IMG/VR virus record: IMGVR_UViG_3300047564_002353
Location: 38,000-101,999 of that record
Direction: 5' to 3' (one strand)
DNA from: a virus
Length of the DNA: 64,000 nucleotides
In this document: piece by piece, positions 1-64,000 of the stretch
How positions within the stretch are numbered: position 1 is the first letter of the stretch
Layout: every line of letters starts with the position of its first letter
Program-made: the position numbers and the translations under genes
Notes under the pieces: generated by a model
The model's input: the letters and a program-made list of their open reading frames with translations, nothing else
The model's database searches: none
Told to the model about the DNA's origin: nothing

Positions 1-568
1 TATTAATATTGATATTATTCGGAGGATAGTATCTAGACGATCCAACTAATGGGGGAGATATTGATCCGTTTATTGCTACACTAATATATGTAGATCCATC
101 AGCACCTCTGCTACCTGTATATCCTCCAGCAGGACCTGCTGATCCAGTATATCCTACAATTCTACCTACATTGGTCCAACTACTGCCGCCCCATACCCAA
201 AGATATCCAGTGTCGTCAGTAATATACCCATCACCGATATCGCCGACATAAGGATCAGGCAGATTAGCACTCGATGCAACTGTGCCTACAATGGCTACAC
301 TGGTACCGTCAGTTCCATTGGATCCGGCACTGCCTGTATAACCTTGACTACCTGTGTATCCAACGGCGGCAAATTCTCCTGGTATACCTTGACTGCCAGT
401 ATATCCTATTGATCCAGTATATCCTTGACTACCAGTATATCCTTCACTACCTGTATAACCTGTGCTGAGAGAAGTTGCCTTCCAGTAGACACCATTAAAC
501 ACCCAGGAACGATTACCTTCGGTGTACGTGTCATTTAAACTAGGATTGTTAGGAAAATTTATAGGCAT
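1..568 (-). CDS. Collagen-like tail fibre protein (C-terminus beyond window)
   Basis: Starts MPINFPNNPSLNDTY at an ATG and reads off the left edge, so the C-terminal part is missing. After about 35 residues it enters Gly-X-Y repeats (GYTGSQG type). It then has one globular module (GTSVAIVGTV...GDGYITDD...LWVWGGSSWTNVG), the same module that occurs five times in the 1505-aa protein at 9937-14454, and then more repeats. Inferred: a trimeric virion adhesion protein. A late promoter lies immediately upstream. Confidence 0.85.
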   Translation of the reverse strand, partial: MPINFPNNPSLNDTYTEGNRSWVFNGVYWKATSLSTGYTGSEGYTGSQGYTGSIGYTGSQGIPGEFAAVGYTGSQGYTGSAGSNGTDGTSVAIVGTVASSANLPDPYVGDIGDGYITDDTGYLWVWGGSSWTNVGRIVGYTGSAGPAGGYTGSRGADGSTYISVAINGSISPPLVGSSRYYPPNNININ

Positions 569-577
569 AATACTTTC

Positions 578-585
578 TATTTATG
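578..585 (-). promoter_or_regulatory. T4-type late promoter CATAAATA
   Basis: Minus-strand CATAAATA. By T4 late-promoter geometry the transcript would start about 4 nt before the ATG at 568, leaving almost no leader and no Shine-Dalgarno site. Confidence 0.55.
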
Positions 586-587
586 AA

Positions 588-3500
588 TTATTGTAACAGT
601 AGTGGTGCTGTAGGTACTACAATAGTACGATCATATAATGTAACACGTAAATCACTGATATATCCATTAAAATAACTAGCGCCGCCGCCTCGAGCAGCTC
701 CTAGATAAATTATATCAGTTTGATTAAAATCTGTGCTTACAGTACCAGTCGCACTTACAGTACCATCGATATAGATATTAAATTGGTTAGCACCTATTCC
801 CGATCTTACCACAGCGATATGTGTCCAAACTCCGGTTGATATTGTAGTAGTTGTAGTTATGGCTGTGCTAACATTTGTAAATACAACTTGATTTGTAGCA
901 CTTAAAGACAGTGCCCACCCTGTTGGAGTACTAGCACCTTTGTTAATAAGATTACCTGAATTTCCAGCGATGATATAAATCCACATGTCTATTGTAAAAT
1001 TTTTAAGACTAAATGTATGGTATGGTAAATGTGCAATTTTTAATCTATTATTAACAGTACCGTCAAAGAATAAACTTGTTTTGCCCCATTTACTTAATTG
1101 AGAACTCACTCTTGCATTTGTAACATCGGAGTAAATTGTAGATTTAGTAGTAAAATCTTTCATAGCTGCGCTGTCAAAATTTGTTAACATTACACATTCT
1201 TCAAAAGTAGTGTTTATGTTATTTGTATTTGGGTAGGAACTAATAGAATTAGAACCATGAGTATTTAAAGGTGCAATAGGAGGAGTAAACACAACATCTC
1301 CAACAGCTGATCCTCCTGTGTAAACTCCAACACCCTTGACTATTCTTAAATCAAAAATGTATCCTCGAAAATGATTAGTGCCGTCTGAACCAATTCTAGG
1401 ACTTCCAGTTCCGTTAGCCGAATTCGTTCCTGTGGCGTTGATATTTTGTAATACACCATTTATGTATACTCTACAGGTTCCGCTTATTCTTGTCCATACC
1501 ACGTGTGCCCAAGCATTATATGGTACGAATAAAGCTGCTACATCTGTTGCGGCGTGCGTATATATTTGCCAAGCTAATCTATTGCTGCTTCTTAAAAAAA
1601 GTTGGTACGAATTTGTAGCACTTGAGGTCCAGAAATTAAAAATCATACGACTCACTGCTGCCGTGTTTGTAGGATAAATCCAAGATTCTATAGTAAAGTC
1701 GCCTGTGCCTAAAGAAAGAGAGCTTTGCTCATTTACTGTTGTTAATAAATCATTACTTCCATCAAAATAACAACTAGTGCCGTTTGTCAGTTCATCGTAT
1801 TGAGTAGATGGTGCAAATGGCGTAAATGGTTGTGTTGCAACTGTTCCGCTGGCAGTTAATATAAATGAATTGTTACTATTGTCGACAAATCTATTCGATT
1901 GACAAGTTAATAGAGTTGTTTCTGATCCAGTTAATGCAGAAATATTTGTTCCTGCACTTTGAATTCTAGATAACGGCGATGTTGGTGGAGTAAATGTACC
2001 GGTGTACACTGCGGTGCCGTTAACCACACGAAAATTGGAAATGTTTCCAAGCATAAATGCAGTAGATCCTGTAAGTGACCCAATATATGAAATTTGAGCA
2101 GTAGGACTAGCTATTGTTGCAGCAGTAAAACTAATTACAGATGATCCATTCAAATACAAGTTGCAGGCACTTCCATTTTTTACGAAGGCAATATGATACC
2201 ATCCACTTGTAGTTATGATACCAGTAGATGATGCAATAGTTGCCTCACTTGTGCCAGTAATTGAATAAAATATCTGAAGTGCGCCAGTAGTCAATGCTGC
2301 TATAGACAATCCTCTAATACCACTTCCACTACTATTTGCATCCCTGGCAAAAAAAACTCTATTGGATGCCAATGAATCTACCTTCGCCCACATTTCAATA
2401 GTAAAGCTATTAGCAGCAGTCCACAGTGCATTAGCAGCAGCAATACTTAAATAATCCCCAGTGCCATCAAAATAATTACTCCACCCTACGTGACTAAATG
2501 GAGTGAATGTGCTTGTAGCTACATCTCCAGAAAAACTAATAATTCTATGTGAATTTACTTTATCAAACGCAACTTTATTATTATAATCTCTGCGTCCTTT
2601 TAATGTTAATATACTTGTGCTTGAAGCTGAAAATGTTGTATTAACATTAGTTGTTACGGAGTACGGAGTAGAAGATCCATACGGCAATAAATCAGCGATA
2701 GGCGGTGTAAAATCGCCTGTGTAAACTGCAACACCTTTTACAATACGGAAATTACTAATAAACCCACTCCAGGGATCGGTAGTGTCACCTTGTACACCTA
2801 TTCTAAATTCTTTAAGGAAGCCGCTGAACCAAATATTAGTATCAGCAAATGTTCTTGCACCTCCAGAATCAGACTTTCCATTAATATAAAAGTATATAGA
2901 ATTACCACTTCTTACCACAGCAAGATGTACCCAGGTATTGTATGGAACAGAGTCAGTAGAAGTTAACGTAGCAGTGCCGCCATCTGATTCTTTTCTCAAT
3001 ACAAATTCTATTTTACTTGCTGTAGTTATACGCCAAATCCATGCTCCGCCGCCTGACCATGTACTTGCTATACCCCGTATAGCACTAAATGCAACATTAG
3101 AATAAACCCAAGCTTCAAAAGTAAAATCACTACTTCCCATTAAGAAAGCATCACTGAACCCTGTGGCTGTTGTAGGAATTGAAACATATTGTGATGTGCT
3201 ATTTGCAAAATATCCGCTGCCTGAAGTTATATCTGTGTTTGCAAATGGGCTAAACGTCACAGTTTCTGCCTCACCGCTTTTTGTTAAATTCAATTTATAT
3301 GAACTGTTATCAACAATGTTACCATTTTGACAAGTTAATAGACTTGTTTCGGTACCTTGAGGAGGATTAACGCCTCCACTAGTTATTCCTAATGGAGCAG
3401 TAGGTGGTGTGAAAGTAGTTGTATAAACTGCCCTTCCTTTGACTACTCTAAGATTACTGATATATCCGTTCAAATCATTTGCGTTGAGGTATCCGCAACC

Positions 3501-4919
3501 AATTTTTGGTCCTCCGATTACATAATCATTTGCATCAGTATATGTTGACCCGGTTTGTGTACCATCGAGATACATTTTAGTAGATCCTGAACTTTTCACC
3601 ACTGCAATATGATACCACCGACTTGTGCTTAAAGTTGCTCCGGCTATTCTATTATTGCCTACAAAATAAGTTAGTACTCCAGCATTTAGATAAATTACCG
3701 GAGATATAGTAGTGGAACCGGTTCTACCATCATACAATGTTCCTGACGTACCTGAAAGCAAATACAACCATCCTTCAATGGTAAAATCTCCAGTGCCCAT
3801 GGTAAACACAGAGTTACTAGGTGCGTCTATAAAATCATCAGTTCCATCAAAATAAACACTATATCCAGTGTTAAAAGGACTAAATGAAACTGCTTTTGGA
3901 TTCTCAAACGGAGTTTGTTTAACTATTTGAAAAGCATTGTTTGATTCATCGGCTAAAAAAGGGTTAGTACCAGTATCACCAGAAATTAGAAGCACAGTAT
4001 CCTTAAAAAAGATATCTCCTAATATTACAGCCCAAGTTATAGATATTGTTGAACTTCGATTTGAAGTTTCAGCAGTAGCAGTAAGATTAGCCGGTACCGT
4101 TTCTGTTTGAGTAACAGTTCCTGATATTACACCTGTTTCAGCGTTTAGGCTAAATCCACTAGGTAAAGCACTAGCAGTGTAATCTATATCATAGCCTGTT
4201 AATGCTGATGCGTTTAAATTTACAGATGCAGTATTAGCATTTATATTAATAGTGCTACCATTAGTTGGGTATGACCAAATAACTACATCTGTATTCACAG
4301 TAACATTAAATTCTCTTGTGGATGTTTGTAATTCTGCGTCCGTTGCACGAACAGTAAAGGTATACGTATCGTTAGTAGTTGTTGCTTGTGCTGTTCCTGT
4401 TAGTGTTCCATCATTATTAAGAGTCGATCCTGGAGGAATTAATCCACTTACAACATCATATGTAATAGCAGAGTCTGATGCAGCAGACACTGAGGACGAT
4501 ATCGCAGTTGTTTCATAAAAATTACCTATATTACCTGTTGCTGTTACAAAATTAGGAGAACCAGAATACTGTATTCCTGGAACTAAGACTGCTGCTCCGC
4601 CTGATGGATTAATTAATAATACACTATAAGTTCCTGAACTGTTTGCAGGAGAAGTAAATGAAATACGTTTGTCACTTAGAACACTTACAGGACTAATTGA
4701 TACTCCGCCTATTGAAAGAGTTAGTCCGGATTCAAAACCATTACCATTTATATAAACAGTTTCTCCTCCGGCTGGTATTAAAGCCAATGCATTAGAACTG
4801 TCTACTTCAAATCCGCTTATATAAGGTGCGGGTAAAACTTTTTGTAAATGTTTTTCAACAGAATTAATTCTGCCTTCGTTATCACGAGAACGAGTTCCAC
4901 GTCTACTAGAATTAGACAT
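588..4919 (-). CDS. Giant tail adhesin with Ig-like and five LamG-like domains
   Basis: 1443 aa. Order: a short polar N-terminus, an IPT/TIG-like Ig domain (about 31-120), two putative-Ig (He_PIG-like) domains with 'SGLIPPGSTLNNDGTLTGT' and 'LPSGFSLNAETGVISGT' motifs (about 125-300), then five concanavalin/LamG-like repeats. Each repeat starts like YFDGT.DY, contains FTIE.W and ends in ISNLRVVKG.AVYT..FTPP. Such lectin-like sandwiches usually bind glycans, so a host-surface adhesin is inferred. The ATG overlaps the stop of the upstream gene (TAATG), so the two are probably translationally coupled. Confidence 0.85.
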   Translation of the reverse strand: MSNSSRRGTRSRDNEGRINSVEKHLQKVLPAPYISGFEVDSSNALALIPAGGETVYINGNGFESGLTLSIGGVSISPVSVLSDKRISFTSPANSSGTYSVLLINPSGGAAVLVPGIQYSGSPNFVTATGNIGNFYETTAISSSVSAASDSAITYDVVSGLIPPGSTLNNDGTLTGTAQATTTNDTYTFTVRATDAELQTSTREFNVTVNTDVVIWSYPTNGSTININANTASVNLNASALTGYDIDYTASALPSGFSLNAETGVISGTVTQTETVPANLTATAETSNRSSTISITWAVILGDIFFKDTVLLISGDTGTNPFLADESNNAFQIVKQTPFENPKAVSFSPFNTGYSVYFDGTDDFIDAPSNSVFTMGTGDFTIEGWLYLLSGTSGTLYDGRTGSTTISPVIYLNAGVLTYFVGNNRIAGATLSTSRWYHIAVVKSSGSTKMYLDGTQTGSTYTDANDYVIGGPKIGCGYLNANDLNGYISNLRVVKGRAVYTTTFTPPTAPLGITSGGVNPPQGTETSLLTCQNGNIVDNSSYKLNLTKSGEAETVTFSPFANTDITSGSGYFANSTSQYVSIPTTATGFSDAFLMGSSDFTFEAWVYSNVAFSAIRGIASTWSGGGAWIWRITTASKIEFVLRKESDGGTATLTSTDSVPYNTWVHLAVVRSGNSIYFYINGKSDSGGARTFADTNIWFSGFLKEFRIGVQGDTTDPWSGFISNFRIVKGVAVYTGDFTPPIADLLPYGSSTPYSVTTNVNTTFSASSTSILTLKGRRDYNNKVAFDKVNSHRIISFSGDVATSTFTPFSHVGWSNYFDGTGDYLSIAAANALWTAANSFTIEMWAKVDSLASNRVFFARDANSSGSGIRGLSIAALTTGALQIFYSITGTSEATIASSTGIITTSGWYHIAFVKNGSACNLYLNGSSVISFTAATIASPTAQISYIGSLTGSTAFMLGNISNFRVVNGTAVYTGTFTPPTSPLSRIQSAGTNISALTGSETTLLTCQSNRFVDNSNNSFILTASGTVATQPFTPFAPSTQYDELTNGTSCYFDGSNDLLTTVNEQSSLSLGTGDFTIESWIYPTNTAAVSRMIFNFWTSSATNSYQLFLRSSNRLAWQIYTHAATDVAALFVPYNAWAHVVWTRISGTCRVYINGVLQNINATGTNSANGTGSPRIGSDGTNHFRGYIFDLRIVKGVGVYTGGSAVGDVVFTPPIAPLNTHGSNSISSYPNTNNINTTFEECVMLTNFDSAAMKDFTTKSTIYSDVTNARVSSQLSKWGKTSLFFDGTVNNRLKIAHLPYHTFSLKNFTIDMWIYIIAGNSGNLINKGASTPTGWALSLSATNQVVFTNVSTAITTTTTISTGVWTHIAVVRSGIGANQFNIYIDGTVSATGTVSTDFNQTDIIYLGAARGGGASYFNGYISDLRVTLYDRTIVVPTAPLLLQ

Positions 4920-5278
4920 TAACTTATTTCCTCATAACTACAAATACCTTCGAGATCGCTGTTAGCACTGGCTGTGAGTCTAATAGAATCTCCTTCTTCT
5001 AAATATATTAATACACTTTTATCAATCACAGTGAATGCAGTGCCGGCTGGTATTGATACTAATTTTATTAAGTGTGTAGCTGTTCCGCTTCGATATATAT
5101 CAGCAGTTAAAGATGCTGCATTTGTTCCATCAACATTTGACACTATAAGACTGTTTATTTTTAATATTTTTCCGCTAGGTGATGCATTAGAAACTATCGC
5201 AGTAGCTGATGTTGTTATAGCTAAAAATTGAGTCTTTGCATAAATTTGTGAAACTGCTATTATATTCGGGTTTGCCAT
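4919..5278 (-). CDS. Small beta-rich virion-associated protein
   Basis: 119 aa starting MANPNIIAVSQIY. The start at 5278 is preferred over the in-frame ATG 12 nt upstream because GGAGG lies 6 nt before it. It shares a layout with the 111-aa protein at 7315-7650: a strand-rich domain with 'LYTT/ITTSATAIVSN', 'NSLIVSNVDG' and '...LEEGDSIRLTASANS'. Such small proteins sit beside fibre genes in T4-like marine phages. A fibre accessory or decoration role is inferred. Confidence 0.7.
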   Translation of the reverse strand: MANPNIIAVSQIYAKTQFLAITTSATAIVSNASPSGKILKINSLIVSNVDGTNAASLTADIYRSGTATHLIKLVSIPAGTAFTVIDKSVLIYLEEGDSIRLTASANSDLEGICSYEEIS

Positions 5279-5279
5279 T

Positions 5280-7322
5280 CTATCCTCCAAAAACTATTGT
5301 CATAGCGATACTTTGACCAATAGTCACATCGCCTTTTGATCCGGTATAACCTGTATCTCCACGCAACCCAGATGCATTAACTTCGACCCATTGTTGACTA
5401 TCACCGTCGTCTACATATACTGTTAAAATTCCTTCGTTGGTATCATACCAACGATCTCCAATCACAGGACTTACTGGCGGATTAGTTCCCCATGTAAACG
5501 AACTTTCTCCTTTACTTCCAGTATATCCTAGTGATCCTACATATCCAATGTCTCCCGTTCTTGAGAATGTCAAAAACATATCTGCATTATTGTCATAAGG
5601 AGTGATAGTACCTATAACATAAGAGATAGTTAAATTTACATAATTTGAATTATCTGTAACAGATCCAGTAATGGAATAAAATGTAAAGTCTTCTGGATTA
5701 GCTTGACTGGTAAACTTTACGTAGCCTCTGTTGTCTGTGGTGCTGTCTGCTACAGTTGTTAGATATGTATGTATATCATTTCCAAAATAGTCATATCTGT
5801 TAATAGCTGCTGAAGTTACACTAGACAAATTAGTATTGTTAAGAGAAAATTTACCTGAACCTGGATCTGAATTTACAGCGGTCGTCGTATTAAAATTATA
5901 ACCAAATGTGGCACCACCGAAGTTACCTGACAATCCTCGACTACCTGTGTATCCAATATCACCTTGTGATCCTGTATACCCAATGACTGTACTTGCACTA
6001 CCAGTATAGCCGATATCACCTTGACTGCCAGTATAGCCGATATCACCTTGACTGCCAGTAAATCCATAACTACCAGTAAATCCAGTAATACCTTGACTAC
6101 CTGTATAACCTTGAATACCCTGACTGCCTGTATAACCTTGAATACCCTGACTGCCTACGAATCCAGTAACTCCTTGAATACCCTGACTACCTGTATAACC
6201 TTGACTACCTGTGTAACCAATATCACCTTGACTGCCTGTATAACCAATGACCGTGCTTGCACTACCAGTGTAACCAATATCTCCTTGACTACCTGTATAG
6301 CCTTGACTACCTGTATAGCCTTGAGCTCCGTCGGCTCCAATAAATCCGTCGGCTCCAGCACTACCTGTATAACCCTGAATACCTTGACTGCCTGTATATC
6401 CGATATCACCTTGACTACCTGTATAACCAAATGATCCAGTATATCCAGTAATACCTTGACTACCTGTATATCCAATATCTCCTTGTGATCCGGTGTATCC
6501 TTGACTACCTGTATAACCTTGAATACCCTGACTACCTGTATATCCGATATCACCTTTATCACCAGTACGTGCAAAGGTTACTATGATATCTTCATTATTG
6601 CTAAATGAATTAGCACTTCCAGAAACATAACTTATAGGTACTGTGAAATATGTCGAGTTATTTGTACTATTGGCAGTGATAGCAAATATTGCAAAGTCAT
6701 CGCTATTAGCTTTATTGCTTATTCTAACGTGACCTTTGAGCTGACTAGTGCTTGCATCTATCGTTGTCAAATAAGCATCAAGGTTTACATTGTTATCATC
6801 TGTATCTTGAATGTAAAGAGTCGTTGCTGTAGTAATGTCACTTTGATTAACTTTTAATTTTCCAGTACCTGGTGCTGAATTATCTGTATCTGTAGAAAAA
6901 GTATAATCAAATGTCACTCCGCCAAAGTTGCCTTGCGGACCTTGACTACCTGTATATCCTTGACTACCAATATAACCTGTATCACCTTGACTACCTGTAT
7001 AACCAAATGATCCAGTATATCCAATATCACCTTGACTACCTGTATATCCAATATCACCTTGACTACCTGTATAACCAAATGATCCAGTATATCCAATATC
7101 ACCTTGTGATCCAGTATAACCTTTAAAATCGTTGGCGTAAGTAGTAATGTCGGTCCAGGTCCTAGAACCATCAGTATCGCCAATTAGGACACTGTTATTA
7201 ACTGGTGGTAAACCTAAATCGGGTTCAGCATTACTAACATCTAAATAGTCATAACGATCTGCATCAAGTGTTGCACCCGATTTCTTTTTTACTTTGCCAC
7301 TGACTAAACGACTTTTACTCAT
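5280..7322 (-). CDS. Collagen-like repeat tail protein, 680 aa
   Basis: N-terminus MSKSRLVSGKVKKKSG. Gly-X-Y tracts (GYT GSQ GDI type) alternate with two related beta-rich inserts (starting FGGVTFDYTFSTDT and FGGATFGYNFNTTT) and end in a 'SFTWGTNPPVSPVIGDRWYD' module typical of phage fibres. The repeats contain almost no proline. Start ATG overlaps the previous stop (TAATG). Inferred: trimeric tail fibre. Confidence 0.8.
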   Translation of the reverse strand: MSKSRLVSGKVKKKSGATLDADRYDYLDVSNAEPDLGLPPVNNSVLIGDTDGSRTWTDITTYANDFKGYTGSQGDIGYTGSFGYTGSQGDIGYTGSQGDIGYTGSFGYTGSQGDTGYIGSQGYTGSQGPQGNFGGVTFDYTFSTDTDNSAPGTGKLKVNQSDITTATTLYIQDTDDNNVNLDAYLTTIDASTSQLKGHVRISNKANSDDFAIFAITANSTNNSTYFTVPISYVSGSANSFSNNEDIIVTFARTGDKGDIGYTGSQGIQGYTGSQGYTGSQGDIGYTGSQGITGYTGSFGYTGSQGDIGYTGSQGIQGYTGSAGADGFIGADGAQGYTGSQGYTGSQGDIGYTGSASTVIGYTGSQGDIGYTGSQGYTGSQGIQGVTGFVGSQGIQGYTGSQGIQGYTGSQGITGFTGSYGFTGSQGDIGYTGSQGDIGYTGSASTVIGYTGSQGDIGYTGSRGLSGNFGGATFGYNFNTTTAVNSDPGSGKFSLNNTNLSSVTSAAINRYDYFGNDIHTYLTTVADSTTDNRGYVKFTSQANPEDFTFYSITGSVTDNSNYVNLTISYVIGTITPYDNNADMFLTFSRTGDIGYVGSLGYTGSKGESSFTWGTNPPVSPVIGDRWYDTNEGILTVYVDDGDSQQWVEVNASGLRGDTGYTGSKGDVTIGQSIAMTIVFGG
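5939..7124 (-). repeat. GYTGSQGDI collagen-like coding repeats
   Basis: Two Gly-X-Y tracts (about 6930-7124 and 5939-6554) made of near-identical 27-nt units. The repeats give long open frames on the other strand, which should not be annotated as genes. Confidence 0.85.
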
Positions 7323-7650
7323 TAGATGTTTCCAAGATACTTAAAATTAAATTTATAGTACTATTAGCACTGACTACAGCTTTAACACTAGATCCTTCTT
7401 CTATAACTAATTTACCTGTTGTTACTTCTGCTGCATCATTGGGAGGTATTTCAAAAGCATTTAACATAACATAATCTGTACTATTCTTTCTAAGAGTAAA
7501 AGTTATAGTAGCTGGACTATTTCCTATGTTACTAGCTTGAGCACCTAACACAATAGTAGTTAAACCTGTAGGTGTAGTATAAAGAGTCTGCTCTGATGTT
7601 GTTAATTCGTATGCTTTAGTTCTAAACGTGTTTAAAGGCAAAGTTGCCAT
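7315..7650 (-). CDS. Small beta-rich virion-associated protein
   Basis: 111 aa, MATLPLNTFRTKAYELTTSEQ. Same layout as the 119-aa protein at 4919-5278: 'TLYTTPTGLTTIVLGAQASNIG', 'IPPNDAAEVTTGKLVIEEGSSVKAV'. A Shine-Dalgarno GGAGATTAATTT precedes the ATG. Its stop overlaps the start of the 680-aa fibre gene. Structural accessory role inferred. Confidence 0.7.
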   Translation of the reverse strand: MATLPLNTFRTKAYELTTSEQTLYTTPTGLTTIVLGAQASNIGNSPATITFTLRKNSTDYVMLNAFEIPPNDAAEVTTGKLVIEEGSSVKAVVSANSTINLILSILETSNE

Positions 7651-7653
7651 AAA

Positions 7654-9906
7654 TTAATCTCCAATTGCCAATATGTAAGGTGTCATAACAGCGAACAAAC
7701 TCTTAGTGAATGTTCTACCAGTAATGGTTCCTGTGTTTCTATTAATCACTAAGTCGTTACCAATTCTAAAATCGCCTCGTTGATCTGTTCCTGTATAATA
7801 AATTTTTCCTTGGTTAACCTGCACTACTTGATTTTCTGTCACAGGTATACCGCCAAGGTATGGAAGAGCAGTATTTACATTAGTGCCGGCACCGACCCAT
7901 TCAAATGTTTGTCCAGCTGCTGTAATCAAACTAAATTGATGAAAAGTAACTGCTGCATTATCAGCTATTTCACTAGCAGTTTCTTCTAAAGTAATTGTAC
8001 TCGAATAGGCATTTTCAACAAGATTCGTAACTATATCAAACAAACCGTTAGCGATTCCAACTTCTGTATTAGTGGCTGCTGGATTACTAGTATTTTGACT
8101 TACGGATCCATTTAATGCAGAAACATTAGTATTAACTAAACAGGCCGCTGCTACAGTTTTTAGATATGCAAATGTATCTATAGTAGCCTGTTTTTCTCCG
8201 GCTGGAACTTGTAGCGTGCCTGTGCTGTAATATTCATCAGCTGCATCAGCAGTTTGACTATTACCTCCATAGAGTATATCATATGTTATTGAATCAATAA
8301 TATAACCAATATCTCTACGGCATTTAGTAGAGTCATAACTTAAAGCTGGATAGTTTGCAGTTATGTATGCAATACCTTCCTCGATAAAGAAACTACGGTT
8401 GGCTTGTAAAATTGTTTTAGCTCTAGAATTGTTAGTTGATACACCTGTTGGATTGTTAAATGAATATGCAGGTGCAACTCCTATACCATTGTTTATTATA
8501 TTAGTGATTGTATTGAAATTAGTCTGAACTCTAGTATACTCAGGACCTTGTGTGCTATCTGAACTTAGTATATCAAGTACTGCATCTCTAGCAAAATTTA
8601 TACCTGCTATGGTTTCTGTTTTTTGATTTGTTGTTACTTCACTGGCAGTTGCTCTATAATAACTTATACCTGCTTGTACAGATTTATAGTTGGTGTTTAG
8701 AACCATATCATCTACTACAGCATCGATAATTAGTCCAACATCTCTACTACATTTAAATTGATTAAAATCAAATGTAGGATAAGTTTCGTTCAAATAATCA
8801 ATTACATCAATTTGTATTTTACTTTTTGCATCTAGAACATTTTGTCTAGCATTTCTAGCATCTGCTGGTTCTGCTGCATAACTTGGAGAACTAATGGTAG
8901 TTGACCCGCTGGTAAAAGCAGTGCTAGTGGCCAATGTATAATAAGTTTCATCTCCTACAAATTTTACTGCATCTCCGACATTTGGTCTTGTGGTTAAATT
9001 ATCAACGACAAAGGTTCTACCTGAAGTAGTTCCATTAACTTTTCCTGAATATAGTGTAGAACTTACGCCGTCAGCTTTCAATCCATAATTACCAAAACTA
9101 CTGTTACTATTAGTTAAACTACAGAATCCACCGCTTTCACAAAGCACAGCAACATCACAACAAATAGTAAACACAGAAACTAATTGTGTGTTTCCTCTAT
9201 TTTTATGATGAATACCTATTCCACCTTGGTTATATTGTGTAAATGCATCAACTACCATACTACGTAAACCAGAACAGTGAGCACCATCAACACGCATACC
9301 AGTTCCTGTAGTAGTCATACTAGTGCAGTTTTGTACATAAGGACTGGTATGAATAACTCCTGCACTTCCGTTAGGGTTAAATGCTACCGCGGCAGACGGA
9401 CTTTCATGATCTTTAAAAGTCATATGTGCTAGATAAGCACCATTGTTTACATAAAATAAATCTTGTGTTTTATTCTGTGGACGAACGGTAACTGTTCTAA
9501 GATTGTCGCCAACAATAGCCACACCTTCAGGAACAGTTAAAGGATTAACTTCTGTGTAATCACCACTCTTAACAAATATCGTAGTGCCGTTAGTAGCAAC
9601 TTGTAGTGCAGATTTAATTGTTAGCTTACTGAGATTTAATGCAGTTCCATTATTTGAGTCATTGCCGCTTTTACTAACATAAAGAACATTCTGTACAGCA
9701 ATATTTCCTACACTACCTGCATAACCTGTACTACCTGAATATCCTCTTAGTCCACCGTAAGGCAATTCAGTCCAGGTATCATTACCGTTACCAATTTTAA
9801 ACAGATTAGTATCTGTTTCAATTCCCATTTCACCTTCGGCAAGAACCGGATCGACACTAGTCCACTCTGCGGCAAGTCCTCGTCTAAACTGTATTTGTAT
9901 GGCCAT
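7654..9906 (-). CDS. Mtd-N-like domain plus parallel beta-helix tail protein
   Basis: 750 aa. Residues 1-50 (MAIQIQFRRGLAAEW...LAEGEMGIETDTNLFKIGNG...W) match the N-terminal domain known from the major tropism determinant and many phage fibres, probably for virion attachment. A short GYSGS/GYAGS collagen-like hinge follows. Then 'VSKSGNDSNNGTALNLSKLTIKSAL...TVPEGVAIVGDN' begins a pectate-lyase-like right-handed beta-helix (about 75-290), typical of tailspikes or glycan binding. The C-terminal half is helical and unrecognised, with 'CRRDIGYIIDSITYD' motifs repeated twice. Confidence 0.8.
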   Translation of the reverse strand: MAIQIQFRRGLAAEWTSVDPVLAEGEMGIETDTNLFKIGNGNDTWTELPYGGLRGYSGSTGYAGSVGNIAVQNVLYVSKSGNDSNNGTALNLSKLTIKSALQVATNGTTIFVKSGDYTEVNPLTVPEGVAIVGDNLRTVTVRPQNKTQDLFYVNNGAYLAHMTFKDHESPSAAVAFNPNGSAGVIHTSPYVQNCTSMTTTGTGMRVDGAHCSGLRSMVVDAFTQYNQGGIGIHHKNRGNTQLVSVFTICCDVAVLCESGGFCSLTNSNSSFGNYGLKADGVSSTLYSGKVNGTTSGRTFVVDNLTTRPNVGDAVKFVGDETYYTLATSTAFTSGSTTISSPSYAAEPADARNARQNVLDAKSKIQIDVIDYLNETYPTFDFNQFKCSRDVGLIIDAVVDDMVLNTNYKSVQAGISYYRATASEVTTNQKTETIAGINFARDAVLDILSSDSTQGPEYTRVQTNFNTITNIINNGIGVAPAYSFNNPTGVSTNNSRAKTILQANRSFFIEEGIAYITANYPALSYDSTKCRRDIGYIIDSITYDILYGGNSQTADAADEYYSTGTLQVPAGEKQATIDTFAYLKTVAAACLVNTNVSALNGSVSQNTSNPAATNTEVGIANGLFDIVTNLVENAYSSTITLEETASEIADNAAVTFHQFSLITAAGQTFEWVGAGTNVNTALPYLGGIPVTENQVVQVNQGKIYYTGTDQRGDFRIGNDLVINRNTGTITGRTFTKSLFAVMTPYILAIGD

Positions 9907-9933
9907 TTTTTATAAAATCTGCTGTTATTTTAA

Positions 9934-9941
9934 TATTTATG
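9934..9941 (-). promoter_or_regulatory. T4-type late promoter CATAAATA
   Basis: Minus-strand CATAAATA about 27 nt upstream of the ATG at 9906. The short A/T-rich leader has no obvious Shine-Dalgarno sequence. Confidence 0.5.
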
Positions 9942-12900
9942 CGGTTACTCCGCCTGCATCTATGCTGCTTATTCCGCCGTAATTGCTGTCAGGAAAGCCG
10001 CCATCAAAATTTCCAAATGCTTCATTATTGCCTCCGCCGCCTCCGGTGCCATTAGTTCCTGCACTACCAGTATAACCCCTTGGCCCTTGAATTTGTCCTA
10101 CATCTATCCAGCCTGCTACAGTCCACACCCAAAGATGAAAATTATCTTGTGCAGTATATGCGTCACCATAACTACCTTGATACGAAGGATTTAGATTTGC
10201 ACTTGTAGCCACCGTTCCTAAGATAGTTACACTGGTGCCATCTGCTCCTCGGCTACCAGTATATCCAGTAAATCCACGTAATCCTATACCAGTTTCACCT
10301 TTACTACCAGTATATCCTAAAGCTGCATATTCTCCTGGTATACCTTGACTACCTGTATATCCGCCACTACCTGTAAATCCACGACTACCTGTAAATCCAT
10401 TTAATCCATCTAATCCACGACTACCTGTATAACCTTGACTGCCAGTATATCCTCTTGAACCAGAAAATCCTGTGCTACCTAGTTCACCTTGACTACCAGT
10501 AAATCCAATACTACCTTGACTACCAGTAAATCCAATACTACCTTGACTGCCTACATAGCCAACACTACCAGTAAATCCGACTGCACCTCTGCTTCCGGTA
10601 AAGCCTGTAGTACCTTGACTACCTGCATAACCTATATCGCCTCGACTGCCTACGAATCCAGTGTTTCCTTGACTACCTACGAATCCAGTGTTTCCTTGAC
10701 TACCAGAGTAACCAATAATTCCTTGTGGGCCTTCAGGTCCTCTAACTACCCCTACATCATTCCATTGTGACCCGGACCAAATATGCAAGTGGCCGTCATC
10801 GCTAGTAATATAACCGTCGCCTGTTGTTCCATTATATGTAATTGGTAGAGCAGAATATGTAGCTACTGATCCTACAATTGTAACACTAGTACCGTCTAAT
10901 CCTCGACTACCTGTATAACCTTGACTACCTGTATAACCTTGACTACCTACATAACCAATATCACCTTGTGATCCAATATATCCAACATCGCCTCGACTAC
11001 CAATAAATCCAGAAATTCCTTGACTGCCTGTATATCCGATATCTCCTTTACTTCCGGTAAATCCAATAATACCTTGACTACCAGTGTAACCTAAATCACC
11101 TCGACTACCAGTGTAACCAATATTACCTTGACTTCCAGTATAACCTTGACTACCAGTAAATCCAATACTACCTTGACTGCCTACAAATCCAATGTCGCCT
11201 TTGCTTCCAGTATAACCTTGACTACCACGACTACCTACAAATCCAATATCACCTTGACTACCAGTGTAACCTATATCTCCTTGACTACCAGTGTAACCAC
11301 GACTACCAGTAAATCCAATAATACCTTGACTGCCTGTATATCCGATAACACCTTGACTACCAGTAAATCCTATTGATCCAGAATACCCTTGTATACCTTG
11401 ACTGCCTGTATGGCCAATAGGTCCTTGTAATCCAGTTGGTCCTCTAACTAATCCTACATCATTCCACTGCGATCCAGACCATATATGTAAATGGCCGTCA
11501 TCGCTAGTAATATATCCATCACCTATTGATCCGTTATATGCAATTGGCAAGTTAGATTCTGTAGATACTGATCCTACAATCGTAACGCTAGTTCCGTCGT
11601 TACCTCTACTACCTGTATAGCCGATATTGCCTTGACTACCTGTATAACCATAGCTACCTGTATAACCTCTACTACCTGTATAGCCGATATTACCCTGACT
11701 ACCTGTATAGCCGATATTACCCTGACTACCTGTGTAACCAAATGATCCAGTAAATCCAATATTACCTTGACTACCTACGAATCCAGTAATCCCTTGACTA
11801 CCTGTGTATCCAATATCACCTTGACTACCTGTGTATCCAACCTCTCCCTTACTTCCAGTAAATCCAATAACACCTTGACTACCTGTATAGCCGATAACAC
11901 CTTGACTACCTATATAACCAGTGCTTCCAGTAAATCCAATATCGCCTCGGCTACCAGTAAATCCAGTAAATCCAACACTACCAGTAAATCCAGAAATACC
12001 TTGACTACCTGTATATCCAATATCGCCTTTACTGCCAGTAAATCCAATGTCTCCCTGACTACCAGAATAACCAATGACACCTCGGCTACCAGTAAATCCA
12101 GTAAATCCAACACTACCAGTAAATCCGATATCTCCTTTACTTCCGGTAAATCCAATAATACCTTGACTACCTGTATAACCGATGTCACCTTGACTTCCAG
12201 AATAACCAATATTACCTTGACTTCCAGAATAACCAATAGGTCCTTGCGGACCCTCAGGTCCTCTAACTAATCCTACATCATTCCACTGCGAACCTGACCA
12301 AATATGTAAGTGGCCGTCATTAGCAGTAATATATCCGTCACCTATTGAACCATTGTAAGAATTAGGAAGTTGATTTTGACTACTTACACTTCCAATTATA
12401 GTAACACTAGTTCCGTCTGAACCACGACTACCAGTAAATCCAACACTACCAGTATATCCAATAACACCTTGACTACCTACATAACCAATATCGCCTCGAC
12501 TACCTGTAAATCCAGTAATGCCTCGACTACCAGTATAACCGACTGATCCAATAAATCCTATGCTACCAGTATAACCAATATTACCTTGACTACCAGTATA
12601 GCCAATATCGCCTTGACTACCTATGTAACCAATATTACCTTGACTGCCAGTATAGCCGATATCTCCTTGACTGCCAGTATATCCGATATCTCCTTGACTA
12701 CCTACATAACCCGTATCGCCTTGACTACCTGTGTAACCAAATGATCCAGTAAATCCAATATTACCTTGACTACCTGTGTAACCGAATGATCCAGTAAATC
12801 CAATATTACCTTGACTACCTGTATAACCTTGACTACCTGTGTATCCTGTAGCACCAATACTACCAGTGTATCCAGTAGTGCCTCGACTACCAGTATAACC

Positions 12901-14454
12901 AATACTACCTGTGTAACCAATACTACCAGTATATCCAGTAATACCTTGACTACCTACAAATCCGATGTCTCCTTGAGGTCCAACGATTTGTCCTACATTA
13001 GTCCAACTACTACCAGTCCATACTTGTAGATTTTGTCCAACAATATAAGCATCACCTATGCCTGCGGAATTTTCTAATTGATTTAGATTATCTGCTTTTC
13101 CTAGTATTCTAACACTGGTACCATCTGCTCCTCGACTACCTACGAATCCAGCGATACCTTGACTACCAGTAAAGCCTATTCCTTGACTACCAGTATAACC
13201 AATAGCTACATTATAAAGTTGTTCGGATTGACCTCCAGCGTTTACTACCATTTCTAAGGCGCCAGTTGAACTGTTACGTCTTAAAATAATTTTAGAATTT
13301 TCTTCTCCAAACACAAACTCTGATGCTCTAACAGATACTAGGCCGCTGTTTGCATCTCTAAAAATAACGTTTCCATCATTGTCAACATTAATAGTAGTGC
13401 CATCGATATCAATAGTTTGATTGGTTACATATAAAGATTTAAATCTATAACTTGGGCTACCTAGATCATATAATCCATTTGCATCAGGTATCAGATCTCC
13501 TGGTATACTAGTAGTTCCTACTTGATCATACAGTAAAGCATTCTGAGTCGAGATAGTAAGTATTTTATAAGGGTCGCCTTCGGCGTCAGTAGTAATTGCT
13601 ATACCTTGCCCTGAACTAATTGTAAGAGTATCTAATCCGCTTGCTACTAAATCTTCTTGCCCTGCTACTTTTAGTGTTTTAAAAGTAGAGTTCATTGCTA
13701 TTTTAGCAGCACCTGATCCTAAATCTGAAACTGCAAAGCCGCTGTCATTATCAAACCTTAAGGTGTTAATATTAGTTAAGGTGTTAGAAATTTCATTGGC
13801 TGTGTTTATTTCACTTATCGTTAAACTAGAACCTACACCAGCTGAACCGGTGTATCCAGTAACTCCTGCACTACCTGTATAGCCAACTCCTTGACTACCA
13901 GTATAACCAGCACCTGCACTACCTGTATAGCCAATATCACCTTTATTACCCTGATCTCCTTTATCTCCCTTATTACCTTTTAAGTTTCCGGTAACATGAG
14001 TATTTTCAACACCATAGGATAAAGTTAAAGTTCCGTCTTCGTTACTTGAAATATCAGTTATACCAACACCAGATTCACCTTGACTGCCTGTGTAACCAAT
14101 ACTGCCTTGACTGCCTGTATAACCTATACCTGCACTACCAGTAAAGCCTCGTGGTCCTGATCCGTCACCTCCGCCGACAGTAAACCAATCAGGCGCTGAA
14201 CCATCATCATAATAAATGCTTAATTCGTTAGTATCAGGATTGTACCAAATGGTACCGTTGGAAGGTTCTTGAGGTTCAGTATTGCTAATTGTAGTAACAG
14301 AGTTACCGCCTATTGGAAGACCGCCAAGAGTTGCGCCGTCACTTAGACGTAGTTCTCCTGTTTCTACATTGAAGAATATGTTGCCTTCCTCGCCAACGAA
14401 CGATTCTATATCGTTTTTGACAAGTCCAGCTTTGATTTTACGGAAAAATGCCAC
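9937..14454 (-). CDS. Large collagen-like fibre with five globular modules, 1505 aa
   Basis: GTG start (MAFFRKIKAG). An Mtd-N-like domain (NIFFNVETGELRLSDGATL) is followed by Gly-X-Y repeats (GYTGSQG/GFTGSRG) interrupted by a beta-rich region near residues 210-420 and by five copies of a roughly 55-residue module (GTSVTIVGSV...GDGYITSDDGHLHIWSGSQWNDVG). The C-terminus is Gly/Asn-rich. The whole layout suggests a long trimeric fibre with regularly spaced lectin-like knobs. A hairpin covers the start codon and ribosome-binding site. Confidence 0.8.
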   Translation of the reverse strand: MAFFRKIKAGLVKNDIESFVGEEGNIFFNVETGELRLSDGATLGGLPIGGNSVTTISNTEPQEPSNGTIWYNPDTNELSIYYDDGSAPDWFTVGGGDGSGPRGFTGSAGIGYTGSQGSIGYTGSQGESGVGITDISSNEDGTLTLSYGVENTHVTGNLKGNKGDKGDQGNKGDIGYTGSAGAGYTGSQGVGYTGSAGVTGYTGSAGVGSSLTISEINTANEISNTLTNINTLRFDNDSGFAVSDLGSGAAKIAMNSTFKTLKVAGQEDLVASGLDTLTISSGQGIAITTDAEGDPYKILTISTQNALLYDQVGTTSIPGDLIPDANGLYDLGSPSYRFKSLYVTNQTIDIDGTTINVDNDGNVIFRDANSGLVSVRASEFVFGEENSKIILRRNSSTGALEMVVNAGGQSEQLYNVAIGYTGSQGIGFTGSQGIAGFVGSRGADGTSVRILGKADNLNQLENSAGIGDAYIVGQNLQVWTGSSWTNVGQIVGPQGDIGFVGSQGITGYTGSIGYTGSIGYTGSRGTTGYTGSIGATGYTGSQGYTGSQGNIGFTGSFGYTGSQGNIGFTGSFGYTGSQGDTGYVGSQGDIGYTGSQGDIGYTGSQGNIGYIGSQGDIGYTGSQGNIGYTGSIGFIGSVGYTGSRGITGFTGSRGDIGYVGSQGVIGYTGSVGFTGSRGSDGTSVTIIGSVSSQNQLPNSYNGSIGDGYITANDGHLHIWSGSQWNDVGLVRGPEGPQGPIGYSGSQGNIGYSGSQGDIGYTGSQGIIGFTGSKGDIGFTGSVGFTGFTGSRGVIGYSGSQGDIGFTGSKGDIGYTGSQGISGFTGSVGFTGFTGSRGDIGFTGSTGYIGSQGVIGYTGSQGVIGFTGSKGEVGYTGSQGDIGYTGSQGITGFVGSQGNIGFTGSFGYTGSQGNIGYTGSQGNIGYTGSRGYTGSYGYTGSQGNIGYTGSRGNDGTSVTIVGSVSTESNLPIAYNGSIGDGYITSDDGHLHIWSGSQWNDVGLVRGPTGLQGPIGHTGSQGIQGYSGSIGFTGSQGVIGYTGSQGIIGFTGSRGYTGSQGDIGYTGSQGDIGFVGSRGSQGYTGSKGDIGFVGSQGSIGFTGSQGYTGSQGNIGYTGSRGDLGYTGSQGIIGFTGSKGDIGYTGSQGISGFIGSRGDVGYIGSQGDIGYVGSQGYTGSQGYTGSRGLDGTSVTIVGSVATYSALPITYNGTTGDGYITSDDGHLHIWSGSQWNDVGVVRGPEGPQGIIGYSGSQGNTGFVGSQGNTGFVGSRGDIGYAGSQGTTGFTGSRGAVGFTGSVGYVGSQGSIGFTGSQGSIGFTGSQGELGSTGFSGSRGYTGSQGYTGSRGLDGLNGFTGSRGFTGSGGYTGSQGIPGEYAALGYTGSKGETGIGLRGFTGYTGSRGADGTSVTILGTVATSANLNPSYQGSYGDAYTAQDNFHLWVWTVAGWIDVGQIQGPRGYTGSAGTNGTGGGGGNNEAFGNFDGGFPDSNYGGISSIDAGGVTA
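10230..12990 (-). repeat. Tandem collagen-like coding repeats
   Basis: Dozens of 27-nt (GYT GSQ GDI) units separated by three almost identical globular modules. This is a hot spot for unequal recombination and assembly collapse. Repeat units differ at third positions, so they are not a recent single expansion. Confidence 0.85.
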
Positions 14455-14476
14455 ACTAAATCCCTTAATTTAGTGT
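14453..14476 (-). promoter_or_regulatory. Hairpin over the GTG start and RBS of the 1505-aa gene
   Basis: Perfect 9-bp inverted repeat ACACTAAAT / ATTTAGTGT with a 6-nt loop. In the minus transcript the loop reads TAAGGG, the only Shine-Dalgarno-like sequence, and the stem contains the GTG start. It could repress translation until melted. Confidence 0.5.
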
Positions 14477-14483
14477 ATTTATT
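14476..14483 (-). promoter_or_regulatory. T4-type late promoter AATAAATA
   Basis: Minus-strand AATAAATA directly upstream of the start-codon hairpin of the 1505-aa fibre gene. Confidence 0.5.
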
Positions 14484-14489
14484 GGTTTC

Positions 14490-14747
14490 TTACTTTTGAA
14501 AAATTGGGTTATTAGGATTTGGTTCTTCTTCATCTTGTGTAAGATCTTTAATTATTGGACTATCTTTGCCCATTTCGGCTTTCTTCATCTCAATATCTTG
14601 TTGCAAGGGAGGAACCATTACAGGATTGTCTTTGAGTTCGGTTGGATCTCTAGCATCATCGGCGCCAGGCATATCAATTTCTGGATCTCCATCTCCATTA
14701 ATTTTTATAGTTATTGGAACATTGATAACAAATTCTCTAGCTCTCAT
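14490..14747 (-). CDS. Small acidic protein of unknown function
   Basis: 85 aa, MRAREFVINVPITIKINGDG, rich in Asp, Glu and Pro. No domain recognised. The MRxxEF-like N-terminus recurs in other late proteins here (17743-19137, 19134-19409). It has a late promoter and a CGGAGAA Shine-Dalgarno site, so it is probably made late. Confidence 0.65.
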   Translation of the reverse strand: MRAREFVINVPITIKINGDGDPEIDMPGADDARDPTELKDNPVMVPPLQQDIEMKKAEMGKDSPIIKDLTQDEEEPNPNNPIFQK

Positions 14748-14765
14748 GCAAATTCTCCGTATTTT

Positions 14766-14773
14766 TATTTATC
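14766..14773 (-). promoter_or_regulatory. T4-type late promoter GATAAATA
   Basis: Minus-strand GATAAATA; predicted start about 12 nt before the ATG at 14747, leaving room for the CGGAGAA site. Confidence 0.55.
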
Positions 14774-14780
14774 GTTATAA

Positions 14781-14809
14781 TTGACTAAAATAATAAAAGG
14801 GCATATAAT
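14781..14809 (+). promoter_or_regulatory. Sigma70-type promoter
   Basis: TTGACT, 17-bp spacer, TATAAT. The expected +1 falls on the ATG at 14816, so the transcript may be leaderless. Confidence 0.7.
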
Positions 14810-14815
14810 GTAGCT

Positions 14816-15115
14816 ATGAAATATAAACCTGGTGAATCAATCGAAGAATGGGCAGATCGTGTTCGCATGTTCGAGTACGGTGAAGCTATTAAACAAATTG
14901 CAAATGGCCAAGATGTTAATGTAGTCATGGAAGCCATGAGCGTTCGAATCATGGAAAAAATAAAGTACCCATTACTTAAACAAATTAAAGAATGGGGCAC
15001 TTCAACTTATGATGCCACTGTAGCTAAAGAAAACTATAAAAAGAATTATTTAGATAAAACTCGACCAGTGGCAGATCATATGAACGATGTAGACGACCCA
15101 AATTATACTACTTGA
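14816..15115 (+). CDS. Small helical protein resembling the glutamyl-tRNA reductase dimerisation region
   Basis: 99 aa. The segment GQDVNVVMEAMSVRIMEKIK resembles the C-terminal dimerisation helices of HemA (pattern G.DP..vl..ms.rl..Kl.hp). No catalytic or NADPH domain is present. It is a lone plus-strand gene inside a minus-strand late cluster, with its own sigma70 promoter placed so that the mRNA would be leaderless. It overlaps the 3' end of the convergent gene at 15103. The HemA link is a weak inference. Confidence 0.65.
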   Translation: MKYKPGESIEEWADRVRMFEYGEAIKQIANGQDVNVVMEAMSVRIMEKIKYPLLKQIKEWGTSTYDATVAKENYKKNYLDKTRPVADHMNDVDDPNYTT

Positions 15116-15333
15116 GCTAACCCATAGATAGCATATACTAACATGGTTTTAGTATGCATATCATCTGCTTCGCTATCTAAAACATCAGTTCGAACTAAAT
15201 CTTCTAATAGTTCTTTATATTCATCAGTAGACATATTACCTTGTGCATATTGTTCTTGTAACTGAAGAGCCATTTGCGCTCTTTGTGCTACCCAAGGCTT
15301 ATCACTTTGTGCTAATTGATATAAATCGCTCAC
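15103..15333 (-). CDS. Unknown 76-aa helical protein
   Basis: GTG start right after the stop of the lipoprotein gene, with GGGAGA upstream. Mostly helical and acidic (MSDLYQLAQSDKPWVAQRAQ). No family recognised. Probably co-translated with its upstream neighbour. Confidence 0.65.
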   Translation of the reverse strand: MSDLYQLAQSDKPWVAQRAQMALQLQEQYAQGNMSTDEYKELLEDLVRTDVLDSEADDMHTKTMLVYAIYGLAQVV

Positions 15334-15717
15334 TTAAAATCTCCCTAATACGGCTTTCGCCACTGTACCACTTTGTGCATCTAACACTTTTTTCTTCATA
15401 TTACAATACGCTTCACTTCCCTGTTTAGTCATGCTACGATCATAAAAGTCATTAACAGTTTCATTCATTGGTTTTACTAAACGCAATACATCTCTAGTGT
15501 CTTTAACTTGGCTGTAAATGATTAGCCAATCCATATGTTTCTTAATCACTGCTACTTGCGGTGCGTGAGGTTCTTTGCAATCTAAATCTAATACACTTTG
15601 TCTAATGTCTATTACTGCACGACTTTGATTGTCATCCCAAAAGCTAGGTATTTTATCTTTAATTGTACTACAGCCCACTAATAATACAACAAGTAGACTG
15701 GCTGCTATTTTACGCAT
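15334..15717 (-). CDS. Putative outer-membrane lipoprotein
   Basis: 127 aa. Signal peptide MRKIAASLLVVLLVGC with lipobox LVGC (Cys16), so it is probably lipidated. The mature part is helical and Lys/Asp-rich. CGGAGAA precedes the ATG. Could be a lysis (spanin-like) or superinfection-exclusion lipoprotein; the sequence does not decide. Confidence 0.7.
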   Translation of the reverse strand: MRKIAASLLVVLLVGCSTIKDKIPSFWDDNQSRAVIDIRQSVLDLDCKEPHAPQVAVIKKHMDWLIIYSQVKDTRDVLRLVKPMNETVNDFYDRSMTKQGSEAYCNMKKKVLDAQSGTVAKAVLGRF

Positions 15718-15785
15718 TAATGTTCTCCGTATGGTATTACAGGACGATCATCGTCTGTATTATCTGGACCAATTAGTTGCACCAT
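15717..15785 (-). CDS. Tiny linking ORF (22 aa)
   Basis: MVQLIGPDNTDDDRPVIPYGEH. It starts inside the 3' end of the nuclease gene, and its TAA overlaps the ATG of the lipoprotein gene. It would fill the gap exactly and could couple translation. Supported only by this arrangement. Confidence 0.4.
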   Translation of the reverse strand: MVQLIGPDNTDDDRPVIPYGEH

Positions 15786-16207
15786 GATTGTTTAGCTTCT
15801 CCATAATATTCACGAGCAAACCCGTTAGCAATTAATTGAGCACGTAGGCTTTGGCCATCTAGAATGATATCACCTAGCACACGACCACCAAACTTATCCC
15901 AACCATAGATAACAACAAAACGTTGTACACTTCTTGCAACTAATTGTGTGGTAAATTTAGTGGCCATTGCACCACGCTCTGCTTCACTAGGACACTGAGC
16001 ACGATGGCCTTTTTCTGGTGTATCTACACCGTAGACTCGAATTGCTAACTGTGGTTTGATTGGTGCTGGAAGATATGGTGCAGCAATAACAACTGTATCG
16101 CCATCTGTGACTTTTAGAATCTGTGCTTCGTAAGTTACACCTTGTGGTGTTTTTTGTGCAAAAGCAAATAACGGTAATACTGCGAGTAATAATAGTAGTT
16201 TTTTCAT
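15773..16207 (-). CDS. Secreted thermonuclease (SNase-like)
   Basis: 144 aa with signal peptide MKKLLLLLAVLPLFAFAQ. The staphylococcal-nuclease fold is seen from 'ILKVTDGDTVVI', 'IRVYGVDTPEKG', 'AERGAMATKF' and 'GRVLGDI', including the expected Arg, Glu and Arg catalytic positions. The start at 16207 is chosen over an upstream GTG because AGGAG lies 5 nt before it. A periplasmic phage nuclease could degrade incoming or host DNA; this role is inferred. Confidence 0.85.
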   Translation of the reverse strand: MKKLLLLLAVLPLFAFAQKTPQGVTYEAQILKVTDGDTVVIAAPYLPAPIKPQLAIRVYGVDTPEKGHRAQCPSEAERGAMATKFTTQLVARSVQRFVVIYGWDKFGGRVLGDIILDGQSLRAQLIANGFAREYYGEAKQSWCN

Positions 16208-16227
16208 AAACACTCCTTTCAGAGTAT

Positions 16228-16635
16228 TTACTTAAACCAGCCTATTTTTTCTCCATTGTCTTTACGACGCTGCCACTCCTCTACACTATTAGGATATCTC
16301 CAAGCCCACACAGCCACTAGGGCCATTGTAATAGCTGTATAGATCACGCCCTTAATTGGAACTGTAAATGCCATAAAGATCAAACTACTGCTCATTACCA
16401 GTAGCATAGCATATTTGCCTTTTTGAGGGAACACACGCTTTTCTCCCCAATTGGTTAGGAAAGGACCAAATCTAGGATGATTGTACAACCACTTGTGCAT
16501 TCTGTCGCTGCTCTTACTAAAGCAATACGCAGCTCCTACTAAGAATATACTAAATGGTATGCCTGGTGTTACTAGACCAATGTAGGCCATTACCAAGCAT
16601 AACCATCCAAGTATAAAAAAGAAAAGTTTTTTCAT
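16228..16635 (-). CDS. DUF454 (YbaN-like) inner-membrane protein
   Basis: 135 aa. 'GWLCLVMAYIGLVTPGIPFSIFLVGAAYCFSKSS...WLYNHPRFGPFLTNW' is the DUF454 signature, with about four membrane segments. The start at 16635 overlaps the upstream TGA (ATGA). This family is bacterial and of unknown function, so a phage copy is unusual. Confidence 0.8.
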   Translation of the reverse strand: MKKLFFFILGWLCLVMAYIGLVTPGIPFSIFLVGAAYCFSKSSDRMHKWLYNHPRFGPFLTNWGEKRVFPQKGKYAMLLVMSSSLIFMAFTVPIKGVIYTAITMALVAVWAWRYPNSVEEWQRRKDNGEKIGWFK

Positions 16636-17144
16636 TGTAGATATTCTAACCAAGCCGGATCTCTGACTTGAAATGGCAAACTTTTACGTTTGTTAACAAG
16701 TTCATAATAACTAGGCTTATAAGGCTTGATTCTAGGCTTAGTTTTAGTACTGTTACTTTTACGAGCATTACAAGGTCCACAGGCTGTTACGCTGTTATCC
16801 CAAACACTCTTGCCACCCAAACTGATTGGATGTACATGATCCAATGTACAATCTTTTTTAGTTAAGCCAGTTCCACAATATTGGCAAGTATATAAATCTC
16901 TTAAGAATACATTGCCTTTACTAAAGCGAACAGCAGCTTTTGGCTTCATGTAATCTTTGAGCATGATGATGCTGGGAACTTGTGTTTCCCAACGAGCACT
17001 ACGCACGATCCAATTCTCATGCCAAGCTAATACGTGGGCCTTATCTAGGACCATGTATCGAATGGATTCTTGCCAATCGCATACACTCAAAGGAATGATG
17101 CTAACTGGTGCGCCATCTGCATTAAGAATAAGGGTATCTGACAT
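16632..17144 (-). CDS. HNH endonuclease
   Basis: 170 aa. C-terminal half has CQYCG...TLDHVHPISLGGKSVWDNSVTACGPCNARK, the zinc-stabilised HNH nuclease fold (two CxxC pairs, DH...N...N). The N-terminal 80 residues match the usual extension of this phage/bacterial subfamily. Could be a homing-type or packaging-related nuclease. A minus-strand sigma70 promoter lies upstream. Confidence 0.85.
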   Translation of the reverse strand: MSDTLILNADGAPVSIIPLSVCDWQESIRYMVLDKAHVLAWHENWIVRSARWETQVPSIIMLKDYMKPKAAVRFSKGNVFLRDLYTCQYCGTGLTKKDCTLDHVHPISLGGKSVWDNSVTACGPCNARKSNSTKTKPRIKPYKPSYYELVNKRKSLPFQVRDPAWLEYLQ

Positions 17145-17176
17145 TTTTATTAAATTTTAGGGGTTGTACAGATTAT

Positions 17177-17205
17177 ATTATATAATCAAATACAAAATTA
17201 TTCAA
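17177..17205 (-). promoter_or_regulatory. Sigma70-type promoter for the HNH gene
   Basis: Minus strand TTGAAT, 17-bp spacer, TATAAT, located inside the 3' end of the AlgH-like gene. Confidence 0.55.
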
Positions 17206-17746
17206 GTATCGTTTGAGCGAATTCTCGGGAAGAACGTTCGATTGATGATGTCCACTGTTCAGATGAATTTAGCTCAAACACTAAATTTCTTGAAGATGAC
17301 GCTATCAACCAACTTGTGTCATGATTGTAACCATTCACTCCTTGAATTTCAGAATTTAATTGATTTGGAGCCCATGCACATAATCCTGCAAAAATTCTCC
17401 AAAATTTTGGTTTATCGCCAATAGAAAATCTATAGAGTAAATCTGAACTGCTACTTAGACAAAAACGATCATTGATGTTTAAAGTATTACCACATTCCCA
17501 TTCTGAACTATGCAATACTGTCAATGCATTTACACTTACAGGACCGCCTACATATATGAAACCTGGAACATCGCTGTCCACACCATGTTGTGCAGAAAAC
17601 TCTTTAATGCTCATTTTGCTAGATTTATTTAAGACTAAACCAATACTTCCTCTGTCATGGTCTTCAGTTATAAAGATAACTGTTTTACTCCAAAAATTAC
17701 CTCTTACTGTTGGAGGAGCAATTAAAAGTTTTCCTGTTAAACTCAT
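17198..17746 (-). CDS. algH: AlgH/YqgE (UPF0301) homologue
   Basis: 182 aa, full length for the family. Signatures: 'GKLLIAPPTVRGNFWSKTVIFITEDHDRGSIGLVLNKS', 'FIYVGGPV' and 'AGLCAWAPNQLNSEI'. The molecular function of UPF0301 is unclear; AlgH is linked to alginate regulation in pseudomonads. It overlaps the upstream cell-wall hydrolase gene by 4 nt, so it is co-expressed with a late protein. Confidence 0.85.
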   Translation of the reverse strand: MSLTGKLLIAPPTVRGNFWSKTVIFITEDHDRGSIGLVLNKSSKMSIKEFSAQHGVDSDVPGFIYVGGPVSVNALTVLHSSEWECGNTLNINDRFCLSSSSDLLYRFSIGDKPKFWRIFAGLCAWAPNQLNSEIQGVNGYNHDTSWLIASSSRNLVFELNSSEQWTSSIERSSREFAQTILE

Positions 17747-19137
17747 GCCATTGATTGTATTTGTGAAAGTCTATTATCCACAGCAGCAACAGATATGCCA
17801 GCTTTGTTAGATCCTACTTTGTCATACCAGCTACGGCCGCCTCGACTTGGCGCTGGGAAACTGGCAAATTCCTGAGCAAGTCTATCCATAAATCTTTTAT
17901 TATCAATTCTTCCTGCAAGCCAATCATCTAATTGTCTTACACTACGTAATCTATATATGATTAATTTATCTTGATTTGCAGGACTAAATTTTTCTTTATT
18001 AGGATTCATACCTAAACCTACAACACATTCTGCTAATGTGTTAGGCATAAATTGATAACGTCCCGATGCAGCAGTTTCCATTGGCTTACCAGTAATTTTT
18101 CCTGCTTTGTAATCTCTTTGAAATTTAAAAAGTTCTGTGATAGTCATATCTAAAATCTCTGGATGTCGACGACTACCAAACATTATATCATAATGTCCTC
18201 GACTTTCAGGACCTGCAATAAGATCTAAGACTTCTCCTATTTTACCTTTAGTTACTGCATCATCAGCTAAATCAGGAAGTGTTGACTTTTCTGTAGTTGT
18301 TGTCGGAGTTTTTCTAGCAACTTGATTTGCATTAATCATGTCTAACATTTTAAATTCTTTTTCACCAAAGTTACTACCGCCACCTGCTAGTTCATAATCT
18401 TTCTTAAATGCAGCAACAGCTTTGGCTGTAAACGGACCATATTTGCCGTCGACTCCTGTTCTTCCTAAACTATATCCTAGAGTTTGTAATTCTGTTTGCA
18501 TTTTTATTACTTCGTCTTTGAATTCATTAGGGTATGGAGGACCTTGTTCTAATTCTAAAGAATTTTTAATTCTGTCTTTTACTCTTGGTGCACCTGGTTC
18601 TGAATCAGTTGTACCTAATCCTGGACTCGGTGTTGCTCCTGATAATACTTTATTAGAAGCATTTTTATAACCTGATGCATCTGCATGAACTCCATCTACT
18701 AATCTACTACCTTCTAAATCAACAATAGGAACTGATAAAGCTTGTTTAATCGCATCTCTTGTTTTTCTTCTAACCTCAGCGTTAGGTCTAGTACCTACTG
18801 GGAACAACAAATAAGTAACTTTTAATCCTTTGTTAGTTGCCGCATTTACTAATTGACTTACATTACCGGCAATTGTAGCAGGGTCAGGATTAGAAGCAAA
18901 TGTATCATTCGCTCCTACACTAATTAAGACAACACTGCCTTTTGGTATGTTATTGATTGCATTCATATGCATGGCGGCGGTTGAAGGAGTTCCATTCTTG
19001 CCTTTATTAGTCCAAGGGTTACCTGCATAGTTAGCCAGTCCAACTGCATGACTATCGCCCACTGTGTAATAACCTGTAGATCCTTCTTGATCTATTACCT
19101 TTTTTTCACTTAGAATCTTAAATTCGTTAAATCTCAT
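17743..19137 (-). CDS. Three-domain cell-envelope hydrolase: SGNH, peptidoglycan-binding, lysozyme-like
   Basis: 464 aa. Domain 1 (about 20-165) is an SGNH/GDSL hydrolase with GDSH, 'GANDTF' and the D-x-x-H pair in 'DGVHADASGY'. Domain 2 (about 205-265) is a peptidoglycan-binding type 1 fold (MQTELQTLGYSLGRTGVDGK YGP). Domain 3 (about 300-430) is lysozyme/transglycosylase-like (IAGPESRGHYDIMFG, ASGRYQFMPNTLAECV). N-terminus MRFNEFKILSEKK. Inferred: tail-associated enzyme that deacylates and cuts envelope glycans during entry, or an endolysin. Confidence 0.85.
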   Translation of the reverse strand: MRFNEFKILSEKKVIDQEGSTGYYTVGDSHAVGLANYAGNPWTNKGKNGTPSTAAMHMNAINNIPKGSVVLISVGANDTFASNPDPATIAGNVSQLVNAATNKGLKVTYLLFPVGTRPNAEVRRKTRDAIKQALSVPIVDLEGSRLVDGVHADASGYKNASNKVLSGATPSPGLGTTDSEPGAPRVKDRIKNSLELEQGPPYPNEFKDEVIKMQTELQTLGYSLGRTGVDGKYGPFTAKAVAAFKKDYELAGGGSNFGEKEFKMLDMINANQVARKTPTTTTEKSTLPDLADDAVTKGKIGEVLDLIAGPESRGHYDIMFGSRRHPEILDMTITELFKFQRDYKAGKITGKPMETAASGRYQFMPNTLAECVVGLGMNPNKEKFSPANQDKLIIYRLRSVRQLDDWLAGRIDNKRFMDRLAQEFASFPAPSRGGRSWYDKVGSNKAGISVAAVDNRLSQIQSMA

Positions 19138-19409
19138 TGTCCCTTCCTTGTACCATAATCAGGTAATGGACCACCGTATTTCTTACCTTTGATTTTTTTG
19201 CCGCCAACAGTGATTCTTACTTTATTTCCAGAAGCACCAACTAAATGGCTTTTGTCGCCTTCTCTAGCACGAAGACCTTGACTCTTACAACTAGCAAGAT
19301 TACTAGCTCCTAGGTCTTGGTTAGGAGTGGTGCTTAGACAAAGCTTTCTACTAGCTCGTTCGTCTAAATCATCTAATTCTTCTTTATTAATAAAATCTGT
19401 AGTTTTCAT
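19134..19409 (-). CDS. Small basic protein of unknown function
   Basis: 91 aa, MKTTDFINKEELDDLDERAS. The C-terminal half is Gly/Lys-rich (SCKSQGLRAREGDKSHLVG, GGKKIKGKKYGGPLPDYG). Its stop overlaps the ATG of the envelope hydrolase gene (4-nt overlap). A GTTAAATA late-promoter-like sequence lies just upstream. Structural role possible. Confidence 0.65.
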   Translation of the reverse strand: MKTTDFINKEELDDLDERASRKLCLSTTPNQDLGASNLASCKSQGLRAREGDKSHLVGASGNKVRITVGGKKIKGKKYGGPLPDYGTRKGQ

Positions 19410-19425
19410 AATATACTATTTAACC

Positions 19426-20256
19426 TTACACTTCAAGATCAAGCCACTCATAAACATTTAGCCATGGACGCTTGCCCACTGTTTCTTTTAAATGCGTTAA
19501 ATCTGCACAGGTTTTAGCCCTAAATCTTAACTTTTCGTCTTCGGGCATTGGAATCATTTTGACCTCGACTTGCTCTTGTTCTGCAATATATTCTGCAATA
19601 TCTAAAAAGCTATGACTTAATCCGCTGCCTACATTCCAAATGCCGCTGCCTTTAACTGTATTCATAAAATCTAAATGTAATTTACAGATATCTCCGACCC
19701 ATGTCCAATCACGTTTTATATGTTCAGCATTATCCCAAACTTCAATATATCCTTGTTTACGAGCTTGTTGACGCCATTTGTAGATTGCATTGGCTCTACG
19801 ACCACGCAAGTGCATCCACTTTCCGTAAACGTTGAAGTATCTAAAACCTTGTACAAAGGCAGTATGCGTTTGATTAAAAATGTATCTATCGATCAGATAC
19901 TTACTCCAAGCATAAGGAGTTTGTGGATAACATTCGGCATATTCACTAAAATTTTTAGTGTTGCCATAGACACTGCTAGAGCTAGCATATTGAAGATTTA
20001 CACCATGCTTTTGGCATTCGTGATACAACCAAACAGTGAAATCATAATTTTGATACATGACTTTTTCTACATTTGTTTCAGTCATGTCTGCTATGGCGCC
20101 AAGATGAATGACCCAATCGTATTCTAATACGTCAGGCCATTCATCTCTATTTGCACGCCAATCCCAACCATCGACAGTCCATTCTGGTTGGTGTCCAAAA
20201 TAGGACATCATATTCCGGCCAATAAATCCTTCACTACCGGTAATGAGAACTCTCAT
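19426..20256 (-). CDS. NAD-dependent nucleotide-sugar epimerase (HldD/RfaD-like)
   Basis: 276 aa. Rossmann motif GSEGFIG at 7-13, 'HLGAIADMTETN', catalytic YAWSK at 115-119, and 'GFRYFNVYGKWMHLRGR' and 'RDWTWVGDIC', which resemble ADP-heptose 6-epimerase. Acts on nucleotide-activated sugars. In a phage it may alter host LPS or feed glycosylation of virion or DNA; the substrate is not proven. Confidence 0.8.
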   Translation of the reverse strand: MRVLITGSEGFIGRNMMSYFGHQPEWTVDGWDWRANRDEWPDVLEYDWVIHLGAIADMTETNVEKVMYQNYDFTVWLYHECQKHGVNLQYASSSSVYGNTKNFSEYAECYPQTPYAWSKYLIDRYIFNQTHTAFVQGFRYFNVYGKWMHLRGRRANAIYKWRQQARKQGYIEVWDNAEHIKRDWTWVGDICKLHLDFMNTVKGSGIWNVGSGLSHSFLDIAEYIAEQEQVEVKMIPMPEDEKLRFRAKTCADLTHLKETVGKRPWLNVYEWLDLEV

Positions 20257-20274
20257 ATATACCCCTCTTAGAGG

Positions 20275-20282
20275 TATTTATT
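20275..20282 (-). promoter_or_regulatory. T4-type late promoter AATAAATA
   Basis: Minus-strand AATAAATA, followed by the palindrome CCTCTAAGAGG and a GAGGGG ribosome-binding site before the epimerase ATG. Confidence 0.5.
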
Positions 20283-20289
20283 GAGAGGG

Positions 20290-20736
20290 TCATCTCCTAT
20301 TATTTTTATAGTCCTCGTTAATAATAGTTTTTTTAGCATGGCATACAAAACATAAACATTTTACATTGGCGGCAGAATCATCACCACCATCTGCTCTACG
20401 TGTTTCATTATGGTCACCATGCATTAATACTCTAGCAACTCTACGTTTAATCATTTCATCTGCAATATCTTTTAAACGAGAATCTTCTAGAGAATTATAC
20501 CCGCACTCAGAACAAATCCAAGATCTATGAAATGTATGTAGACGATCAATACGACCCATACCACCATACTCTCTTTGCATGAGCTGATGTTCTCTACATA
20601 GTACATCCTGCCCCGGACCTTGCATCTGTGTAAGTTCGCTGCCACAACCTGGAACAGCACAAATTTTTCCTTCGTCCTTTAACAACTGAGTTGTGGTTTT
20701 AAACTTGTCATACTTGTAGTCCCTAAGAGTTTTCAT
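20290..20736 (-). CDS. HNH-type zinc nuclease
   Basis: 148 aa. Several zinc ligands: 'CAVPGCGSELTQ', 'DVLCREH', 'WICSECGY' and an HNH-like tail 'HGDHNETR...NVKCLCFVCHAKKT'. Adjacent and overlapping (4 nt) with the DGQH protein gene upstream, suggesting they function together, like a nuclease and a DNA-binding partner. Confidence 0.7.
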   Translation of the reverse strand: MKTLRDYKYDKFKTTTQLLKDEGKICAVPGCGSELTQMQGPGQDVLCREHQLMQREYGGMGRIDRLHTFHRSWICSECGYNSLEDSRLKDIADEMIKRRVARVLMHGDHNETRRADGGDDSAANVKCLCFVCHAKKTIINEDYKNNRR

Positions 20737-21899
20737 ATAAACAAGTCCTCATCAGCTGGAACGAATTCGCTGTTGGTTCTAGGTTCTGGAAATTCCAAAT
20801 GAGGAAGATTTTTAGAAAGCTGTTTAACTAAGAAGGGATAACCGTGTAATGGCTCTTTATTAAATCGAGAGCTAACTCCATACACATGAGCATCATGCCA
20901 TACTTGATATGCAATCTGTGCCCGGACCCAAAATGTACTATTGGGTTCGAAATCACAATTCCAATATTTTTTAGTAATGCTTGCAATTTCATAAATGTAA
21001 GAGCTGTCTACTTTAATTTTGGCAGCACGACAGCGATCAAAGAAATATGACATCATGACAATTTCTTTTTCCACTACTGGACGATTATGACATCCTGCTG
21101 CTACAAGATAATCGCACACCCAATCCAATGTTTCTGGATTTAGTTTCATAAATTCTTGAGTACGACTGATTGCTCCTGCTTGTTTAGAATCTCCAAAATC
21201 AGTTTTGGTTAAAAAGAGATCATATTTTTCCAAAATTTGTTGTTTAGCTTCAACAAGGATCCATTCTGGTTTTTTAGATCCGTCAATTCGAACACCGTAA
21301 ATCATTTGCTCAATTTGATCAAACGTGTCTAATAGTTCTTTATATTCTCCACCATTGTGTCCAACAAAACTATCACGCATTTCAGGCTTTTGATCTGTTT
21401 TGTAAACATTAACAGGAACCATAATTTCGTCTTTTTCTGGATCTAATTCAAAAATCTGTGTTGCAATTATCCATAGTACCACCAAAGTATGTTGACCATC
21501 CCATGCCACATATTCTTCTTTCTTTTTATTTGGTTTGTAAACCTGTATAGGCATAACTTTAACAGGATTGAAATTGTTTAAAATTTCGCAACACCAAAAA
21601 TGTTTAAGTAATCGTTGCATGGTCGCATCGATTTTTGAAAACTTCATTTGGATATTTTTTGATTCCGGGAGTTTATCTAGCAGATCATCCCAATTTTTAA
21701 TATCAGGATTTCTCCTACGCCATTCTGCTATGGCTGCGGATAATGATCTATCCACTGTTCGTTGAGTAATCGAAGGCAGATCGTTATATGTGTCGTTCCA
21801 ACGATCTTTAATTTTTAGAATTAAACTTGCACCATTATTAAAACGTGCATTTTTTTGGCTTGCATAGCTCGTGGCTACATTGATAGTTTTAGTAAGCAT
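20733..21899 (-). CDS. DGQH-motif (ParB/DGQHR-like) protein
   Basis: 388 aa from MLTKTINVATSY. The start at 21899 is supported by AGGAG 7 nt upstream. 'EYVAWDGQHTLVVLWII' resembles the DGQHR/ParB-like fold found in nuclease- or phosphorothioation-associated proteins, and is followed by a mostly helical C-terminal region. Transcribed from its own minus sigma70 promoter with the HNH gene. DNA-processing or defence role inferred. Confidence 0.65.
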   Translation of the reverse strand: MLTKTINVATSYASQKNARFNNGASLILKIKDRWNDTYNDLPSITQRTVDRSLSAAIAEWRRRNPDIKNWDDLLDKLPESKNIQMKFSKIDATMQRLLKHFWCCEILNNFNPVKVMPIQVYKPNKKKEEYVAWDGQHTLVVLWIIATQIFELDPEKDEIMVPVNVYKTDQKPEMRDSFVGHNGGEYKELLDTFDQIEQMIYGVRIDGSKKPEWILVEAKQQILEKYDLFLTKTDFGDSKQAGAISRTQEFMKLNPETLDWVCDYLVAAGCHNRPVVEKEIVMMSYFFDRCRAAKIKVDSSYIYEIASITKKYWNCDFEPNSTFWVRAQIAYQVWHDAHVYGVSSRFNKEPLHGYPFLVKQLSKNLPHLEFPEPRTNSEFVPADEDLFI

Positions 21900-21955
21900 T
21901 TTAGTTCTCCTATGTTTGCTTAGTTCCAGGCGGCCCATCCGCATATGGTGAAGTG

Positions 21956-21984
21956 ATTATATGGTTATTGATCTTAATTGTCAA
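21956..21984 (-). promoter_or_regulatory. Consensus sigma70 promoter, minus
   Basis: TTGACA, 17-bp spacer, TATAAT on the minus strand, driving the DGQH/HNH pair. It is divergent from the plus promoter 13 bp away. Confidence 0.75.
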
Positions 21985-21996
21985 ATCTAATTTTAC

Positions 21997-22025
21997 TTGA
22001 CTTTTACCAAATATTCTAATATAAT
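21997..22025 (+). promoter_or_regulatory. Sigma70 promoter, plus; start of the small-gene region
   Basis: TTGACT, 17-bp spacer, TATAAT; starts the long plus-strand run of overlapping small genes. Confidence 0.7.
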
Positions 22026-22057
22026 AGCATCATGTTCAACAAATGCAGGAACTTTCC

Positions 22058-22243
22058 ATGCGTTACATTTTTGCAATTATTACTTTATCGCTAACAGCAT
22101 GTTCTACTATTGAACAAATAGCAACAACTTGTCCAGGACTACGTCCGCATGATCCCCAAATGTGTAGAGGCGAGTTTTTCCAACAACTGCCCAATTTTGA
22201 AAACGAAGCATTGATCCGTAGACAACGTGGAGAAATTTGGTAA
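22058..22243 (+). CDS. Small lipoprotein
   Basis: 61 aa from MRYIFAIITLSLTACSTIEQ with lipobox LTAC. This ATG is preferred over one 15 nt upstream because AGGA precedes it. The mature part has two more cysteines and a charged C-terminus. First gene of the operon. Could act at the outer membrane, for example in superinfection exclusion; unproven. Confidence 0.7.
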   Translation: MRYIFAIITLSLTACSTIEQIATTCPGLRPHDPQMCRGEFFQQLPNFENEALIRRQRGEIW

Positions 22244-22566
22244 TGAAAGCATACAAGGAAATTACTGATTGGGCAAGCCCTAATCATACCTATCTTTTGG
22301 ATGGTACAAACCTAGTGGCTTATATTATAGACGGAACTAATAATCCGTTTTATTTTAAGAATCCAATTAAAGGATTTGACAAGCGTGGTCGCAAATTTAT
22401 CGAATTAGATGACAACCCGTTCGAAGTGAAAGTACAATCCGCTCTTAGAGAAGTTAAGGGCAGTAAAGGTAATAGCTATTTTGTTAACGATGTAGAAGGC
22501 ACTTGCACCTGTCCAGGCTTTATATACAGAGGCAAGTGTAAACACGTGGAGACAGACAGTGAATAA
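22243..22566 (+). CDS. SWIM zinc-finger protein
   Basis: 107 aa. C-terminal SWIM finger CTCPGFIYRGKCKH (Cys88, Cys90, Cys99, His101). The N-terminal 70 residues are unrecognised. SWIM fingers mediate nucleic-acid or protein binding. Start overlaps the previous stop (TAATG). Confidence 0.75.
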   Translation: MKAYKEITDWASPNHTYLLDGTNLVAYIIDGTNNPFYFKNPIKGFDKRGRKFIELDDNPFEVKVQSALREVKGSKGNSYFVNDVEGTCTCPGFIYRGKCKHVETDSE

Positions 22567-22768
22567 TCGACTTGAAGATTTGTTGTACCAATCTGGACTG
22601 ACTGCACAGGGCTGTTGGGACGAGCTTGACGACTATGCAAAGCAAGGTATAGAAAAGTTCGCCGAGTTGATTGTGCGAGACAATATCCAGACCTTGCGTA
22701 GTAACGGCTATGACGATGCAGCACAGTGTCTACAGGATATACACTTTGGACTTGACTATCCAGTATGA
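22559..22768 (+). CDS. Family B small protein (FAELIV motif)
   Basis: 69 aa, GTG start. MNNRLEDLLYQSGL then 'IEKFAELIVRDNIQTL': the pattern shared with the genes at 29443, 30252, 30585 and 31143. Helical; function unknown. Overlaps its neighbours on both sides. Confidence 0.65.
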   Translation: MNNRLEDLLYQSGLTAQGCWDELDDYAKQGIEKFAELIVRDNIQTLRSNGYDDAAQCLQDIHFGLDYPV

Positions 22769-23220
22769 CTAAAAGAATCTTTTATGAAAAGGTTGGGCGT
22801 AGGTACAAGCCTGTGTATGAGTATGACCAAGGCCTGATGGATGCTTTTCCTAAAGGCATTCATTTGATTATGTGCTACCCTGGAGGGCAATCAACTCGTT
22901 ACAGTGTTGATCCTAACTATGCTGCTATGATTGCCGCAGGCCGTGTTGCCGAAGATGCTATCTGCGAAGCTATTCGTAAAGCGTCTGAACTACGTCCTAC
23001 TCGTACAGCTATGACACAGGCAGAAATTGACGCTTGGGAAAATCTTGTTGAAGTATGGGGAGAGAATGTACGAACACTAAATGGATTGTCAGTGCGCGAC
23101 ATTGCCGAAGCCGGTGTTAAGGCTATGATGTCAGAAGCTGATCAACTACTACAGAATCCCAGTGTGCGCCTAGCATACGAAAAGTTTTTAACAGTGGCCA
23201 GATTGGTCAAGGAGAAATAA
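22765..23220 (+). CDS. Conserved phage protein, unknown function
   Basis: 151 aa, MTKRIFYEKVGRRYKPVYEYD; contains 'HLIMCYPGGQSTRYSVDPNYAAMIAAGRVAEDAI', a strongly patterned block that I recall from many aquatic phages without an assigned role. Overlaps both neighbours by 1-4 nt. Confidence 0.75.
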   Translation: MTKRIFYEKVGRRYKPVYEYDQGLMDAFPKGIHLIMCYPGGQSTRYSVDPNYAAMIAAGRVAEDAICEAIRKASELRPTRTAMTQAEIDAWENLVEVWGENVRTLNGLSVRDIAEAGVKAMMSEADQLLQNPSVRLAYEKFLTVARLVKEK

Positions 23221-23495
23221 TGACAGATTTGTTATACTTTTTTGCTGTACCTATTTTTATTATCATTATATTCACAATGTTGTACAGAGGCGGTAGCAAG
23301 AACTATAAGATTATTAAAGAAACAAACACATTAGGAGAATCAAAATACGAAGTGTGGTTTGAATACGAAAGTCTAGACTGTGCCAGTCGCAATTGGCACA
23401 AGGAAGCAGAGTATGCTACATTAGAAGAAGCAGACGCATTCATAGCTAGACAATTTAAAACTAGAGAAACCGTTAGAGAAGGAAAACTAAAATGA
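23220..23495 (+). CDS. Single-pass membrane protein
   Basis: 91 aa. N-terminal membrane segment LLYFFAVPIFIIIIFTMLY, then a cytoplasmic soluble domain 'YKIIKETNTLGESKYEVWFEYE...ATLEEADAFIARQ' of the small alpha/beta type. Unknown function. Confidence 0.65.
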   Translation: MTDLLYFFAVPIFIIIIFTMLYRGGSKNYKIIKETNTLGESKYEVWFEYESLDCASRNWHKEAEYATLEEADAFIARQFKTRETVREGKLK

Positions 23496-23683
23496 TTTTT
23501 ATTGCTATGTTTACTGCTATTGCTTCCTTCTTCCTAGCAGGTATGCATGCCAGTTTGATTACAACAAACAAACAGGATAAACTAACCGTTAGACCAATGC
23601 AATACATTTGGATTGGTATCCTTATTCTTAATGGATTGTACTTTTTTATTTCCAGCATTGGTTATTACTCTTGTGACATATGA
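23492..23683 (+). CDS. Two-pass membrane protein
   Basis: 63 aa with two hydrophobic segments (MIFIAMFTAIASFFLAGMHA and YIWIGILILNGLYFFISSIG) joined by a basic loop. Overlaps neighbours by 4 nt on each side. Unknown function. Confidence 0.6.
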   Translation: MIFIAMFTAIASFFLAGMHASLITTNKQDKLTVRPMQYIWIGILILNGLYFFISSIGYYSCDI

Positions 23684-23913
23684 AACTTAAAACTTGTGAA
23701 GTAGGCATGTTTAAACTGCCAGGTATTATTGTCGAACGTCCAGAAGATTGGAGTGACCATCTATGGGAATCTACACAAGATGAAATGGATGTATGGGCCG
23801 CCAGTGAACAAGGCACGGGAACACGCATGACAGAATATCTTTGGAGCTTTCGTAAAGAAAGTCAAAGAGATTGGTTTATATTAAGATGGAGTGGTAATGA
23901 AGAGACGAATTAA
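23680..23913 (+). CDS. Family A small protein (C-terminal DWFILRWS)
   Basis: 77 aa. First member of the expanded family whose proteins end in a strand-helix unit with motif [W/F]-x-x-L-[K/R]-[W/Y/F]. Here 'RMTEYLWSFRKESQRDWFILRWS' plus a 6-aa tail. Unknown function. Confidence 0.7.
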   Translation: MKLKTCEVGMFKLPGIIVERPEDWSDHLWESTQDEMDVWAASEQGTGTRMTEYLWSFRKESQRDWFILRWSGNEETN

Positions 23914-24196
23914 AAAGGTAGATCGAAGATTCAAAGGGTTTCATGATTGGAAATATTATGTAGATCTAGTTAAGTCGCCTATAGCCACAGAAGAACATTT
24001 TTATAATATCCAAGTATGGTGTTGGGATACATGGGGTCCTAGCAAGGAAATATCTTTTTGGAATGAAGCTAGAGATAAAGGTTGGCGAGATAAAACACAA
24101 AACGATAAGTGGTGTTGGCATCTCGACGAGTGGACTGCTAGAATATACTTGAAGTCTGATAAAGAAGCAGACTGGTTTTCACTAAAGTATGCGTAA
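23897..24196 (+). CDS. Family A small protein (DWFSLKYA)
   Basis: 99 aa. Tryptophan-rich: 'YNIQVWCWDTWGPSKE' and 'EWTARIYLKSDKEADWFSLKYA'. The WGPS block aligns with FGPT in the P-loop member at 24451. Start chosen at the ATG with GGAG 5 nt upstream. Confidence 0.7.
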   Translation: MKRRIKKVDRRFKGFHDWKYYVDLVKSPIATEEHFYNIQVWCWDTWGPSKEISFWNEARDKGWRDKTQNDKWCWHLDEWTARIYLKSDKEADWFSLKYA

Positions 24197-24458
24197 GCGA
24201 GCTATCGTGAACAGTAGAAATATACGCGACGATTACTTTATTGCTCTAAGAAAAGCTTGGATGGAGTTCCACAAACCTAGAGATACTATGGCATCACCGG
24301 AAAATCATCGGTTGAATACTAACGATTTTTATCGTTACTGCGAAAACAAATGGGGCTTCAAAGTCTTACAATCGGATGGAGGTATCAGTGAAAACTATAG
24401 TGTAGTAGACGATGCTAAATTTATGTTGTTTAAATTAAAATACTATTCTCGTGTATAA
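24189..24458 (+). CDS. Family A small protein (FMLFKLKYY)
   Basis: 89 aa. Mostly helical N-terminus, then 'KVLQSDGG...VVDDAKFMLFKLKYY'. Overlaps neighbours by 8 nt on each side; no ribosome-binding site of its own is needed if coupled. Confidence 0.65.
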   Translation: MRKRAIVNSRNIRDDYFIALRKAWMEFHKPRDTMASPENHRLNTNDFYRYCENKWGFKVLQSDGGISENYSVVDDAKFMLFKLKYYSRV

Positions 24459-24834
24459 ATGGCAACAGGAAATTTTAAATCGAATGGCACAATTTAAAGG
24501 CAAAGGATTGATTACAATGACCGGACGAGGTAGTGGCAAGTCTTGGAATCGAGATGCTGTTCGACGGCTGATAGACGATCTTGGACCATATACTCTTAAA
24601 ACTGAAGTAAGACAACTGCACGAAGAGCCTTACTATGTTATCCAGCCTGTAGGCTGGATGAATGCTAGCGAGAACAGCCAATGGAGTAATATGGTTGGCT
24701 GGTGCGTAGAAACATTTGGTCCTACTAGTGACGACGGTGTGTGGACTCCTGGACAGCGTTGGTATGTGAACAATGCTAAGTTTTGGTTCAAAGATGTCAA
24801 AGACAGAGATTGGTTTATCCTGAGGTGGTCATGA
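24451..24834 (+). CDS. P-loop plus family A fusion protein (DWFILRWS)
   Basis: 127 aa, GTG start. Residues 1-31 (MYKWQQEILNRMAQF...GRGSGKS) look like the Q-motif and Walker A of a terminase- or helicase-type ATPase. No Walker B or further ATPase core follows. The remainder is the full family A domain: 'YYVIQPVGWMN', 'GWCVETFGPTSDD', 'RWYVNNAKFWFKDVKDRDWFILRWS'. Could bind nucleotide or be a remnant fusion. Confidence 0.7.
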   Translation: MYKWQQEILNRMAQFKGKGLITMTGRGSGKSWNRDAVRRLIDDLGPYTLKTEVRQLHEEPYYVIQPVGWMNASENSQWSNMVGWCVETFGPTSDDGVWTPGQRWYVNNAKFWFKDVKDRDWFILRWS

Positions 24835-25040
24835 GAGTTTTGAATAAAAAATATTGGCCGCATCTAGTGGTTATTGATAAACCCAGTGACACATTAAATC
24901 TTACAGAAATGGAAATATGGTTAGGTAATCAATTTAAGACTTATCATAAAAGATGGTATATTGTTCAAGGATTTCGTCATACAGAATTTTATTTTAAAAC
25001 TGAAAAAGATGCACATTGGTTTTCTTTGAGATGGTTATGA
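24831..25040 (+). CDS. Family A small protein (HWFSLRWL)
   Basis: 69 aa, MRVLNKKYWPHLVVIDKP; ends 'RHTEFYFKTEKDAHWFSLRWL'. ATGA overlap at the start, confirming the 24831 ATG over the longer frame. Confidence 0.7.
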   Translation: MRVLNKKYWPHLVVIDKPSDTLNLTEMEIWLGNQFKTYHKRWYIVQGFRHTEFYFKTEKDAHWFSLRWL

Positions 25041-25321
25041 CTACACGAATCGATTTGATCTCAGGTGTAGGTTGGATGCTGTTTCACGAGTTACACGAAC
25101 AGTATGCAGGCATGCCTGGAGAACAGTTTGTCGAACTGTTCGAACAGACTTATCACTGTCGAATCGGATACTCATTTGTAAAACCAGTAGAAGGAGCTGC
25201 ACCTGTGAAACATTTCTATATGGAATTTACTCCAGAACAGTTTACTATGTTTCAATTAAAATACGCAGATCATCCTCAAAGAATAGTTTTTATGCCTGAA
25301 GAGCGGTTCAGTGATAATTGA
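25037..25321 (+). CDS. Family A small protein (FTMFQLKYA)
   Basis: 94 aa, MTTRIDLISGVGWMLFHE; 'VKHFYMEFTPEQFTMFQLKYADH' then a 15-aa tail. ATGA overlap with the previous stop. Confidence 0.65.
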   Translation: MTTRIDLISGVGWMLFHELHEQYAGMPGEQFVELFEQTYHCRIGYSFVKPVEGAAPVKHFYMEFTPEQFTMFQLKYADHPQRIVFMPEERFSDN

Positions 25322-25589
25322 TATTACAGAACTGTTTACAATACAACACAAAGCTATGGCCTCAGTGCTTGACTGGTTGGATCATCACGTAGGCACATAC
25401 ATAGGACCAGGCACTGGATTCTGTGATGATTTATACATCGATGGTGGAAGAGAATCTGTATTACATATCGGTCAAGGTTGGCAAATTAGTGCAGTAGATT
25501 ATGTAGATGGATATGGTCATACAATGATCTATGAATTAGATATCACCGACGATAAGTTGGCTACATTTTTTATATTGAAGTTTTTATAA
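25311..25589 (+). CDS. Family A small protein (ATFFILKFL)
   Basis: 92 aa, GTG start; ends 'MIYELDITDDKLATFFILKFL'. N-terminal helix followed by a Gly/Asp-rich loop. Overlaps both neighbours. Confidence 0.65.
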   Translation: MIIDITELFTIQHKAMASVLDWLDHHVGTYIGPGTGFCDDLYIDGGRESVLHIGQGWQISAVDYVDGYGHTMIYELDITDDKLATFFILKFL

Positions 25590-25828
25590 TGAGCGTACAG
25601 AAACTATTTGTGAATCATATTGACGCTAATCGTACTTTGGACATTGTCTACGAACTTAGAGCCATGGGTCTACAAAATGGTATAGACTTTAACTTCTGTT
25701 ATATTAATAGAGAACAAGGTTGGCTAACGCTTGATGAAGACGGAGAGCCATATGAAGAACCTTGGGGTGCTGAATTCACTTTTACAGACGAGAAGTGGGC
25801 CACTTGGTTCACACTAAAATACCTATGA
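25589..25828 (+). CDS. Family A small protein (ATWFTLKYL)
   Basis: 79 aa, MSVQKLFVNHIDANRTLD; ends 'EFTFTDEKWATWFTLKYL'. The last 30 nt recur almost unchanged at 26113-26142. Confidence 0.7.
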   Translation: MSVQKLFVNHIDANRTLDIVYELRAMGLQNGIDFNFCYINREQGWLTLDEDGEPYEEPWGAEFTFTDEKWATWFTLKYL

Positions 25829-26109
25829 CAATAACTAGATCAGAGATAGAAGAAGAACTAACTGCTGAGATGGCTAAGACTATACAAGAAGAATTAGATG
25901 CTGATATTATTTGGCATTTAATTGAACGAGAAAACTGGCCTTATGATTATTATATCGAATTGCGACCAATGGATCTGGCCTGGGTTAGTCAGACTTTTAA
26001 GGTAGAAGATTTTATATATAGAAACGGTACTATATACTTCAAACAGGAAAAACATCTAACGTGGATGAAATTAAAATATCCAGGGTCTCAGCCTTTAAGG
26101 AGAGCATAA
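25825..26109 (+). CDS. Family A small protein (LTWMKLKYP)
   Basis: 94 aa from MTITRSEIEEELTAEM; ends 'TIYFKQEKHLTWMKLKYP' plus a 9-aa tail that reads into the duplicated segment. ATGA overlap at the start. Confidence 0.65.
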   Translation: MTITRSEIEEELTAEMAKTIQEELDADIIWHLIERENWPYDYYIELRPMDLAWVSQTFKVEDFIYRNGTIYFKQEKHLTWMKLKYPGSQPLRRA

Positions 26110-26112
26110 TAG

Positions 26113-26142
26113 GCTACTTGGTTCACACTAAAATATCTATGA
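26113..26142 (+). pseudogene. Fossil 3' end of a family A gene
   Basis: 30 nt, 28 identical to 25799-25828, reading ATWFTLKYL-stop and again ending in CTATGA over the next ATG. No ORF precedes it, so it looks like a leftover of a deleted or recombined paralogue. Confidence 0.65.
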
Positions 26143-26390
26143 AATTAATACAAACACTTTGGTGGAAGTACTTTCCGGGAGTGAAAGTGAAAATTGCTTG
26201 GCCTTTAGATCAACCTGCAGATCCGAACGAACATTACAGACCGTGGATAGAAAAACATATAGGCAAACAAGGATGGCACTGGGACTGGACTATGGAAGAT
26301 AACGATGCTGCCGATAACTTATTAACTCTAAAAGTTTGCAAAAGTAAAAGTAAGTATGCTACAATTGCCGCATTACAATGGAGCAAATGA
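26139..26390 (+). CDS. Diverged family A protein (TIAALQWSK)
   Basis: 83 aa from MKLIQTLWWKYFPGVKVKIAW. The C-terminal 'KSKYATIAALQWSK' keeps the helix and aromatic end but lacks the F-x-LK core. Start set by the ATGA of the duplicated segment. Confidence 0.55.
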   Translation: MKLIQTLWWKYFPGVKVKIAWPLDQPADPNEHYRPWIEKHIGKQGWHWDWTMEDNDAADNLLTLKVCKSKSKYATIAALQWSK

Positions 26391-26587
26391 AATTTAAGAT
26401 CGATATACCCAAAGATAGGAAAGGCTATTGGGTAGAACTTCATAGTCCGCACCTGCTTCATGAATTAAAGATGATCGAAATAGATCTTTGGGTTAAAGAA
26501 AATCGATTAGGCAAGCGTATGGCTTTCAATATGTGGAAACTTAAAAACGAAAAAGCACGTAATTGGTTTATACTAAAATGGAGTTAA
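26387..26587 (+). CDS. Family A small protein (NWFILKWS)
   Basis: 66 aa, MKFKIDIPKDRKGYWVELHS; ends 'MAFNMWKLKNEKARNWFILKWS'. ATGA overlap start preferred over the ATG 9 nt upstream. Confidence 0.65.
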   Translation: MKFKIDIPKDRKGYWVELHSPHLLHELKMIEIDLWVKENRLGKRMAFNMWKLKNEKARNWFILKWS

Positions 26588-26588
26588 T

Positions 26589-26819
26589 ATGAATATTGAC
26601 TTATTACCTTGGATATTAATTGTACAAATTTGGACAGCAGACAGTCCTGGACAGATTAATTTAGTATATAGAAAAGAGTATCCAAAATATGAAGAATGTA
26701 TGGCAGCACGTAAAGAATGGATTGACAAAAAATTTGTCGCAATATGTGGAGTTAAAAGTGAAACCAATAAAGATGCATCAGAGAACTTGGAAACGTCTCC
26801 TAGAAAGACTGCACACTGA
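26589..26819 (+). CDS. Family C secreted two-cysteine peptide
   Basis: 76 aa. Hydrophobic N-terminus MNIDLLPWILIVQIWTADSPG, then 'YPKYEECMAARKEW...FVAICGV'. The spacing of two cysteines after a signal-like segment recurs at 29694, 36614 and 47575. Periplasmic location inferred. Confidence 0.6.
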   Translation: MNIDLLPWILIVQIWTADSPGQINLVYRKEYPKYEECMAARKEWIDKKFVAICGVKSETNKDASENLETSPRKTAH

Positions 26820-27102
26820 ATATCCTAACAGTTATTTTCTCAGACACAAAATGAAAGAGAAGTTAGGATTCACTGTGCGTGAGCATAATGCTTGGATTCC
26901 TAATAAAAACTATGCTCAAGAATATGCTACTTATGAAGAGGCTAAGAACAGTCCAGATGAGTTGAATATGTTATTGAGTTTGCCTCCGGAACATGGACGC
27001 ACAAGAACAGAAATACATTTAGATTTTTACAGTGAGAACAAACGCACAATGTTCTTACTCAAATACTCAGAGGAGTTAGCGAACGATGATAAAAGGTATT
27101 AA
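26773..27102 (+). CDS. Family A small protein (TMFLLKYS)
   Basis: 109 aa from MHQRTWKRLLERLHTEY; 'RTEIHLDFYSENKRTMFLLKYSEEL'. Basic helical N-terminus. Start is uncertain within the overlapping upstream gene. Confidence 0.6.
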   Translation: MHQRTWKRLLERLHTEYPNSYFLRHKMKEKLGFTVREHNAWIPNKNYAQEYATYEEAKNSPDELNMLLSLPPEHGRTRTEIHLDFYSENKRTMFLLKYSEELANDDKRY

Positions 27103-27469
27103 TAGCAGTAGTAAACATATTACAGTGATCGGAGGATCACCATCTAATCCTTACATAAGTCCAGGTGCAGTAGGTTCTGGTGCTGTACGCTGGAACGGTA
27201 ACACTAACTGTATGGAAATTAATGATGGCAATATGTGGCAGCAATTGAATAGTTCTTATACTAGCATAGATCTCGATGAAGAAGCTAAACAGATCCTAGC
27301 ATGGGCAGCTGAAAAGATGCGTAAAGAAAAGGAACTGGAAGCATTATGTGAGAAGTATCCTGGCCTGGCCAAGGCACGTGATAACTACGAACTATTCAAA
27401 AAGTTTGTAGATGCACAGGAGCAAGCAGACCACGATCACGAAGGAATGCAAGTAGCTGCATCACCTTAA
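27086..27469 (+). CDS. Conserved T4-like phage protein
   Basis: 127 aa. MIKGINSSSKHITVIGG, then 'GAVRWNGNTNCMEINDGNMWQQL', a fibre-type short beta module, and a helical C-terminal half with 'KELEALCEKYPGLAKARDNYELFK'. Widespread near this position in related phages as I recall; role unknown, perhaps virion-associated. Confidence 0.7.
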   Translation: MIKGINSSSKHITVIGGSPSNPYISPGAVGSGAVRWNGNTNCMEINDGNMWQQLNSSYTSIDLDEEAKQILAWAAEKMRKEKELEALCEKYPGLAKARDNYELFKKFVDAQEQADHDHEGMQVAASP

Positions 27470-27499
27470 AAAACTAGTATTTTTTAGATTTTTAAGACT

Positions 27500-27507
27500 G
27501 ATAAGTA
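27500..27507 (+). promoter_or_regulatory. T4-type late promoter GATAAGTA
   Basis: GATAAGTA; predicted +1 about 2 nt before the ATG of the DD-peptidase gene at 27515, a near-leaderless arrangement. Confidence 0.55.
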
Positions 27508-27514
27508 TTCTACT

Positions 27515-28357
27515 ATGAAAAAATTACTACTAACTACACTTTTGGCTTTTGCTTTGGCTGGTGTGGCAGAAGCAAAGCCTCATAAGAAACATAAAAAGAT
27601 TAAGAGCCGCAGTGCCAAGACTGTTCAAGTCAAAAAACAAAAGAGCACAGGCTATGTACATTATGCTACAGGCAGTTATGTATTGTTCGATTATGACAAC
27701 GGCGAATTTAACGACGAGTTTAATCGTAATCAAGTACGTAGTATAGCTAGCATTACTAAAATGTTTACTGCTATTACAGTGATTAATAGTAACGCTAATC
27801 TATACGAAAAACTGTATGTCACTGGTAAGAACGGCGGCAAAGTTCCCCGAGGCACTTATGTTACACGTATGGACTTGTTAAAGGCTATGGTAATGAACAG
27901 TGACAATCTTGCTGCTGAAGTCTTAGCTAACAATCATCCTGGCGGATTTGAAAAGTTTTTATTGGACGCTAACACTTACAATAAGAATATTGGCCTGATT
28001 CATACAGAGATAGTAGATAGTTCTGGATTGCTACCAGGCAATGTTAGCACAGCCAGTGAATTAGTCCTGTTCTTAAATTCAATTAAAGACAATGCAGTGA
28101 TACAAGACATTGGTGCACTACGTCAATATGACTTAGATGTACCAAAAGGTCGACGAACTTATCATATTAAATTTCATAACACTAATCCTGAACTGTATAA
28201 GTATGATAATATTCTAATCAGCAAGACAGGATTCACTAACAGTGCTGGTAGATGTGTTATGATGTTAGTGGAGAAAGGCCAAAAGACATATGCACTAATT
28301 GTACTTGGTCAACCAAATGTACAACGTCGTAGCCAAATAGTTGCTAAACTAATATGA
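27515..28357 (+). CDS. Serine D-Ala-D-Ala peptidase / penicillin-binding protein (S11-like)
   Basis: 280 aa. Signal peptide MKKLLLTTLLAFALAGVAEA, then a basic linker and the peptidase domain. The three active-site motifs are intact: SITK at 79-82, SDN at 129-131 and KTG at 237-239. It lacks the C-terminal beta domain of DacA-type enzymes, so it resembles PBP7/endopeptidase forms. Acts on peptidoglycan cross-links in the periplasm. With a late promoter it may serve lysis or envelope remodelling. Phage copies appear rare. Confidence 0.88.
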   Translation: MKKLLLTTLLAFALAGVAEAKPHKKHKKIKSRSAKTVQVKKQKSTGYVHYATGSYVLFDYDNGEFNDEFNRNQVRSIASITKMFTAITVINSNANLYEKLYVTGKNGGKVPRGTYVTRMDLLKAMVMNSDNLAAEVLANNHPGGFEKFLLDANTYNKNIGLIHTEIVDSSGLLPGNVSTASELVLFLNSIKDNAVIQDIGALRQYDLDVPKGRRTYHIKFHNTNPELYKYDNILISKTGFTNSAGRCVMMLVEKGQKTYALIVLGQPNVQRRSQIVAKLI

Positions 28358-28698
28358 GTGTAACCGGTTATCAACATACTTACTTTACAGGGTACTTAGG
28401 CGAAACTCCTACCAAACGTATCCACGAAAATATGGTTATAGAAGATAAGGTGCATAAAATACACGATGTAACTGTGCACCGTTTTACCATGAGCGATGTA
28501 GAAGATCCAGACTTATATGCTGCTGAACCATTAATCAAATGGCAACGTAGCGAAAAGGGTGCCTGGGTTATGGCTCACGCTGTGGAAAGTCCTGTTTGGC
28601 ACAGAATGATTGATCACTCCAGTTTTGGTTATACTTATGTTATCCGTGCTAGACTAAAAGACGTAGACTATACCTTTTATCAACTCAAATGGTCTTGA
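28354..28698 (+). CDS. Family A protein (YTFYQLKWS)
   Basis: 114 aa, MSVTGYQHTYFTGYLGETPTK; 'GYTYVIRARLKDVDYTFYQLKWS'. One of the longer family members. ATGA overlap with the DD-peptidase gene. Confidence 0.65.
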   Translation: MSVTGYQHTYFTGYLGETPTKRIHENMVIEDKVHKIHDVTVHRFTMSDVEDPDLYAAEPLIKWQRSEKGAWVMAHAVESPVWHRMIDHSSFGYTYVIRARLKDVDYTFYQLKWS

Positions 28699-28723
28699 CT
28701 TAAAGACTAATCTGCTGTACAAT
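28695..28723 (+). promoter_or_regulatory. Sigma70-type promoter
   Basis: TTGACT, 17-bp spacer, TACAAT, overlapping the last codons of the previous gene; serves the 28754 gene. Confidence 0.6.
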
Positions 28724-28753
28724 ACCTATATTACTAACTAATCAGGAGCTGCA

Positions 28754-29119
28754 ATGGCTAACGTTTCTATGGTCGCCGGTTGGCAACTGTTGAGAAGTTT
28801 TCGTGATGTAGAAGAACGAGCTAACAAAATTGGTCTGAAATTTGCTCCTAGCAAATATAGCGGAATGGAATTTGATACTATCGCTCTTATTCCGCTTGAT
28901 GAACATTTACCAATTTACAACAGAGAAGCAGAAATATTTACAGGCACATTACAAGATATTAACAGTTGGATACGTGGTGTGGAATGGAGTCGTAATTATG
29001 ATAACCTTATGATGAGTAAGAACGATGAAAAACGTAAAACAGCAGAGAACAAGTATCAGCAAAGAGAGCTTCTTAAAGTTATCCGAGACGGTGAAAAACA
29101 AAAAAAGCTTGACAGATGA
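28754..29119 (+). CDS. Conserved small phage protein
   Basis: 121 aa with AGGAG before the ATG. 'KFAPSKYSGMEFDTIALIPLDEHLPIYNREAEIFTGTLQDINSWIRGVEWSRNYDNLM' is a well-ordered block seen in other aquatic phages as I recall; the C-terminus is a charged helix. Function unknown. Confidence 0.7.
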   Translation: MANVSMVAGWQLLRSFRDVEERANKIGLKFAPSKYSGMEFDTIALIPLDEHLPIYNREAEIFTGTLQDINSWIRGVEWSRNYDNLMMSKNDEKRKTAENKYQQRELLKVIRDGEKQKKLDR

Positions 29120-29126
29120 TATAGAT

Positions 29127-29252
29127 ATGGAAAAATATATCTGTGAAGGCTGCGGTACAAAATACTTTGATACCGGTCTTTACTTTTATGGTAAGCCCAG
29201 CACAAAATGTCTTTGGTGTACTAAGTTTCCTAAACAGAAAGAACGTAGATGA
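29127..29252 (+). CDS. Zinc-ribbon mini-protein
   Basis: 41 aa, MEKYICEGCGTKYFD...KCLWCTKFPKQKERR. Two CxxC pairs about 20 residues apart form a probable zinc ribbon with a basic tail; nucleic-acid binding likely. Confidence 0.6.
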   Translation: MEKYICEGCGTKYFDTGLYFYGKPSTKCLWCTKFPKQKERR

Positions 29253-29446
29253 AAATCAATATGACTTGTTCTGAATGTAATACTGCCGTGACAAATGGAC
29301 AAGGATGGTTTTGTACTAATTATCATAAAATCTCAGGATACTTTTGCTCTACCTGTTATGACAAGATATCGCACGACAGTTACGGTCGTCCAGAAAGACC
29401 CAATGATTATTTGTTAATGTTAATCAAACACGGAGTTAAACAATGA
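29249..29446 (+). CDS. Zinc-binding small protein
   Basis: 65 aa; MTCSEC and FCSTCYDKI CxxC pairs plus Cys/His in between (WFCTNYH). Treble-clef or ribbon-like. ATGA coupled to the previous gene. Confidence 0.6.
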   Translation: MKINMTCSECNTAVTNGQGWFCTNYHKISGYFCSTCYDKISHDSYGRPERPNDYLLMLIKHGVKQ

Positions 29447-29697
29447 ACGAACGAATTCGAGAATGTTGGCTTAAGGCTGCTAGAGAAGATTCTGATGACA
29501 AATGGGATACACAAGAACAATTTATTGAAAGATTCGCCGAGTTGATTATACAGGAATGTGTTGAACAAATTCAGATTTGTTCTGAGCAAATTAAAAATGA
29601 TGACGGATATGCTGACGATAATATTTGGCCTATAATGCAGTCTATAGTAGATGCGGTAGCAATTGATGTTAAAGAACATTTTGGAGTTGAATCATGA
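29443..29697 (+). CDS. Family B small protein
   Basis: 84 aa. MNERIRECWLKAAR, 'QFIERFAELIIQECVEQIQ', and C-terminal 'VKEHFGVES'. The full family pattern is MNERI(R/K)xL...FAELIvxEC...hFGVe. Function unknown. Confidence 0.7.
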   Translation: MNERIRECWLKAAREDSDDKWDTQEQFIERFAELIIQECVEQIQICSEQIKNDDGYADDNIWPIMQSIVDAVAIDVKEHFGVES

Positions 29698-29903
29698 TAT
29701 ACACACTATTCATTTGGACTGTGGTTGCTGCCAGCGTAGAATCACATTTGCCCGCACACAAGCACATGGACTGGCGACCACTGGCTACAGTGGAGTCATA
29801 TGAGTTGGATAAATCTCATGACAAGATGATGGCCAAATGCGAAGGTGTTGCACAACAATTAAACATTCCCAAAGATAGATATCGTTGCATTAGGACGAAA
29901 TGA
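29694..29903 (+). CDS. Family C secreted two-cysteine peptide
   Basis: 69 aa; hydrophobic start MIYTLFIWTVVAASV, then '...MMAKCEGVAQQLNIPKDRYRCIRTK' with the paired cysteines. Overlaps the family B gene by 4 nt. Confidence 0.6.
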   Translation: MIYTLFIWTVVAASVESHLPAHKHMDWRPLATVESYELDKSHDKMMAKCEGVAQQLNIPKDRYRCIRTK

Positions 29904-29911
29904 GGTAAACA

Positions 29912-30112
29912 ATGAACGAGCAAGTTGAAGCGATGTGGCGTGATCCTAGATTCCAACTGCTATCTGATTTGGATCGTCTACTAGATAGTAGCAAGATATG
30001 GGGAGGTATGGAATGGGTATATCATCCTATCCATCCAGCTAAGTATCGTCCAATGGCTGAACGAGTACGAGCAGAGTTGGGTAAGCTTTACGAAGAATAT
30101 GGAGTAGAATAA
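29912..30112 (+). CDS. Small unknown protein
   Basis: 66 aa, MNEQVEAMWRDPRFQLLSDL; N-terminus MNE and C-terminus YEEYGVE echo family B but the FAEL core is absent. GAGGTAA Shine-Dalgarno. Confidence 0.6.
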   Translation: MNEQVEAMWRDPRFQLLSDLDRLLDSSKIWGGMEWVYHPIHPAKYRPMAERVRAELGKLYEEYGVE

Positions 30113-30255
30113 TGCCTAGGTTTATTGTTGATCTATGGCTAGATGGTTATGAAACCGAAGAAGAAATGATAGAAGCCTGTGAAGAATTTATCTACGAACA
30201 ATTAAACTTCACAGCCAGCTCAGTTAAGATAGAGAGAATAGAGGAAACGGAATGA
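30112..30255 (+). CDS. 47-aa conserved phage protein
   Basis: MPRFIVDLWLDGYETEEEMIEACEEFI... 'LNFTASSVKIERI'. A short alpha/beta protein with clear TAATG and ATGA overlaps at both ends. A distant relative may be the 49-aa protein at 42037. Function unknown. Confidence 0.7.
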   Translation: MPRFIVDLWLDGYETEEEMIEACEEFIYEQLNFTASSVKIERIEETE

Positions 30256-30464
30256 ACGAACGAATTCGAGATCTAGTTAGAGAATCCAATTTGGATGTGT
30301 ATGGATTAGGCAAAGACAGGTATAAGTGGGAATACACTATAGAAAAGTTCACCGAGTCGATTGTGAAAGAATGCGGCGTAGCACTAAGTCCTATGTTGCG
30401 TGATATGGTCAGTAGGGGACAAGCATACGATTTGATTAAAGAACATTTCGGAGTTGAAGAATGA
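30252..30464 (+). CDS. Family B small protein
   Basis: 70 aa, MNERIRDLVRESNLDVYGLG, 'IEKFTESIVKECGVAL', 'LIKEHFGVEE'. Same family as 29443. Confidence 0.7.
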   Translation: MNERIRDLVRESNLDVYGLGKDRYKWEYTIEKFTESIVKECGVALSPMLRDMVSRGQAYDLIKEHFGVEE

Positions 30465-30601
30465 AAAAATTTATCATACTAACTTGTATTTTGTTAACTG
30501 GCTGTAGTGTTATACAAACTACAAGAAACGAAATTAATAACGAGATAACTGGTTTCAAAGAAGATTGGATTAGGACATTTCATCGTGAACGAACGAATTA
30601 A
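30461..30601 (+). CDS. Small lipoprotein (46 aa)
   Basis: MKKFIILTCILLTGCSVIQT: short signal with lipobox LTGC, then a 31-residue mature part. ATGA overlap start. The size suits a spanin-like or exclusion lipoprotein, but context does not decide. Confidence 0.6.
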   Translation: MKKFIILTCILLTGCSVIQTTRNEINNEITGFKEDWIRTFHRERTN

Positions 30602-30782
30602 AGAACTAATGTTAAGCAAAGGCTTACACAAAAACATCAGTGAAGACTGTCAACATCGTATGGAAATGCTGGCTGAATTGATTGTAGAAGAATGTGCTTA
30701 CGCTGTACAAGATTTTGTGAATCATCGTCGGCCGGCTAGCGAGTACCCTGAACTTTTAAAACATCACTTTGGAGTAAAATAA
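30585..30782 (+). CDS. Family B small protein
   Basis: 65 aa, GTG start, MNERIKELMLSKGLHKN, 'MEMLAELIVEECAYAV', 'LLKHHFGVK'. Confidence 0.7.
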   Translation: MNERIKELMLSKGLHKNISEDCQHRMEMLAELIVEECAYAVQDFVNHRRPASEYPELLKHHFGVK

Positions 30783-30835
30783 TGTTCTGGTTTATGATAT
30801 CAGTAGTAATGATTGTTTGGATTTTGAAGGATTGA
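30782..30835 (+). CDS. Tiny membrane peptide (17 aa)
   Basis: MFWFMISVVMIVWILKD, wholly hydrophobic, TAATG overlap with the previous stop. Supported only by position and composition. Confidence 0.35.
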   Translation: MFWFMISVVMIVWILKD

Positions 30836-30838
30836 ATA

Positions 30839-31123
30839 ATGAATATCCCAAGAGTTTCGTCTGCTTTATTACACGAAGTATCACAATGGTCCATTAGAAA
30901 TGATCAGGTGCAACGATGGCATGCAGAAAAGAATAGAGAAGTTAACTATGAAGAACAAAGTAAACTTCTAGCTTTACAGGAAGCTAACAGATTACTTCGA
31001 AATTATAACTATCAAAAAGATACAGAATGGATTAAAAACTACGAGTTTTATGAATCCATTAAAGAACAGAGACTGTTAGCACAAAGCACTGTTAGAGGAA
31101 TCTTTATTGATAGATATGTTTAA
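30839..31123 (+). CDS. Unknown helical protein
   Basis: 94 aa, MNIPRVSSALLHEVSQWSIR; predicted all-helical and charged. No family recognised. Confidence 0.6.
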   Translation: MNIPRVSSALLHEVSQWSIRNDQVQRWHAEKNREVNYEEQSKLLALQEANRLLRNYNYQKDTEWIKNYEFYESIKEQRLLAQSTVRGIFIDRYV

Positions 31124-31142
31124 TCTTTAAGAGGAATACTTC

Positions 31143-31397
31143 ATGAACGATCCTTTTCGTAAAATTGCAGAAGACACACACTTTAATATCTATATGAGTG
31201 ATCTATGGACTGGCACCGCACGACGATTTGCTGAAGCTATCGTTGAAGAATGTGCTCAGTGCTGTGGCTCACAAGCAGATATGCGAAACATTCGAAAACG
31301 TTTTAGTCTATCTGTAGAAAGTAATATAAAATATCCTAGTCCAGAAGCACAAGGCCATCATTCACAATATGATAGAGAACTCAATTTGAAACAATGA
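31143..31397 (+). CDS. Family B small protein
   Basis: 84 aa, MNDPFRKIAEDTHFNIY, 'ARRFAEAIVEECAQCC'. The usual HFGVE end is replaced by an unrelated tail. Confidence 0.65.
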   Translation: MNDPFRKIAEDTHFNIYMSDLWTGTARRFAEAIVEECAQCCGSQADMRNIRKRFSLSVESNIKYPSPEAQGHHSQYDRELNLKQ

Positions 31398-31648
31398 CTA
31401 GATATTATACTGTAGAATATATTGATAAGCATCCGTCATATGACTACGATATCTATTGTATGGAACATTATACAGAGGATCGTGTATTAGAGGAATATTG
31501 GGCATATTGGATTGATAAAATAATCAAGTTGGGTCGTATGCAAATTGCTCTAAGCCCTAATGTAAAAGAATACTGTATAGAAGATTGGTGCATAGGACAA
31601 TTAGCCGCTAGAAATCATTGGTTAGAAGCACAGGATTTATATACTTAA
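31394..31648 (+). CDS. Unknown aromatic-rich protein
   Basis: 84 aa, MTRYYTVEYIDKHPSYDYD; acidic and Tyr/Trp-rich. ATGA overlap. No family recognised. Confidence 0.55.
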   Translation: MTRYYTVEYIDKHPSYDYDIYCMEHYTEDRVLEEYWAYWIDKIIKLGRMQIALSPNVKEYCIEDWCIGQLAARNHWLEAQDLYT

Positions 31649-31658
31649 AGGATAGAGT

Positions 31659-31805
31659 ATGATAGGTGAAATGATAGTGTGGGGATTCTTCTCTGCAATA
31701 GGATGGATGGCTGCTAACTGGACCGTAGGAAAAGTGTTTCCAGATGCTCCGCCAGCTCAAGTTCAACCAGAAAAGAAAGAAGAAAAGAAAAATGAAAACA
31801 TTTGA
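31659..31805 (+). CDS. Small membrane protein (48 aa)
   Basis: MIGEMIVWGFFSAIGWMAANW membrane segment followed by a Pro/Gln linker and a Lys/Glu-rich tail (EKKEEKKNEN). Its 3' end overlaps the next gene. Confidence 0.5.
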   Translation: MIGEMIVWGFFSAIGWMAANWTVGKVFPDAPPAQVQPEKKEEKKNENI

Positions 31806-32013
31806 TACATTCGAAGAAGTAGTCGGAATGGAGCATTGTATGAAGAGACCCGTTGTGGTTCATGCTAAGAAGATGCACGAAGAATTCCGAGTTAATACCT
31901 TAGAAGGCAACTACAAACAAGGTAAACCTGGAGACTATCTCATGCGAGGTATCGACGGCGAGCTGTATATTTGTGACGGTGCAATTTTCGAACGAACTTA
32001 CGACTTTGTTTAA
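31792..32013 (+). CDS. Conserved small phage protein (PGDYLMRGIDGELY motif)
   Basis: 73 aa from MKTFDTFEEVVGME. 'VVHAKKMHEEFRVNTLEGNYKQGKPGDYLMRGIDGELYICDGAIFERTYDFV' is a compact beta domain that recurs in many phages and some bacteria with no known role. Confidence 0.7.
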   Translation: MKTFDTFEEVVGMEHCMKRPVVVHAKKMHEEFRVNTLEGNYKQGKPGDYLMRGIDGELYICDGAIFERTYDFV

Positions 32014-32022
32014 GAATAACAC

Positions 32023-32051
32023 TTGACAAAATACACTGAAGATAGTATTGT
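32023..32051 (+). promoter_or_regulatory. Sigma70-type promoter of the suppressor tRNA
   Basis: TTGACA, 17-bp spacer, TATTGT, ending 9 nt before the tRNA. Confidence 0.65.
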
Positions 32052-32060
32052 AATGAATAA

Positions 32061-32136
32061 GCACTGATAGCTCAATGGTTAGAGCTAGAGTCTCTAAAGC
32101 TTTAGGTTATGGGTTCGAGTCCCATTCAGTGCACCA
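32061..32136 (+). tRNA. tRNA-Sup(CTA), amber suppressor
   Basis: Complete 76-nt cloverleaf including encoded CCA: acceptor GCACTGA/TCAGTGC, D stem GCTC/GAGC, anticodon stem AGAGT/GCTTT (two G-U pairs), loop CTCTAAA, T stem ATGGG/CCCAT with TTCGAGT loop. With U33 conserved, positions 34-36 read CTA, which decodes UAG. Amino-acid identity cannot be read from the sequence (discriminator A73). Confidence 0.85.
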
Positions 32137-32153
32137 ACTATATAGGAATCAAT

Positions 32154-32408
32154 ATGCCTTATAATTTTGAACTAGCAGCCAGCGCAGAAGTAACTGCGGA
32201 TGTGGTTAAAGAAATGGTTTGTAATCTTGTACAGGAACAAACTGGAAAACATATTGTAGATGTAAAAGTATCCATCATAGAAGGACAGTTCCAAGGCTTT
32301 AAATTAATTTTTGAATCTGAACAAGCTGAATTGGTTTCTGATACAAAACCCATTGACAAAAAACCTAAAGTAATTGATAAAAAATGGAAACCCTTTATCT
32401 GGGAATAA
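32154..32408 (+). CDS. Conserved small phage protein
   Basis: 84 aa from MPYNFELAASAEVTADVVKE; 'VCNLVQEQTGKHIVDVKVSI...FKLIFE' small alpha/beta fold and a Lys-rich tail. First ORF after the suppressor tRNA, likely in the same transcript. Confidence 0.65.
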   Translation: MPYNFELAASAEVTADVVKEMVCNLVQEQTGKHIVDVKVSIIEGQFQGFKLIFESEQAELVSDTKPIDKKPKVIDKKWKPFIWE

Positions 32409-32435
32409 TAAATAACTTTTTAAGGAGAAATAAAA

Positions 32436-33005
32436 ATGTCGTAGATTGAATTTGCTTGTACCGACTTAGTTTTCCACTTCAATAAGAAGCACTTGGAAGA
32501 CTCGACCATTCCTATGTGGGTCGTTAAATTTCATGGGGAAACTTACTATGTAGAGCACGTTGATTGTGAAGTAGCGTGGAGCACTAAAGAAACGCCGGAC
32601 AACAGTCATACCAAAGGCAGTATCAAAGTCAAAAATGTATTACTGACTATAGACGACGATAACTGTGCCCGTATTACAACTCTTACCCTAATCGATAAAA
32701 TAAGACTGCGTAACCAAAAGTTAGGCATTACTCGTATTATTTTTCGTTACGGCGATAAGATGCATAACGCTCTACAAAAAAACGAATATAAACACAGTCC
32801 ATTTAAGAACGTCAGCGGCGGTTGTGGTACCAGCTGGGTAGTCTGTGATTTACTCAAAAAAACAGAGTTCACTTTGGCTAGCCTAAAATACTCAACGGAC
32901 TTTAGAGTACTCAAACCAAATGAAGCATACTACAAGGCATACGATGCTCCTGGTACTTATATTGACGAAGATGATTATGAAGAATTTGACACAGAAGAGG
33001 AGTGA
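32436..33005 (+). CDS. Amber-interrupted family A protein (TAG at codon 3)
   Basis: A strong AAGGAG lies 8 nt before ATG TCG TAG ATT GAA. The frame after TAG stays open for 186 codons: 'IEFACTDLVFHFNKKHLED...PMWVVKFHGETYYVEHVDCEVAWSTKETPDNSHTKG'. The stretch right after the amber looks like genuine protein, and the only start after the TAG that would keep most of the frame is a TTG at 32493 without a good ribosome site. Full translation would need readthrough by the suppressor tRNA encoded 300 nt upstream. Ends near 'EFTLASLKYS', the family A motif. Confidence 0.75.
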
Positions 33006-33014
33006 TAGTATAAT
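32986..33014 (+). promoter_or_regulatory. Sigma70 promoter immediately before a start codon
   Basis: TTGACA, 17-bp spacer, TATAAT, lying in the end of the amber gene. The expected +1 coincides with the ATG at 33021. Confidence 0.65.
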
Positions 33015-33020
33015 ATGAAA

Positions 33021-33209
33021 ATGAAGAAATATGCAATTAATAGACAGAATCTAAACGAAATACTAGGTGAACTGGCAGCACTAAGATTGAAACCAAGCGA
33101 ACATTATGTTATTGGTTATCATAAAGATCCATACCAACCAATCTTAGAATTCAAAGATCCTAGACACGAACTATTATGGAGAGTTGCAGTTGGCTATAAG
33201 TACGCCTAG
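33021..33209 (+). CDS. Small unknown protein, probably from a leaderless mRNA
   Basis: 62 aa, MKKYAINRQNLNEILGELAA; ends 'FKDPRHELLWRVAVGYKYA', loosely like the family A end. An ATG 6 nt upstream is in frame but lies before the expected transcript start. Terminates at TAG, with a second in-frame TAG three codons later. Confidence 0.6.
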   Translation: MKKYAINRQNLNEILGELAALRLKPSEHYVIGYHKDPYQPILEFKDPRHELLWRVAVGYKYA

Positions 33210-33531
33210 TTGTCCTAGAGTAATTCGATTTGGTCGAGTGGCTGTGATCCACAGCCCCCAACATGGTGCTGGATGGTACAGCTGGCACGGAATCGAAGAA
33301 CTACTGTTCGATCCTGAACTGGTAGATATGATCGAACGCGGTGCCCTAGCCGAGGAAGTAGAAGCTTATTGTGACTCCCATTATCAAAATGAACATGGTT
33401 CTGCTTATTGGGGCGGAATTGACGATTTGGTTATTAAATGGATACCTGAAGGCAGTATATTTAGAATACATGAATATGACGGTGCCGAAGCAATTATTCT
33501 ACAGGATGATGACAATTGGATAGTGGCATAA
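33184..33531 (+). CDS. Conserved phage protein (IHSPQHGAGWYSWHG motif)
   Basis: 115 aa, apparent TTG start. 'RVIRFGRVAVIHSPQHGAGWYSWHGIEELLFDPELVDMIE...IKWIPEGSIFRIHEYDGAE' is a distinctive conserved block with several His residues, which I recall from T4-like marine phages. Function unknown. Confidence 0.7.
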   Translation: MQLAISTPSCPRVIRFGRVAVIHSPQHGAGWYSWHGIEELLFDPELVDMIERGALAEEVEAYCDSHYQNEHGSAYWGGIDDLVIKWIPEGSIFRIHEYDGAEAIILQDDDNWIVA

Positions 33532-33746
33532 TTAAAGTTCTGATCACTGATCACGGACTCAAAAACTACGATCAGGCAAGATTACATTTTATTGATGCCA
33601 GCATTTGGGCATTAAAAAACTGTCGTAGCTTTCAAGGATACGAGATTGTAGAAACAGCAGATGTCAGTTATGAATGGGATCAGATAGCAGAATATCGATT
33701 TAAAGATCCTCGTGATGTTACACTTTTTAAATTAGCTTGGCTATGA
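33516..33746 (+). CDS. Family A small protein (VTLFKLAWL)
   Basis: 76 aa, probable TTG start; 'WDQIAEYRFKDPRDVTLFKLAWL'. Overlaps both neighbours. Confidence 0.6.
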   Translation: MDSGIIKVLITDHGLKNYDQARLHFIDASIWALKNCRSFQGYEIVETADVSYEWDQIAEYRFKDPRDVTLFKLAWL

Positions 33747-33958
33747 ATCAACTACTTAAAGATATTATCTATATACTGCTTGTATTTGCCTTAATCTATA
33801 TAATGTTTTATCTTGGCACTAGGCACAATACCTTAGAAGAAAAAATGGCAAGATACGATTGCAGTCTATCAGAATTTGTTCCAGATGTTCCTCCGGAAGT
33901 CAGAGCGGAATGCCGTCGTAGAGCTATCGAACGTATTAATCAACAACAGGGTCAGTAA
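33743..33958 (+). CDS. Single-pass membrane protein
   Basis: 71 aa from MNQLLKDIIYILLVFALIYI; N-terminal membrane segment then a soluble part with two cysteines (YDCSLSEFVPDVPPEVRAECRRR). ATGA overlap start. Confidence 0.6.
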   Translation: MNQLLKDIIYILLVFALIYIMFYLGTRHNTLEEKMARYDCSLSEFVPDVPPEVRAECRRRAIERINQQQGQ

Positions 33959-33959
33959 A

Positions 33960-34313
33960 ATGGATTTCTTATTGGGTATTTTAACAGGCATCGCTATTGG
34001 ATTCTTTTGGGGTGTGTGGCGTGCTACACAGAGCTTTATACAACGTATAATTGAACGCCCAGAAGAAATTAAAGAAATTATGTCTAGAGTACAGCAATTA
34101 TCCAAAGAAGATAATACTACGACACCTTCTATTGATACTTCAAACGATATTAAAATTGAACATCATCAAGGCACAGTCTATCTCTACGATAGCAACAACG
34201 AATTCCTAGCACAGGGCACAGATGTTACAGCCGCATTGGATGCTGCAAAACAACGATTCCCAAATAGAAAATTTGCCTATCGGCTAAACTTGCCTGAGGA
34301 ATCTAACCAATAA
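33960..34313 (+). CDS. Membrane-anchored protein with C-terminal alpha/beta module
   Basis: 117 aa from MDFLLGILTGIAIGFFWGVW. Membrane anchor, a linker, then 'IKIEHHQGTVYLYDSNNEFLAQGTDVTAALDAAKQRFPNRKFAY', a short domain found in other phage proteins. Unknown role. Confidence 0.6.
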   Translation: MDFLLGILTGIAIGFFWGVWRATQSFIQRIIERPEEIKEIMSRVQQLSKEDNTTTPSIDTSNDIKIEHHQGTVYLYDSNNEFLAQGTDVTAALDAAKQRFPNRKFAYRLNLPEESNQ

Positions 34314-34316
34314 GAC

Positions 34317-34345
34317 TTGCAATTACAAACATAATAACTTATAAT
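34317..34345 (+). promoter_or_regulatory. Sigma70-type promoter
   Basis: TTGCAA, 17-bp spacer, TATAAT upstream of the helix-turn-helix gene. Confidence 0.55.
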
Positions 34346-34402
34346 TGTGATACTGCGAACAGCAGACTTTAAAGCCTGTTTATTACTATAAGGAGATTAG
34401 GC

Positions 34403-34672
34403 ATGTTTCAAAAACTTAACAAAGGCACCAAGGCCTTCAAACTTTTCACTGCACTTTACAATGGCGAGACTTTGACTCCCGCACAAATCCAAAAACGTTT
34501 TGGCATCAAAAACGTTACCGCTGAAGTTAGTCGTGTACGTCAAGGCGGATATGCTGTCTATGCCAAGCAAGAGAAAGCCACTAACGGTGTTCGTGTTACC
34601 CGTTATGAAATGGGTATGCCAAGCCGCGCTATCGTGGCTGCTGGCTATCGTGCTCTTGCACTAGGCCTCTAA
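34403..34672 (+). CDS. Winged-helix/HTH DNA-binding protein
   Basis: 89 aa. 'GETLTPAQIQKRFGIKNVTAEVSRVRQGGYAVYAKQ' is a helix-turn-helix with a wing. It has its own promoter, AGGAG site and a strong terminator, so it is a single-gene unit. Candidate regulator acting on the palindromic sites near 37.7 kb, which is an inference. Confidence 0.7.
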   Translation: MFQKLNKGTKAFKLFTALYNGETLTPAQIQKRFGIKNVTAEVSRVRQGGYAVYAKQEKATNGVRVTRYEMGMPSRAIVAAGYRALALGL

Positions 34673-34710
34673 TAAAACCCGTAGCCATCTAGTCACTGGC
34701 GGTTTTTAAA

Positions 34711-34732
34711 GCACTCTGAGGAGTGCTTTTTT
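34711..34732 (+). terminator. Rho-independent terminator
   Basis: GCACTC-TGAG-GAGTGC hairpin followed by six T residues, downstream of the HTH gene. Confidence 0.85.
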
Positions 34733-34763
34733 ATTGGCTTAAATATCATAAACAGGAGCGAAC

Positions 34764-34985
34764 TTGTTAATTGTAGACTATGATGATTTGGGCATTGCTA
34801 CCTATATGGTATGCAACAATCAAGGAGTGTGCCTTATTAGAACTACCAGTAGTCGTATTGCCAACTACATAGAACGACATGTACATCAAGCACATCCCGA
34901 ACTTAGACTCTTAGTAGGAGGGGATCCTGGCAGTCGTACTCCTAAACTGATTTGGCGACACATACGTAAATTCAACACCCGCTAG
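34764..34985 (+). CDS. Small basic protein, unknown
   Basis: 73 aa, TTG start with AGGAG upstream. MLIVDYDDLGIATYMVCNNQ; 'RLLVGGDPGSRTPKLIWRHIRKF'. No family recognised. Confidence 0.55.
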   Translation: MLIVDYDDLGIATYMVCNNQGVCLIRTTSSRIANYIERHVHQAHPELRLLVGGDPGSRTPKLIWRHIRKFNTR

Positions 34986-35049
34986 CCACATTTATACCGG
35001 CAAGGAACTATCTGTCTTAAATATTTTCCTCAACCCTAGAGGAGAACTT

Positions 35050-35991
35050 ATGGCAACTAAAAAGCCCGCAGCTAAACCTGCAACCAAAAAACCCGCAGTA
35101 AAGAAACCCTTGGCTCGAACTAAAAAACCAGTAGCAAAACCAAAAACAGTTACCAAGGCTAAAACTACTAAAAAACCACAGGTAGTGGAATCTGTAGAAG
35201 CAGAACTAGACTTTAAACCAGTGAGCAGCTTTATGAGCTTACATGCTGCCATGGATCCAGAAGCACAACAAGCCATGATCGCTGAACAGACTAGACGTGC
35301 TTTTGATGTAGAAGCTTATGTACAGTTTAATGTAGCTCAAACTCAAGTGGCCCGTTCAATCGTAGAAGAAAACGTCACTGACGCCATGCAATCTTGGGCC
35401 ATTAACGCCGGCGGTAATAGAGAAATGATCATGCGTACTACCGATGATGTATATCGTAATCGTCTTATGATGTTGAACTTGCTGAAACCAGAAACAGCTG
35501 AACAGGCCGCATTCCAAGAATCAATGATTAACAAAACTAAATTGGAATACCTACAACATCGTAATCTAATGAATCGTCGTATGGTAGAAATTGCACAGGA
35601 AATGGCCACTGCTATTAAGAACATTGGCACAGCCAGTGAAAAGTTCTATCACGCCAACGAAGAAATGGCAGCATTTATTTCAGATGTAGCCACAGAAAAT
35701 GCTCAATGGCTTGACGGCGGTCTACGTGACGAAATGCGTGAAGCTACCAACATCACTAACGATCAACGTATCCAGCATACCATGGAAGTTAGCCAACTCC
35801 TAGCTAAAGATGCACAGACTAATCGTGTGCGTATTAAGGAAGTAGCAGAATTCGCACAGGGCCTAGGCGACAGCCTACAAGAACTACAGGAAAACGGTAA
35901 CGAACTACGCGAAGAAGTTATTACTCTACGCGAAAGCATTGATGCTAATCAGCGCAGAGTAGCGGATACTATCGTTGGAAAACGTAGATAA
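35050..35991 (+). CDS. Histone H1-like N-terminus fused to coiled-coil protein
   Basis: 313 aa. Residues 1-45 are Lys/Ala/Pro repeats (KKPAAKPATKKPAVKKP) like H1/AlgP-type DNA-binding tails. The rest is long helical, predicted coiled coil (EVSQLLAKDAQTNRVRIKEV, SLQELQENGNELREEVITLRE). A nucleoid- or DNA-bound scaffold is inferred. GC-richer than its neighbours. Confidence 0.75.
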   Translation: MATKKPAAKPATKKPAVKKPLARTKKPVAKPKTVTKAKTTKKPQVVESVEAELDFKPVSSFMSLHAAMDPEAQQAMIAEQTRRAFDVEAYVQFNVAQTQVARSIVEENVTDAMQSWAINAGGNREMIMRTTDDVYRNRLMMLNLLKPETAEQAAFQESMINKTKLEYLQHRNLMNRRMVEIAQEMATAIKNIGTASEKFYHANEEMAAFISDVATENAQWLDGGLRDEMREATNITNDQRIQHTMEVSQLLAKDAQTNRVRIKEVAEFAQGLGDSLQELQENGNELREEVITLRESIDANQRRVADTIVGKRR

Positions 35992-36229
35992 AATACTGCT
36001 GAAATCTGAGCCTCCTTCAGTGACCGACATGGTAGTACCCTGGAAGAGGCGCAGTAGACTACGTCGTATACTGACTCAAATTAGACGTATACGACGCAGT
36101 CAACCACATCTTGCTCTAGAATATCGCAGAGAAAATCAAGATGTTTATATCACACTACGCAACGAACGAGATTTTCTACTGTTCAAATTGATGTGGCCTC
36201 AAGACTTGCCACAGTGGCGCAGAGTCTAA
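35975..36229 (+). CDS. Family A small basic protein (DFLLFKLMWP)
   Basis: 84 aa, start uncertain (TTG 35975; an ATG at 36029 is possible). Very Arg-rich middle (WKRRSRLRRILTQIRRIRRS), then 'DVYITLRNERDFLLFKLMWP'. The basic arm suggests nucleic-acid contact. Confidence 0.55.
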   Translation: MENVDKILLKSEPPSVTDMVVPWKRRSRLRRILTQIRRIRRSQPHLALEYRRENQDVYITLRNERDFLLFKLMWPQDLPQWRRV

Positions 36230-36253
36230 ATACGGCGTAGCCGCCGCGGTACT

Positions 36254-36261
36254 GATAAGTA
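36254..36261 (+). promoter_or_regulatory. T4-type late promoter GATAAGTA
   Basis: Inside the palindrome GTACT-GATA-AGTAC; predicted +1 at the ATG of 36266. Would drive the membrane-peptide cluster late. Confidence 0.5.
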
Positions 36262-36265
36262 CTGT

Positions 36266-36526
36266 ATGTGGACCATTAATATCTTCTTCTTCCTAGCTGT
36301 ATTCCTGGCTATACGTCAAGGGGATCTCTGGGCCTTCGCTGTAATTATACCCTCTTATTTGTACTTGCTGAACCTTATTACTAACATGGAAGAAGACAAT
36401 GGAACTGATCTCACTACTACGAGCTCCCGCAGCTATAGCGATTACCCTGATACTGGGCTATTGGATGGTCAAGAGCATAATTTGGGTACAGAATCAAAAG
36501 GACGAAGAGATAGCTCGTCTGAATAG
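36266..36526 (+). CDS. Two-pass membrane protein (holin-like in form)
   Basis: 86 aa. Two membrane segments (MWTINIFFFLAVFLAI; LWAFAVIIPSYLYLLNLI), then a polar Ser/Thr/Asp tail. The tail overlaps another ORF in a different frame from 36399. The late promoter and topology fit a holin, but nothing proves it. Ends at TAG. Confidence 0.55.
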   Translation: MWTINIFFFLAVFLAIRQGDLWAFAVIIPSYLYLLNLITNMEEDNGTDLTTTSSRSYSDYPDTGLLDGQEHNLGTESKGRRDSSSE

Positions 36527-36548
36527 AGAACGCAATGATGTGGATTAA
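36399..36548 (+). CDS. Small membrane protein in overlapping frame (49 aa)
   Basis: MELISLLRAPAAIAITLILGYWMVKSIIW then a charged helix 'VQNQKDEEIARLNRERNDVD'. N-terminal anchor plus charged coil resembles an inner-membrane spanin in layout. Embedded out of frame in the previous gene. Confidence 0.5.
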   Translation: MELISLLRAPAAIAITLILGYWMVKSIIWVQNQKDEEIARLNRERNDVD

Positions 36549-36612
36549 TGCAATTTATCTTATAGCTGTTATTTGGGCTCTACTGGCCATTTGGATCGCT
36601 TACTTACAATAA
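36535..36612 (+). CDS. Membrane peptide (25 aa)
   Basis: MMWINAIYLIAVIWALLAIWIAYLQ, a single membrane helix, overlapping the 49-aa ORF and ending 1 nt before the next ATG. Confidence 0.45.
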   Translation: MMWINAIYLIAVIWALLAIWIAYLQ

Positions 36613-36613
36613 T

Positions 36614-36835
36614 ATGTGGATACTACTAATCAGCCTATACTTACCGCAATCACTAGGCCAAACTCAGAGCAAAGGTATTATACATGCTCCACAACCCGGC
36701 TACGAACAATGCCAAAAAGAACGTGATCGTGTACAACAATCATGGCACTTGGATGGATATCGAACCAGTGCTAGATGTATATACATTAAACACTACAGTA
36801 CAAACAACGGAGCTTACAATGAATCAACTAAATGA
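36614..36835 (+). CDS. Family C secreted two-cysteine peptide
   Basis: 73 aa. Signal-like MWILLISLYLPQSLGQTQS, then 'GYEQCQKERDRVQQSWHLDGYRTSARCIYIK'. Same pattern as 26589, 29694 and 47575. Confidence 0.6.
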   Translation: MWILLISLYLPQSLGQTQSKGIIHAPQPGYEQCQKERDRVQQSWHLDGYRTSARCIYIKHYSTNNGAYNESTK

Positions 36836-36998
36836 ATACTTATGGGATAACCCAGCACCCGCTCCAGCTAGTGATAACAGCGAAGAAACTACAAATAAAG
36901 TTGAAGATACTCTAGCATGGCTTATAGGTGTAACCAGTATAGTCATCCTAGTATTGAGCACAGCATATACAATAGTCTCTATGTGGGAACGATTATAA
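36819..36998 (+). CDS. C-terminally anchored membrane protein (59 aa)
   Basis: MNQLNEYLWDNPAPAPASDN, acidic N-terminus, then WLIGVTSIVILVLSTAYTIV. Start ATG at 36819 lies inside the end of the previous gene. Confidence 0.5.
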   Translation: MNQLNEYLWDNPAPAPASDNSEETTNKVEDTLAWLIGVTSIVILVLSTAYTIVSMWERL

Positions 36999-37052
36999 AC
37001 CAAATCATAGCTTAGGCCCCGCTGCGCACTTTAACGATATTGAGAACGAATT

Positions 37053-37358
37053 ATGATATTCCCTGAACTACCTAAACGATTTAATCAACAGTTGATTATA
37101 GCACAGACACCGCCACAGCTGAACACTGTAGAGGATACTGGCAACATACAAGAAGACAAGGCCCCGCTGCGCGGTATTACTGTAGAAGAATGGTGGCAGC
37201 AACATGGACTGGCTACAGATACACTAGGCCCCGCTGCGAGATCTAGCAGAGAACCCATAGATTGGCTAGCACGAGATGCGTGGGAATTCTATGCGTTATG
37301 CGTGTTTATGGTAACTTGGATTGTGTACTGGTATGGCAGTCATAGAGGCTTGTGGTGA
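37053..37358 (+). CDS. C-terminally anchored membrane protein (101 aa)
   Basis: MIFPELPKRFNQQLIIAQTP; ends in the membrane segment FYALCVFMVTWIVYWYG. Its coding sequence contains two of the GGCCCCGCTGCG repeats. Confidence 0.5.
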   Translation: MIFPELPKRFNQQLIIAQTPPQLNTVEDTGNIQEDKAPLRGITVEEWWQQHGLATDTLGPAARSSREPIDWLARDAWEFYALCVFMVTWIVYWYGSHRGLW

Positions 37359-37441
37359 AAACTATTATAGCTTGGATCACTATTGCAGCACAGACTATCG
37401 TGCAAGTATTGGCGGCTATTGGTTCTGCACATATTTGGTAG
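37355..37441 (+). CDS. Membrane peptide (28 aa)
   Basis: GTG start overlapping the previous TGA; MKTIIAWITIAAQTIVQVLA AIGSAHIW, ends at TAG. Last gene before the control region. Confidence 0.4.
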   Translation: MKTIIAWITIAAQTIVQVLAAIGSAHIW

Positions 37442-37713
37442 AAAGTATTTTAGCATAGCCTCTCGTGACCCCGACCATAGAAATTCTTCCTAACCATTCC
37501 TCACCATAGGGGCCTCTAGTCCGAACCATTCGGCCAAGGTCCGTCACACAATTCAACACTTTTCTACACAATGTCACACAATTCTGACACAATTAGACAC
37601 TTAGATGTCAATTTTCCCTGACAATCCGTATCTAGAATAGAGAATTTTAGCAAAATCGTACTAAAAAAGACACTGTGTTGCTCTTTTATTAAACTAGATT
37701 ATTAATATACTAA

Positions 37714-37729
37714 GTTAGTGTTCACTAAC
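37714..37729. promoter_or_regulatory. Palindrome GTTAGTG-TT-CACTAAC
   Basis: Perfect 7-bp arms. Shares GTTAGT with the sites at 37771, 37821 and 44084. Confidence 0.55.
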
Positions 37730-37770
37730 TGTTAACCAAACCAAAAGATTGCTGGTTGTACAATTTCTAG

Positions 37771-37790
37771 GTTAGTAAGCGCTTACTGAT
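37771..37790. promoter_or_regulatory. Palindrome AGTAAGC/GCTTACT
   Basis: 14-bp perfect palindrome in the context GTTAGTAAGCGCTTACTGAT; candidate operator. Confidence 0.55.
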
Positions 37791-37820
37791 ACAGTTGCTA
37801 TAGTATTAACACAGATATAT

Positions 37821-37840
37821 GTTAGTAAGTACTTACTGTA
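37821..37840. promoter_or_regulatory. Palindrome AGTAAGT/ACTTACT
   Basis: 14-bp perfect palindrome in GTTAGTAAGTACTTACTGTA, 50 bp centre-to-centre from the previous one. Confidence 0.55.
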
Positions 37841-37939
37841 TCTAGAAACGGCAGGCACCCTCCACGTCCATCCCCAGACACGCTGTTCGAACCGTTGGAC
37901 CTAGGAGTTGTTGTTTTTGTTCGCTCTCTTAGTGTGTAT

Positions 37940-37967
37940 ATTATAGCATCACTGCTCAAAAAGTCAA
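37940..37967 (-). promoter_or_regulatory. Sigma70 promoter, minus, without an evident gene
   Basis: Minus strand TTGACT, 16-bp spacer, TATAAT, followed by the usual leader ACACACTAAGAGAGCGAAC but no ATG. May drive a regulatory RNA through the palindromes, or be a relic. Confidence 0.55.
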
Positions 37968-38012
37968 CCAAAATATCCCTGATTCGCAAAAATACAACAC
38001 TATCTTTTTTGG

Positions 38013-38040
38013 TTGACAATTACTCTAGTTCGTGTATAAT
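38013..38040 (+). promoter_or_regulatory. Sigma70 promoter
   Basis: TTTTTTGG-TTGACA, 16-bp spacer, TATAAT; divergent from the minus promoter. Confidence 0.75.
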
Positions 38041-38071
38041 CATGACTTAGTTAGACAATTAAGGAGCTGAT

Positions 38072-38230
38072 ATGTATTCACTAGCATTCAATGAACTACG
38101 TGTAAAGCGTCTGTTTCGTTTTAACGGCAATGACTATATTAAAAACAGTTCGCGCACGGCACGTATGCTATCTAATGGGCGTATCTTTTACATTGGGCAA
38201 GCGGACATTGTACACCCTATTGCCTGGTAA
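38072..38230 (+). CDS. Small unknown protein (52 aa)
   Basis: MYSLAFNELRVKRLFRFNGN... 'ARMLSNGRIFYIGQADIVHPIAW'. Compact beta-rich, basic; AAGGAG site and strong promoter. Function unknown. Confidence 0.65.
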   Translation: MYSLAFNELRVKRLFRFNGNDYIKNSSRTARMLSNGRIFYIGQADIVHPIAW

Positions 38231-38237
38231 TTAGTGG

Positions 38238-38266
38238 TTGACATTTTGGAACTTTGGCTGTATACT
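38238..38266 (+). promoter_or_regulatory. Sigma70 promoter
   Basis: TTGACA, 17-bp spacer, TATACT upstream of 38297. Confidence 0.75.
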
Positions 38267-38296
38267 ACACGGACACTAACAAATTAGGAGCTGAAC

Positions 38297-38653
38297 ATGG
38301 AACTTACTCAATCGTTGGTCAATCACATGGTACTTGAAGCTAAAGAGGCTGCATACGAGGCAGCTGACAATTACTTTAGACAGCGTCTGAATGGTGTGGA
38401 TCAGTATGCCTGTGGCTTTGCTTGGGTTAACCTTTGGGAACACAATGGCGTCAAGCTCAAGGGTAACACTAAACTGGGCAAGATGCTTAAGGCAGCTGGT
38501 GTGCGTCAGGACTATACTAAGGCCTTTCAGATCTGGAATCCAAGTGGTTTGAGTGTACAGAACGTGGACTGTAAAGAAGTAGGTGCACAGGCTGCGGCTG
38601 ACGTGTTCAAGAAGTATGGATTCACTGCCTACGCTGGTTCACGTTTGGATTGA
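38297..38653 (+). CDS. Conserved phage protein (118 aa)
   Basis: MELTQSLVNHMVLEAKEAAYEAADNYF; 'YACGFAWVNLWEHNGVKLKGNTKLGKMLKAAGVRQDYTKAFQIWNPSG' is a block I recall from other phages and plasmid-like elements. Function unknown. Own promoter. Confidence 0.7.
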   Translation: MELTQSLVNHMVLEAKEAAYEAADNYFRQRLNGVDQYACGFAWVNLWEHNGVKLKGNTKLGKMLKAAGVRQDYTKAFQIWNPSGLSVQNVDCKEVGAQAAADVFKKYGFTAYAGSRLD

Positions 38654-38654
38654 T

Positions 38655-38701
38655 GTTGTAAGAATACAACGGTAGGATTTTGGTTGACAAAGCCTACCGT
38701 T
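38655..38701 (+). terminator. Nested hairpins fused to a promoter
   Basis: GTTGTA-AGAA-TACAAC hairpin, then the 9-bp inverted repeat AACGGTAGG / CCTACCGTT (38668-38676, 38693-38701), which encloses the -35 box of the next promoter. May end the upstream transcript and control the next. Confidence 0.5.
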
Positions 38702-38712
38702 GGTGCTATACT
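38684..38712 (+). promoter_or_regulatory. Sigma70 promoter inside an inverted repeat
   Basis: TTGACA, 17-bp spacer, TATACT; the -35 box lies in the loop of the 9-bp inverted repeat. Confidence 0.75.
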
Positions 38713-38744
38713 GTTGAAACTGTGTAAATGATAAGGAGCTGACA

Positions 38745-39005
38745 ATGCGTGAAGCAACCAATCGTATTTTGGAGCTGGTCGAAGAGGGCTTGCTGGACCG
38801 TGATACTGTGATCATGGCCTGCTTGAAGTATATGAGCGAGGACGATGTAGCCGATATGGCTCACGCCAACGAGTTCTTCCTGGACGAAGATGAAGACGAA
38901 GAAGACGAGGAGTGGGACTGCGATGACAGCGATGATGGTTATGCGCTGGCCTCAGCGGGTTTTGGCACTGACGAAGACTACGGTTACGCAGGAGACGAAT
39001 ACTAA
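38745..39005 (+). CDS. Acidic conserved phage protein
   Basis: 86 aa. Helical N-terminus (MREATNRILELVEEGLLDRD, 'YMSEDDVADMAHANEFF'), then a very acidic tail (DEDEDEEDEEWDCDDSDDG). Such tails can mimic DNA; an anti-host role is speculative. Confidence 0.7.
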   Translation: MREATNRILELVEEGLLDRDTVIMACLKYMSEDDVADMAHANEFFLDEDEDEEDEEWDCDDSDDGYALASAGFGTDEDYGYAGDEY

Positions 39006-39376
39006 TGCGACACTATACTGAGTTGGCTCGTTACGAGCGTGAGGGTTTTGACATCATTGTGGACAAGACCTGGGAAGATATCTACGTAGGCGATTGCTTT
39101 GACGATACTTGCTGGGACATCAAGGACATCTGTAACAAGATTGACTCTGGTTGCTTGGATTGGTTTATGCTTCGTGTACGTGTACTGGTAGACGGCTTGG
39201 AGCTGGGTTCGTCTTACTTGGGTGGTATGCTCTACGAAGATGCCAGTGAGTGCTTGATGGATGGTACTGCCGAGGATCAAATCTACTTGGCCATACAAGA
39301 AGCCAAAGCCCAGGTATGGCCCTTGATGCGTCGTTTACAAAGTATTAACGCTGATATGGAGGCCGCCTGTGGATAA
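39005..39376 (+). CDS. Conserved small phage protein (123 aa)
   Basis: MRHYTELARYEREGFDIIVD; 'WEDIYVGDCFDDTCWDIKDICNKIDSGCLDWFMLRVRVLVDGLELGSSYLGGMLYED'. Several cysteines. The TAATG overlap couples it to the acidic protein. Function unknown. Confidence 0.7.
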   Translation: MRHYTELARYEREGFDIIVDKTWEDIYVGDCFDDTCWDIKDICNKIDSGCLDWFMLRVRVLVDGLELGSSYLGGMLYEDASECLMDGTAEDQIYLAIQEAKAQVWPLMRRLQSINADMEAACG

Positions 39377-39527
39377 CTTTTTGGTTGACATTGAGTACGA
39401 TCCAGTATATAATAGTTTCATGGCTTGCTACTCCAATGGCGTAGTGATCCAGCTAGGAGCCACTAACTATCACGATGCGGTGTTAGAGGCAGATGGTATC
39501 GAACCTTATGAATACGAAGGAGCCTAA
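39369..39527 (+). CDS. Small conserved protein (52 aa), start ambiguous
   Basis: GTG start gives MDNFLVDIEYDPVYNSFMACYSNGVVIQLGATNYHDAVLEADGIEPYEYEGA. A consensus promoter lies inside the first codons, and its +1 falls on the internal ATG at 39420, which would yield a leaderless 35-aa form. The 'QLGA.NYHDAVLEAD' block is the conserved core, as I recall from related phages. Confidence 0.6.
   Translation: MDNFLVDIEYDPVYNSFMACYSNGVVIQLGATNYHDAVLEADGIEPYEYEGA
39385..39413 (+). promoter_or_regulatory. Sigma70 promoter within a short gene
   Basis: TTTTTGG-TTGACA, 17-bp spacer, TATAAT. Confidence 0.65.
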
Positions 39528-39812
39528 ATGAACATTCAGACTATTAATACTGCCATCATCAACGGCACTTGGGCTAACGAGGATTTGATGAGCATGATGG
39601 ATGCTATCAAGTTCAAACGTAAATTGCTCACTGAGCGTACTAAGGCTCAGTTGCGTGTAGGTGACAATGTGAACTTCACTAGTACTAGGACAGGACAGAA
39701 TGTCACTGGTGTAGTCATCAAGATTGCTATCAAATATGTCACTGTGCGTACTGTACAGGGCCTGTGGAAGGTGCCTGCTAACATGTTAAACAAGGTAGAA
39801 GATTTTGCTTAA
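39528..39812 (+). CDS. Conserved phage protein with KOW/SH3-like core
   Basis: 94 aa. Helical start MNIQTINTAIINGTWANEDL, then 'LRVGDNVNFTSTRTGQNVTGVVIKIAIKYVTVRTVQGLWKVPANML', an SH3-like barrel pattern typical of nucleic-acid-binding or small adaptor domains. Function unknown. Confidence 0.7.
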   Translation: MNIQTINTAIINGTWANEDLMSMMDAIKFKRKLLTERTKAQLRVGDNVNFTSTRTGQNVTGVVIKIAIKYVTVRTVQGLWKVPANMLNKVEDFA

Positions 39813-40023
39813 TCGAATATTAGAATGGGTGGCCTGTGGGGTCACCCTAGTTGGAGCTGCACTAACAGCTCAAAATATCTATCCTTTGAACACTTTGTTC
39901 TTAGAGTTAGGTGCATTGATCTATATCATCTGGTGTATACGTATTCGTAGAATCAGTTTAATTCTGGTCAATGTGACTTTGTTTTTAATTTATTTGCCAC
40001 CCTTAATAAGGAACTTTACATAA
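39805..40023 (+). CDS. Small polytopic membrane protein
   Basis: 72 aa, TTG start; two to three hydrophobic segments (WVACGVTLVGAALTAQNIYP; LFLELGALIYIIWCI; LILVNVTLFLIYLPP). Resembles short half-transporter-like phage membrane proteins. Role unknown. Confidence 0.6.
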   Translation: MLNRILEWVACGVTLVGAALTAQNIYPLNTLFLELGALIYIIWCIRIRRISLILVNVTLFLIYLPPLIRNFT

Positions 40024-40214
40024 TGGAACGCCATCGATTTAATGTTTGTATTGAACGCCGTGATGCTAATGGTATGTGGAGCATCAACAGCAATGATAAC
40101 TTTGATACTATTGTAGAAGCTCGTACTGTTAACGACGCTGAACGTATGCTGATGTCGCAGTATGGACATGGTGGAAACACTGTGGTCCGTGCTAACTATC
40201 GCGGACAGGCCTAA
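40023..40214 (+). CDS. Small unknown protein (63 aa)
   Basis: MERHRFNVCIERRDANGMWSI; 'EARTVNDAERMLMSQYG'. Alpha/beta pattern. Overlap with neighbours at both ends. Confidence 0.65.
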   Translation: MERHRFNVCIERRDANGMWSINSNDNFDTIVEARTVNDAERMLMSQYGHGGNTVVRANYRGQA

Positions 40215-40282
40215 TGACGCCTAATGTACCTAGGTGGCCCGAAGATCCCATGGACTACGAGCTGCCTCCACATACTGATTAG
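40214..40282 (+). CDS. Tiny Pro/Asp-rich ORF (22 aa)
   Basis: MTPNVPRWPEDPMDYELPPH...; TAATG overlap with the previous stop, ends at TAG just before a terminator. Confidence 0.45.
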   Translation: MTPNVPRWPEDPMDYELPPHTD

Positions 40283-40290
40283 CAAGTTTG

Positions 40291-40325
40291 CAACGGTGTT
40301 GTTTTTATGCAACACCGTTTTTTTT
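40291..40325 (+). terminator. Rho-independent terminator abutting a promoter
   Basis: AACGGTGTTG - TTTTTATG - CAACACCGTT hairpin followed by eight T residues. The T tract runs directly into the GG-TTGACT -35 of the next promoter. Confidence 0.85.
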
Positions 40326-40327
40326 GG

Positions 40328-40356
40328 TTGACTTTTCGAGTTCGTGGTGCTATACT
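40328..40356 (+). promoter_or_regulatory. Sigma70 promoter
   Basis: TTGACT, 17-bp spacer, TATACT, immediately after the terminator. Confidence 0.75.
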
Positions 40357-40389
40357 ATTGAAACTGTGTAAAACAACAAGGAGAGCGAG

Positions 40390-40635
40390 ATGTCAAACTA
40401 TCCAAATATGTCGTACTGTATGTTCGAAAACACTCAACTGGCCATGGATCAGCTGGCTACCTTTCTGCAAGAAGCAGATCAGGATGACATGCTGGACATG
40501 AGTAAGAGCGAGCTTCGTGCAATGCGTGAGCTGGTGGGCTACTGCGAACAGTACCTGCGCTTGGTTGAGGACTTTGACGACCAGCGTCAGCAGATCCTGG
40601 ATGCTTGTGAAGATGACGAAATGGAGGAGTTCTAA
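40390..40635 (+). CDS. Acidic helical phage protein (81 aa)
   Basis: MSNYPNMSYCMFENTQLAMDQLATFLQEA; highly acidic, helical, C-terminal CEDDEMEEF. I recall the N-terminal block from many phages; function unknown. Confidence 0.7.
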   Translation: MSNYPNMSYCMFENTQLAMDQLATFLQEADQDDMLDMSKSELRAMRELVGYCEQYLRLVEDFDDQRQQILDACEDDEMEEF

Positions 40636-40892
40636 TGTATACCGTTGAAGTTTACAAACAGGATCGCCGTACCAAGTCGGGTGAGCGGCTGGTACACAAA
40701 GCAGACTATGACACTGACAACATCAGTCAGCTGGAGCATAGTGTAAAGCATACGTGGCGCAAGGGCTATCGTTATGAGATTCACCAAACCTATGTGACCC
40801 GCAAGAACATGATGAATGGGCAGGAGTTCCAAGAGCGTTATGATACGCCCTACTACTGCTCGCCTAGATCTGAAACTTATTGGAGTTCATAA
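40635..40892 (+). CDS. Small unknown protein (85 aa)
   Basis: MYTVEVYKQDRRTKSGERLV; beta-rich, basic. TAATG coupled to both neighbours. Confidence 0.65.
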   Translation: MYTVEVYKQDRRTKSGERLVHKADYDTDNISQLEHSVKHTWRKGYRYEIHQTYVTRKNMMNGQEFQERYDTPYYCSPRSETYWSS

Positions 40893-41092
40893 TGTTAACA
40901 CCTAAACAACTATGGTTATTCAATCAGCTGGGCGAGGACCCTGCACAAGAGAAAGATGTACGCCTAAATCATCGTTTGTGTGTAGAGCAGTTTGGAGCTG
41001 TTAAGAATTTTACAACATGGCTGACCAAGCGTCTGTACCGCAAGTGGGAGTCGGATCGTCGCAGAAATACAACACCTTATCTAGGAGACTAG
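40892..41092 (+). CDS. Small unknown protein (66 aa)
   Basis: MLTPKQLWLFNQLGEDPAQE; basic helical 'TTWLTKRLYRKWESDRRRN'. Ends at TAG, which here appears to act as an ordinary stop. Confidence 0.65.
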   Translation: MLTPKQLWLFNQLGEDPAQEKDVRLNHRLCVEQFGAVKNFTTWLTKRLYRKWESDRRRNTTPYLGD

Positions 41093-41093
41093 T

Positions 41094-41210
41094 ATGTTAA
41101 AAATAGCAATAGGTATGGGCAGCATTGTTATGATGATTGCAACACTGATTACTGCTTTAGTAATAACTAGAATGTGTCTCAGTGCTGCACATCATTTTCT
41201 GCTGAAATAG
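41094..41210 (+). CDS. Small membrane protein (38 aa)
   Basis: MLKIAIGMGSIVMMIATLIT ALVITRMCLSAAHHFLLK; ends at TAG 1 nt before the next -35 box. Confidence 0.5.
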   Translation: MLKIAIGMGSIVMMIATLITALVITRMCLSAAHHFLLK

Positions 41211-41211
41211 G

Positions 41212-41240
41212 TTGACATTTGGGCACAGAGGTGCTATTAT
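41212..41240 (+). promoter_or_regulatory. Sigma70 promoter
   Basis: TTGACA, 17-bp spacer, TATTAT. Confidence 0.75.
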
Positions 41241-41273
41241 ATACACACTTAGACAACAACGAAGGAGAGCGAA

Positions 41274-41702
41274 ATGGGTACAAGAGCATTGACGTTTGTT
41301 TATGATGGCGACAAGCCAATCCTCAATCTTTACCGCCAGTATGATGGCTACCCAACTGGGCACGGTGCTGAACTAGCACAATTCCTAGAGGGCTTTACCA
41401 TTGTCAACGGTATTGGTCGCGAGACTACCCGTGTGGCTAATGGCATGGGCTGCTTGGCTGCACAGGTTGTAGCACACTTCAAAGACAGCGTGGGCGGATT
41501 TTATATCCACAGCGTTGACAGTAAGGAGTGCGGTCAGGACTACGAGTACCATGTGTACCAAAAGGACAAGGAGCTGCGTGTTCGCATTACGGATCGTGGC
41601 TGCAATATGTTTGGGCTTACAATCAGTGACACTAACGCCAGCATCTTTGACGGCTCTGTTGCAGAGTTTGTAATGTTCTGCTCTGAGCCACAAGCGGCAT
41701 AA
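41274..41702 (+). CDS. Conserved phage protein (MGTRALTFVYDG family)
   Basis: 142 aa. 'MGTRALTFVYDGDKPILNLYRQYDGYPTGHGAELAQFL' and 'QDYEYHVYQKDKELRVRI'. A recurrent small domain in phage genomes with no assigned role. Own promoter and GGAG site. Confidence 0.75.
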   Translation: MGTRALTFVYDGDKPILNLYRQYDGYPTGHGAELAQFLEGFTIVNGIGRETTRVANGMGCLAAQVVAHFKDSVGGFYIHSVDSKECGQDYEYHVYQKDKELRVRITDRGCNMFGLTISDTNASIFDGSVAEFVMFCSEPQAA

Positions 41703-41708
41703 ATTGGT

Positions 41709-41737
41709 TGACAAAGTGTAGGGCTGGTGTTATACTA
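41709..41737 (+). promoter_or_regulatory. Sigma70 promoter
   Basis: TTGG-TTGACA, 17-bp spacer, TATACT. Confidence 0.75.
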
Positions 41738-41766
41738 GCTCTACACTAACAAAACAGGAGCACAAA

Positions 41767-42027
41767 ATGGCTAGATTTGCAATTGAGCAGTATGTGGATC
41801 AAAAGAATCAGTGGGCAGGCTTGTTTGGTGGTCGGAAGCTGAGCTTGCTGAACAAGGCGGACAGGCAGCGGATTGCTGACAGTTTGGATGCAGACCTCAG
41901 CCCAGAGAATTTGAGCTGTGATGGCGAACTGCCTCGTGCGGAGGTGCAGAAGCGTTATAACTTCCTCACCCGTGCTGCCAAAGAGTTGAAGAGCATTGAC
42001 CCTGCTGTTGAAATGTACGGATTCTAA
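41767..42027 (+). CDS. Small unknown protein (86 aa)
   Basis: MARFAIEQYVDQKNQWAGLF; helical, charged. No family recognised. Shares a promoter with the next two genes. Confidence 0.65.
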   Translation: MARFAIEQYVDQKNQWAGLFGGRKLSLLNKADRQRIADSLDADLSPENLSCDGELPRAEVQKRYNFLTRAAKELKSIDPAVEMYGF

Positions 42028-42036
42028 GGAGCTAGA

Positions 42037-42186
42037 ATGAACAGAGAAGGATTGAACAGAATCGATCTTACTATTAGTATTTGGGTCGATACGGATGAGT
42101 ATCAAGACATAATTGAAAACTTGGATTACGATATCCAGCATCCTGCGGTCAAGGATATGGAACTCGTTGACGTAAACTACGAATAA
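42037..42186 (+). CDS. Small unknown protein (49 aa)
   Basis: MNREGLNRIDLTISIWVDTD; 'ENLDYDIQHPAVKDMELVDV'. Has the beta-alpha-beta feel of the 47-aa protein at 30112. GGAG site upstream. Confidence 0.6.
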   Translation: MNREGLNRIDLTISIWVDTDEYQDIIENLDYDIQHPAVKDMELVDVNYE

Positions 42187-42196
42187 GGAGACTGAT

Positions 42197-42763
42197 ATGC
42201 CTAACTGGTGCGAAAACAGTGTTGTACTCAAGCACGAAGACCCTACATTCGTTGCTCGTGCTCGTGAATCATTTAATCGCGGCGAGCTGTTGAATGAATT
42301 CGTTCCTGTACCTAAGGACTTGCTTGAGGCTATGGCAGGCAGTTTTGGTGATGCGGATAAGCAGAAGGACTTGGAGATTCAAACTGCATACAATATCAAG
42401 AACTATGGTTACAGCAACTGGTATGACTTCTGTATTGCAGAGTGGGGGACCAAGTGGGATATAGGTGCTAATGGTCAGCCTGCACAGGATATCGAAGGTG
42501 GGCTGATGTTAAACTTTGAATCAGCATGGGCTCCTCCGATTGAAGCATATAGCAAGCTGAAGAGTATGGGTTTCTATATTGAGGCTTTTTACTATGAAGG
42601 TGGCATGGGATTCTGCGGTGCTTGGATGGATGGTGAGGATGAATACTATCAGATCGAAGGCAACAGCGAATGGGTAGAAGCCAACATACCCGAGTATATC
42701 GACGAGGCGTTTGGTATCTCTCAAAATATGGCAGAATGGGAAGAAGAAAATGCAGAAGAATAA
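42197..42763 (+). CDS. Api92/YubB-like protein
   Basis: 188 aa. 'MPNWCENSVVLKHEDP' start, 'EFVPVPKDL', 'WYDFCIAEWGTKWDIG', 'LMLNFESAWAPPIEAY' are the hallmarks of the ferredoxin-like Api92/YubB (DUF1281-type) family on phages and plasmids. Function unknown. Acidic C-terminus. Confidence 0.8.
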   Translation: MPNWCENSVVLKHEDPTFVARARESFNRGELLNEFVPVPKDLLEAMAGSFGDADKQKDLEIQTAYNIKNYGYSNWYDFCIAEWGTKWDIGANGQPAQDIEGGLMLNFESAWAPPIEAYSKLKSMGFYIEAFYYEGGMGFCGAWMDGEDEYYQIEGNSEWVEANIPEYIDEAFGISQNMAEWEEENAEE

Positions 42764-42854
42764 ACCTGAGCAACAACGAGTACGTCCCAAGGAACCCAAT
42801 TGGGACTTCTCTGGGCTGGAAGCAGTAATTAGACTGTGGGCTAAATCAAAATGA
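42750..42854 (+). CDS. Tiny basic ORF (34 aa)
   Basis: MQKNKPEQQRVRPKEPNWDF...; overlaps the end of the Api92-like gene and the ATGA of the next gene, filling the gap exactly. Confidence 0.5.
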   Translation: MQKNKPEQQRVRPKEPNWDFSGLEAVIRLWAKSK

Positions 42855-43084
42855 GTAAACTACAACTACTTCACCGTCCATGGGTAGTATTTGATCCTCA
42901 TAATACTAACCATAGAAAGTATTACTCGGACTTTACCAAATATTCAACGTGGGGTCGTTGCCCTGTTAGGTTCATTATGGATGACGACAGTAACGATTTA
43001 GTAACAATGATTCAGCGTAAATTGGTAGAGTATTATGTAGTCAAAGAGTTTAATTTGGACGAATATAATGCAAAAAAGGCTTGA
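42851..43084 (+). CDS. Conserved small phage protein (77 aa)
   Basis: MSKLQLLHRPWVVFDPHNTN; 'YYSDFTKYSTWGRCPVRFIMDDDSNDLVTMIQRKLVEYYV'. A well-defined block known from other phages as I recall. Function unknown. Confidence 0.7.
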   Translation: MSKLQLLHRPWVVFDPHNTNHRKYYSDFTKYSTWGRCPVRFIMDDDSNDLVTMIQRKLVEYYVVKEFNLDEYNAKKA

Positions 43085-43109
43085 CACCAAACCAAAAGCA
43101 TAGTATAAT
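43081..43109 (+). promoter_or_regulatory. Sigma70 promoter
   Basis: TTGACA, 17-bp spacer, TATAAT, beginning in the stop codon of the previous gene. Confidence 0.75.
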
Positions 43110-43168
43110 TTGAACTGTAGTAGCAATATTACTTGTTTTTCTTTTAACACACACATGGAGATGTAACA

Positions 43169-43522
43169 ATGGCAACTGATAAAACTTATACCGTAGCTGG
43201 TACTTCTAAACACAATGGTGGCTTCAAAGTTCGTTTCGCTAACGATTTGATGCGTACCAAGAACCTGACCAAGTCTGGTCACACTGATATTGTTTTGGTT
43301 GAGCTGCCCAAGGCCATGCTCAAGATTGATGCTGTGAACTATATTGCAACTCTTGATGAGTTCAGCAATGTTGGTTCTAAGTCAGCTATCATGGACTATC
43401 TGGATCGCAATGATGCAGAGCCTAAAGCTAAGGCAGGCCCCGCTGCTAAGGCCCCTACTAAGGCCAAGGCACCAGCTAAGGCCAAGGCTGCTGAGACTGT
43501 AGACGAAGACGCACCCTTTTAA
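43169..43522 (+). CDS. Basic-linker protein with SSB-like acidic tip
   Basis: 117 aa. N-terminal 75 residues form an alpha/beta domain ('GFKVRFANDLMRTKNLTKSGHTDIVLVELPKAML'). Then a Lys/Ala/Pro linker (KAKAGPAAKAPTKAKAPAK) and the tip ETVDEDAPF, which copies the acidic ...PF end that SSB uses to recruit repair and replication proteins. Inferred: DNA-associated recruiter or competitor of SSB. Confidence 0.7.
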   Translation: MATDKTYTVAGTSKHNGGFKVRFANDLMRTKNLTKSGHTDIVLVELPKAMLKIDAVNYIATLDEFSNVGSKSAIMDYLDRNDAEPKAKAGPAAKAPTKAKAPAKAKAAETVDEDAPF

Positions 43523-43535
43523 TCGCGTGTGAGGC

Positions 43536-43574
43536 CTCCGTATCGTATAAATAATTTCACTATGCGATACGGAG
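43536..43574 (+). promoter_or_regulatory. 10-bp hairpin enclosing a late promoter and start codon
   Basis: CTCCGTATCG / CGATACGGAG with a 19-nt loop, followed by a T-rich stretch. The loop carries TATAAATA and the ATG of the next gene. May terminate the upstream transcript. Confidence 0.55.
43546..43553 (+). promoter_or_regulatory. T4-type late promoter TATAAATA
   Basis: Exact T4 late consensus; predicted +1 about 3 nt before the ATG at 43562. Confidence 0.6.
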
Positions 43575-43735
43575 TTTCTTTTTCAAACGATTATTTTGAA
43601 GGTGTGGTAGTAATACGTGACTTTCAAAGCGAACCCAAAGGCCGTGTATTGGCCATAATACCTAGAGAATCAAGACACGAGGCAGAACAGGAAGCACAAC
43701 GAATCTGCGACTTATTAAATAAATCCTTGCAATGA
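43562..43735 (+). CDS. Small unknown protein (57 aa)
   Basis: MRYGVSFSNDYFEGVVVIRD; 'PRESRHEAEQEAQRICDLLNK'. The ATG at 43562 is preferred over a GTG at 43529 because the late promoter lies between them. Confidence 0.6.
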   Translation: MRYGVSFSNDYFEGVVVIRDFQSEPKGRVLAIIPRESRHEAEQEAQRICDLLNKSLQ

Positions 43736-43905
43736 AATTTGAATTATACGAAGTTTGGAGTGAGGACTCTGACTTAGTAGATACTACAAGCAGTCTAGTC
43801 GAAGCTAGAATACTTGCTCAACAAGCACTTGACGAAGGTGCAGAGTTTGTTGTAATATATAGAGAAACAGACGAAGGCGATCTTGAAGTAGTTGAAGAAA
43901 TGTAA
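43732..43905 (+). CDS. Small acidic protein (57 aa)
   Basis: MKFELYEVWSEDSDLVDTTS; 'LVEARILAQQALDEGAEFVVIYRETDEG'. Typical small alpha/beta phage ORF, ATGA coupled to the previous gene, ending just before tRNA-Leu. Confidence 0.65.
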   Translation: MKFELYEVWSEDSDLVDTTSSLVEARILAQQALDEGAEFVVIYRETDEGDLEVVEEM

Positions 43906-43906
43906 T

Positions 43907-43993
43907 GCCCGGGTGGTGAAATAGGTAGACACAAGAGACTTAAAATCTCTCGCTCGAAAGGGCGTGCCGGTTCGATTCCGGCCTCGGGCACCA
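43907..43993 (+). tRNA. tRNA-Leu(TAA)
   Basis: 87 nt with a long variable arm, encoded CCA, anticodon stem AGAGA/TCTCT and loop CTTAAAA. Reads UUA/UUG, useful for an AT-rich phage. Confidence 0.93.
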
Positions 43994-44000
43994 CTAACAT

Positions 44001-44075
44001 CTGGCCGTAGGTAAATGGATATACCAGTAGCCTTCTAAGCTTCTATTCCAGGTTCGATTCCTGGCGGCCGGACCA
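44001..44075 (+). tRNA. tRNA-Arg(TCT)
   Basis: 75 nt, acceptor CTGGCCG/CGGCCGG, D stem GGTA/TACC, loop CTTCTAA with anticodon TCT, T stem CCAGG/CCTGG, encoded CCA. Reads AGA. Confidence 0.9.
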
Positions 44076-44083
44076 CTCCCTAG

Positions 44084-44099
44084 GTTAGTAAGCACTAAC
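44084..44099. promoter_or_regulatory. Palindrome GTTAGT-AAGC-ACTAAC
   Basis: Fourth copy of the GTTAGT palindrome, 42-57 bp upstream of the 44141 promoter. Confidence 0.5.
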
Positions 44100-44140
44100 T
44101 TACAAATCCCTCCAAAACAGTTAACTATTAAAATTTTTGG

Positions 44141-44168
44141 TTGACTTTTTTACGCAAAGCTGTATAAT
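44141..44168 (+). promoter_or_regulatory. Sigma70 promoter
   Basis: TTTTTGG-TTGACT, 16-bp spacer, TATAAT. Confidence 0.75.
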
Positions 44169-44201
44169 ACAAACACTTAAACAAAACAGCAGGAGCGTAA
44201 A

Positions 44202-44495
44202 ATGCGTGTAAAAAAAGCAACTAAAGCAGACGTAGCAACTATTGTAGCAATTATGCAAGCTGACTTAGCACGTTATGTGCAACTAACAAAAACAGTAGAC
44301 GCTGACGCAGACGACATTTACATAACAGAATTGCACTACGACGACATTGTGTACAATTACAATGCACTGTTGCAGTTTACGCAAGACAAAGACACAGTAA
44401 AATTGTGCGACGCACTAATTAAACAAGACACAATTGTGCGCGAGTTTTTTTATAAAACTGTACACTACGCAACAGACAATTATTTGTACTATTAA
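44202..44495 (+). CDS. Unknown 97-aa protein lacking Gly, Pro, Ser and Trp
   Basis: MRVKKATKADVATIVAIMQA...; predicted helical. The gene contains no GG, CC or TC dinucleotide, and the protein has no Gly, Pro, Ser or Trp. Strong promoter and AGGAGCG site argue it is expressed. Function unknown. Confidence 0.7.
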   Translation: MRVKKATKADVATIVAIMQADLARYVQLTKTVDADADDIYITELHYDDIVYNYNALLQFTQDKDTVKLCDALIKQDTIVREFFYKTVHYATDNYLYY

Positions 44496-44501
44496 TTTTG
44501 G

Positions 44502-44530
44502 TTGACAAAGTGTGTATAGTGTGCTACTAT
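44502..44530 (+). promoter_or_regulatory. Sigma70 promoter
   Basis: TTTTGG-TTGACA, 17-bp spacer, TACTAT. Confidence 0.7.
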
Positions 44531-44565
44531 ACACACACTTAAACAAAACACATAGGAGCGAAACT

Positions 44566-44745
44566 ATGCAAACAACTAAACAACAACTATTTGCTAAATT
44601 AGCAGAAGTGCAAGACCTGCTACATAACAGCACTTGCGACAGCGAAACTTTTGCACAAAGCTTGCAAGCTGACATAGGCTGGGCTGCGGAGCTGGACATT
44701 GCACTGCGTACACTTACAGACAATATAGATTATTACGTGGACTAA
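44566..44745 (+). CDS. Small helical protein (59 aa)
   Basis: MQTTKQQLFAKLAEVQDLLH; 'ADIGWAAELDIALRTLTDNI'. No family recognised. Free of TC on the coding strand. Confidence 0.65.
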   Translation: MQTTKQQLFAKLAEVQDLLHNSTCDSETFAQSLQADIGWAAELDIALRTLTDNIDYYVD

Positions 44746-44751
44746 AAACGG

Positions 44752-44780
44752 TTGACAAAGTGTGTGTACTGTGCTATTAT
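44752..44780 (+). promoter_or_regulatory. Sigma70 promoter
   Basis: TTGACA, 17-bp spacer, TATTAT; nearly identical to the 44502 promoter and leader. Confidence 0.75.
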
Positions 44781-44807
44781 ACACACACTAACACATAGGA
44801 GCGAGAA

Positions 44808-44972
44808 ATGGACGAAGCTAAAATTGAGCGGCTGGAACGTACACTGTGGGAGCTAGAGCAGCTGGCTAGTGAGCTGTTTGACATGGGCTACATTACACAG
44901 GGCAACATGATTTATGATGCTGTAGAAGCAATGGACATGGAATTGCAAGACGTAGTAGAGGGGAGAGCATAA
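44808..44972 (+). CDS. Small helical acidic protein (54 aa)
   Basis: MDEAKIERLERTLWELEQLA...; predicted two-helix hairpin. TAATG coupled to the next gene. No TC on the coding strand. Confidence 0.6.
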   Translation: MDEAKIERLERTLWELEQLASELFDMGYITQGNMIYDAVEAMDMELQDVVEGRA

Positions 44973-45205
44973 TGTTGCTTAAATACCAAATTGAAGAACT
45001 GCTGGCCCTGGATGCTGACGGCCTTGCTAGAATTGCAAGAGCCAGTGGTTACAAAGATGCTAAGTTCACTGACTGCGAGTTTGTGGGCATTACTAACGGC
45101 GGCGAGTTTGCATATAAAGCAACATATTTTGAGGACGGTGCGTACGACTTTACAAAATTGTATGTTCGCCGTGACCCTGCTGGGAACTATGTAGCAGACT
45201 ACTAA
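44972..45205 (+). CDS. Small unknown protein (77 aa)
   Basis: MLLKYQIEELLALDADGLAR; 'DCEFVGITNGGEFAYKATYFEDGAYDFTKLYVRRDPAGNYVADY' beta meander. Unknown. Confidence 0.65.
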   Translation: MLLKYQIEELLALDADGLARIARASGYKDAKFTDCEFVGITNGGEFAYKATYFEDGAYDFTKLYVRRDPAGNYVADY

Positions 45206-45217
45206 CACAAAAAACGG

Positions 45218-45245
45218 TTGACATTTTGGACAGTTAGTGTATAAT
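45218..45245 (+). promoter_or_regulatory. Sigma70 promoter
   Basis: TTGACA, 16-bp spacer, TATAAT. Confidence 0.75.
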
Positions 45246-45275
45246 AGCTGCATACGTTAACAAAAAGGAGCCAAA

Positions 45276-45518
45276 ATGTTTGCTACTGCTAAAAACAACA
45301 CTGCTTACGCTAAACTGTCCTTTTGCAAAAAACTGCAATTGTTTAAAATGATCGTTGCTTTTAATGTAACGCAGCGTAATGCTAAGGGCAAACTGTTGTT
45401 TCCTGTGCAACAAAAGTGCAACTATGTTAGTGGTCACTTTGCGCTAGAGGACCTTGCTAAACAGTTAACTGTTGCGGAGCAGCATCTGCGTACAAATAAA
45501 ATACAAATTGTAGAATAA
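45276..45518 (+). CDS. Small unknown protein (80 aa)
   Basis: MFATAKNNTAYAKLSFCKKL; basic, 'HFALEDLAKQLTVAEQHLRT'. No family recognised. Confidence 0.65.
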   Translation: MFATAKNNTAYAKLSFCKKLQLFKMIVAFNVTQRNAKGKLLFPVQQKCNYVSGHFALEDLAKQLTVAEQHLRTNKIQIVE

Positions 45519-45524
45519 TTTTGG

Positions 45525-45553
45525 TTGACAGTATAGCACCTTTGTGCTATACT
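45525..45553 (+). promoter_or_regulatory. Sigma70 promoter with palindrome in the spacer
   Basis: TTGACA, 17-bp spacer, TATACT; overlaps the 12-bp inverted repeat at 45528-45555. Confidence 0.75.
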
Positions 45554-45555
45554 GT
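45528..45555. promoter_or_regulatory. Operator-like palindrome over a promoter
   Basis: ACAGTATAGCAC-CTTT-GTGCTATACTGT, perfect 12-bp arms, covering the end of the -35 through the -10. Ideal position for a repressor. Confidence 0.6.
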
Positions 45556-45575
45556 GTTTTTAGTTAGGAGCGTTT

Positions 45576-45722
45576 ATGTACACATTATATTTTTATAACA
45601 GTGGCGGGGAACGTGAGACGCATGGCTCGCACCCTACACTGGAAGCAGCTCAAGCAGTTCAAGCTCAAATGCAGGAAGAATTTGGCGACGATGATTCGCG
45701 TTTTGAGATTGTAGTTACCTAG
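45576..45722 (+). CDS. Small acidic protein (48 aa) ending in TAG
   Basis: MYTLYFYNSGGERETHGSHP; 'ALEAAQAVQ'-type helix and acidic end. The TAG is followed in frame by three sense codons and the ATG of the next gene, so amber readthrough would fuse the two proteins. Confidence 0.65.
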   Translation: MYTLYFYNSGGERETHGSHPTLEAAQAVQAQMQEEFGDDDSRFEIVVT

Positions 45723-45731
45723 GAGCGTCTA

Positions 45732-45947
45732 ATGACAGAACTAAAAGATATGCAGGGCCGTGTAATCTCAGTAGGTGATCAGGTGGCCTTTGTGGGCTAT
45801 CACAATTCCAACACATTGACAATTGGTGTTGTAAAAAAGCTACATCGCGTTCGTGCAGAAGTAGAGTACAAGAGTTTGTGGTCAAATAAGTCTAAAGAGA
45901 TCCTTAACACACGGGGATTGGTCAAGATTGAAAAGGAGTTTGCATAA
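45732..45947 (+). CDS. Small SH3/KOW-like protein (71 aa)
   Basis: MTELKDMQGRVISVGDQVAFVGYHNSNTLTIGVVKKL: beta-barrel pattern resembling KOW/SH3 domains. AGGAGCG upstream overlaps the TAG of the previous gene. Confidence 0.65.
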   Translation: MTELKDMQGRVISVGDQVAFVGYHNSNTLTIGVVKKLHRVRAEVEYKSLWSNKSKEILNTRGLVKIEKEFA

Positions 45948-46153
45948 TGAATATTCTAGAACAGTTTGAAGAGTTGGGCAACAGAGCCAGCTTCCACTTT
46001 GCAGATGACAGTGGTAGAGAGTTTGACTCAGGTTTTGCTCGCCAGCGTGAAGCAGAAGCCTTGTTCGTTCAGCATCCCGAGCTGCGTGAGGAAATGACAG
46101 CAATCTCTAAGAGATTTTTGTGGACATTAAAGATTGACAAATTGGTTAGTTGA
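45947..46153 (+). CDS. Small unknown protein (68 aa)
   Basis: MNILEQFEELGNRASFHFAD; helical. Its last codons (KIDKLVS) double as the -35 region of the next promoter. Confidence 0.65.
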   Translation: MNILEQFEELGNRASFHFADDSGREFDSGFARQREAEALFVQHPELREEMTAISKRFLWTLKIDKLVS

Positions 46154-46162
46154 CTGTATAAT
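46134..46162 (+). promoter_or_regulatory. Sigma70 promoter
   Basis: TTGACA, 17-bp spacer, TATAAT, inside the end of a gene. Confidence 0.75.
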
Positions 46163-46194
46163 ATACACATACACTAACAAAACAGGAGCGAACT

Positions 46195-46446
46195 ATGTTT
46201 AAATTAGATGAGCCGCGTGAAGTACATTTCCAAGGCAAAACGTACACTACATGGCACGGTAGCCCATTTGACCGTGGCAGTGCAGACAGCTGGTACAGCC
46301 GCAGTGCTAAACCACACTGGTACCCCGAAGGCACTGGGCGTGGTGAGATTGTAACAGAAGAGCGCATGAGCTTGGCGGAAATTGAAGCATACTTCGCTGG
46401 CTATGACCACAATGAGCGGTTTGGTGGTAAGAAGAGCTGGGACTGA
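46195..46446 (+). CDS. Conserved small phage/bacterial protein (83 aa)
   Basis: MFKLDEPREVHFQGKTYTTWHGSPFDRGSADSWYSRSAKPHWYPEGTG...: a Trp/Tyr/Gly-rich block I recall as a recurrent small domain in phages. Function unknown. Confidence 0.7.
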   Translation: MFKLDEPREVHFQGKTYTTWHGSPFDRGSADSWYSRSAKPHWYPEGTGRGEIVTEERMSLAEIEAYFAGYDHNERFGGKKSWD

Positions 46447-46650
46447 ATTCCGGTTAGCACTTTCCTGAAAGTGCCGGGTGGGACACGTTAGTTATCCCGG
46501 TTGGCTAGGCTACCGTTAGCGCAATGCAGAGCAGAGCACCTAGATATCCGGACACAACCGGTAGCACGATACGCTGAAACAAATGTGGACAGGGAAACAA
46601 CTCCAGCATAGGGGCGATGATTGGAACCACGTGGCCTAAGCAACTAACAT
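46447..46650 (+). ncRNA. Candidate structured RNA or long 5' UTR
   Basis: About 205 nt, GC-richer than its surroundings, without an ORF. Shows CACTTTC-CT-GAAAGTG, CCGGG...CCCGG and a longer GCTACCG...CGGTAGC pairing encl. CCGGTT/AACCGG. Lies between two genes, the second lacking its own obvious promoter. No known class recognised. Confidence 0.45.
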
Positions 46651-46663
46651 TAAGGAGCTAATT

Positions 46664-47053
46664 ATGCCTAAAGCACAACCAGTAGAAGTTATTGACCTGC
46701 CCGAACTACGTAGCCTGGATATCAACGAAATGTTTGATGCTATGGACGAACTTGATTGCCCTATTGATATGATTAACGAGCGATTGATCCTAGACGGTGC
46801 ATATGGCTATCAATCAGCCACAGAAGGCATCCTCAATCACGAGAAATTCTACGACATCACCGACGACGAATACCAAGCCTGTGATGCGGGTATTCAGGCT
46901 GCAATGAAAGCCGTGAATGCTACACTGCGTCGCATGAATGTAGACTACGAGATTGTAGAAGTAGATCTCGCAGAAAGTATGGGCTTCATGTTGGTTGCTA
47001 AAGATGCAACAGCCAAGCAGGTTGCTAAAAATATAAAGAAAGGTCGGATCTAA
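46664..47053 (+). CDS. Unknown protein (129 aa)
   Basis: MPKAQPVEVIDLPELRSLDI; 'DELDCPIDMINERLILDGAYGYQSATEGI', 'EIVEVDLAESMGFMLVAKDATAKQVAKNIKKG'. Acidic with a basic tail. AAGGAG site. No family recognised. Confidence 0.7.
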   Translation: MPKAQPVEVIDLPELRSLDINEMFDAMDELDCPIDMINERLILDGAYGYQSATEGILNHEKFYDITDDEYQACDAGIQAAMKAVNATLRRMNVDYEIVEVDLAESMGFMLVAKDATAKQVAKNIKKGRI

Positions 47054-47058
47054 ATCGG

Positions 47059-47087
47059 TTGACAACCCAGCACCTTGATGCTATAAT
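47059..47087 (+). promoter_or_regulatory. Sigma70 promoter
   Basis: TTGACA, 17-bp spacer, TATAAT. Confidence 0.75.
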
Positions 47088-47117
47088 TACTACATACTGA
47101 AACAACAGGAGCAGACG

Positions 47118-47312
47118 ATGGGCTACAAGGTACTGGGCAACTACGAAGACGTCATGCAAGGATATGGTCCCCGCAAAGGACTGGAAGGCCCAATGAACTT
47201 TAACGGTCGTGTGGTCTACTACGATGTCCGAGAAGGCAAATACTGGGACCCACGCACCGACTTCTATCTCAGCCACTCAGAAGCATTGGAGATGTATGAA
47301 CTACGCACCTAA
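47118..47312 (+). CDS. Small unknown protein (64 aa)
   Basis: MGYKVLGNYEDVMQGYGPRK; 'GRVVYYDVREGKYWDPRTDFYLSHSEALEMYEL'. Beta-rich. Unknown. Confidence 0.65.
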   Translation: MGYKVLGNYEDVMQGYGPRKGLEGPMNFNGRVVYYDVREGKYWDPRTDFYLSHSEALEMYELRT

Positions 47313-47469
47313 ACCCTACTATCGTGTATCAATGAACCGCAAACGTCAGATCATTGATGCCACCCTAGACGAGTTGCATACCTTGCAACTGGATATGATT
47401 GACCAAGCAGTAGAGTATTCTGATCTACAAGAAGCCAAGGAATTGATCGACTGGATCCGTAAGCTATGA
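47296..47469 (+). CDS. Small helical protein (57 aa)
   Basis: MNYAPKPYYRVSMNRKRQII; 'LHTLQLDMIDQAVEYSDLQEAKELIDWIRKL' long helix. Starts in another frame inside the previous gene. Confidence 0.6.
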   Translation: MNYAPKPYYRVSMNRKRQIIDATLDELHTLQLDMIDQAVEYSDLQEAKELIDWIRKL

Positions 47470-47573
47470 CAGTATCAACAGTTGACTGTGTTGCTATTAT
47501 TGCAATACTGCTGGTTCTGGCAGTGGGCTTGATCCTTGCTGGTTACGAATTAGCACATCTACTCATAGGCTGA
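47466..47573 (+). CDS. Membrane peptide (35 aa)
   Basis: MTVSTVDCVAIIAILLVLAV GLILAGYELAHLL; one membrane helix, ATGA overlap start. Confidence 0.5.
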   Translation: MTVSTVDCVAIIAILLVLAVGLILAGYELAHLLIG

Positions 47574-47574
47574 T

Positions 47575-47730
47575 ATGTGGCTGCTTCTAACTATAGTATT
47601 AATCAATGGCGTACCAGACTTCATGGTCCTTGCAAAAACTACAACAATGACTGAATGCTTGAACTTGCTGAAAAAACAACCCAAGGATCCTAGTATGCAT
47701 TGTATCTACGCGAATTCGGTTGACAAATAG
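47575..47730 (+). CDS. Family C secreted two-cysteine peptide (51 aa)
   Basis: Hydrophobic start MWLLLTIVLINGVPDFMVLA, then 'TMTECLNLLKKQPKDPSMHCIYA'. The C-terminal NSVDK-stop overlaps the -35 of the next promoter; ends at TAG. Confidence 0.55.
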   Translation: MWLLLTIVLINGVPDFMVLAKTTTMTECLNLLKKQPKDPSMHCIYANSVDK

Positions 47731-47748
47731 CCCTAGTTTTGCTATACT
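47720..47748 (+). promoter_or_regulatory. Sigma70 promoter
   Basis: TTGACA, 17-bp spacer, TATACT. Confidence 0.75.
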
Positions 47749-47775
47749 GTTGAAACTGTAAACAAGGAGCGAACT

Positions 47776-48114
47776 ATGTTGCTAGTCATTCAAACCCAAA
47801 ACCAAGAAAACTACGGCGCACACGACTGGGACGGCCGTGGCGAGTGCCCACAGTACTGGAAGTTCAAGGGCGGTAACGAAATCAAGGTCCAGGGCGTAGA
47901 AGTGGGCATGGACTACCAGCAGATCGTAGAAAGCCTGCGTGGCCAAATCGAAGAAAACACCAACTTCTACCGCGTGTCAATCATAGGCTACAGTGTAGAA
48001 GCTGACAGCTACCTCAGCTGGTTCGAGCAGAGCCAACTGGACTACGATGGCGAGATTCTGTTCAAAGAACCTGTGATTGAATATCAAAAAACGGTTGACA
48101 AACTGGCTGTTTGA
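47776..48114 (+). CDS. Conserved phage protein (112 aa)
   Basis: 'MLLVIQTQNQENYGAHDWDGRGECPQYWKFKGG' is a recurrent phage motif; then a helical middle and 'EADSYLSWFEQSQLDYDGEILFKEPVI'. Unknown function. Confidence 0.7.
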   Translation: MLLVIQTQNQENYGAHDWDGRGECPQYWKFKGGNEIKVQGVEVGMDYQQIVESLRGQIEENTNFYRVSIIGYSVEADSYLSWFEQSQLDYDGEILFKEPVIEYQKTVDKLAV

Positions 48115-48123
48115 TAGTATTAT
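48095..48123 (+). promoter_or_regulatory. Sigma70 promoter
   Basis: TTGACA, 17-bp spacer, TATTAT, overlapping the end of the previous gene. Confidence 0.7.
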
Positions 48124-48152
48124 ATAAACACTGTAAACAAGGAGCAAATGAA

Positions 48153-48344
48153 ATGAACGATACTGCAATTTTCCGTGTAATGGGCGTACTGCAACTGCTA
48201 ATCGCCTTTATTAACTTCTACGTGGCCAATCAGGCACTGGCAGCCGGCACAGATGCCCTGAACATTGCTGTGGCTGCTGCACTGACTATGACCGGCGTGT
48301 TCTGCACTGTGGTTGGTGCTAAAATGTTTGGATGGTTGAACTAA
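48153..48344 (+). CDS. Two-pass membrane protein (63 aa)
   Basis: MNDTAIFRVMGVLQLLIAFINFYV... AAALTMTGVFCTVVGAKMF; two membrane helices. GGAGC site 7 nt upstream fixes the start. Confidence 0.6.
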   Translation: MNDTAIFRVMGVLQLLIAFINFYVANQALAAGTDALNIAVAAALTMTGVFCTVVGAKMFGWLN

Positions 48345-48481
48345 TGGGCAAGTTCTTCTTAGGCGTACTGGTCACCCTGGCTATTATGTATCCTGTGGCC
48401 ACTAAGCATTACTTTGGTACAGCAGTGGATACAACCAACGCCGTTGTAAAACATACACTGGAAAAACCCATTGACAAATAA
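48344..48481 (+). CDS. Small membrane protein (45 aa)
   Basis: MGKFFLGVLVTLAIMYPVAT, N-terminal membrane segment, then a short soluble helix; TAATG overlap. Its last codons (IDK) carry the next -35 box. Confidence 0.55.
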   Translation: MGKFFLGVLVTLAIMYPVATKHYFGTAVDTTNAVVKHTLEKPIDK

Positions 48482-48499
48482 ACAAAAAGACTGTATTAT
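48471..48499 (+). promoter_or_regulatory. Sigma70 promoter
   Basis: TTGACA, 17-bp spacer, TATTAT. Confidence 0.7.
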
Positions 48500-48526
48500 A
48501 CACACACTAACTGAACGGAGCGAACT

Positions 48527-48661
48527 ATGTATTCTAAATTTATTATCCGACTGCTGGACGCGATCCCAACGCCTACTCCAGAGCAGGGCGACCGTGCAGT
48601 AAACTTGACCCTGGCTTTTGTAGCAGGATTTATTGTGGCAATGTTGGCTTTTGGAGGTTAA
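48527..48661 (+). CDS. Small membrane protein (44 aa)
   Basis: MYSKFIIRLLDAIPTPTPEQ..., C-terminal membrane helix LTLAFVAGFIVAMLAFGG. CGGAGCG site upstream. Confidence 0.55.
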   Translation: MYSKFIIRLLDAIPTPTPEQGDRAVNLTLAFVAGFIVAMLAFGG

Positions 48662-48662
48662 T

Positions 48663-48881
48663 ATGATGACTTACGAACAAGCAATTCAAACTGTGGCACA
48701 GGCACGTGAAGACTTTATGAATCGCCGCCCTACACTGGCCTACGTTCCAGAAACTAGCATCGCACTGTTCTACGGTAAGGACGTTGAACTGGTGCAGCTG
48801 GACTTGCTCATGGCACAACGAGCAATTGAAGCAGCAGAAAGCGTACCCAATTTCCTGCGTAAGGACTTGACAGCAGCATAA
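48663..48881 (+). CDS. Small helical protein (72 aa)
   Basis: MMTYEQAIQTVAQAREDFMN; 'KDVELVQLDLLMAQRAIEAAESVPNF'. Predicted helical. Unknown. Confidence 0.65.
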   Translation: MMTYEQAIQTVAQAREDFMNRRPTLAYVPETSIALFYGKDVELVQLDLLMAQRAIEAAESVPNFLRKDLTAA

Positions 48882-48895
48882 ACATCAGTTATAAT
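48867..48895 (+). promoter_or_regulatory. Sigma70 promoter of the AAA+ gene
   Basis: TTGACA, 17-bp spacer, TATAAT, starting within the end of the previous gene. Confidence 0.7.
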
Positions 48896-48900
48896 ATCGA

Positions 48901-48924
48901 CTACACACTAGCAATAGTGTGTAG
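48901..48924 (+). promoter_or_regulatory. 5'-terminal mRNA hairpin with GNRA loop
   Basis: CTACACACTA-GCAA-TAGTGTGTAG, perfect 10-bp stem. Sits at the expected +1 of the AAA+ transcript, where it could protect the 5' end from decay. Confidence 0.55.
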
Positions 48925-48960
48925 CAATATTCTAACTAACACAGAGCGAAAGAGCGAACT

Positions 48961-49782
48961 ATGATGAATTTGGAAATCCCCAAGCTGGGCAAAAAGGCAG
49001 CAGAAACTAACGAACAGATCAAACAGCGTCTGCGTGATCGTTTTGAAATACTTAACGATATGACTCGTGCTGTTAAGAAGGGCGATGTACGTGCTATGAT
49101 CGTCACAGGCCCACCAGGCGTAGGCAAAAGCTTTGGCATTGAAGAAGTCTTGGGCAAGCACGACTTGATGGCGAACATTGCTAACAACACCAAGCTCAAG
49201 AAGTACGAAGTGGTCAAAGGTGCTATGAGTGCGTTGGGCTTGTATGCTAAACTCTACGAGTACAAAGACCCTAAGTCAATCCTAGTGTTCGACGACTGTG
49301 ATAGTGTACTGCAAGACGAACTGAGTCTTAACATTCTCAAGGCAGCACTGGATACATCAAAGAAGCGTATGATCCATTGGAACACAGACAGCCGTCTACT
49401 GCGTGATCAGGGCGCACCAAATAGCTTTGAGTTCAAGGGCGGTGCTATCTTTATCACTAACATTAAGTTTGAGAATGTACGTAGCAAGAAGCTGCGTGAT
49501 CACTTGGAAGCCTTGGAGTCACGCTGCCACTACTTGGATCTTACTATTGATACAGAGCGTGAGAAGATGCTGCGTATCGAACAGATCGTAGAAGATGGTA
49601 TGCTCACAGAGTATGAGTTTAGCACAGAAGAGCAAGCAGAGTTGATTCACTTTATTGACTCTAATAAGAAGAACCTACGCGAACTGTCACTGCGTACAGT
49701 ACTAAAGATAGCGGACTTGCGTCGTAGCTTTCCGCATAAGTGGCAGAGCGTAGCAGAGGTTACCTGTATGCGCCGCGGTTGA
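48961..49782 (+). CDS. AAA+ ATPase
   Basis: 273 aa. Walker A GPPGVGKS at 50-57, Walker B ILVFDDCD near 107-114, sensor-type 'GAIFITNIKF' and a C-terminal helical region. Resembles AAA+ proteins found in T4-like marine phages whose role is unassigned. Last gene of the plus-strand run, closed by a terminator. Confidence 0.8.
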   Translation: MMNLEIPKLGKKAAETNEQIKQRLRDRFEILNDMTRAVKKGDVRAMIVTGPPGVGKSFGIEEVLGKHDLMANIANNTKLKKYEVVKGAMSALGLYAKLYEYKDPKSILVFDDCDSVLQDELSLNILKAALDTSKKRMIHWNTDSRLLRDQGAPNSFEFKGGAIFITNIKFENVRSKKLRDHLEALESRCHYLDLTIDTEREKMLRIEQIVEDGMLTEYEFSTEEQAELIHFIDSNKKNLRELSLRTVLKIADLRRSFPHKWQSVAEVTCMRRG

Positions 49783-49829
49783 TTCGCTCCCAACCAGCAT
49801 ACTGAGTAAGGGCCATCGTGGCCCACTTG

Positions 49830-49872
49830 ATCCCCAGATGTCCGATTCGCTCCCGGCTCTGGGGATTTTTTT
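49830..49872 (+). terminator. Rho-independent terminator
   Basis: ATCCCCAGA / TCTGGGGAT stem with a 19-nt loop followed by seven T residues, ending the plus-strand block. GATTCGCTCCC occurs twice nearby. Confidence 0.8.
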
Positions 49873-50071
49873 CCTCTCGAGGTTGAGAAAATATTTTCGA
49901 AATGGTAGGGGGCCCGGGGCTTTATATTTTCTTTTTAGTTGCAATTTTTATAAACTGGTATAGGTGCAAAATCACCACCCCGAAAGGAAATAGTAGCTAT
50001 TTTAAAATTTTCGCGCGGAATTTTTTTAAACCCTGCAGGACCAATTCGGGTAAATTTCACTAAGTATTGTT
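49873..50071. other. Non-coding spacer
   Basis: About 200 bp, no gene seen. Contains a GGGGGCCCGGGG patch and the small hairpin AAATAG-TAG-CTATTT. ACTAAGTA before the next ATG is a one-mismatch late-promoter match. Confidence 0.4.
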
Positions 50072-50275
50072 ATGCAATATTGTTATCGTTACTGGGCGTG
50101 GACTACTGAAATACGTGACTCTGAAGCAGAGTTAATGCGTGATTTACAGTTATGGCATTGTGAAATAGAACGTAAAGGTGACAGTATCACTGTATGGGTC
50201 CCCGAATCTGCTCTAGCATTATTTCAGATCAAGTATCCTACAATGAATCCATATCCTGTGTTTGACCGTTATTAG
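50072..50275 (+). CDS. Family A-like small protein (LALFQIKYP)
   Basis: 67 aa, MQYCYRYWAWTTEIRDSEAE; 'SITVWVPESALALFQIKYP' then a short tail. Isolated plus-strand member far from the main array. Confidence 0.6.
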   Translation: MQYCYRYWAWTTEIRDSEAELMRDLQLWHCEIERKGDSITVWVPESALALFQIKYPTMNPYPVFDRY

Positions 50276-50909
50276 CCCAATATTCTGGTCGCACAAATTG
50301 TTTAAACCATGGGTTAGTCAATTCTTTTCTTGTTAAATCTCTGTAGTATTGTTGTTGTTCTACAGTAATATCTGTAAAGTATTCATAGGGACAAGGATCC
50401 AGCACCATGGTCAGTGTTATTCTAGGTGTAGGGTTGTTTGCTGCAAAATCCACACTGTGTATTTCCATAGGTCTAATCAATGTAGGTTCTATGATTTCAC
50501 AACAGTCCACTAGTTCAAGATCTTGTTCGTCGTAGTGCAAGTATTGCAGACCATTGGGTAATTGTTTAATTTTCACTGGATCTTGCGGTGTATTAAACTG
50601 ATAGAAGTTAGTCCAAGTATTAGCAGTGTTCAATATAGGCACATTCACACGTATAGGAATTGTAGTATGATCTCTATGTGGTCTAGCATTTTGATTGTGC
50701 TGCATAAAATAAGCACAGACCTGTATGACCTTCATGTTTAAATGATCAAATGCTGTCTGTATTTCAGGTACGTGATCAACAAATTCTTGCCATTTAAATA
50801 TATGGAATGGACTAGTATACTGTTCTTTAGTTTGTTTTATGTATGCTAGAGTATTAGTTTGAATTTCAGCTAGATGTTGTATGCTAATTCTAGACCAGTA
50901 AGTTTTCAT
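50238..50909 (-). CDS. 2OG-Fe(II) oxygenase-like protein
   Basis: 223 aa. 'ARPHRDHTTIPIRVNVPIL' gives the HxD, and 'PMEIHSVDFAANNPTPRITLTMVL' the distal His and the 2-oxoglutarate-binding Arg of the double-stranded beta-helix. Substrate unknown: protein, DNA base or small molecule. Confidence 0.7.
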   Translation of the reverse strand: MKTYWSRISIQHLAEIQTNTLAYIKQTKEQYTSPFHIFKWQEFVDHVPEIQTAFDHLNMKVIQVCAYFMQHNQNARPHRDHTTIPIRVNVPILNTANTWTNFYQFNTPQDPVKIKQLPNGLQYLHYDEQDLELVDCCEIIEPTLIRPMEIHSVDFAANNPTPRITLTMVLDPCPYEYFTDITVEQQQYYRDLTRKELTNPWFKQFVRPEYWANNGQTQDMDSL

Positions 50910-50914
50910 GTGTT

Positions 50915-50922
50915 TACTTATC
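50915..50922 (-). promoter_or_regulatory. T4-type late promoter GATAAGTA
   Basis: Predicted +1 coincides with the ATG at 50909 (leaderless). Confidence 0.5.
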
Positions 50923-50955
50923 TACAGCGTAGCTTCTCACTGAATTTATACACAG

Positions 50956-51207
50956 TCAATCCTTGACAAAGCCACGTTGACGCCATTGTTTAGTCTGTTC
51001 GTTGAGCCAATACTGTTTAAAGTCTTCTTTGGATTTAAATGTTTTTTGGAATTCTTCGGTGATCTGTAAGCAGGTCCACATATCCTGCCCGCCCAATTCG
51101 CCTTTCATGAACATGGTATCGCAGTCCCAGTAGAAGCTTTCCAGTACGTCTCGGGGTAGATCTTGCAGTGTCATAGCTGCTGTGAGGAACATGATAGGTA
51201 GTAGCAT
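50956..51207 (-). CDS. Small secreted/periplasmic phage protein (83 aa)
   Basis: Signal-like MLLPIMFLTAAMTLQ, then 'DLPRDVLESFYWDCDTMFMKGELGGQDMWTCLQITEEFQ', a conserved phage block with two cysteines. Good AAGGAG site. Function unknown. Confidence 0.7.
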   Translation of the reverse strand: MLLPIMFLTAAMTLQDLPRDVLESFYWDCDTMFMKGELGGQDMWTCLQITEEFQKTFKSKEDFKQYWLNEQTKQWRQRGFVKD

Positions 51208-51225
51208 GGCTGCTCCTTAAACAGT

Positions 51226-51233
51226 TATTTATA
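51226..51233 (-). promoter_or_regulatory. T4-type late promoter TATAAATA
   Basis: Exact consensus; leader of about 13 nt containing AAGGAG. Confidence 0.65.
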
Positions 51234-51301
51234 GGTATGTAAAAATCTTCTGCTGCTGCGCTGACGCTTCGCGCTATACTCTAGCGCGGCGACCCTGCGG
51301 G

Positions 51302-52051
51302 TTACTGTGATCTACGTTCCGGACCATAGCGCACATCATCATAGTCTGGAATGCTTTTACCGCCATCACTAATAGGATCCATTAAGACCAATTGTGGTCC
51401 AGTGCTAGATCCACGTACACGTATGTTATTACCGTGTAGGTCTACATCCCATTCTGGATTCTCTTGTAGGATTTTATCTATCAACATTAGTGCTTCTCGT
51501 AGTTGATCATCTCTAATGTTAGTATAGTTACTGCGTTCCACAGCGAGATTAACTTCGTGTGCTATTTCTTGCCATACAGCATAGCTAGGATTAGCATAAT
51601 TGCTAAAGTCTTTTTTTGTAATATCATCGTAGAACAGTCGTTCGTACATACCTTCAAGAGCTTCTTGCGGATAGTTGTCGCCTGATTGTAATTTTTCTAT
51701 ACGATATCTGGGACGTTGATTGCCTTTAGGGTCTTGTGTGATATCTACGTTATAGACCTGTGGAAAGAATGGATTACTGTATCCTGCTTTCTTTAAACTA
51801 TTAATTTCTTTAACATAAGCGTAGTAAGCATCTTTGTCCATCAAACTAGTAAGATGCGGTTTCTTTACAAATTCGTGTGGGTCACGCGGATTAGTTTGTC
51901 CACCACTATACCATCCTGGTTGTACACCTTTATCAGGGTCAGGATCACGTTCACTACGATCTTTCATAGTGTCGTAGTCGAAGTTGGGTTCACGACGACG
52001 TACACGTATATCTGTAACGTCGTATTCTTGTATAACTTCTAGTATGCGCAT
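51302..52051 (-). CDS. Kinase-like (APH-fold) phage protein
   Basis: 249 aa, MRILEVIQEYDVTDIRVRRR. 'FFPQVYNVDITQDPKGNQRPRYRIEKL' and the catalytic-loop-like 'DVDLHGNNIRVRG...LVLMDPISD' recall the aminoglycoside-phosphotransferase/kinase fold, though without a glycine loop. Activity uncertain. Preceded by a leaderless-type late promoter. Confidence 0.6.
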   Translation of the reverse strand: MRILEVIQEYDVTDIRVRRREPNFDYDTMKDRSERDPDPDKGVQPGWYSGGQTNPRDPHEFVKKPHLTSLMDKDAYYAYVKEINSLKKAGYSNPFFPQVYNVDITQDPKGNQRPRYRIEKLQSGDNYPQEALEGMYERLFYDDITKKDFSNYANPSYAVWQEIAHEVNLAVERSNYTNIRDDQLREALMLIDKILQENPEWDVDLHGNNIRVRGSSTGPQLVLMDPISDGGKSIPDYDDVRYGPERRSQ

Positions 52052-52144
52052 TTAATCGTATTTATCGTAGTCTATATTTTTAAATATCAGTATAATACAG
52101 AACACTGCTAACATGGCTATTATGAGGTCTGACAGATCGAACAT
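52052..52144 (-). CDS. Membrane peptide (30 aa)
   Basis: MFDLSDLIIAMLAVFCIILI FKNIDYDKYD; TAATG overlap with the radical SAM stop. Contains the promoter of the next gene. Confidence 0.55.
   Translation of the reverse strand: MFDLSDLIIAMLAVFCIILIFKNIDYDKYD
52059..52066 (-). promoter_or_regulatory. T4-type late promoter GATAAATA
   Basis: Predicted +1 about 2 nt before the ATG at 52051. Confidence 0.55.
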
Positions 52145-53271
52145 TAGTTTATTCCTTTATTTGTATATTCTTCAAACCATTGTGCCAGTTCTGGATTAAC
52201 CATGGCCAATGTTTCGTTTCTTACCCTATCCAATGACTGATTAAATTTTAAAAACAGTTCAGGATCTCCTTGCACAGTCAATTGACGTTTGATCAGTAAT
52301 TTCCACTGTGGAACTCTTGAACTGGTAGTATAATCTAATCTATCTATCAGTATATGTTTAACGGATTCGGGGATATGTTTCACGGTCATCCATTCTGGTC
52401 CGTCGATCATAGCAAAAGTGAATTTAACTGTAGGGAAGTTTTTAGTTATAAAGTTAGACAGCGTGTCCAAGCAGTTAACATTGTAGATAGATATTACACT
52501 GTAGACTTCAACTTTTTTCCATGTAAGAGTATAATATTTTAAATTTTCTACCACTGTGTCCCATTGACTGCCTTTACGCAGATAGTCGTTCAATTTTCCA
52601 TAGGCATCTATACTTAACACCCAATTAACTGCTGCACATTGTTCAAGCAACACTACTAGTTCGTTATCAGGTTTAACTGTGCAGTTTGTGATTATATCCA
52701 GAGTAAGTTGTGATCTGTTGCATTTAAGTAAGAATTTTTTTATTCTATCCTGCTCCAGCATGGGTTCACCGCCCACTATTTTAGCGTTGACCAATGAAGT
52801 AAAATCTGTATTTTCAATATAGTCGTCTATATTTTTCACACCTCTATCAAAGGGCATGTTTAATTTTATTGCATCCGGATACCAATATGTGCTCAGTTGC
52901 GGAGTACACATTCTGCATTTGTTATTACATAAATTGCTAAAAGCAAGGTCAATACTTTGTAACTTTGCAGTAGTTGGTATTTCAAAACGTTTATTTTCTT
53001 TTTTTTGATAGAAGTCAATTTTTTCTAATCGTAGACTATAATTCAAGCTGATTTCATCTATGTAGCATTTTGAGCATTCGACCACAGTTTTACCTTGCCG
53101 TACTTGATTTCTCACAGATTCTAAGTAAGGGTGATTGAACCAATTTTTATTATTGATATTTAAATCTTCGGGTAATTGTTTAGGGTTAAAATAGCAACAG
53201 GGATAAATTTTTCCATCAGGGCGAACATGTCCGTGATAAAATAGCAGTGGGCATTGGGATTTACTTGTCAT
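52144..53271 (-). CDS. Radical SAM protein with N-terminal Cys-rich (twitch-like) region
   Basis: 375 aa. Radical SAM motif SNLCNNKCRMC (Cys115, 119, 122) and 'VGGEP'. An N-terminal 'GKIYPCCYFN' and 'ECSKCY' could bind an auxiliary Fe-S cluster, as in twitch/SPASM enzymes. Likely modifies a peptide, base or sugar; no precursor peptide was recognised nearby. Leaderless-type late promoter. Confidence 0.8.
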   Translation of the reverse strand: MTSKSQCPLLFYHGHVRPDGKIYPCCYFNPKQLPEDLNINNKNWFNHPYLESVRNQVRQGKTVVECSKCYIDEISLNYSLRLEKIDFYQKKENKRFEIPTTAKLQSIDLAFSNLCNNKCRMCTPQLSTYWYPDAIKLNMPFDRGVKNIDDYIENTDFTSLVNAKIVGGEPMLEQDRIKKFLLKCNRSQLTLDIITNCTVKPDNELVVLLEQCAAVNWVLSIDAYGKLNDYLRKGSQWDTVVENLKYYTLTWKKVEVYSVISIYNVNCLDTLSNFITKNFPTVKFTFAMIDGPEWMTVKHIPESVKHILIDRLDYTTSSRVPQWKLLIKRQLTVQGDPELFLKFNQSLDRVRNETLAMVNPELAQWFEEYTNKGIN

Positions 53272-53275
53272 CCGT

Positions 53276-53283
53276 TATTTATT
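53276..53283 (-). promoter_or_regulatory. T4-type late promoter AATAAATA
   Basis: Predicted +1 at the ATG of the radical SAM gene. Confidence 0.5.
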
Positions 53284-53301
53284 TTAGGGTACTGGGCATG
53301 A

Positions 53302-53309
53302 AATAAATA
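53302..53309 (+). promoter_or_regulatory. T4-type late promoter AATAAATA
   Basis: Divergent from the previous one; a 14-nt leader carries AAAGGAG. Confidence 0.5.
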
Positions 53310-53328
53310 ATATTCTAAAGGAGAATGT

Positions 53329-54141
53329 ATGAATCAAATGTTAATAGACAGCGTAAGAAGATTAGTCGGAACAAATAATCCTAGAGCTGTGGATCATTTT
53401 AACAGTGAGTATCCAAAGTGGTATGTAGAGGAAATGCTACGTTTAGGGGAAAAATATCGTAATATACGTTGGTTGCCTTTAGACCTTCCTAAAATTGAAT
53501 TACCTAATTACGATGAGTTTCTAGACTTATTTGATAGGAAAAATGTAGATGTTAAGAGAGTAAGACCATGTGCTGCTGAGCCATGGAGTAAAGAAGATCA
53601 TCCATTAGGCGAAAACAGTAACTATCATAAAGCTCAATTCAAAGGATTGTGTTTTTATTCTAGAGAGCCAGAAAAGTTTTATGATGACAATTATGGTGAA
53701 ATTGCCACATGGACACGTACATATTGTCCTGATCCTATGTTTGATAAGATTGTACAGCAAGTTCATGATACATGGCCGTTTGCCATAGTGAACAATCTTT
53801 ACATTTGGGAAAGTGTAAAGGAAGTATTTCCGCACAGAGATCATACTATGTTTTGGAATCTTCCCACAGAGTTCAGAGCTATGCTGCATGATGAAAACGA
53901 GAAACCAACATTATATGTTGCAGATGTAGAACACGGTGATGCACATTATATTGACTTACCAGAAGATACTAATGTGTTTTGTTGGAGTAATGGTAGTCAA
54001 TTACACGGTAGTGATTTTTTTGGCAAACGTAAGCAATTGATGGTAATCACAGGATTTCTAAGTGTGAAAAAAACTGAAGCACTGATTGATAGAAGTATTG
54101 CCAAATATAAAGATAAATTAAATTATAAGTTAGAAATATAA
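53329..54141 (+). CDS. 2OG-Fe(II) oxygenase-like protein
   Basis: 270 aa. 'EVFPHRDHTMFWNLPTEFRAMLHDEN' gives HxD, and 'GSQLHGSDFFGKRKQLMVITG' the distal His and Arg. A lone plus-strand gene among minus genes. Possible hydroxylase; substrate unknown. Confidence 0.65.
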   Translation: MNQMLIDSVRRLVGTNNPRAVDHFNSEYPKWYVEEMLRLGEKYRNIRWLPLDLPKIELPNYDEFLDLFDRKNVDVKRVRPCAAEPWSKEDHPLGENSNYHKAQFKGLCFYSREPEKFYDDNYGEIATWTRTYCPDPMFDKIVQQVHDTWPFAIVNNLYIWESVKEVFPHRDHTMFWNLPTEFRAMLHDENEKPTLYVADVEHGDAHYIDLPEDTNVFCWSNGSQLHGSDFFGKRKQLMVITGFLSVKKTEALIDRSIAKYKDKLNYKLEI

Positions 54142-54143
54142 AA

Positions 54144-54383
54144 TTATTTCAAACCTTTCTTTTTATTTGACTCTGCTATACCTGACTGAATCATTTTTTT
54201 AAACATCAGCACTACACGATGTTTTTCTTTTTCGCTAAGGATTTTGACTAGTGTAAGTTTATCGTCATAGCTTTTAGCGTTATCAAGAAATTCTGCAGGC
54301 ACGGCCAATTTAGGTTTCTTTTTGGCCATTTCTTTTTTCATACTGGCCAATTGTTTTTTAGCGTCGTCGTTGTCAGTCGTCAT
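54144..54383 (-). CDS. Small Lys-rich helical protein (79 aa)
   Basis: MTTDNDDAKKQLASMKKEMA; 'DDKLTLVKILSEKEKHRVVLMFKKMIQ'. Overlaps the 3' end of the membrane peptide ORF. Unknown function. Confidence 0.65.
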   Translation of the reverse strand: MTTDNDDAKKQLASMKKEMAKKKPKLAVPAEFLDNAKSYDDKLTLVKILSEKEKHRVVLMFKKMIQSGIAESNKKKGLK

Positions 54384-54459
54384 AGTTTTCTTCTAGTAGC
54401 CAAAATAGTATTGCTATAACTGCTAGGGCAGACAATATAATTAACAAGTTAATCCACAT
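54373..54459 (-). CDS. Membrane peptide (28 aa)
   Basis: MWINLLIILSALAVIAILFW LLEENYDD with a perfect AGGAGG site and late promoter. A short late membrane peptide could act in lysis. Confidence 0.6.
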   Translation of the reverse strand: MWINLLIILSALAVIAILFWLLEENYDD

Positions 54460-54473
54460 AGTGTACCTCCTGT

Positions 54474-55256
54474 CTATTTATTGGGTTCGCAGTCTACCCA
54501 TTTTAAATTATTATAATGTTGATAAGGCCAAGATCCTTTAGGTATTACACAGACACCTAGTTCGGGATTATTTTCGATTCTAATTTGTACCACAGCCCAA
54601 ACTAGCCATACAAGGTATAGTATTGCAATAATACTAATGCTCCAGCAGGTTATTTTATATTGTAAGCGTTTTCTACGACGTCTTGCTGCTTTGGCTTTTA
54701 CCTCATTAGCTCGCATCTCAATAGCCACAGCACCGGCCTGCTCTCTGCCCACTATCTTCATCATTTCTTCAACTTCAGTCCATAGAGCACCTAGTTCTGG
54801 CGGACTTTGGTAGACCATGATTTCGCGTAGTTCTGCGCCCATAGCATCTAATTGTTTTCTTAGTAGAACACGCTGTAGAGCACGTTTACCTACGCTGTCT
54901 TCACCGTGATAAACTTCATATTTGCTGCGTCGTTCTTCTTCATCAAATACAGCTCTGCATTTATAAAGATTATCAAAGTATACGCCTAGTTGCTGTCCAA
55001 TTTCTGTATAGATATTGGTAGTATCACCAGCTTGTTTGTTAAGTTCGATGATGCGATTTTTTTCAGTGATATACTGATTTTTTTCCGCAATAGTAGGAGC
55101 ACGGTCTTTAAACTTGTTATGAAATTGATCGTCAAGGTCTTTGAGAACATCTTTAACGTCCCCAGCAGCACCTTTAATATCTTTATAAAGTTTGCAACCT
55201 TCTTTAACCAGTTTGACTGCGCCGTTGGCCAGGGCAAACAGGGTTAACGGGTCCAC
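54474..55256 (-). CDS. Membrane protein with coiled-coil region (260 aa)
   Basis: GTG start with AGGAGCGAG upstream. MDPLTLFALANGAVKLVKEG, charged helical middle, basic stretch ARRRRKRLQYK, then a membrane helix (WSISIIAILYLVWLVWAVVQ) and a C-terminal segment with two cysteines. No family recognised. Confidence 0.65.
   Translation of the reverse strand: MDPLTLFALANGAVKLVKEGCKLYKDIKGAAGDVKDVLKDLDDQFHNKFKDRAPTIAEKNQYITEKNRIIELNKQAGDTTNIYTEIGQQLGVYFDNLYKCRAVFDEEERRSKYEVYHGEDSVGKRALQRVLLRKQLDAMGAELREIMVYQSPPELGALWTEVEEMMKIVGREQAGAVAIEMRANEVKAKAARRRRKRLQYKITCWSISIIAILYLVWLVWAVVQIRIENNPELGVCVIPKGSWPYQHYNNLKWVDCEPNK
54475..54482 (-). promoter_or_regulatory. T4-type late promoter AATAAATA
   Basis: Inside the 3' end of the 260-aa gene, driving the 28-aa membrane peptide. 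Confidence 0.55.
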
Positions 55257-55304
55257 GGCCCTCGCTCCTGCATATTTCGCTCCAAATTGTTCGCTCAGTA
55301 ATAT

Positions 55305-55730
55305 TTACTGTTTATGCCAAGATAATCCTGGGTTATCTGCAATAGTTTGTCTAACACATTGGCTAAGGAACACAAAATTGCGACTCATAGTGCCGAACAG
55401 TTCTTGATTAATTTGTTCAGCAAAGTGATAGCTAGTTTGACCTATGTTATAGAAATATGTGTGATCAATGCCTTTTCGTAATAGCATTGTAGGGAATACG
55501 CAAGCGGCGAAGAATGCCTGATCGCCCAGTACTTTAGCAGCATGTGCCGTTTGAATTTGTAATAGGGTTTCGGCCCAACTAGGATCTGGTTGCCAGTCAG
55601 GTTTATCTACATAATTAGCCAGAACTGCGCTAATGTATTGTTCTATGTAAACAGGCATGGTCCAGCCGTATCGTTGTTTAGCTTGTTCCACGAGGTTAAA
55701 CCATGCCGAATAATACTCGGGTTCAATCAT
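55305..55730 (-). CDS. Unknown protein (141 aa)
   Basis: MIEPEYYSAWFNLVEQAKQRYGW; mostly helical, 'AHAAKVLGDQAFFAACVFPTMLLRKGIDHTYFYNIGQTSYHFAEQINQ'. No family recognised. The exact late promoter abuts its ATG. Confidence 0.7.
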   Translation of the reverse strand: MIEPEYYSAWFNLVEQAKQRYGWTMPVYIEQYISAVLANYVDKPDWQPDPSWAETLLQIQTAHAAKVLGDQAFFAACVFPTMLLRKGIDHTYFYNIGQTSYHFAEQINQELFGTMSRNFVFLSQCVRQTIADNPGLSWHKQ

Positions 55731-55737
55731 ACACTAT

Positions 55738-55745
55738 TATTTATA
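55738..55745 (-). promoter_or_regulatory. T4-type late promoter TATAAATA
   Basis: Exact consensus; predicted +1 about 2 nt before the ATG at 55730. Confidence 0.65.
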
Positions 55746-55749
55746 GTGT

Positions 55750-57168
55750 TTAGGGTTCAGTAGTGAGGTTGCTCAATAATTGTCTTAGTTTACTGCCTTC
55801 CACTTGTGTTTTGCTAGAAGGTACACTAGCTCCTTCAGCAGGGTCCGAATTCACAGTACTATTTCTTTGTAAACTATTTAAAATTTGTCTACTGCGCACA
55901 CTTTGATTATCATCTTCGGTTTGACCTTCTTCGCCTGGATCTGTAATTCTCAATGTATCAATATCAAAGTCTAGATCAATTTTCATACCTACACCAGAGC
56001 TACTTCTAGTTTTCATTAGTTGAATTTGATATTTGCCATGTTCACGCATAGCACGACTAGTAAAGATACCGAACACATTATCTGCTGTTTGGATTTTACT
56101 AAGTCCTCCTGAAATATGACTATGATCATATTCTACTTCTTCTACAGCGCCTCGATTTAACTGTGCTGCTGTAACCAGTACACATTGTTTTTCCATTGCT
56201 AAGTTACGTAGTTCTTCTGAAACATATTTGTCTTTAACGAATAAGTTTTCTGCTGATATTTTTCTACTTTGTGGCATCAGTAGATCGAGATAATCTACTA
56301 ACAGGATGTCTACTTTGCGTCCTAATTTAATTTCATATTCTTTAAGATAGCTTCTAATATCGTTAGCAGTCTTACCACTAGGCATATATTTTACTTGATA
56401 AGTTCCTGATTTTTTTCCAATCACTTTAACTTTCATTTCTACTTCGTCGATTTGTTTAAAGATATCTCTACTAGGAATATCAGTAATCATACTATCGATA
56501 CGCATACTAACCAGTTCTTCGCTAAGTTCCAATGTAAGATACACTACGTTCATACCTTGCAGAGCCCAATTAACTCCTAGATTAGCAAGGAAGAGACTTT
56601 TACCAGCACCTGATCCACCTGCGAAGATATTCAGTTCTCCTCGATTCATACCTCCGAACAATCGTTTATCTACAGTTTGCCAACCTGTACTCATTTGTCC
56701 GTTTTTATCTTTAATCCTCATTAATCTAGCTCTAGGGTCAGCGAAGTAGTCAGTACCCATGTCTTTAGTCAATCCAATTTGCACTGCTTGTTTAACTAAA
56801 TCTTCTACAGGGCCATACTCGCCTTTTTCTAGTAGATCGGCACTTTTCAAGATAGCTTGTTCAAGTCCTTTGTGTCTAATAAATGTTTCAAAATCTTGCA
56901 TAAGCCAATCATAATGTTCTTCTTTTAATTCTCCAGGAAATTTTAAATCAGATTTAGTAGCTGCATTAACAATTTCATAGGTAGGTAGTATACTGTGATC
57001 GACTACATAATCGTTAATAAATTTAGCTGTATTTTGTAATTTTCTATCAAATAGTTCGTGATTGTAAATGCTTTGACATCTTACAAAAGTTTCGGCATCG
57101 CTCAACATCATTTCCAAATAAAGATGTTGTATTTCATATCCATAATCTGCGTTTTGTCTTGTAGTCAT
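55750..57168 (-). CDS. 41: Replicative DNA helicase, gp41/DnaB-like
   Basis: 472 aa. RecA-type core: Walker A GGSGAGKS (near 185-192), Walker B 'DILLVDYLDLL', 'LVTAAQLNR', 'HISGGLSKIQTADNV' and the arginine-finger region 'LMKTRSSSG'. The N-terminal domain is helical as in T4 gp41. 5'-3' hexameric helicase of the phage replisome, partner of the primase at 58264. Its ATG overlaps the carbamoyltransferase stop. Confidence 0.92.
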   Translation of the reverse strand: MTTRQNADYGYEIQHLYLEMMLSDAETFVRCQSIYNHELFDRKLQNTAKFINDYVVDHSILPTYEIVNAATKSDLKFPGELKEEHYDWLMQDFETFIRHKGLEQAILKSADLLEKGEYGPVEDLVKQAVQIGLTKDMGTDYFADPRARLMRIKDKNGQMSTGWQTVDKRLFGGMNRGELNIFAGGSGAGKSLFLANLGVNWALQGMNVVYLTLELSEELVSMRIDSMITDIPSRDIFKQIDEVEMKVKVIGKKSGTYQVKYMPSGKTANDIRSYLKEYEIKLGRKVDILLVDYLDLLMPQSRKISAENLFVKDKYVSEELRNLAMEKQCVLVTAAQLNRGAVEEVEYDHSHISGGLSKIQTADNVFGIFTSRAMREHGKYQIQLMKTRSSSGVGMKIDLDFDIDTLRITDPGEEGQTEDDNQSVRSRQILNSLQRNSTVNSDPAEGASVPSSKTQVEGSKLRQLLSNLTTEP

Positions 57169-58142
57169 AATTTATTATATTTTATCTCTATATGTTTTGT
57201 GTCTTCGTCGGATTGATATTGCACATGATTTTTAGTATGGGCTAACACTGCTCCTATTGCACTGCTAGCATCTCCAGGCCAAGGTAAACTCCATATGCCT
57301 CGCCATTGATATCTTAGTTGTCGATTAAATTTACTATTATAAGCACATCCGCCCATATATACAAGATTTCTAAAACTGGTTAAGTTTCTTGCCTTAACCA
57401 TAATATAATCCATTTGTTCTTCAAATATTTTTTGTGTTGCAGCCGCGATATCATAAACATCTTGTTCTGAAAGATCATAATCAAAAGGCCAATTATAAAC
57501 ACCTTTATGTAGATTATATTTCAATACTGTAGGTTTTTTAAAGTAATTCAATATTTCATCGTAATACACATATGGGTTACCTTTGTCGCTTAATTGTTGG
57601 AACAGATATTCTTGTGATCCAGGTTGTAGTCCTACTAAATCTGTAAAGGCGCTGTAAAAGATTCCTAAACTGTTAGGATAGCTTTTACTCCAAAGTTTTT
57701 CTAAAGTTTTACCATGCCCTCTCCAGATGCTCATAGTTTCAAATTCCCCTATAGCATCTACCACTACGACTGCTGCTCTATTAAAACTGCTAGTATAATA
57801 TCCAGCAGCAGCATGACTATGATGATGTGCTGTATATACAATAGGGCAATCAATCTTAAACTTTTTCAAATATATACTAGGAATTTCTGAAATTTTAAAG
57901 CATTCTTTATATTGTCCAGCTCGTAGTTGTCTAAGTTTTTTCAAAAATGGTTTTTCATACCAATATACAGTTTTGGGTTCTCCATACAAAGTTTTAGCAT
58001 GATATATTATTTCTTCATTAAGATAATGATCTCCTCGAATATGAGTGAAATCACTGCTACGTCTATGCCATACAGGAACACCATCTCTGAATACACAGAT
58101 ACTGGCATCATGATTTAGTGCATTAATTCCCCAGACTATCAT
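57165..58142 (-). CDS. Carbamoyltransferase, NodU/TobZ-like N-terminal domain
   Basis: 325 aa. ASKHA-fold signatures: 'GINALNHDASICVFRDG', 'YTAHHHSHAAAGYYTSSF', 'VVVVDAIGEFETMSIW', 'LVYMGGCAYNSK'. Much shorter than NodU (about 570 aa), because the C-terminal YrdC-linked domain is absent. Such proteins transfer carbamoyl groups to hydroxyls of sugars. In phages this could modify a nucleotide or glycan. It sits between primase and helicase, suggesting a role linked to DNA. Confidence 0.85.
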   Translation of the reverse strand: MIVWGINALNHDASICVFRDGVPVWHRRSSDFTHIRGDHYLNEEIIYHAKTLYGEPKTVYWYEKPFLKKLRQLRAGQYKECFKISEIPSIYLKKFKIDCPIVYTAHHHSHAAAGYYTSSFNRAAVVVVDAIGEFETMSIWRGHGKTLEKLWSKSYPNSLGIFYSAFTDLVGLQPGSQEYLFQQLSDKGNPYVYYDEILNYFKKPTVLKYNLHKGVYNWPFDYDLSEQDVYDIAAATQKIFEEQMDYIMVKARNLTSFRNLVYMGGCAYNSKFNRQLRYQWRGIWSLPWPGDASSAIGAVLAHTKNHVQYQSDEDTKHIEIKYNKL

Positions 58143-58148
58143 AGTGTT

Positions 58149-58262
58149 TTACTTATAGATAAAAGGATCTCTTTTTTTCAATTCTTCCAAACGTTTTTTC
58201 CATCTGCGATGTTCTAAGAATCTATTGTAAGGATACATGATTATTTCTAAAAGTTTTTTCAT
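58149..58262 (-). CDS. Small basic protein (37 aa)
   Basis: MKKLLEIIMYPYNRFLEHRR WKKRLEELKKRDPFIYK. I recall similar short basic proteins beside primase in T4-like aquatic phages. Its last codons form the late promoter of the next gene. Confidence 0.65.
   Translation of the reverse strand: MKKLLEIIMYPYNRFLEHRRWKKRLEELKKRDPFIYK
58150..58157 (-). promoter_or_regulatory. T4-type late promoter TATAAGTA
   Basis: Predicted +1 about 2 nt before the carbamoyltransferase ATG. Confidence 0.5.
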
Positions 58263-58263
58263 T

Positions 58264-59232
58264 TTATACCTCGAACCATTTCTTTGCTAACAATTTTATT
58301 TTTAATGCAGAGTGTTCTTTAGCATTGATTATACTGTATAAGGTAGCTAATCTACCATATTTTAATAGTGCTTCGTTAGCATCCTTAATGTTTCGATCCC
58401 AGTTAGGAAAACTAACACTCCATTCGTTTTCAATAGCTTGCTCAATTAATTTTTTTCCAGCTTGGTCTCTGTCCGGTAATACTATAACTTCTCTTTTAAG
58501 TTGATTAATTAAATTTTTTTGATGTGAATTTATATCACTACCTAATAAAGCTACACCATCTACGCTAATAGCATCAAGTGGGCCTTCACACACTATAACA
58601 TATTTACGATTATCTTTTTGTCTATCAAAATTAAAGACATATCCAGGTTGTTGTTCTGAGATGTATTTTGGTTTACCATCTCTTAGTAATCGAGCTGTAA
58701 ATCCAACAATTTTATTATTAAAATAAAATGGAATAATTAATCTATTAGGATATGAAGAGCTCCAATACCATTCATAATCGTCTAGGTATAATCCACGATT
58801 AGCAATATATTCCATAGCCAATAACATTTCTTCATGAGTTTCTGTACTTCCTATTCTAACACTATCGGGAGGCAAGAATTTATCTACGAATTTTGGTAAT
58901 AATTCAAATCGACTTTTGTAGTCTGAGTTCTCTTTTAAGCGTAGAGCTTCTAAACTACATTTAGAAATCAAGTCGTCGGGTATGTTTAACCAACGCATCA
59001 ATTTCCGAAATTTTGCAGTTACAATTCTACCTGATTGCCAACTAGTTTTAAATCCGCAATTAAAGCAATGATAGCTGACACTGTCATTGATCATCATACC
59101 TCCTCGTTGCCTAGTATCAGCAGATGTACCATTATGATGACAACATACTGCATTAAAACTTATCCAACCACTAGGTGTTTTTTTTCTTTTCGGAGGCAAG
59201 AATGAATTAATTGTATCTATGATTAGACTCAT
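58264..59232 (-). CDS. 61: DNA primase, gp61/DnaG-like
   Basis: 322 aa. N-terminal zinc motif (VCCHHNGTSADTRQRGG ... YHCFNCGF), then a TOPRIM region 'VIVCEGPLDAISVDG' and 'VIVLPDRDQAGKKLIEQA'. Size and order match T4 gp61-type primases. Synthesises RNA primers with the helicase at 55750. Confidence 0.9.
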   Translation of the reverse strand: MSLIIDTINSFLPPKRKKTPSGWISFNAVCCHHNGTSADTRQRGGMMINDSVSYHCFNCGFKTSWQSGRIVTAKFRKLMRWLNIPDDLISKCSLEALRLKENSDYKSRFELLPKFVDKFLPPDSVRIGSTETHEEMLLAMEYIANRGLYLDDYEWYWSSSYPNRLIIPFYFNNKIVGFTARLLRDGKPKYISEQQPGYVFNFDRQKDNRKYVIVCEGPLDAISVDGVALLGSDINSHQKNLINQLKREVIVLPDRDQAGKKLIEQAIENEWSVSFPNWDRNIKDANEALLKYGRLATLYSIINAKEHSALKIKLLAKKWFEV

Positions 59233-59241
59233 AGATATATT

Positions 59242-60054
59242 TTACGATATTACTAATATTTTGTCAATGTTTCCGGTGTTCTCAGTGTCGGGTATATATT
59301 TGATCCTTAACCAACTTATATTATTACTATAATCGGTTATTTCGTTATATGTTTTACTGACCACATCGGTAGTGTTGTTGATATTAAATGTTTCTAAATC
59401 AGACCAATTTGTTGCTGTACTAACCACAGCATCCGTAGTTATTTGTACAGTGACCAATGCACTAAAGTTGTTTAATCTGAATTCTAATCTAATTTGATGT
59501 GAATCATTTACATCATTTCTTGGATTAACTTCTACCGAAGAACTATAATAGTTAGATACTTCTGGAGTAACTGAGTCATCGATAAGATACACAAATTTAT
59601 CTATAATTTGAGCTGGTACAGCTTCTGGTACTACGCCATTTAAAAGGTCAATAACTCCTGTGGCGCCGAACTGACTATCGCCATATAGTAAAGTTTTTGT
59701 TCCATCATCATTTAGAATATATAGACTAAATTTTAAGAATTGAGGCTTAATGTATTCTAGTTGTTCTGCATAAATGGTCATAGTAGCTAGTCCGGTGGTG
59801 TTATTCACAGGCTCTAAGTCTACAGTAAATATTTCAGTATTATAATGATCTAAAACAACACATTTTAGATTATAGTTTGTAATGGATATACGTTTTTGAT
59901 CTGCGTTTCTTACGTCGAATTCCACAACGTTTTTGACGCCTTTATATAGTTTTATTCTACGCTGGTACACAGGTCTCCACTCCACAGGATATGATGCCAA
60001 ATCGGCTACTACTGAAATTCTATTTGAATATAAATAACTTGAAATTTTTTGCAT
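59242..60054 (-). CDS. Beta-rich putative structural protein (270 aa)
   Basis: Start MQKISSYLYSNRISVVADL at 60054, chosen because the late promoter lies between it and an upstream ATG. 'RRIKLYKGVKNVVEFDVRNADQKRISI' and 'LVTVQITTD' point to immunoglobulin-like virion domains common in T4-like phages. Late expression fits. Confidence 0.7.
   Translation of the reverse strand: MQKISSYLYSNRISVVADLASYPVEWRPVYQRRIKLYKGVKNVVEFDVRNADQKRISITNYNLKCVVLDHYNTEIFTVDLEPVNNTTGLATMTIYAEQLEYIKPQFLKFSLYILNDDGTKTLLYGDSQFGATGVIDLLNGVVPEAVPAQIIDKFVYLIDDSVTPEVSNYYSSSVEVNPRNDVNDSHQIRLEFRLNNFSALVTVQITTDAVVSTATNWSDLETFNINNTTDVVSKTYNEITDYSNNISWLRIKYIPDTENTGNIDKILVIS
60029..60036 (+). promoter_or_regulatory. T4-type late promoter TATAAATA
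   Basis: Exact consensus on the plus strand inside the start of the minus gene; about 32 nt before the ATG at 60068. Confidence 0.55.
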
Positions 60055-60062
60055 CTTAACTG

Positions 60063-60070
60063 TATTTATG
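60063..60070 (-). promoter_or_regulatory. T4-type late promoter CATAAATA
   Basis: Overlaps the plus-strand ATG at 60068; predicted +1 about 3 nt before the minus ATG at 60054. Confidence 0.5.
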
Positions 60071-60445
60071 GCGAAATTAAGAGAAAACATACAAGAACAA
60101 TTACCCTTTATTTCAGTGCTTCATTACGGTGAAAACGAGTATGTAGGTATCATTATCAATCAAGATCAATATGTAACTAGTTTTTTTGACCTTGCGATGT
60201 TAAGGACTCCAGAGCACAAAGCTGGATTATTAGAAATAGGCGAGATATGGTGGTGGGAATCAAACAGACAAGTTCCTATTAATATCTTTCTCAGGAAAGA
60301 AATTGAACCTTATAGATACGCCATTAAAACTTTCAATAGTAAAGATGTAAGGGTAATGTTAGGACCAGTGGTAAACTTATTAAATCTAACAATTAAACGA
60401 GTTAAACGTAAATCTGTTCAATTAGTCAGAAGTCCAAAGCGTTAA
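60068..60445 (+). CDS. Conserved T4-like phage protein (125 aa)
   Basis: MAKLRENIQEQLPFISVLHYGENEYVGIIINQDQYVTSFFDLAML...'LGEIWWWESNRQVPINIFL'-type block; basic C-terminus. Recalled from other T4-like marine phages, role unknown. Divergent and overlapping transcription with the 59242 gene. Confidence 0.7.
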   Translation: MAKLRENIQEQLPFISVLHYGENEYVGIIINQDQYVTSFFDLAMLRTPEHKAGLLEIGEIWWWESNRQVPINIFLRKEIEPYRYAIKTFNSKDVRVMLGPVVNLLNLTIKRVKRKSVQLVRSPKR

Positions 60446-61020
60446 TAATGCTCGTATGCTACACTTTCGCAAATTAAGTTCATTTGTACTATTATCGCTT
60501 GTGCATACGCAATTGCATGTGCCTTTTTAAAATAATAGTCGTCATTCTCCGGTTTTTTCCAAACCTCCATCATTACTGTTTCCCAAGATTTGCCTATCAG
60601 ATATCGTTTCGCTGGACGAATTATTGCTAATACTGCGGCTAATTGTTCCAAGGTCTTGGGTTTCATGGTTCTTAATATATCGCCATGGCCGTTTATATGG
60701 AACAACAGATCCGTGAATTCGTCTTGCTCTAATAGATCCCATAATGGTTCGATCTCCATTAATTTGATTAAATGTTCTTCATTTTTAACATCTTTATATA
60801 TGCTTACATTTAAGAAATCAATTTTAAAATATCCTTCATCATCTGCTGTTTTATAGTCTATATTAGACAAATTTAAAATAGGATTTGAAGGAATTGATTG
60901 AACATATATACCAGTATTATGAGTAACTAGTTCGTTGTTTTGCAAGCGACTAGCCTTAACATATTGAATATGTTTTAATATTTGTTCCCTATCTGCAAAA
61001 TCGATATCGATATCAGGCAT
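60442..61020 (-). CDS. Miniature DnaE-like (Pol III alpha palm) protein
   Basis: 192 aa. The very start reads MPDIDIDF, matching the PDxDxDF catalytic motif of bacterial C-family polymerases. 'GYFKIDFLNVS' matches the third-Asp motif (KFDFLGL), 'LFHINGHGDILRTMKPKTLEQLAAVLAIIRPAKR' the following palm segment, and 'FKKAHAIAYAQAII' the FNKSHSAAYA motif. PHP, fingers and C-terminal domains are absent. Either a reduced polymerase or a catalytically repurposed remnant. Confidence 0.75.
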   Translation of the reverse strand: MPDIDIDFADREQILKHIQYVKASRLQNNELVTHNTGIYVQSIPSNPILNLSNIDYKTADDEGYFKIDFLNVSIYKDVKNEEHLIKLMEIEPLWDLLEQDEFTDLLFHINGHGDILRTMKPKTLEQLAAVLAIIRPAKRYLIGKSWETVMMEVWKKPENDDYYFKKAHAIAYAQAIIVQMNLICESVAYEHY

Positions 61021-61205
61021 TATTGTATAACTTCCGTTTCAAATAATAATAAGGGTAGATTTTTTGATAGAAACTCTGCATAATCAGTAGCTTCATCAAG
61101 GTTTTCAAAACCTTCTAATTTCACATAGATCGAGTCATCTTTTTCATTTACTAGAACCTGCATGGATAGTTCTGTGTTGGTGCTTCCAGAAACAACATAA
61201 GTCAT
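61020..61205 (-). CDS. Small unknown protein (61 aa)
   Basis: MTYVVSGSTNTELSMQVLVN; 'IYVKLEGFENLDEATDYAEFL'. Small alpha/beta. 4-nt or shorter overlaps with both neighbours suggest a replication operon. Confidence 0.65.
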   Translation of the reverse strand: MTYVVSGSTNTELSMQVLVNEKDDSIYVKLEGFENLDEATDYAEFLSKNLPLLLFETEVIQ

Positions 61206-61894
61206 AGTCCAACCTCCTTAATTATTTTTTTTACTAATTCCATATCTCGCTTTGATTCTTTAAACTTTTTAGACCAAAATACAGGGTCTATAATATTACT
61301 TATGGCAGATAGCTGAGTATCGTCTAGTTGATCTAATAGTTTTTTACCTGAAACAGAGTTTAATATTATCCAGGGACTTACTTTACCATCTTTAATATCA
61401 AACATTGCTCGATTTGTACTTACATAACTGAAATAGTGATCCCATTTACTATTGTTATTTTCAGCCCATTTTTCCATATGTTTTATAGACCGCTCTAGAG
61501 CAGTTTCTACAGATTCTGTTTTTATTAGTTCTAAAACATATTTTTCATACAATGCATCTTTACACCAGTGATCGATTTTAACACCACTTTTTACAGTCCA
61601 TTCTATGTATTTTTCTGGATATAGTGGATTTATATTAGATACAAAACTGCCGAATTTAACAAATGCATTATAATATGGGCTCTTAGAAAATTCTTCGTAT
61701 GTCTTTGGTTCTGAGGATTTTTGTACTAATGAATAAAATTTGTCAAAGGTTTGAAATCCAATCATCACATGTTTTTCTTTACGTGCAAGATGTCTTCTTT
61801 TTTGTTCGCACGTATGTACTATCAAAGTTTTTTCTTTTGTAAACTTTGATTTACAATGTACACAAATAAATTCTTGCGATAGCTCAGAAATCAT
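61202..61894 (-). CDS. Zinc-finger protein (230 aa)
   Basis: N-terminal C2HC finger 'FICVHCKSKFTKEKTLIVHTCEQKRRHLARKEKHV', then a helical body. I recall this block from T4-like cyano- and pelagiphages without a confirmed function. Its place beside the DnaE-like gene suggests DNA metabolism. Confidence 0.7.
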   Translation of the reverse strand: MISELSQEFICVHCKSKFTKEKTLIVHTCEQKRRHLARKEKHVMIGFQTFDKFYSLVQKSSEPKTYEEFSKSPYYNAFVKFGSFVSNINPLYPEKYIEWTVKSGVKIDHWCKDALYEKYVLELIKTESVETALERSIKHMEKWAENNNSKWDHYFSYVSTNRAMFDIKDGKVSPWIILNSVSGKKLLDQLDDTQLSAISNIIDPVFWSKKFKESKRDMELVKKIIKEVGL

Positions 61895-62370
61895 TTAAAA
61901 AAGTCTTTAATTTGTTTATCTGTATATCCAAACAATTTTGCTTGTTCTATACATTCTTTTTCATTAGTTAATTCAACAAGTAATTCAAGTTCATCGATTT
62001 TTTTATTCGGATATATCTCTGAAAGGAATTTAAAAATTTTATTATTATTATTTTTCTTTCTCTTAAACCCTATCCATTCGTGATAGAAGATATTTTTAGA
62101 TTCATGACTACACATACAAAGTAATTGCCAAAGTAACTTAGGATGTTTTTGTAAAATGTTCCAATGTTTATTGAAGTATTCGTTAACTGTTAAAATGTAA
62201 TGTTCTTGAATATCTCTATTGTTAGTTTTAACATTACTGATATATCTATTTAAAATATAGAATTCACTTTTTAACGCCTTTCGTTGATCGTCATTAATAT
62301 CATCCCATAATGATTTTACATTTAAATCGACTGCCGCCAATTTTTCTTTTAGTTCAATTTTTTCACTCAT
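61891..62370 (-). CDS. Unknown helical protein (159 aa)
   Basis: MSEKIELKEKLAAVDLNVKSLWDDINDDQRKALKSEFYILNRYISNVK; 'HWNILQKHPKLLWQLLCMCSHESKNIFYHEWIGF'. A conserved phage block by memory; a clamp-loader-like role has not been established. Coupled to both neighbours. Confidence 0.7.
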   Translation of the reverse strand: MSEKIELKEKLAAVDLNVKSLWDDINDDQRKALKSEFYILNRYISNVKTNNRDIQEHYILTVNEYFNKHWNILQKHPKLLWQLLCMCSHESKNIFYHEWIGFKRKKNNNNKIFKFLSEIYPNKKIDELELLVELTNEKECIEQAKLFGYTDKQIKDFFK

Positions 62371-62884
62371 AAAACAGTCCTTGATTTAAACACCAATTAT
62401 ACATGTCTTGATATGATAACTCATCTTTTTCTTTTTCAAATTGAATACTGAACAAATATCTTGGATTTTCAAAATTAATAACAGAATGTCTGTGCTGAGT
62501 ATTAAACAAATAGAATCTTCCTATCTTGTAAGGTAATATAGTTATAGAGTCATTGAAATCGTCAAGTGTGTCACCAAATAAACAATAACTAGTCTGATCC
62601 TCCATCAGCATATTGATAGTACATCCTCTAGTAAAATCTGTATGCCAGTTATATTCAGTAAATGGATCCATTTTAATAACCATACAGAATTTAACAGGAA
62701 ATTGGTCGTTAATTGATTTAAGCAATGGTTCCTTCAACCAAAAAATCTTTTCAATATCAAGCATATCAAAACCATCAACTCTGTGCCATTGCGTGGATTG
62801 TTTAAAGGATTGCAAGAGATTAATAATCAATTTTGAATCTGCGGGAAATTCTTTAAACAAATGATTAGTATTATTTTGGATCAT
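62363..62884 (-). CDS. 2OG-Fe(II) oxygenase-like protein
   Basis: 173 aa. 'PFTEYNWHTDFTRGCTINMLM' gives HxD; 'FYLFNTQHRHSVINFENPRYLFSIQF' gives the distal His and Arg. Third oxygenase-like protein in the window and the shortest. Substrate unknown. Confidence 0.7.
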   Translation of the reverse strand: MIQNNTNHLFKEFPADSKLIINLLQSFKQSTQWHRVDGFDMLDIEKIFWLKEPLLKSINDQFPVKFCMVIKMDPFTEYNWHTDFTRGCTINMLMEDQTSYCLFGDTLDDFNDSITILPYKIGRFYLFNTQHRHSVINFENPRYLFSIQFEKEKDELSYQDMYNWCLNQGLFYE

Positions 62885-63092
62885 CGATACTTAATCTATA
62901 CAATATTTTAACACGTTCACAGGCCTTATGTAAAGCTCTATTGGTTTTAGCGGCCTTTCTAATTTCAATCCAAAGTTTGTGTTCTTCTAATTCTTTCATT
63001 CCTTCGGAATAGGTAATAGTTCTTTCTAACGATCCCATTTCTCTTTCGTAAACAGTTTTACCCTTATCAGGACTTTCGTATATTTTAGTCAT
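62871..63092 (-). CDS. Small conserved protein (73 aa)
   Basis: MTKIYESPDKGKTVYEREMGS; acidic helical rest. A short block found beside these genes in related phages as I recall. Unknown function. Confidence 0.65.
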   Translation of the reverse strand: MTKIYESPDKGKTVYEREMGSLERTITYSEGMKELEEHKLWIEIRKAAKTNRALHKACERVKILYRLSIDDPK

Positions 63093-63649
63093 TTATATGC
63101 CACCACTCTGCTACACATTGCAGTTTTAGGATATTTGTTAGGTTCTGCAATAATTTTACTAAATCCTGCTTCCCTTAATAGTTTGCTCAAACTATCTACA
63201 CTATATCCCCATTTATGCATCATAGCTACATCTTGATATCTTACTATGTTACCAAAAATTCCTGCTATACCTTGTTTTAAAATTTTTCGATTATCGCTGT
63301 ATAATCTACTAGGATCATCTACAATAAATTTACACATTTTTAAAATATCAGGCCATTCCGTGGCCACAAATCCACCAGGCTTTAAGATTCTATGCCATTC
63401 CTTTAACATAGGAGGAACTTTGTCCGGCATAATATGTTCTATTACATGAACACTTAGAATCTCATCTATGCTATTGTCAGATACTGGATATATATCTGTA
63501 AGATTGTGAATGGTCACGCCTGGTTGACCTGCACAATAATCTCCGTCGACATTTATCCAGTCTTCGAAAATATTTGGACCACATCCTAAATGTAATCTTA
63601 TAGATTTATTTTCTTTTTGATGTTTATCAACTTCTTCAAGTAAAGTCAT
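63089..63649 (-). CDS. Class I SAM-dependent methyltransferase
   Basis: 186 aa. 'IRLHLGCGPNIFEDWINVDGDY' (motif I), 'SVHVIEHI', and 'LKPGGFVATEWPD'. Similar proteins sit in glycan clusters next to glycosyltransferases, as here. Probably modifies a sugar or virion glycan. Confidence 0.8.
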   Translation of the reverse strand: MTLLEEVDKHQKENKSIRLHLGCGPNIFEDWINVDGDYCAGQPGVTIHNLTDIYPVSDNSIDEILSVHVIEHIMPDKVPPMLKEWHRILKPGGFVATEWPDILKMCKFIVDDPSRLYSDNRKILKQGIAGIFGNIVRYQDVAMMHKWGYSVDSLSKLLREAGFSKIIAEPNKYPKTAMCSRVVAYK

Positions 63650-64000
63650 TTTTTATAGTCTTAAAAAAATTAAGCCATTTATTAGAAATTGTATCGATAG
63701 AATAAAACTTTTTAGTATATTCTTGGCCTAAGGATACCATTTTATTTACAGCATCAGGATTGGATTTTGCCCAGTTAATACCTTTAATAATATCTTTTGA
63801 CCAAACAAAATCTGCAAACTCCTTATAACTATCAAGCCTGCTAGTAAGTATGAATTTTCCAGAAGCTAAAGAATCGACTATTCTATTGGCACTTTTTGTA
63901 ATTGTTCTATAATGATTAACATCTACAGGAAGTAAAATCATATCACATTCAGCCATTAATTTTCCTTGCAGATTCCAATCCCATTCGTGAAATTTTATTT
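63636..64000 (-). CDS. Glycosyltransferase, C-terminal part (5' end beyond window)
   Basis: The frame is open to the window edge (…HEWDWNLQGKLMAECDMILL). 'NRIVDSLASGKFILTSRLDSYKEFADFVWSKDI' and 'NKMVSLGQEYTKKFYSIDTISNKWLNFF' match the C-terminal half of GT4-type transferases. Overlaps the methyltransferase gene, so the two probably act on one glycan. Confidence 0.7.
   Translation of the reverse strand, partial: IKFHEWDWNLQGKLMAECDMILLPVDVNHYRTITKSANRIVDSLASGKFILTSRLDSYKEFADFVWSKDIIKGINWAKSNPDAVNKMVSLGQEYTKKFYSIDTISNKWLNFFKTIKNDFT

Follow-up and report, generated by a model that had tools for sequence, protein, structure and literature searches.

Start-proximal stop codons are known to serve as sensors, the early in-frame UGA of prfB, the gene of release factor 2 (RF2), being a translational sensor of this kind. 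Amber suppressor tRNAs are known from phages that use genetic code 15 (crAss-like and Lak phages), in which a phage-encoded tRNA makes UAG a sense codon. Elsewhere, phage suppressor tRNAs have been described without a named target: the authors of the XacN1 study reported in 2018 that in silico readthrough revealed none (PMC5852040), and no specific one is named in the papers on Agrobacterium phage Atu_ph07 (PMC6102473), for which the sole suppressor reported is an opal one (UCA), and on RsoM2USA (PMC8504454), which carries a CUA tRNA. Finally, an engineered feed-forward leak dampener is described as making expression dependent on a suppressor tRNA (PMC7969014).

The locus studied here lies in a window of 64,000 nucleotides (positions 38,000 to 101,999) from the 102-kb IMG/VR record IMGVR_UViG_3300047564_002353, an incomplete genome. 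It had been predicted to carry a tRNA with anticodon CTA followed, some 300 nt downstream, by a gene with a Shine-Dalgarno sequence, the opening codons ATG TCG TAG and 186 further open codons, and all of these features are present on the plus strand. ARAGORN calls the tRNA at 32061–32136 with anticodon CTA, and it matches the Rfam tRNA model (RF00005) with 70.3 bits and an E-value of 2.9e-15; its 3′ CCA is encoded, the discriminator base is A73, the variable loop is short, and a DNA search found it as a single copy in the 102-kb record. A candidate sigma70-like promoter (TTGACA-17-TATTGT, 32023–32051), recognised purely by 10 of 12 matches to the consensus, ends 9 nt upstream of the tRNA, while a small ORF of 84 aa without known family (32154–32408) occupies the space between tRNA and gene. 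The Shine-Dalgarno sequence AAGGAG (32422–32427) stands 8 nt before the ATG (32436–32438), which is 299 nt from the tRNA, and the amber triplet (32442–32444) forms codon 3 of the opening 32436–32444, with A as the next base. If the TAG is read, the gene (32436–33005, ending in TGA at 33003–33005) encodes 189 aa. Because no terminator-like site was found between the tRNA and the gene, their co-transcription appears possible. A second sigma70-like promoter, predicted from a perfect 12/12 consensus match (TTGACA-17-TATAAT, 32986–33014), overlaps the 3′ end of the gene and likely drives the next genes.

In this window TAG also acts as an ordinary stop, as the original prediction had noted: of the 88 non-overlapping ORFs that are 80 aa or longer, 7 end in it, some of these probably being spurious. 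Its further statement that the genome is not recoded agrees with our comparison of alternative readings, in which treating TAG as sense added no more coding length than treating TGA or TAA as sense; nor did any other locus show a general gain in coding length over these two readings.

The protein obtained by reading through the TAG consists of a domain that we call FHFNK (residues ~4–82) and a C-terminal alpha/beta domain (~83–170). We used it to search IMG/VR, which gave 233 relatives, and in all 80 of those fetched a TAG stood directly 5′ of the conserved stretch IE[YF]AC...FHFNK. Wider searches extended the family to 154 distinct sequences, of which 136 have an in-frame TAG just past the start and none a TGA or TAA in that place. 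The original prediction had asked whether codon 3 is sense in relatives; the answer is the opposite and a stronger one, in that nearly all of them have a stop there. The start codon of the 136 is ATG in 133, a Shine-Dalgarno sequence lies 5–10 nt upstream of it in 120 (many of the 16 others being AT-rich loci, e.g., L261), and the base after the TAG (+4) is A in 131. Spacing between start and TAG differs by whole codons, usually amounting to one to three. In one locus (L374) the beginning of the FHFNK gene contains two in-frame stops (MK*EEH*VQN). No tblastn-confirmed relative was found in bacterial or archaeal genomes.

To gauge how often such an arrangement occurs, we scanned the window and the loci collected by then for a Shine-Dalgarno sequence, an ATG, up to 12 codons, a stop and at least 90 open codons. 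Within the FHFNK family this architecture was found with TAG in 83 cases and with TGA or TAA in none, as opposed to 10 TAG, 8 TGA and 5 TAA among all other genes, and the gene at 32436 was the only TAG-gated one in the window (we call a gene gated when an in-frame stop closely follows its start). The gate is thus far above chance and, near the window, specific to TAG and to the FHFNK family. We then examined 88 distinct 27-nt segments between the TAG and FHFNK, and compared near-identical pairs. Between them 581 changes were synonymous and 272 nonsynonymous, counted over overlapping pairs and hence not independent events, where a synonymous fraction of 0.20 would be expected. Because substitutions there are mostly synonymous, the segment after the TAG is, by its pattern of divergence, translated. 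As in programmed readthrough, the in-frame stop is conserved, and so is the coding sequence that continues beyond it without a change of frame. That homologues might instead begin at the TTG at 32493 does not hold, as the residues between the TAG and this TTG are conserved in relatives.

The 18 FHFNK genes that lack the TAG mostly have a PTH2-like gene nearby, which itself carries an in-frame stop 0–6 codons past its start. An ungated FHFNK gene beside a TAG-gated PTH2 gene was found in L191, L204, L209, L212, L219, L227 (and its near-copy L336), L260, L265, L268, L284, L319 and L338, and direct reading gave the same arrangement in L162 and in Sinorhizobium phage Phosso (L083); in L274 the contig ends within the PTH2 gene. 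Both genes are gated in L261, L266, L267, L273, L275–L277, L279, L280, L282 and L372. The gated genes are thus of several types, namely FHFNK proteins (as in the window), PTH2-fold proteins, PTH2 fused to another domain, and PTH2 together with FHFNK. No PTH2 gene was found in the window's own 102-kb record, and where a canonical PTH2 match could be inspected in large relatives (L396–L398), it is ungated. Comparison of these loci indicates that the gate is mobile between neighbouring genes. In Atu_ph07 (L161) the neighbouring PTH2 gene has TGA instead of TAG: it begins ATG ATT GGC GAA CAC TTT TGA ATT, and we confirmed that the suppressor tRNA of this phage has a TCA anticodon. In this one opal case the type of stop appears to follow the suppressor anticodon, as a gate opened by the cognate tRNA predicts.

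Gated PTH2 genes, usually misannotated, also occur in cultured phages of mycobacteria, enterobacteria, Acinetobacter, Xanthomonas, Stenotrophomonas, Tenacibaculum and Sinorhizobium, although these isolates are not phylogenetically independent. They were found in Mycobacterium phages ET08 (ATG TAG GTG, with an annotated CTA suppressor ~250 nt downstream) and Phabba (GTG TAG GTG), Erwinia phage pEa_SNUABM_19, Cronobacter phage GAP32, Acinetobacter phage ME3, Salmonella phage Arash, Tenacibaculum phage pT24 and Phosso. In Xanthomonas phage XacN1 (L404:2467-3306) and Stenotrophomonas phage RAS14 (L409:2440-3303) the gated PTH2 is fused to an N-terminal HD-like domain, which we recognised by eye, Pfam finding PTH2 only. 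Rhizobium phage RHph_I1_18 has a gated one-domain FHFNK gene directly before an annotated tRNA-Pyl(cta). All eleven of these phages carry a tRNA-CTA. Two such tRNAs are annotated otherwise and have a CTA anticodon by ARAGORN, one as Phe in Arash (L408:4310-4384) and one as Arg(tct) in Phabba (L391:4468-4538). Because an in-frame stop comes so soon after the true start, several annotated genes begin inside the domain, and among PTH2-type genes the start is placed too far downstream in XacN1 ORF364 (L404:2467-3306), GAP32_397 (L406:4106), Arash gp84 (L408:3172), Phosso XYS97424.1 (L083:2043) and Atu_ph07 (L084:2049), while the gated genes of pEa_SNUABM_19 and RHph_I1_18 have no annotation under the match.

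These downstream starts, given for GAP32_397, Arash gp84 and XacN1 ORF364, suit a reading in which AUG-x-UAG is a short upstream ORF, comparable to the lambda bar minigenes, that attenuates or couples translation, the protein itself starting further downstream at a non-standard or weak start. Two-codon ORFs cause peptidyl-tRNA drop-off, which would be fitting in front of a PTH2 gene. We nevertheless consider this reading quite improbable, given that the spacing changes by whole codons, leaving TAG and downstream ORF in a common frame in every case, that the Shine-Dalgarno sequence suits the upstream ATG only, and that selection acts on the codons immediately after the TAG. Furthermore, the codon after the TAG is variable (ATT, ATC, AAT, ACT, AAA or GTT) and therefore not a start, and the type of stop tracks the suppressor anticodon.

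The linkage between gate and tRNA is equally regular. We found 124 tRNA-CTA genes near FHFNK genes, every one on the same strand as the gene, with 54 of them less than 700 nt upstream and 20 less than 1 kb downstream. A CTA tRNA or tRNA-like match was present in 121 of the 136 gated FHFNK loci; in the other 15, many of them near contig ends, no tRNA-CTA was found in the stretch examined. Several loci that are negative by ARAGORN contain a tRNA-like CTA sequence by pattern search. Among ungated relatives, genome-wide ARAGORN searches found no CTA or UCA tRNA in RaK2, Hallingskeid, S-CBWM1 and phiM19 (the last with a canonical PTH2 that has no gate, and with a 'stop' tRNA of the TTA type), and a pattern search found no CTA tRNA in Baka. 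Since the text pattern is imperfect and missed the tRNA of ME3, all of these genomes except Baka were rechecked by ARAGORN. Gated genes, as we propose to define them, have an in-frame stop 0–8 codons after the start and a suppressor of matching anticodon in the same genome, and both features were found.

Several loci depart from this pattern or extend it. L307 (5600-6030) is an exception, with an FHFNK gene and a tRNA-CTA and no gate seen; the interval between the two contains a short ORF (ATG...TAG) and a hairpin resembling a terminator. LR756502 has a gated PTH2 gene and no confirmed tRNA-CTA, and RsoM2USA gave no PTH2 or FHFNK match. In L389 (LR756501, a 735-kb phage) the PTH2 gene has the TAG gate and a second TAG inside the domain, together with two tandem tRNA-CTA genes, and this phage is probably generally recoded. 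The PTH2 homologue of Prevotella phage Lak-B5 (L394, ~3880-4010) is preceded by an in-frame ATG AAT ATC TAA, a possible TAA gate, and a tRNA with a TTA (ochre-reading) anticodon lies nearby (3341-3413).

The precedent of prfB, which responds to RF2, raises the alternative that what the gate senses is not the phage tRNA but release-factor activity or the depletion of release factor 1 (RF1). Such a sensor would have no need of a linked cognate suppressor, yet the tRNA is on the same strand in 124/124 cases, and no gate is present in those PTH2 relatives that, when checked, had neither a CTA nor a UCA tRNA. We therefore regard it as very improbable in this form, while competition with RF1 is also part of the tRNA-operated gate. 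ARAGORN labels the window tRNA 'Pyl', a label that stems solely from its CTA anticodon, and one could accordingly suppose that the inserted residue itself matters, i.e., that the protein needs a special amino acid as with pyrrolysine. With the TAG placed anywhere from 1 to 9 codons after the ATG between variable flanks, FHFNK genes that do without it (L191, L319 and L307), a tRNA of ordinary shape that matches RF00005, and no match to the PylS_Cterm model in the 102-kb record (an incomplete genome), this is highly improbable. Sequencing error, a pseudogene or genome-wide TAG reassignment has next to no likelihood, even though code 15 phages are reported to encode suppressor tRNAs (PMC9523058), given 136 distinct sequences and several cultured phages with the gate, purifying selection after the TAG and no extra coding length gained from a sense TAG.

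The original prediction had interpreted the locus as a dedicated switch opened by the suppressor tRNA, and the comparative evidence argues strongly in its favour: a conserved start-proximal stop that is only ever TAG in the FHFNK family, same-strand linkage to tRNA-CTA, codon-level selection indicating that the sequence past the TAG is coding, movement of the gate between adjacent genes, and a stop that matches the suppressor anticodon in the one opal case (TGA and UCA in Atu_ph07). We thus think it very probable that the start-proximal stop acts as a gate, which a dedicated suppressor tRNA of matching anticodon opens. In the proposed mechanism, the gated mRNA would begin AUG-(0 to 8 codons)-UAG, and before the phage tRNA exists RF1 would stop translation after a few residues, giving no protein. 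Once the tRNA-CUA, the product of a same-strand neighbour of the gated gene, has been transcribed, matured and charged and can compete with RF1, it would insert an amino acid at the UAG, whereupon the gated gene would be translated. As the rest of the genome uses the standard code, the suppressor tRNA would largely be a dedicated trans-activator, and the whole would work as an AND gate or coherent feed-forward gate. That readthrough takes place in cells, the residue placed at the UAG and the timing, including the earlier claim that the full protein is made only once the tRNA is charged, are what we infer.

The FHFNK protein of the window has an AlphaFold2 model with a pLDDT of 89, which matched no PDB fold at E<=0.001 and, in BFVD, a single entry at that threshold, an uncharacterised phage protein of 160 aa; no Pfam, PHROG or PDB sequence family matched the protein either. 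Homology of the gated protein to T4 Cef was considered and rejected, the sequence being visibly unrelated and no T4-like match appearing in the searches. The partner gene is PTH2 by Pfam (PF01981) and PDB sequence matches, and its AlphaFold2 model (pLDDT 90) matches archaeal PTH2 (3erj) in Foldseek with an E-value of 1e-7. The usual catalytic lysine of PTH2 sits in the GK segment, which is present in the PTH2 of the Phosso/L162 type and absent from the short phage type. Hydrolysis by the short type is doubtful for this reason, and it may bind rather than cut. Because PTH2 and FHFNK share the gate, we tentatively suggest, while holding it to be rather uncertain, that the gated products act jointly on peptidyl-tRNA or in the rescue of ribosomes. 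Their synthesis would scale with amber suppression and might compensate for the cost that readthrough of other amber stops incurs. A wider proposal, plausible though somewhat short of an even chance, is that of a widespread natural class of regulation, in which a private suppressor tRNA is the trans-acting switch of a module for peptidyl-tRNA metabolism, gate stop and anticodon co-evolve, the gate hops between genes, and suppression induces the proteins that limit its cost in a self-tuning loop.

The stop gate is a candidate answer to the purpose of phage suppressor tRNAs, hitherto without known targets. Such a target has probably been overlooked since gene callers miss an ORF of the few codons that precede the stop, and start the gene downstream. 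If true, it would constitute a natural tRNA-operated gene switch in cultured phages and would mend annotations that are truncated or absent in several groups of phages. We found no report of start-proximal gates or of a natural precedent in the open-access literature; while readthrough by phage suppressor tRNAs is known, a cognate tRNA dedicated to gating specific genes at their start seems to be a variant not described so far, and suppressor-tRNA-gated genes possibly form a class of their own.

Set beside the described systems, the locus shares with code 15 phages an amber suppressor tRNA encoded by the phage, whereas here the code is standard genome-wide and one or two dedicated genes contain a single start-proximal stop. 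It shares with prfB an early in-frame stop, but prfB uses +1 frameshifting, whereas here the ORF continues in frame and the cognate tRNA is linked. It lacks, in the incomplete 102-kb record, the PylS_Cterm match that the pyrrolysine system would lead one to expect. In XacN1 and Atu_ph07, whose papers name no target for their suppressors, gated genes were found here. The partner gene has the fold and sequence of PTH2 hydrolases, from which it differs in the short phage type without the GK segment and in expression gated by a stop codon. The leak dampener is described as following the same logic and is synthetic (PMC7969014), whereas the present system is natural, conserved and placed on phage genes.

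Follow-up and report, generated by a model that had tools for sequence, protein, structure and literature searches.

A block of about 950 nucleotides in the genome of a large freshwater virus of bacteria contains no TC dinucleotide on its plus strand, and the relatives that carry the block have kept it free of TC while diverging in sequence. Our window, a stretch of 64,000 nucleotides, lies at the very end of a virus contig of 102 kb, and the TC-free block (UC-free in mRNA) occupies positions 44112 to 45065 of its + strand. Both the sequence feature and the selection on it are firmly established. The pressure likely acts at the level of RNA, as we infer from the distribution of the avoided dinucleotides described below. 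Our preferred reading, to which we assign a probability of about 45%, is that the block is early mRNA kept free of UC in order to escape an RNA attack specific for UC by a postulated attacker.

An exact recount supported by a table of dinucleotides places the flanking TCs at 44111 and 45066, a gap of 954-955 nt; the runner-up gap in the whole window is 165 nt. This agrees with an earlier note on the DNA, which had reported the absence of TC from 44113 to 45065. The note had also put the expected number of copies at roughly 50. The deficit is real, but that figure is somewhat high: base composition predicts approximately 43 TC and the density in the flanks approximately 36, while for the coding part of the block, with the proteins held fixed, approximately 16 are expected. 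The last value comes from a null model in which codons are sampled from the phage's own usage, and under it the probability of observing zero is about 1e-7, separately for each of three genomes. TC is therefore depleted beyond what composition and protein content explain. In a scan of all 16 dinucleotides across 390 kb of the virus and its relatives, the four copies of this desert were the top TC outliers. The strand specificity that it described also holds, as GA is still present on the + strand (58 observed, 73 expected). Overlooked at that stage was a depletion of CC, which occurs 7 times in the block against 33 expected and is nearly absent before the fourth gene; the two longest CC gaps of the window are both found here. 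AC and GC are enriched approximately 1.6-fold and 1.8-fold, respectively.

Codon use in the block follows the same pattern. We pooled 827 codons from the four related genomes that carry it, so the counts are not independent. Among third bases that are C or T, the fraction of C is 0.65 in NAY and 0.61 in NGY codons, falling to 0.08 (5/63) in NCY and 0.00 (0/74) in NTY. The third base preceding a codon that starts with C is T in 0 and C in 10 of 140 cases, while genome-wide T accounts for 39%. Serine is never encoded by TCN, and AGY is used 21 times. From the third-base and codon-junction counts, the rule is that UC is forbidden, CC is depleted, and AC and GC are free, and it applies within codons, at codon junctions and in leaders. 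Codon usage alone is ruled out by the junction and leader data, bearing out the note's statement that this is not a codon effect.

As the note had described, the block crosses three genes, part of a fourth, and the promoter spacers: g1 to g3, 94 nt at the start of g4, and three promoter/leader spacers, all on the + strand. A pattern scan placed a sigma70-like promoter without TC (P1, TTGACT-N16-TATAAT) at 44141-44168, and the same promoter is present at 9154 in the relative L005. It is followed in the ORF list by g1 (44202-44495; 97 aa), with no TC where the codon null expects 6.2; its protein has no Ser, Pro or Gly and is 76% identical in L005. The sigma70-like promoter P2 (44502-44530), in which an 11-nt inverted repeat spans the spacer and the -10 element, precedes g2 (44566-44745; 59 aa; 0 TC, 5.0 expected). 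P3 (44752-44780), also sigma70-like and with an inverted repeat, precedes g3 (44808-44972; 54 aa; 0 TC, 2.9 expected). The 77-aa g4 (44972-45205) contains two TC beyond its TC-free beginning, at 45066 and 45166. Perfect inverted repeats of 10-12 nt lie over the spacer and -10 element at 44510-44536, 44759-44789 and 45528-45555 (for example, GTGTGTATAGT/ACTATACACAC), and by their sequence these early-promoter repeats look like repressor operator sites. The products of the block genes are small and acidic. Comparison of g1 to g6 with PHROGs and Pfam returned no named family or function, INPHARED held no homologue of g1 or g5, and the AlphaFold models of g2 (pLDDT 65) and g1 (49) were of low confidence and too weak for fold searches.

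The block lies within a larger set of small + strand genes at 36000-49800, which we call early because most of them have their own sigma70-like promoter in the pattern scan. The genes of the block are thus probably expressed early, with both timing and transcription starts predicted from promoter-like sequences. Outside the desert, TC in the early coding sequence of this region is mildly low (observed/expected 0.74). One early gene at 46195-46446 has 2 TC against 9.7 expected from its protein; its counterpart in L005 is not TC-poor, so the avoidance may move between genes. The window also encodes a DnaB-like helicase; among named phages, its closest relatives come from Pseudomonas phage PA5oct and other large phages, with identities of about 50%.

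The block occurs in only four genomes (the window, L005, L026 and L069), which are partly related to one another, so that their counts are not independent. L005, which is approximately 80% identical, has its own TC-free block of 980-981 nt across the same genes, ending at the same codon of g4; its g4 contains a single TC, in the same codon as in the window. Across g1 to g3, 178 of 854 sites differ between the window and L005, with zero TC on either side. For comparison, three control regions with 165-230 differences contain 26-40 TC per side, of which 13-20 are shared, corresponding to 32-37 turnovers. In L026, at least 1083 nt from the contig start are TC-free, covering g2, an extra 80-aa gene, g3 and the whole of g4. 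The extra gene, an insertion that separates g2 from g3 and has no counterpart in L005 or the window contig, is itself TC-free. L069 is a different phage with 47% G+C and a TC-rich genome (observed/expected 1.03), and it carries only a homologue of g2 (69% protein identity). There the promoter and gene are TC-free over 340-341 nt, with CC also absent, and the neighbors of this unit are full of TC. Thus g2 is a portable member of the block, TC-free in L026 and in L069 as well as here, and because in L069 only its promoter-gene unit lacks TC, the property is tied to the transcript and not to the genome position. The depletion has been kept through divergence in all four genomes, and we conclude that early mRNA is under continuing purifying selection. 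A function bound to location, such as an origin or a packaging site, is disfavored, as g2 is TC-free at a different locus too and the inserted gene of L026 shares the property. The right edge of the block is variable, since L029, which begins at the end of g3, has TC in g4. In a distant relative, L060, positions 2478-3251 contain a run of shorter early-region TC gaps (229, 156 and 155 nt), which may be a milder form of this avoidance.

The 5' leaders of early genes give a second view of where the pressure acts. In the early-block leaders of the window (36000-49800), TC occurs once against 12.3 expected and CC once against 12.3; across phages, the observed/expected ratios in early leaders are 0.08-0.32 for TC and 0-0.19 for CC. 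Over the 30 nt that precede the -35 element the TC ratio is 0.69-1.10, and in the 31 nt preceding late genes it is 0.90 and 1.00. In most relatives, then, UC and CC are avoided from the predicted transcription start onward, but not in the DNA upstream of the promoter. The same break appears in L060 (23 leaders) and L061 (13 leaders), two distant relatives whose leader sequences are different; L011 does not show it, and the few leaders of L069 give a mixed picture for TC. Within any one phage, leaders are alike across promoters and so are not independent, and promoter spacers are partly TC-poor (0.32-0.66), which weakens the comparison. Removal of TC from 0.34 kb of the TC-rich L069 could not protect the whole DNA but could protect one message, which again argues for RNA rather than DNA. 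Among the causes suggested by the note, avoidance of UC in mRNA is consequently favored, by the passage of g2 into a TC-rich genome and by leaders that avoid UC and CC from their predicted start, and the same two observations disfavor a primase or single-strand nuclease site.

The avoided step, the strictness at each site and the link to the transcript are consistent with cleavage or modification of mRNA at UC. The pressure would come from an attack on individual pyrimidine-C steps that favors UC and affects CC more weakly. The attacker would be a putative sequence-specific endoribonuclease or RNA-modifying enzyme, either part of a host defence or encoded by the phage, and active at the time when expression of g1 to g4 is needed. 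In ordinary early genes only the ribosome-free leader would be guarded, and in g1 to g4 the whole message. Because UC is fully excluded from coding sequence in the block and not in neighboring early genes, the model must assume a special timing or need for these genes; their small acidic products might be proteins needed under attack, for example counter-defence proteins. A more specific version, which we regard as doubtful, is a natural form of single-protein production, in which UC-free 'stealth' messages (g1 to g4, with g2 as the minimal portable form) are translated through an early UC-specific destruction of mRNA and encode factors that stop the attack or turn it to the phage's advantage. 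The destroying activity might then belong to the host's defences or be a shut-off enzyme of the phage itself.

The best rival to escape from UC-specific attack is evasion of Rho, which polices foreign transcripts in most bacteria; we consider it unlikely. The primary RNA-binding site of Rho contacts 5'-YC dinucleotides (PMC9160355), and early transcripts without YC could not load it. The avoided set, UC and CC but not AC or GC, is the YC step, the same class as in Rho utilization (rut) sites (PMC9160355), and its avoidance on the transcript is strand-specific. However, Rho requires several YC within a long C-rich, G-poor stretch, so that purging every UC exceeds the need; a 30-nt leader is too short for loading, and translated genes are shielded. 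Evasion of Rho should also leave a C-poor transcript in which CC is avoided at least as much as UC, and the block does not have these traits: the ban on UC is much stricter than that on CC, as the T and C counts before C-starting codons show, overall C content is not lowered, and C in AC or GC context is raised (1.6-1.8 times expectation). Tuning for translation or low structure, by which CA-rich leaders and strongly biased codons would exclude YC by accident, seems quite unlikely to us. The leaders are indeed rich in A and C (ACACACTAACAAAACAGGAGC), and the desert genes are richer in C-ending NAY and NGY codons than other early genes. Against this, C-ending codons are favored after A or G and never after T, T never stands before a codon starting with C, and structure prediction does not give the block an unusually weak fold (z -1.9); its RNA structure is unremarkable.

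Avoidance of a target in single-stranded DNA, either a primase site or the site of a TC-specific nuclease acting on the non-template strand, would also be strand-specific. T4 endonuclease IV (DenB) is a dC-specific nuclease of single-stranded DNA with a preference for TC(A), and a search for DenB homologues in the 364-kb, 166-kb, 102-kb and 40-kb records, run without a positive control, returned no match. We judge this explanation improbable, because a TC-free stretch of 0.34 kb in L069 cannot protect DNA elsewhere and because leaders avoid TC while the DNA just upstream of promoters does not. Loss of C in TC context on the non-template strand, through a strand-specific deaminase or UV damage, has a very low probability. 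The order of contexts (TC, then CC, then RC) resembles that of such enzymes. Yet C makes up 18.6% of the block and 18-20% of the flanks, and NTT is not in excess: the third bases T:A:G in NTN codons stand at 74:66:86, in the proportions of other early genes (261:198:344). C-to-T deamination is therefore not the cause, contrary to one suggestion of the note. A search for deaminases returned one PF00383 member of ordinary appearance, in the 364-kb relative. An origin by chance or as a side effect of protein composition can practically be dismissed: the Ser- and Pro-poor proteins do lower the coding expectation to about 16, but the improbable zero recurs in three genomes, is repeated in diverged sequence, and is the top outlier of 390 kb by 16 dinucleotides.

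Several known systems resemble escape from UC-specific attack in part. ACA-less genes are used together with the mRNA interferase MazF for single-protein production, and in the avoidance of restriction sites and toxin motifs by phage genomes, as with MazF, loss of a short target likewise frees molecules from an enzyme. Here the exclusion is natural, concerns a whole dinucleotide on the sense strand only and in a few genes, and the enzyme is postulated. The RNA-targeting antiphage nuclease CcaCas13b has a collateral RNase activity that prefers UC (PMC13299584), the step avoided in this phage. In the CmdTAC defence, CmdT ADP-ribosylates phage mRNA at GA (PMC11618068), and so provides a dinucleotide-specific attack on phage mRNA, but its target differs and the block shows no GA desert. 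When a few genes lack one dinucleotide completely on the sense strand, this is a strong mark of selection. If escape from UC-specific attack is correct, the block points to a new antiphage or host-shut-off enzyme and to genes built to survive it, and UC-free runs could then guide the search for genes of this kind in other phages.

The stretch of L005 is identical in six IMG/VR contigs, one of which is 364,554 bases long. The contig of that length, IMGVR_UViG_3300042350_002797 (L007/L033), ends near the desert and starts near an ATPase gene that in the window lies downstream of the desert, and it may represent a complete circular genome. An ATPase scan across bacterial genomes gave no match. 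Contigs L026, L029 and L036 also break near the desert region. Elsewhere in the window, ARAGORN identified a tRNA with anticodon CTA at 32061-32136 (labelled tRNA-Pyl), a possible amber suppressor, and TAG is a rare stop codon, ending 5 of the 102 genes longer than 100 aa.
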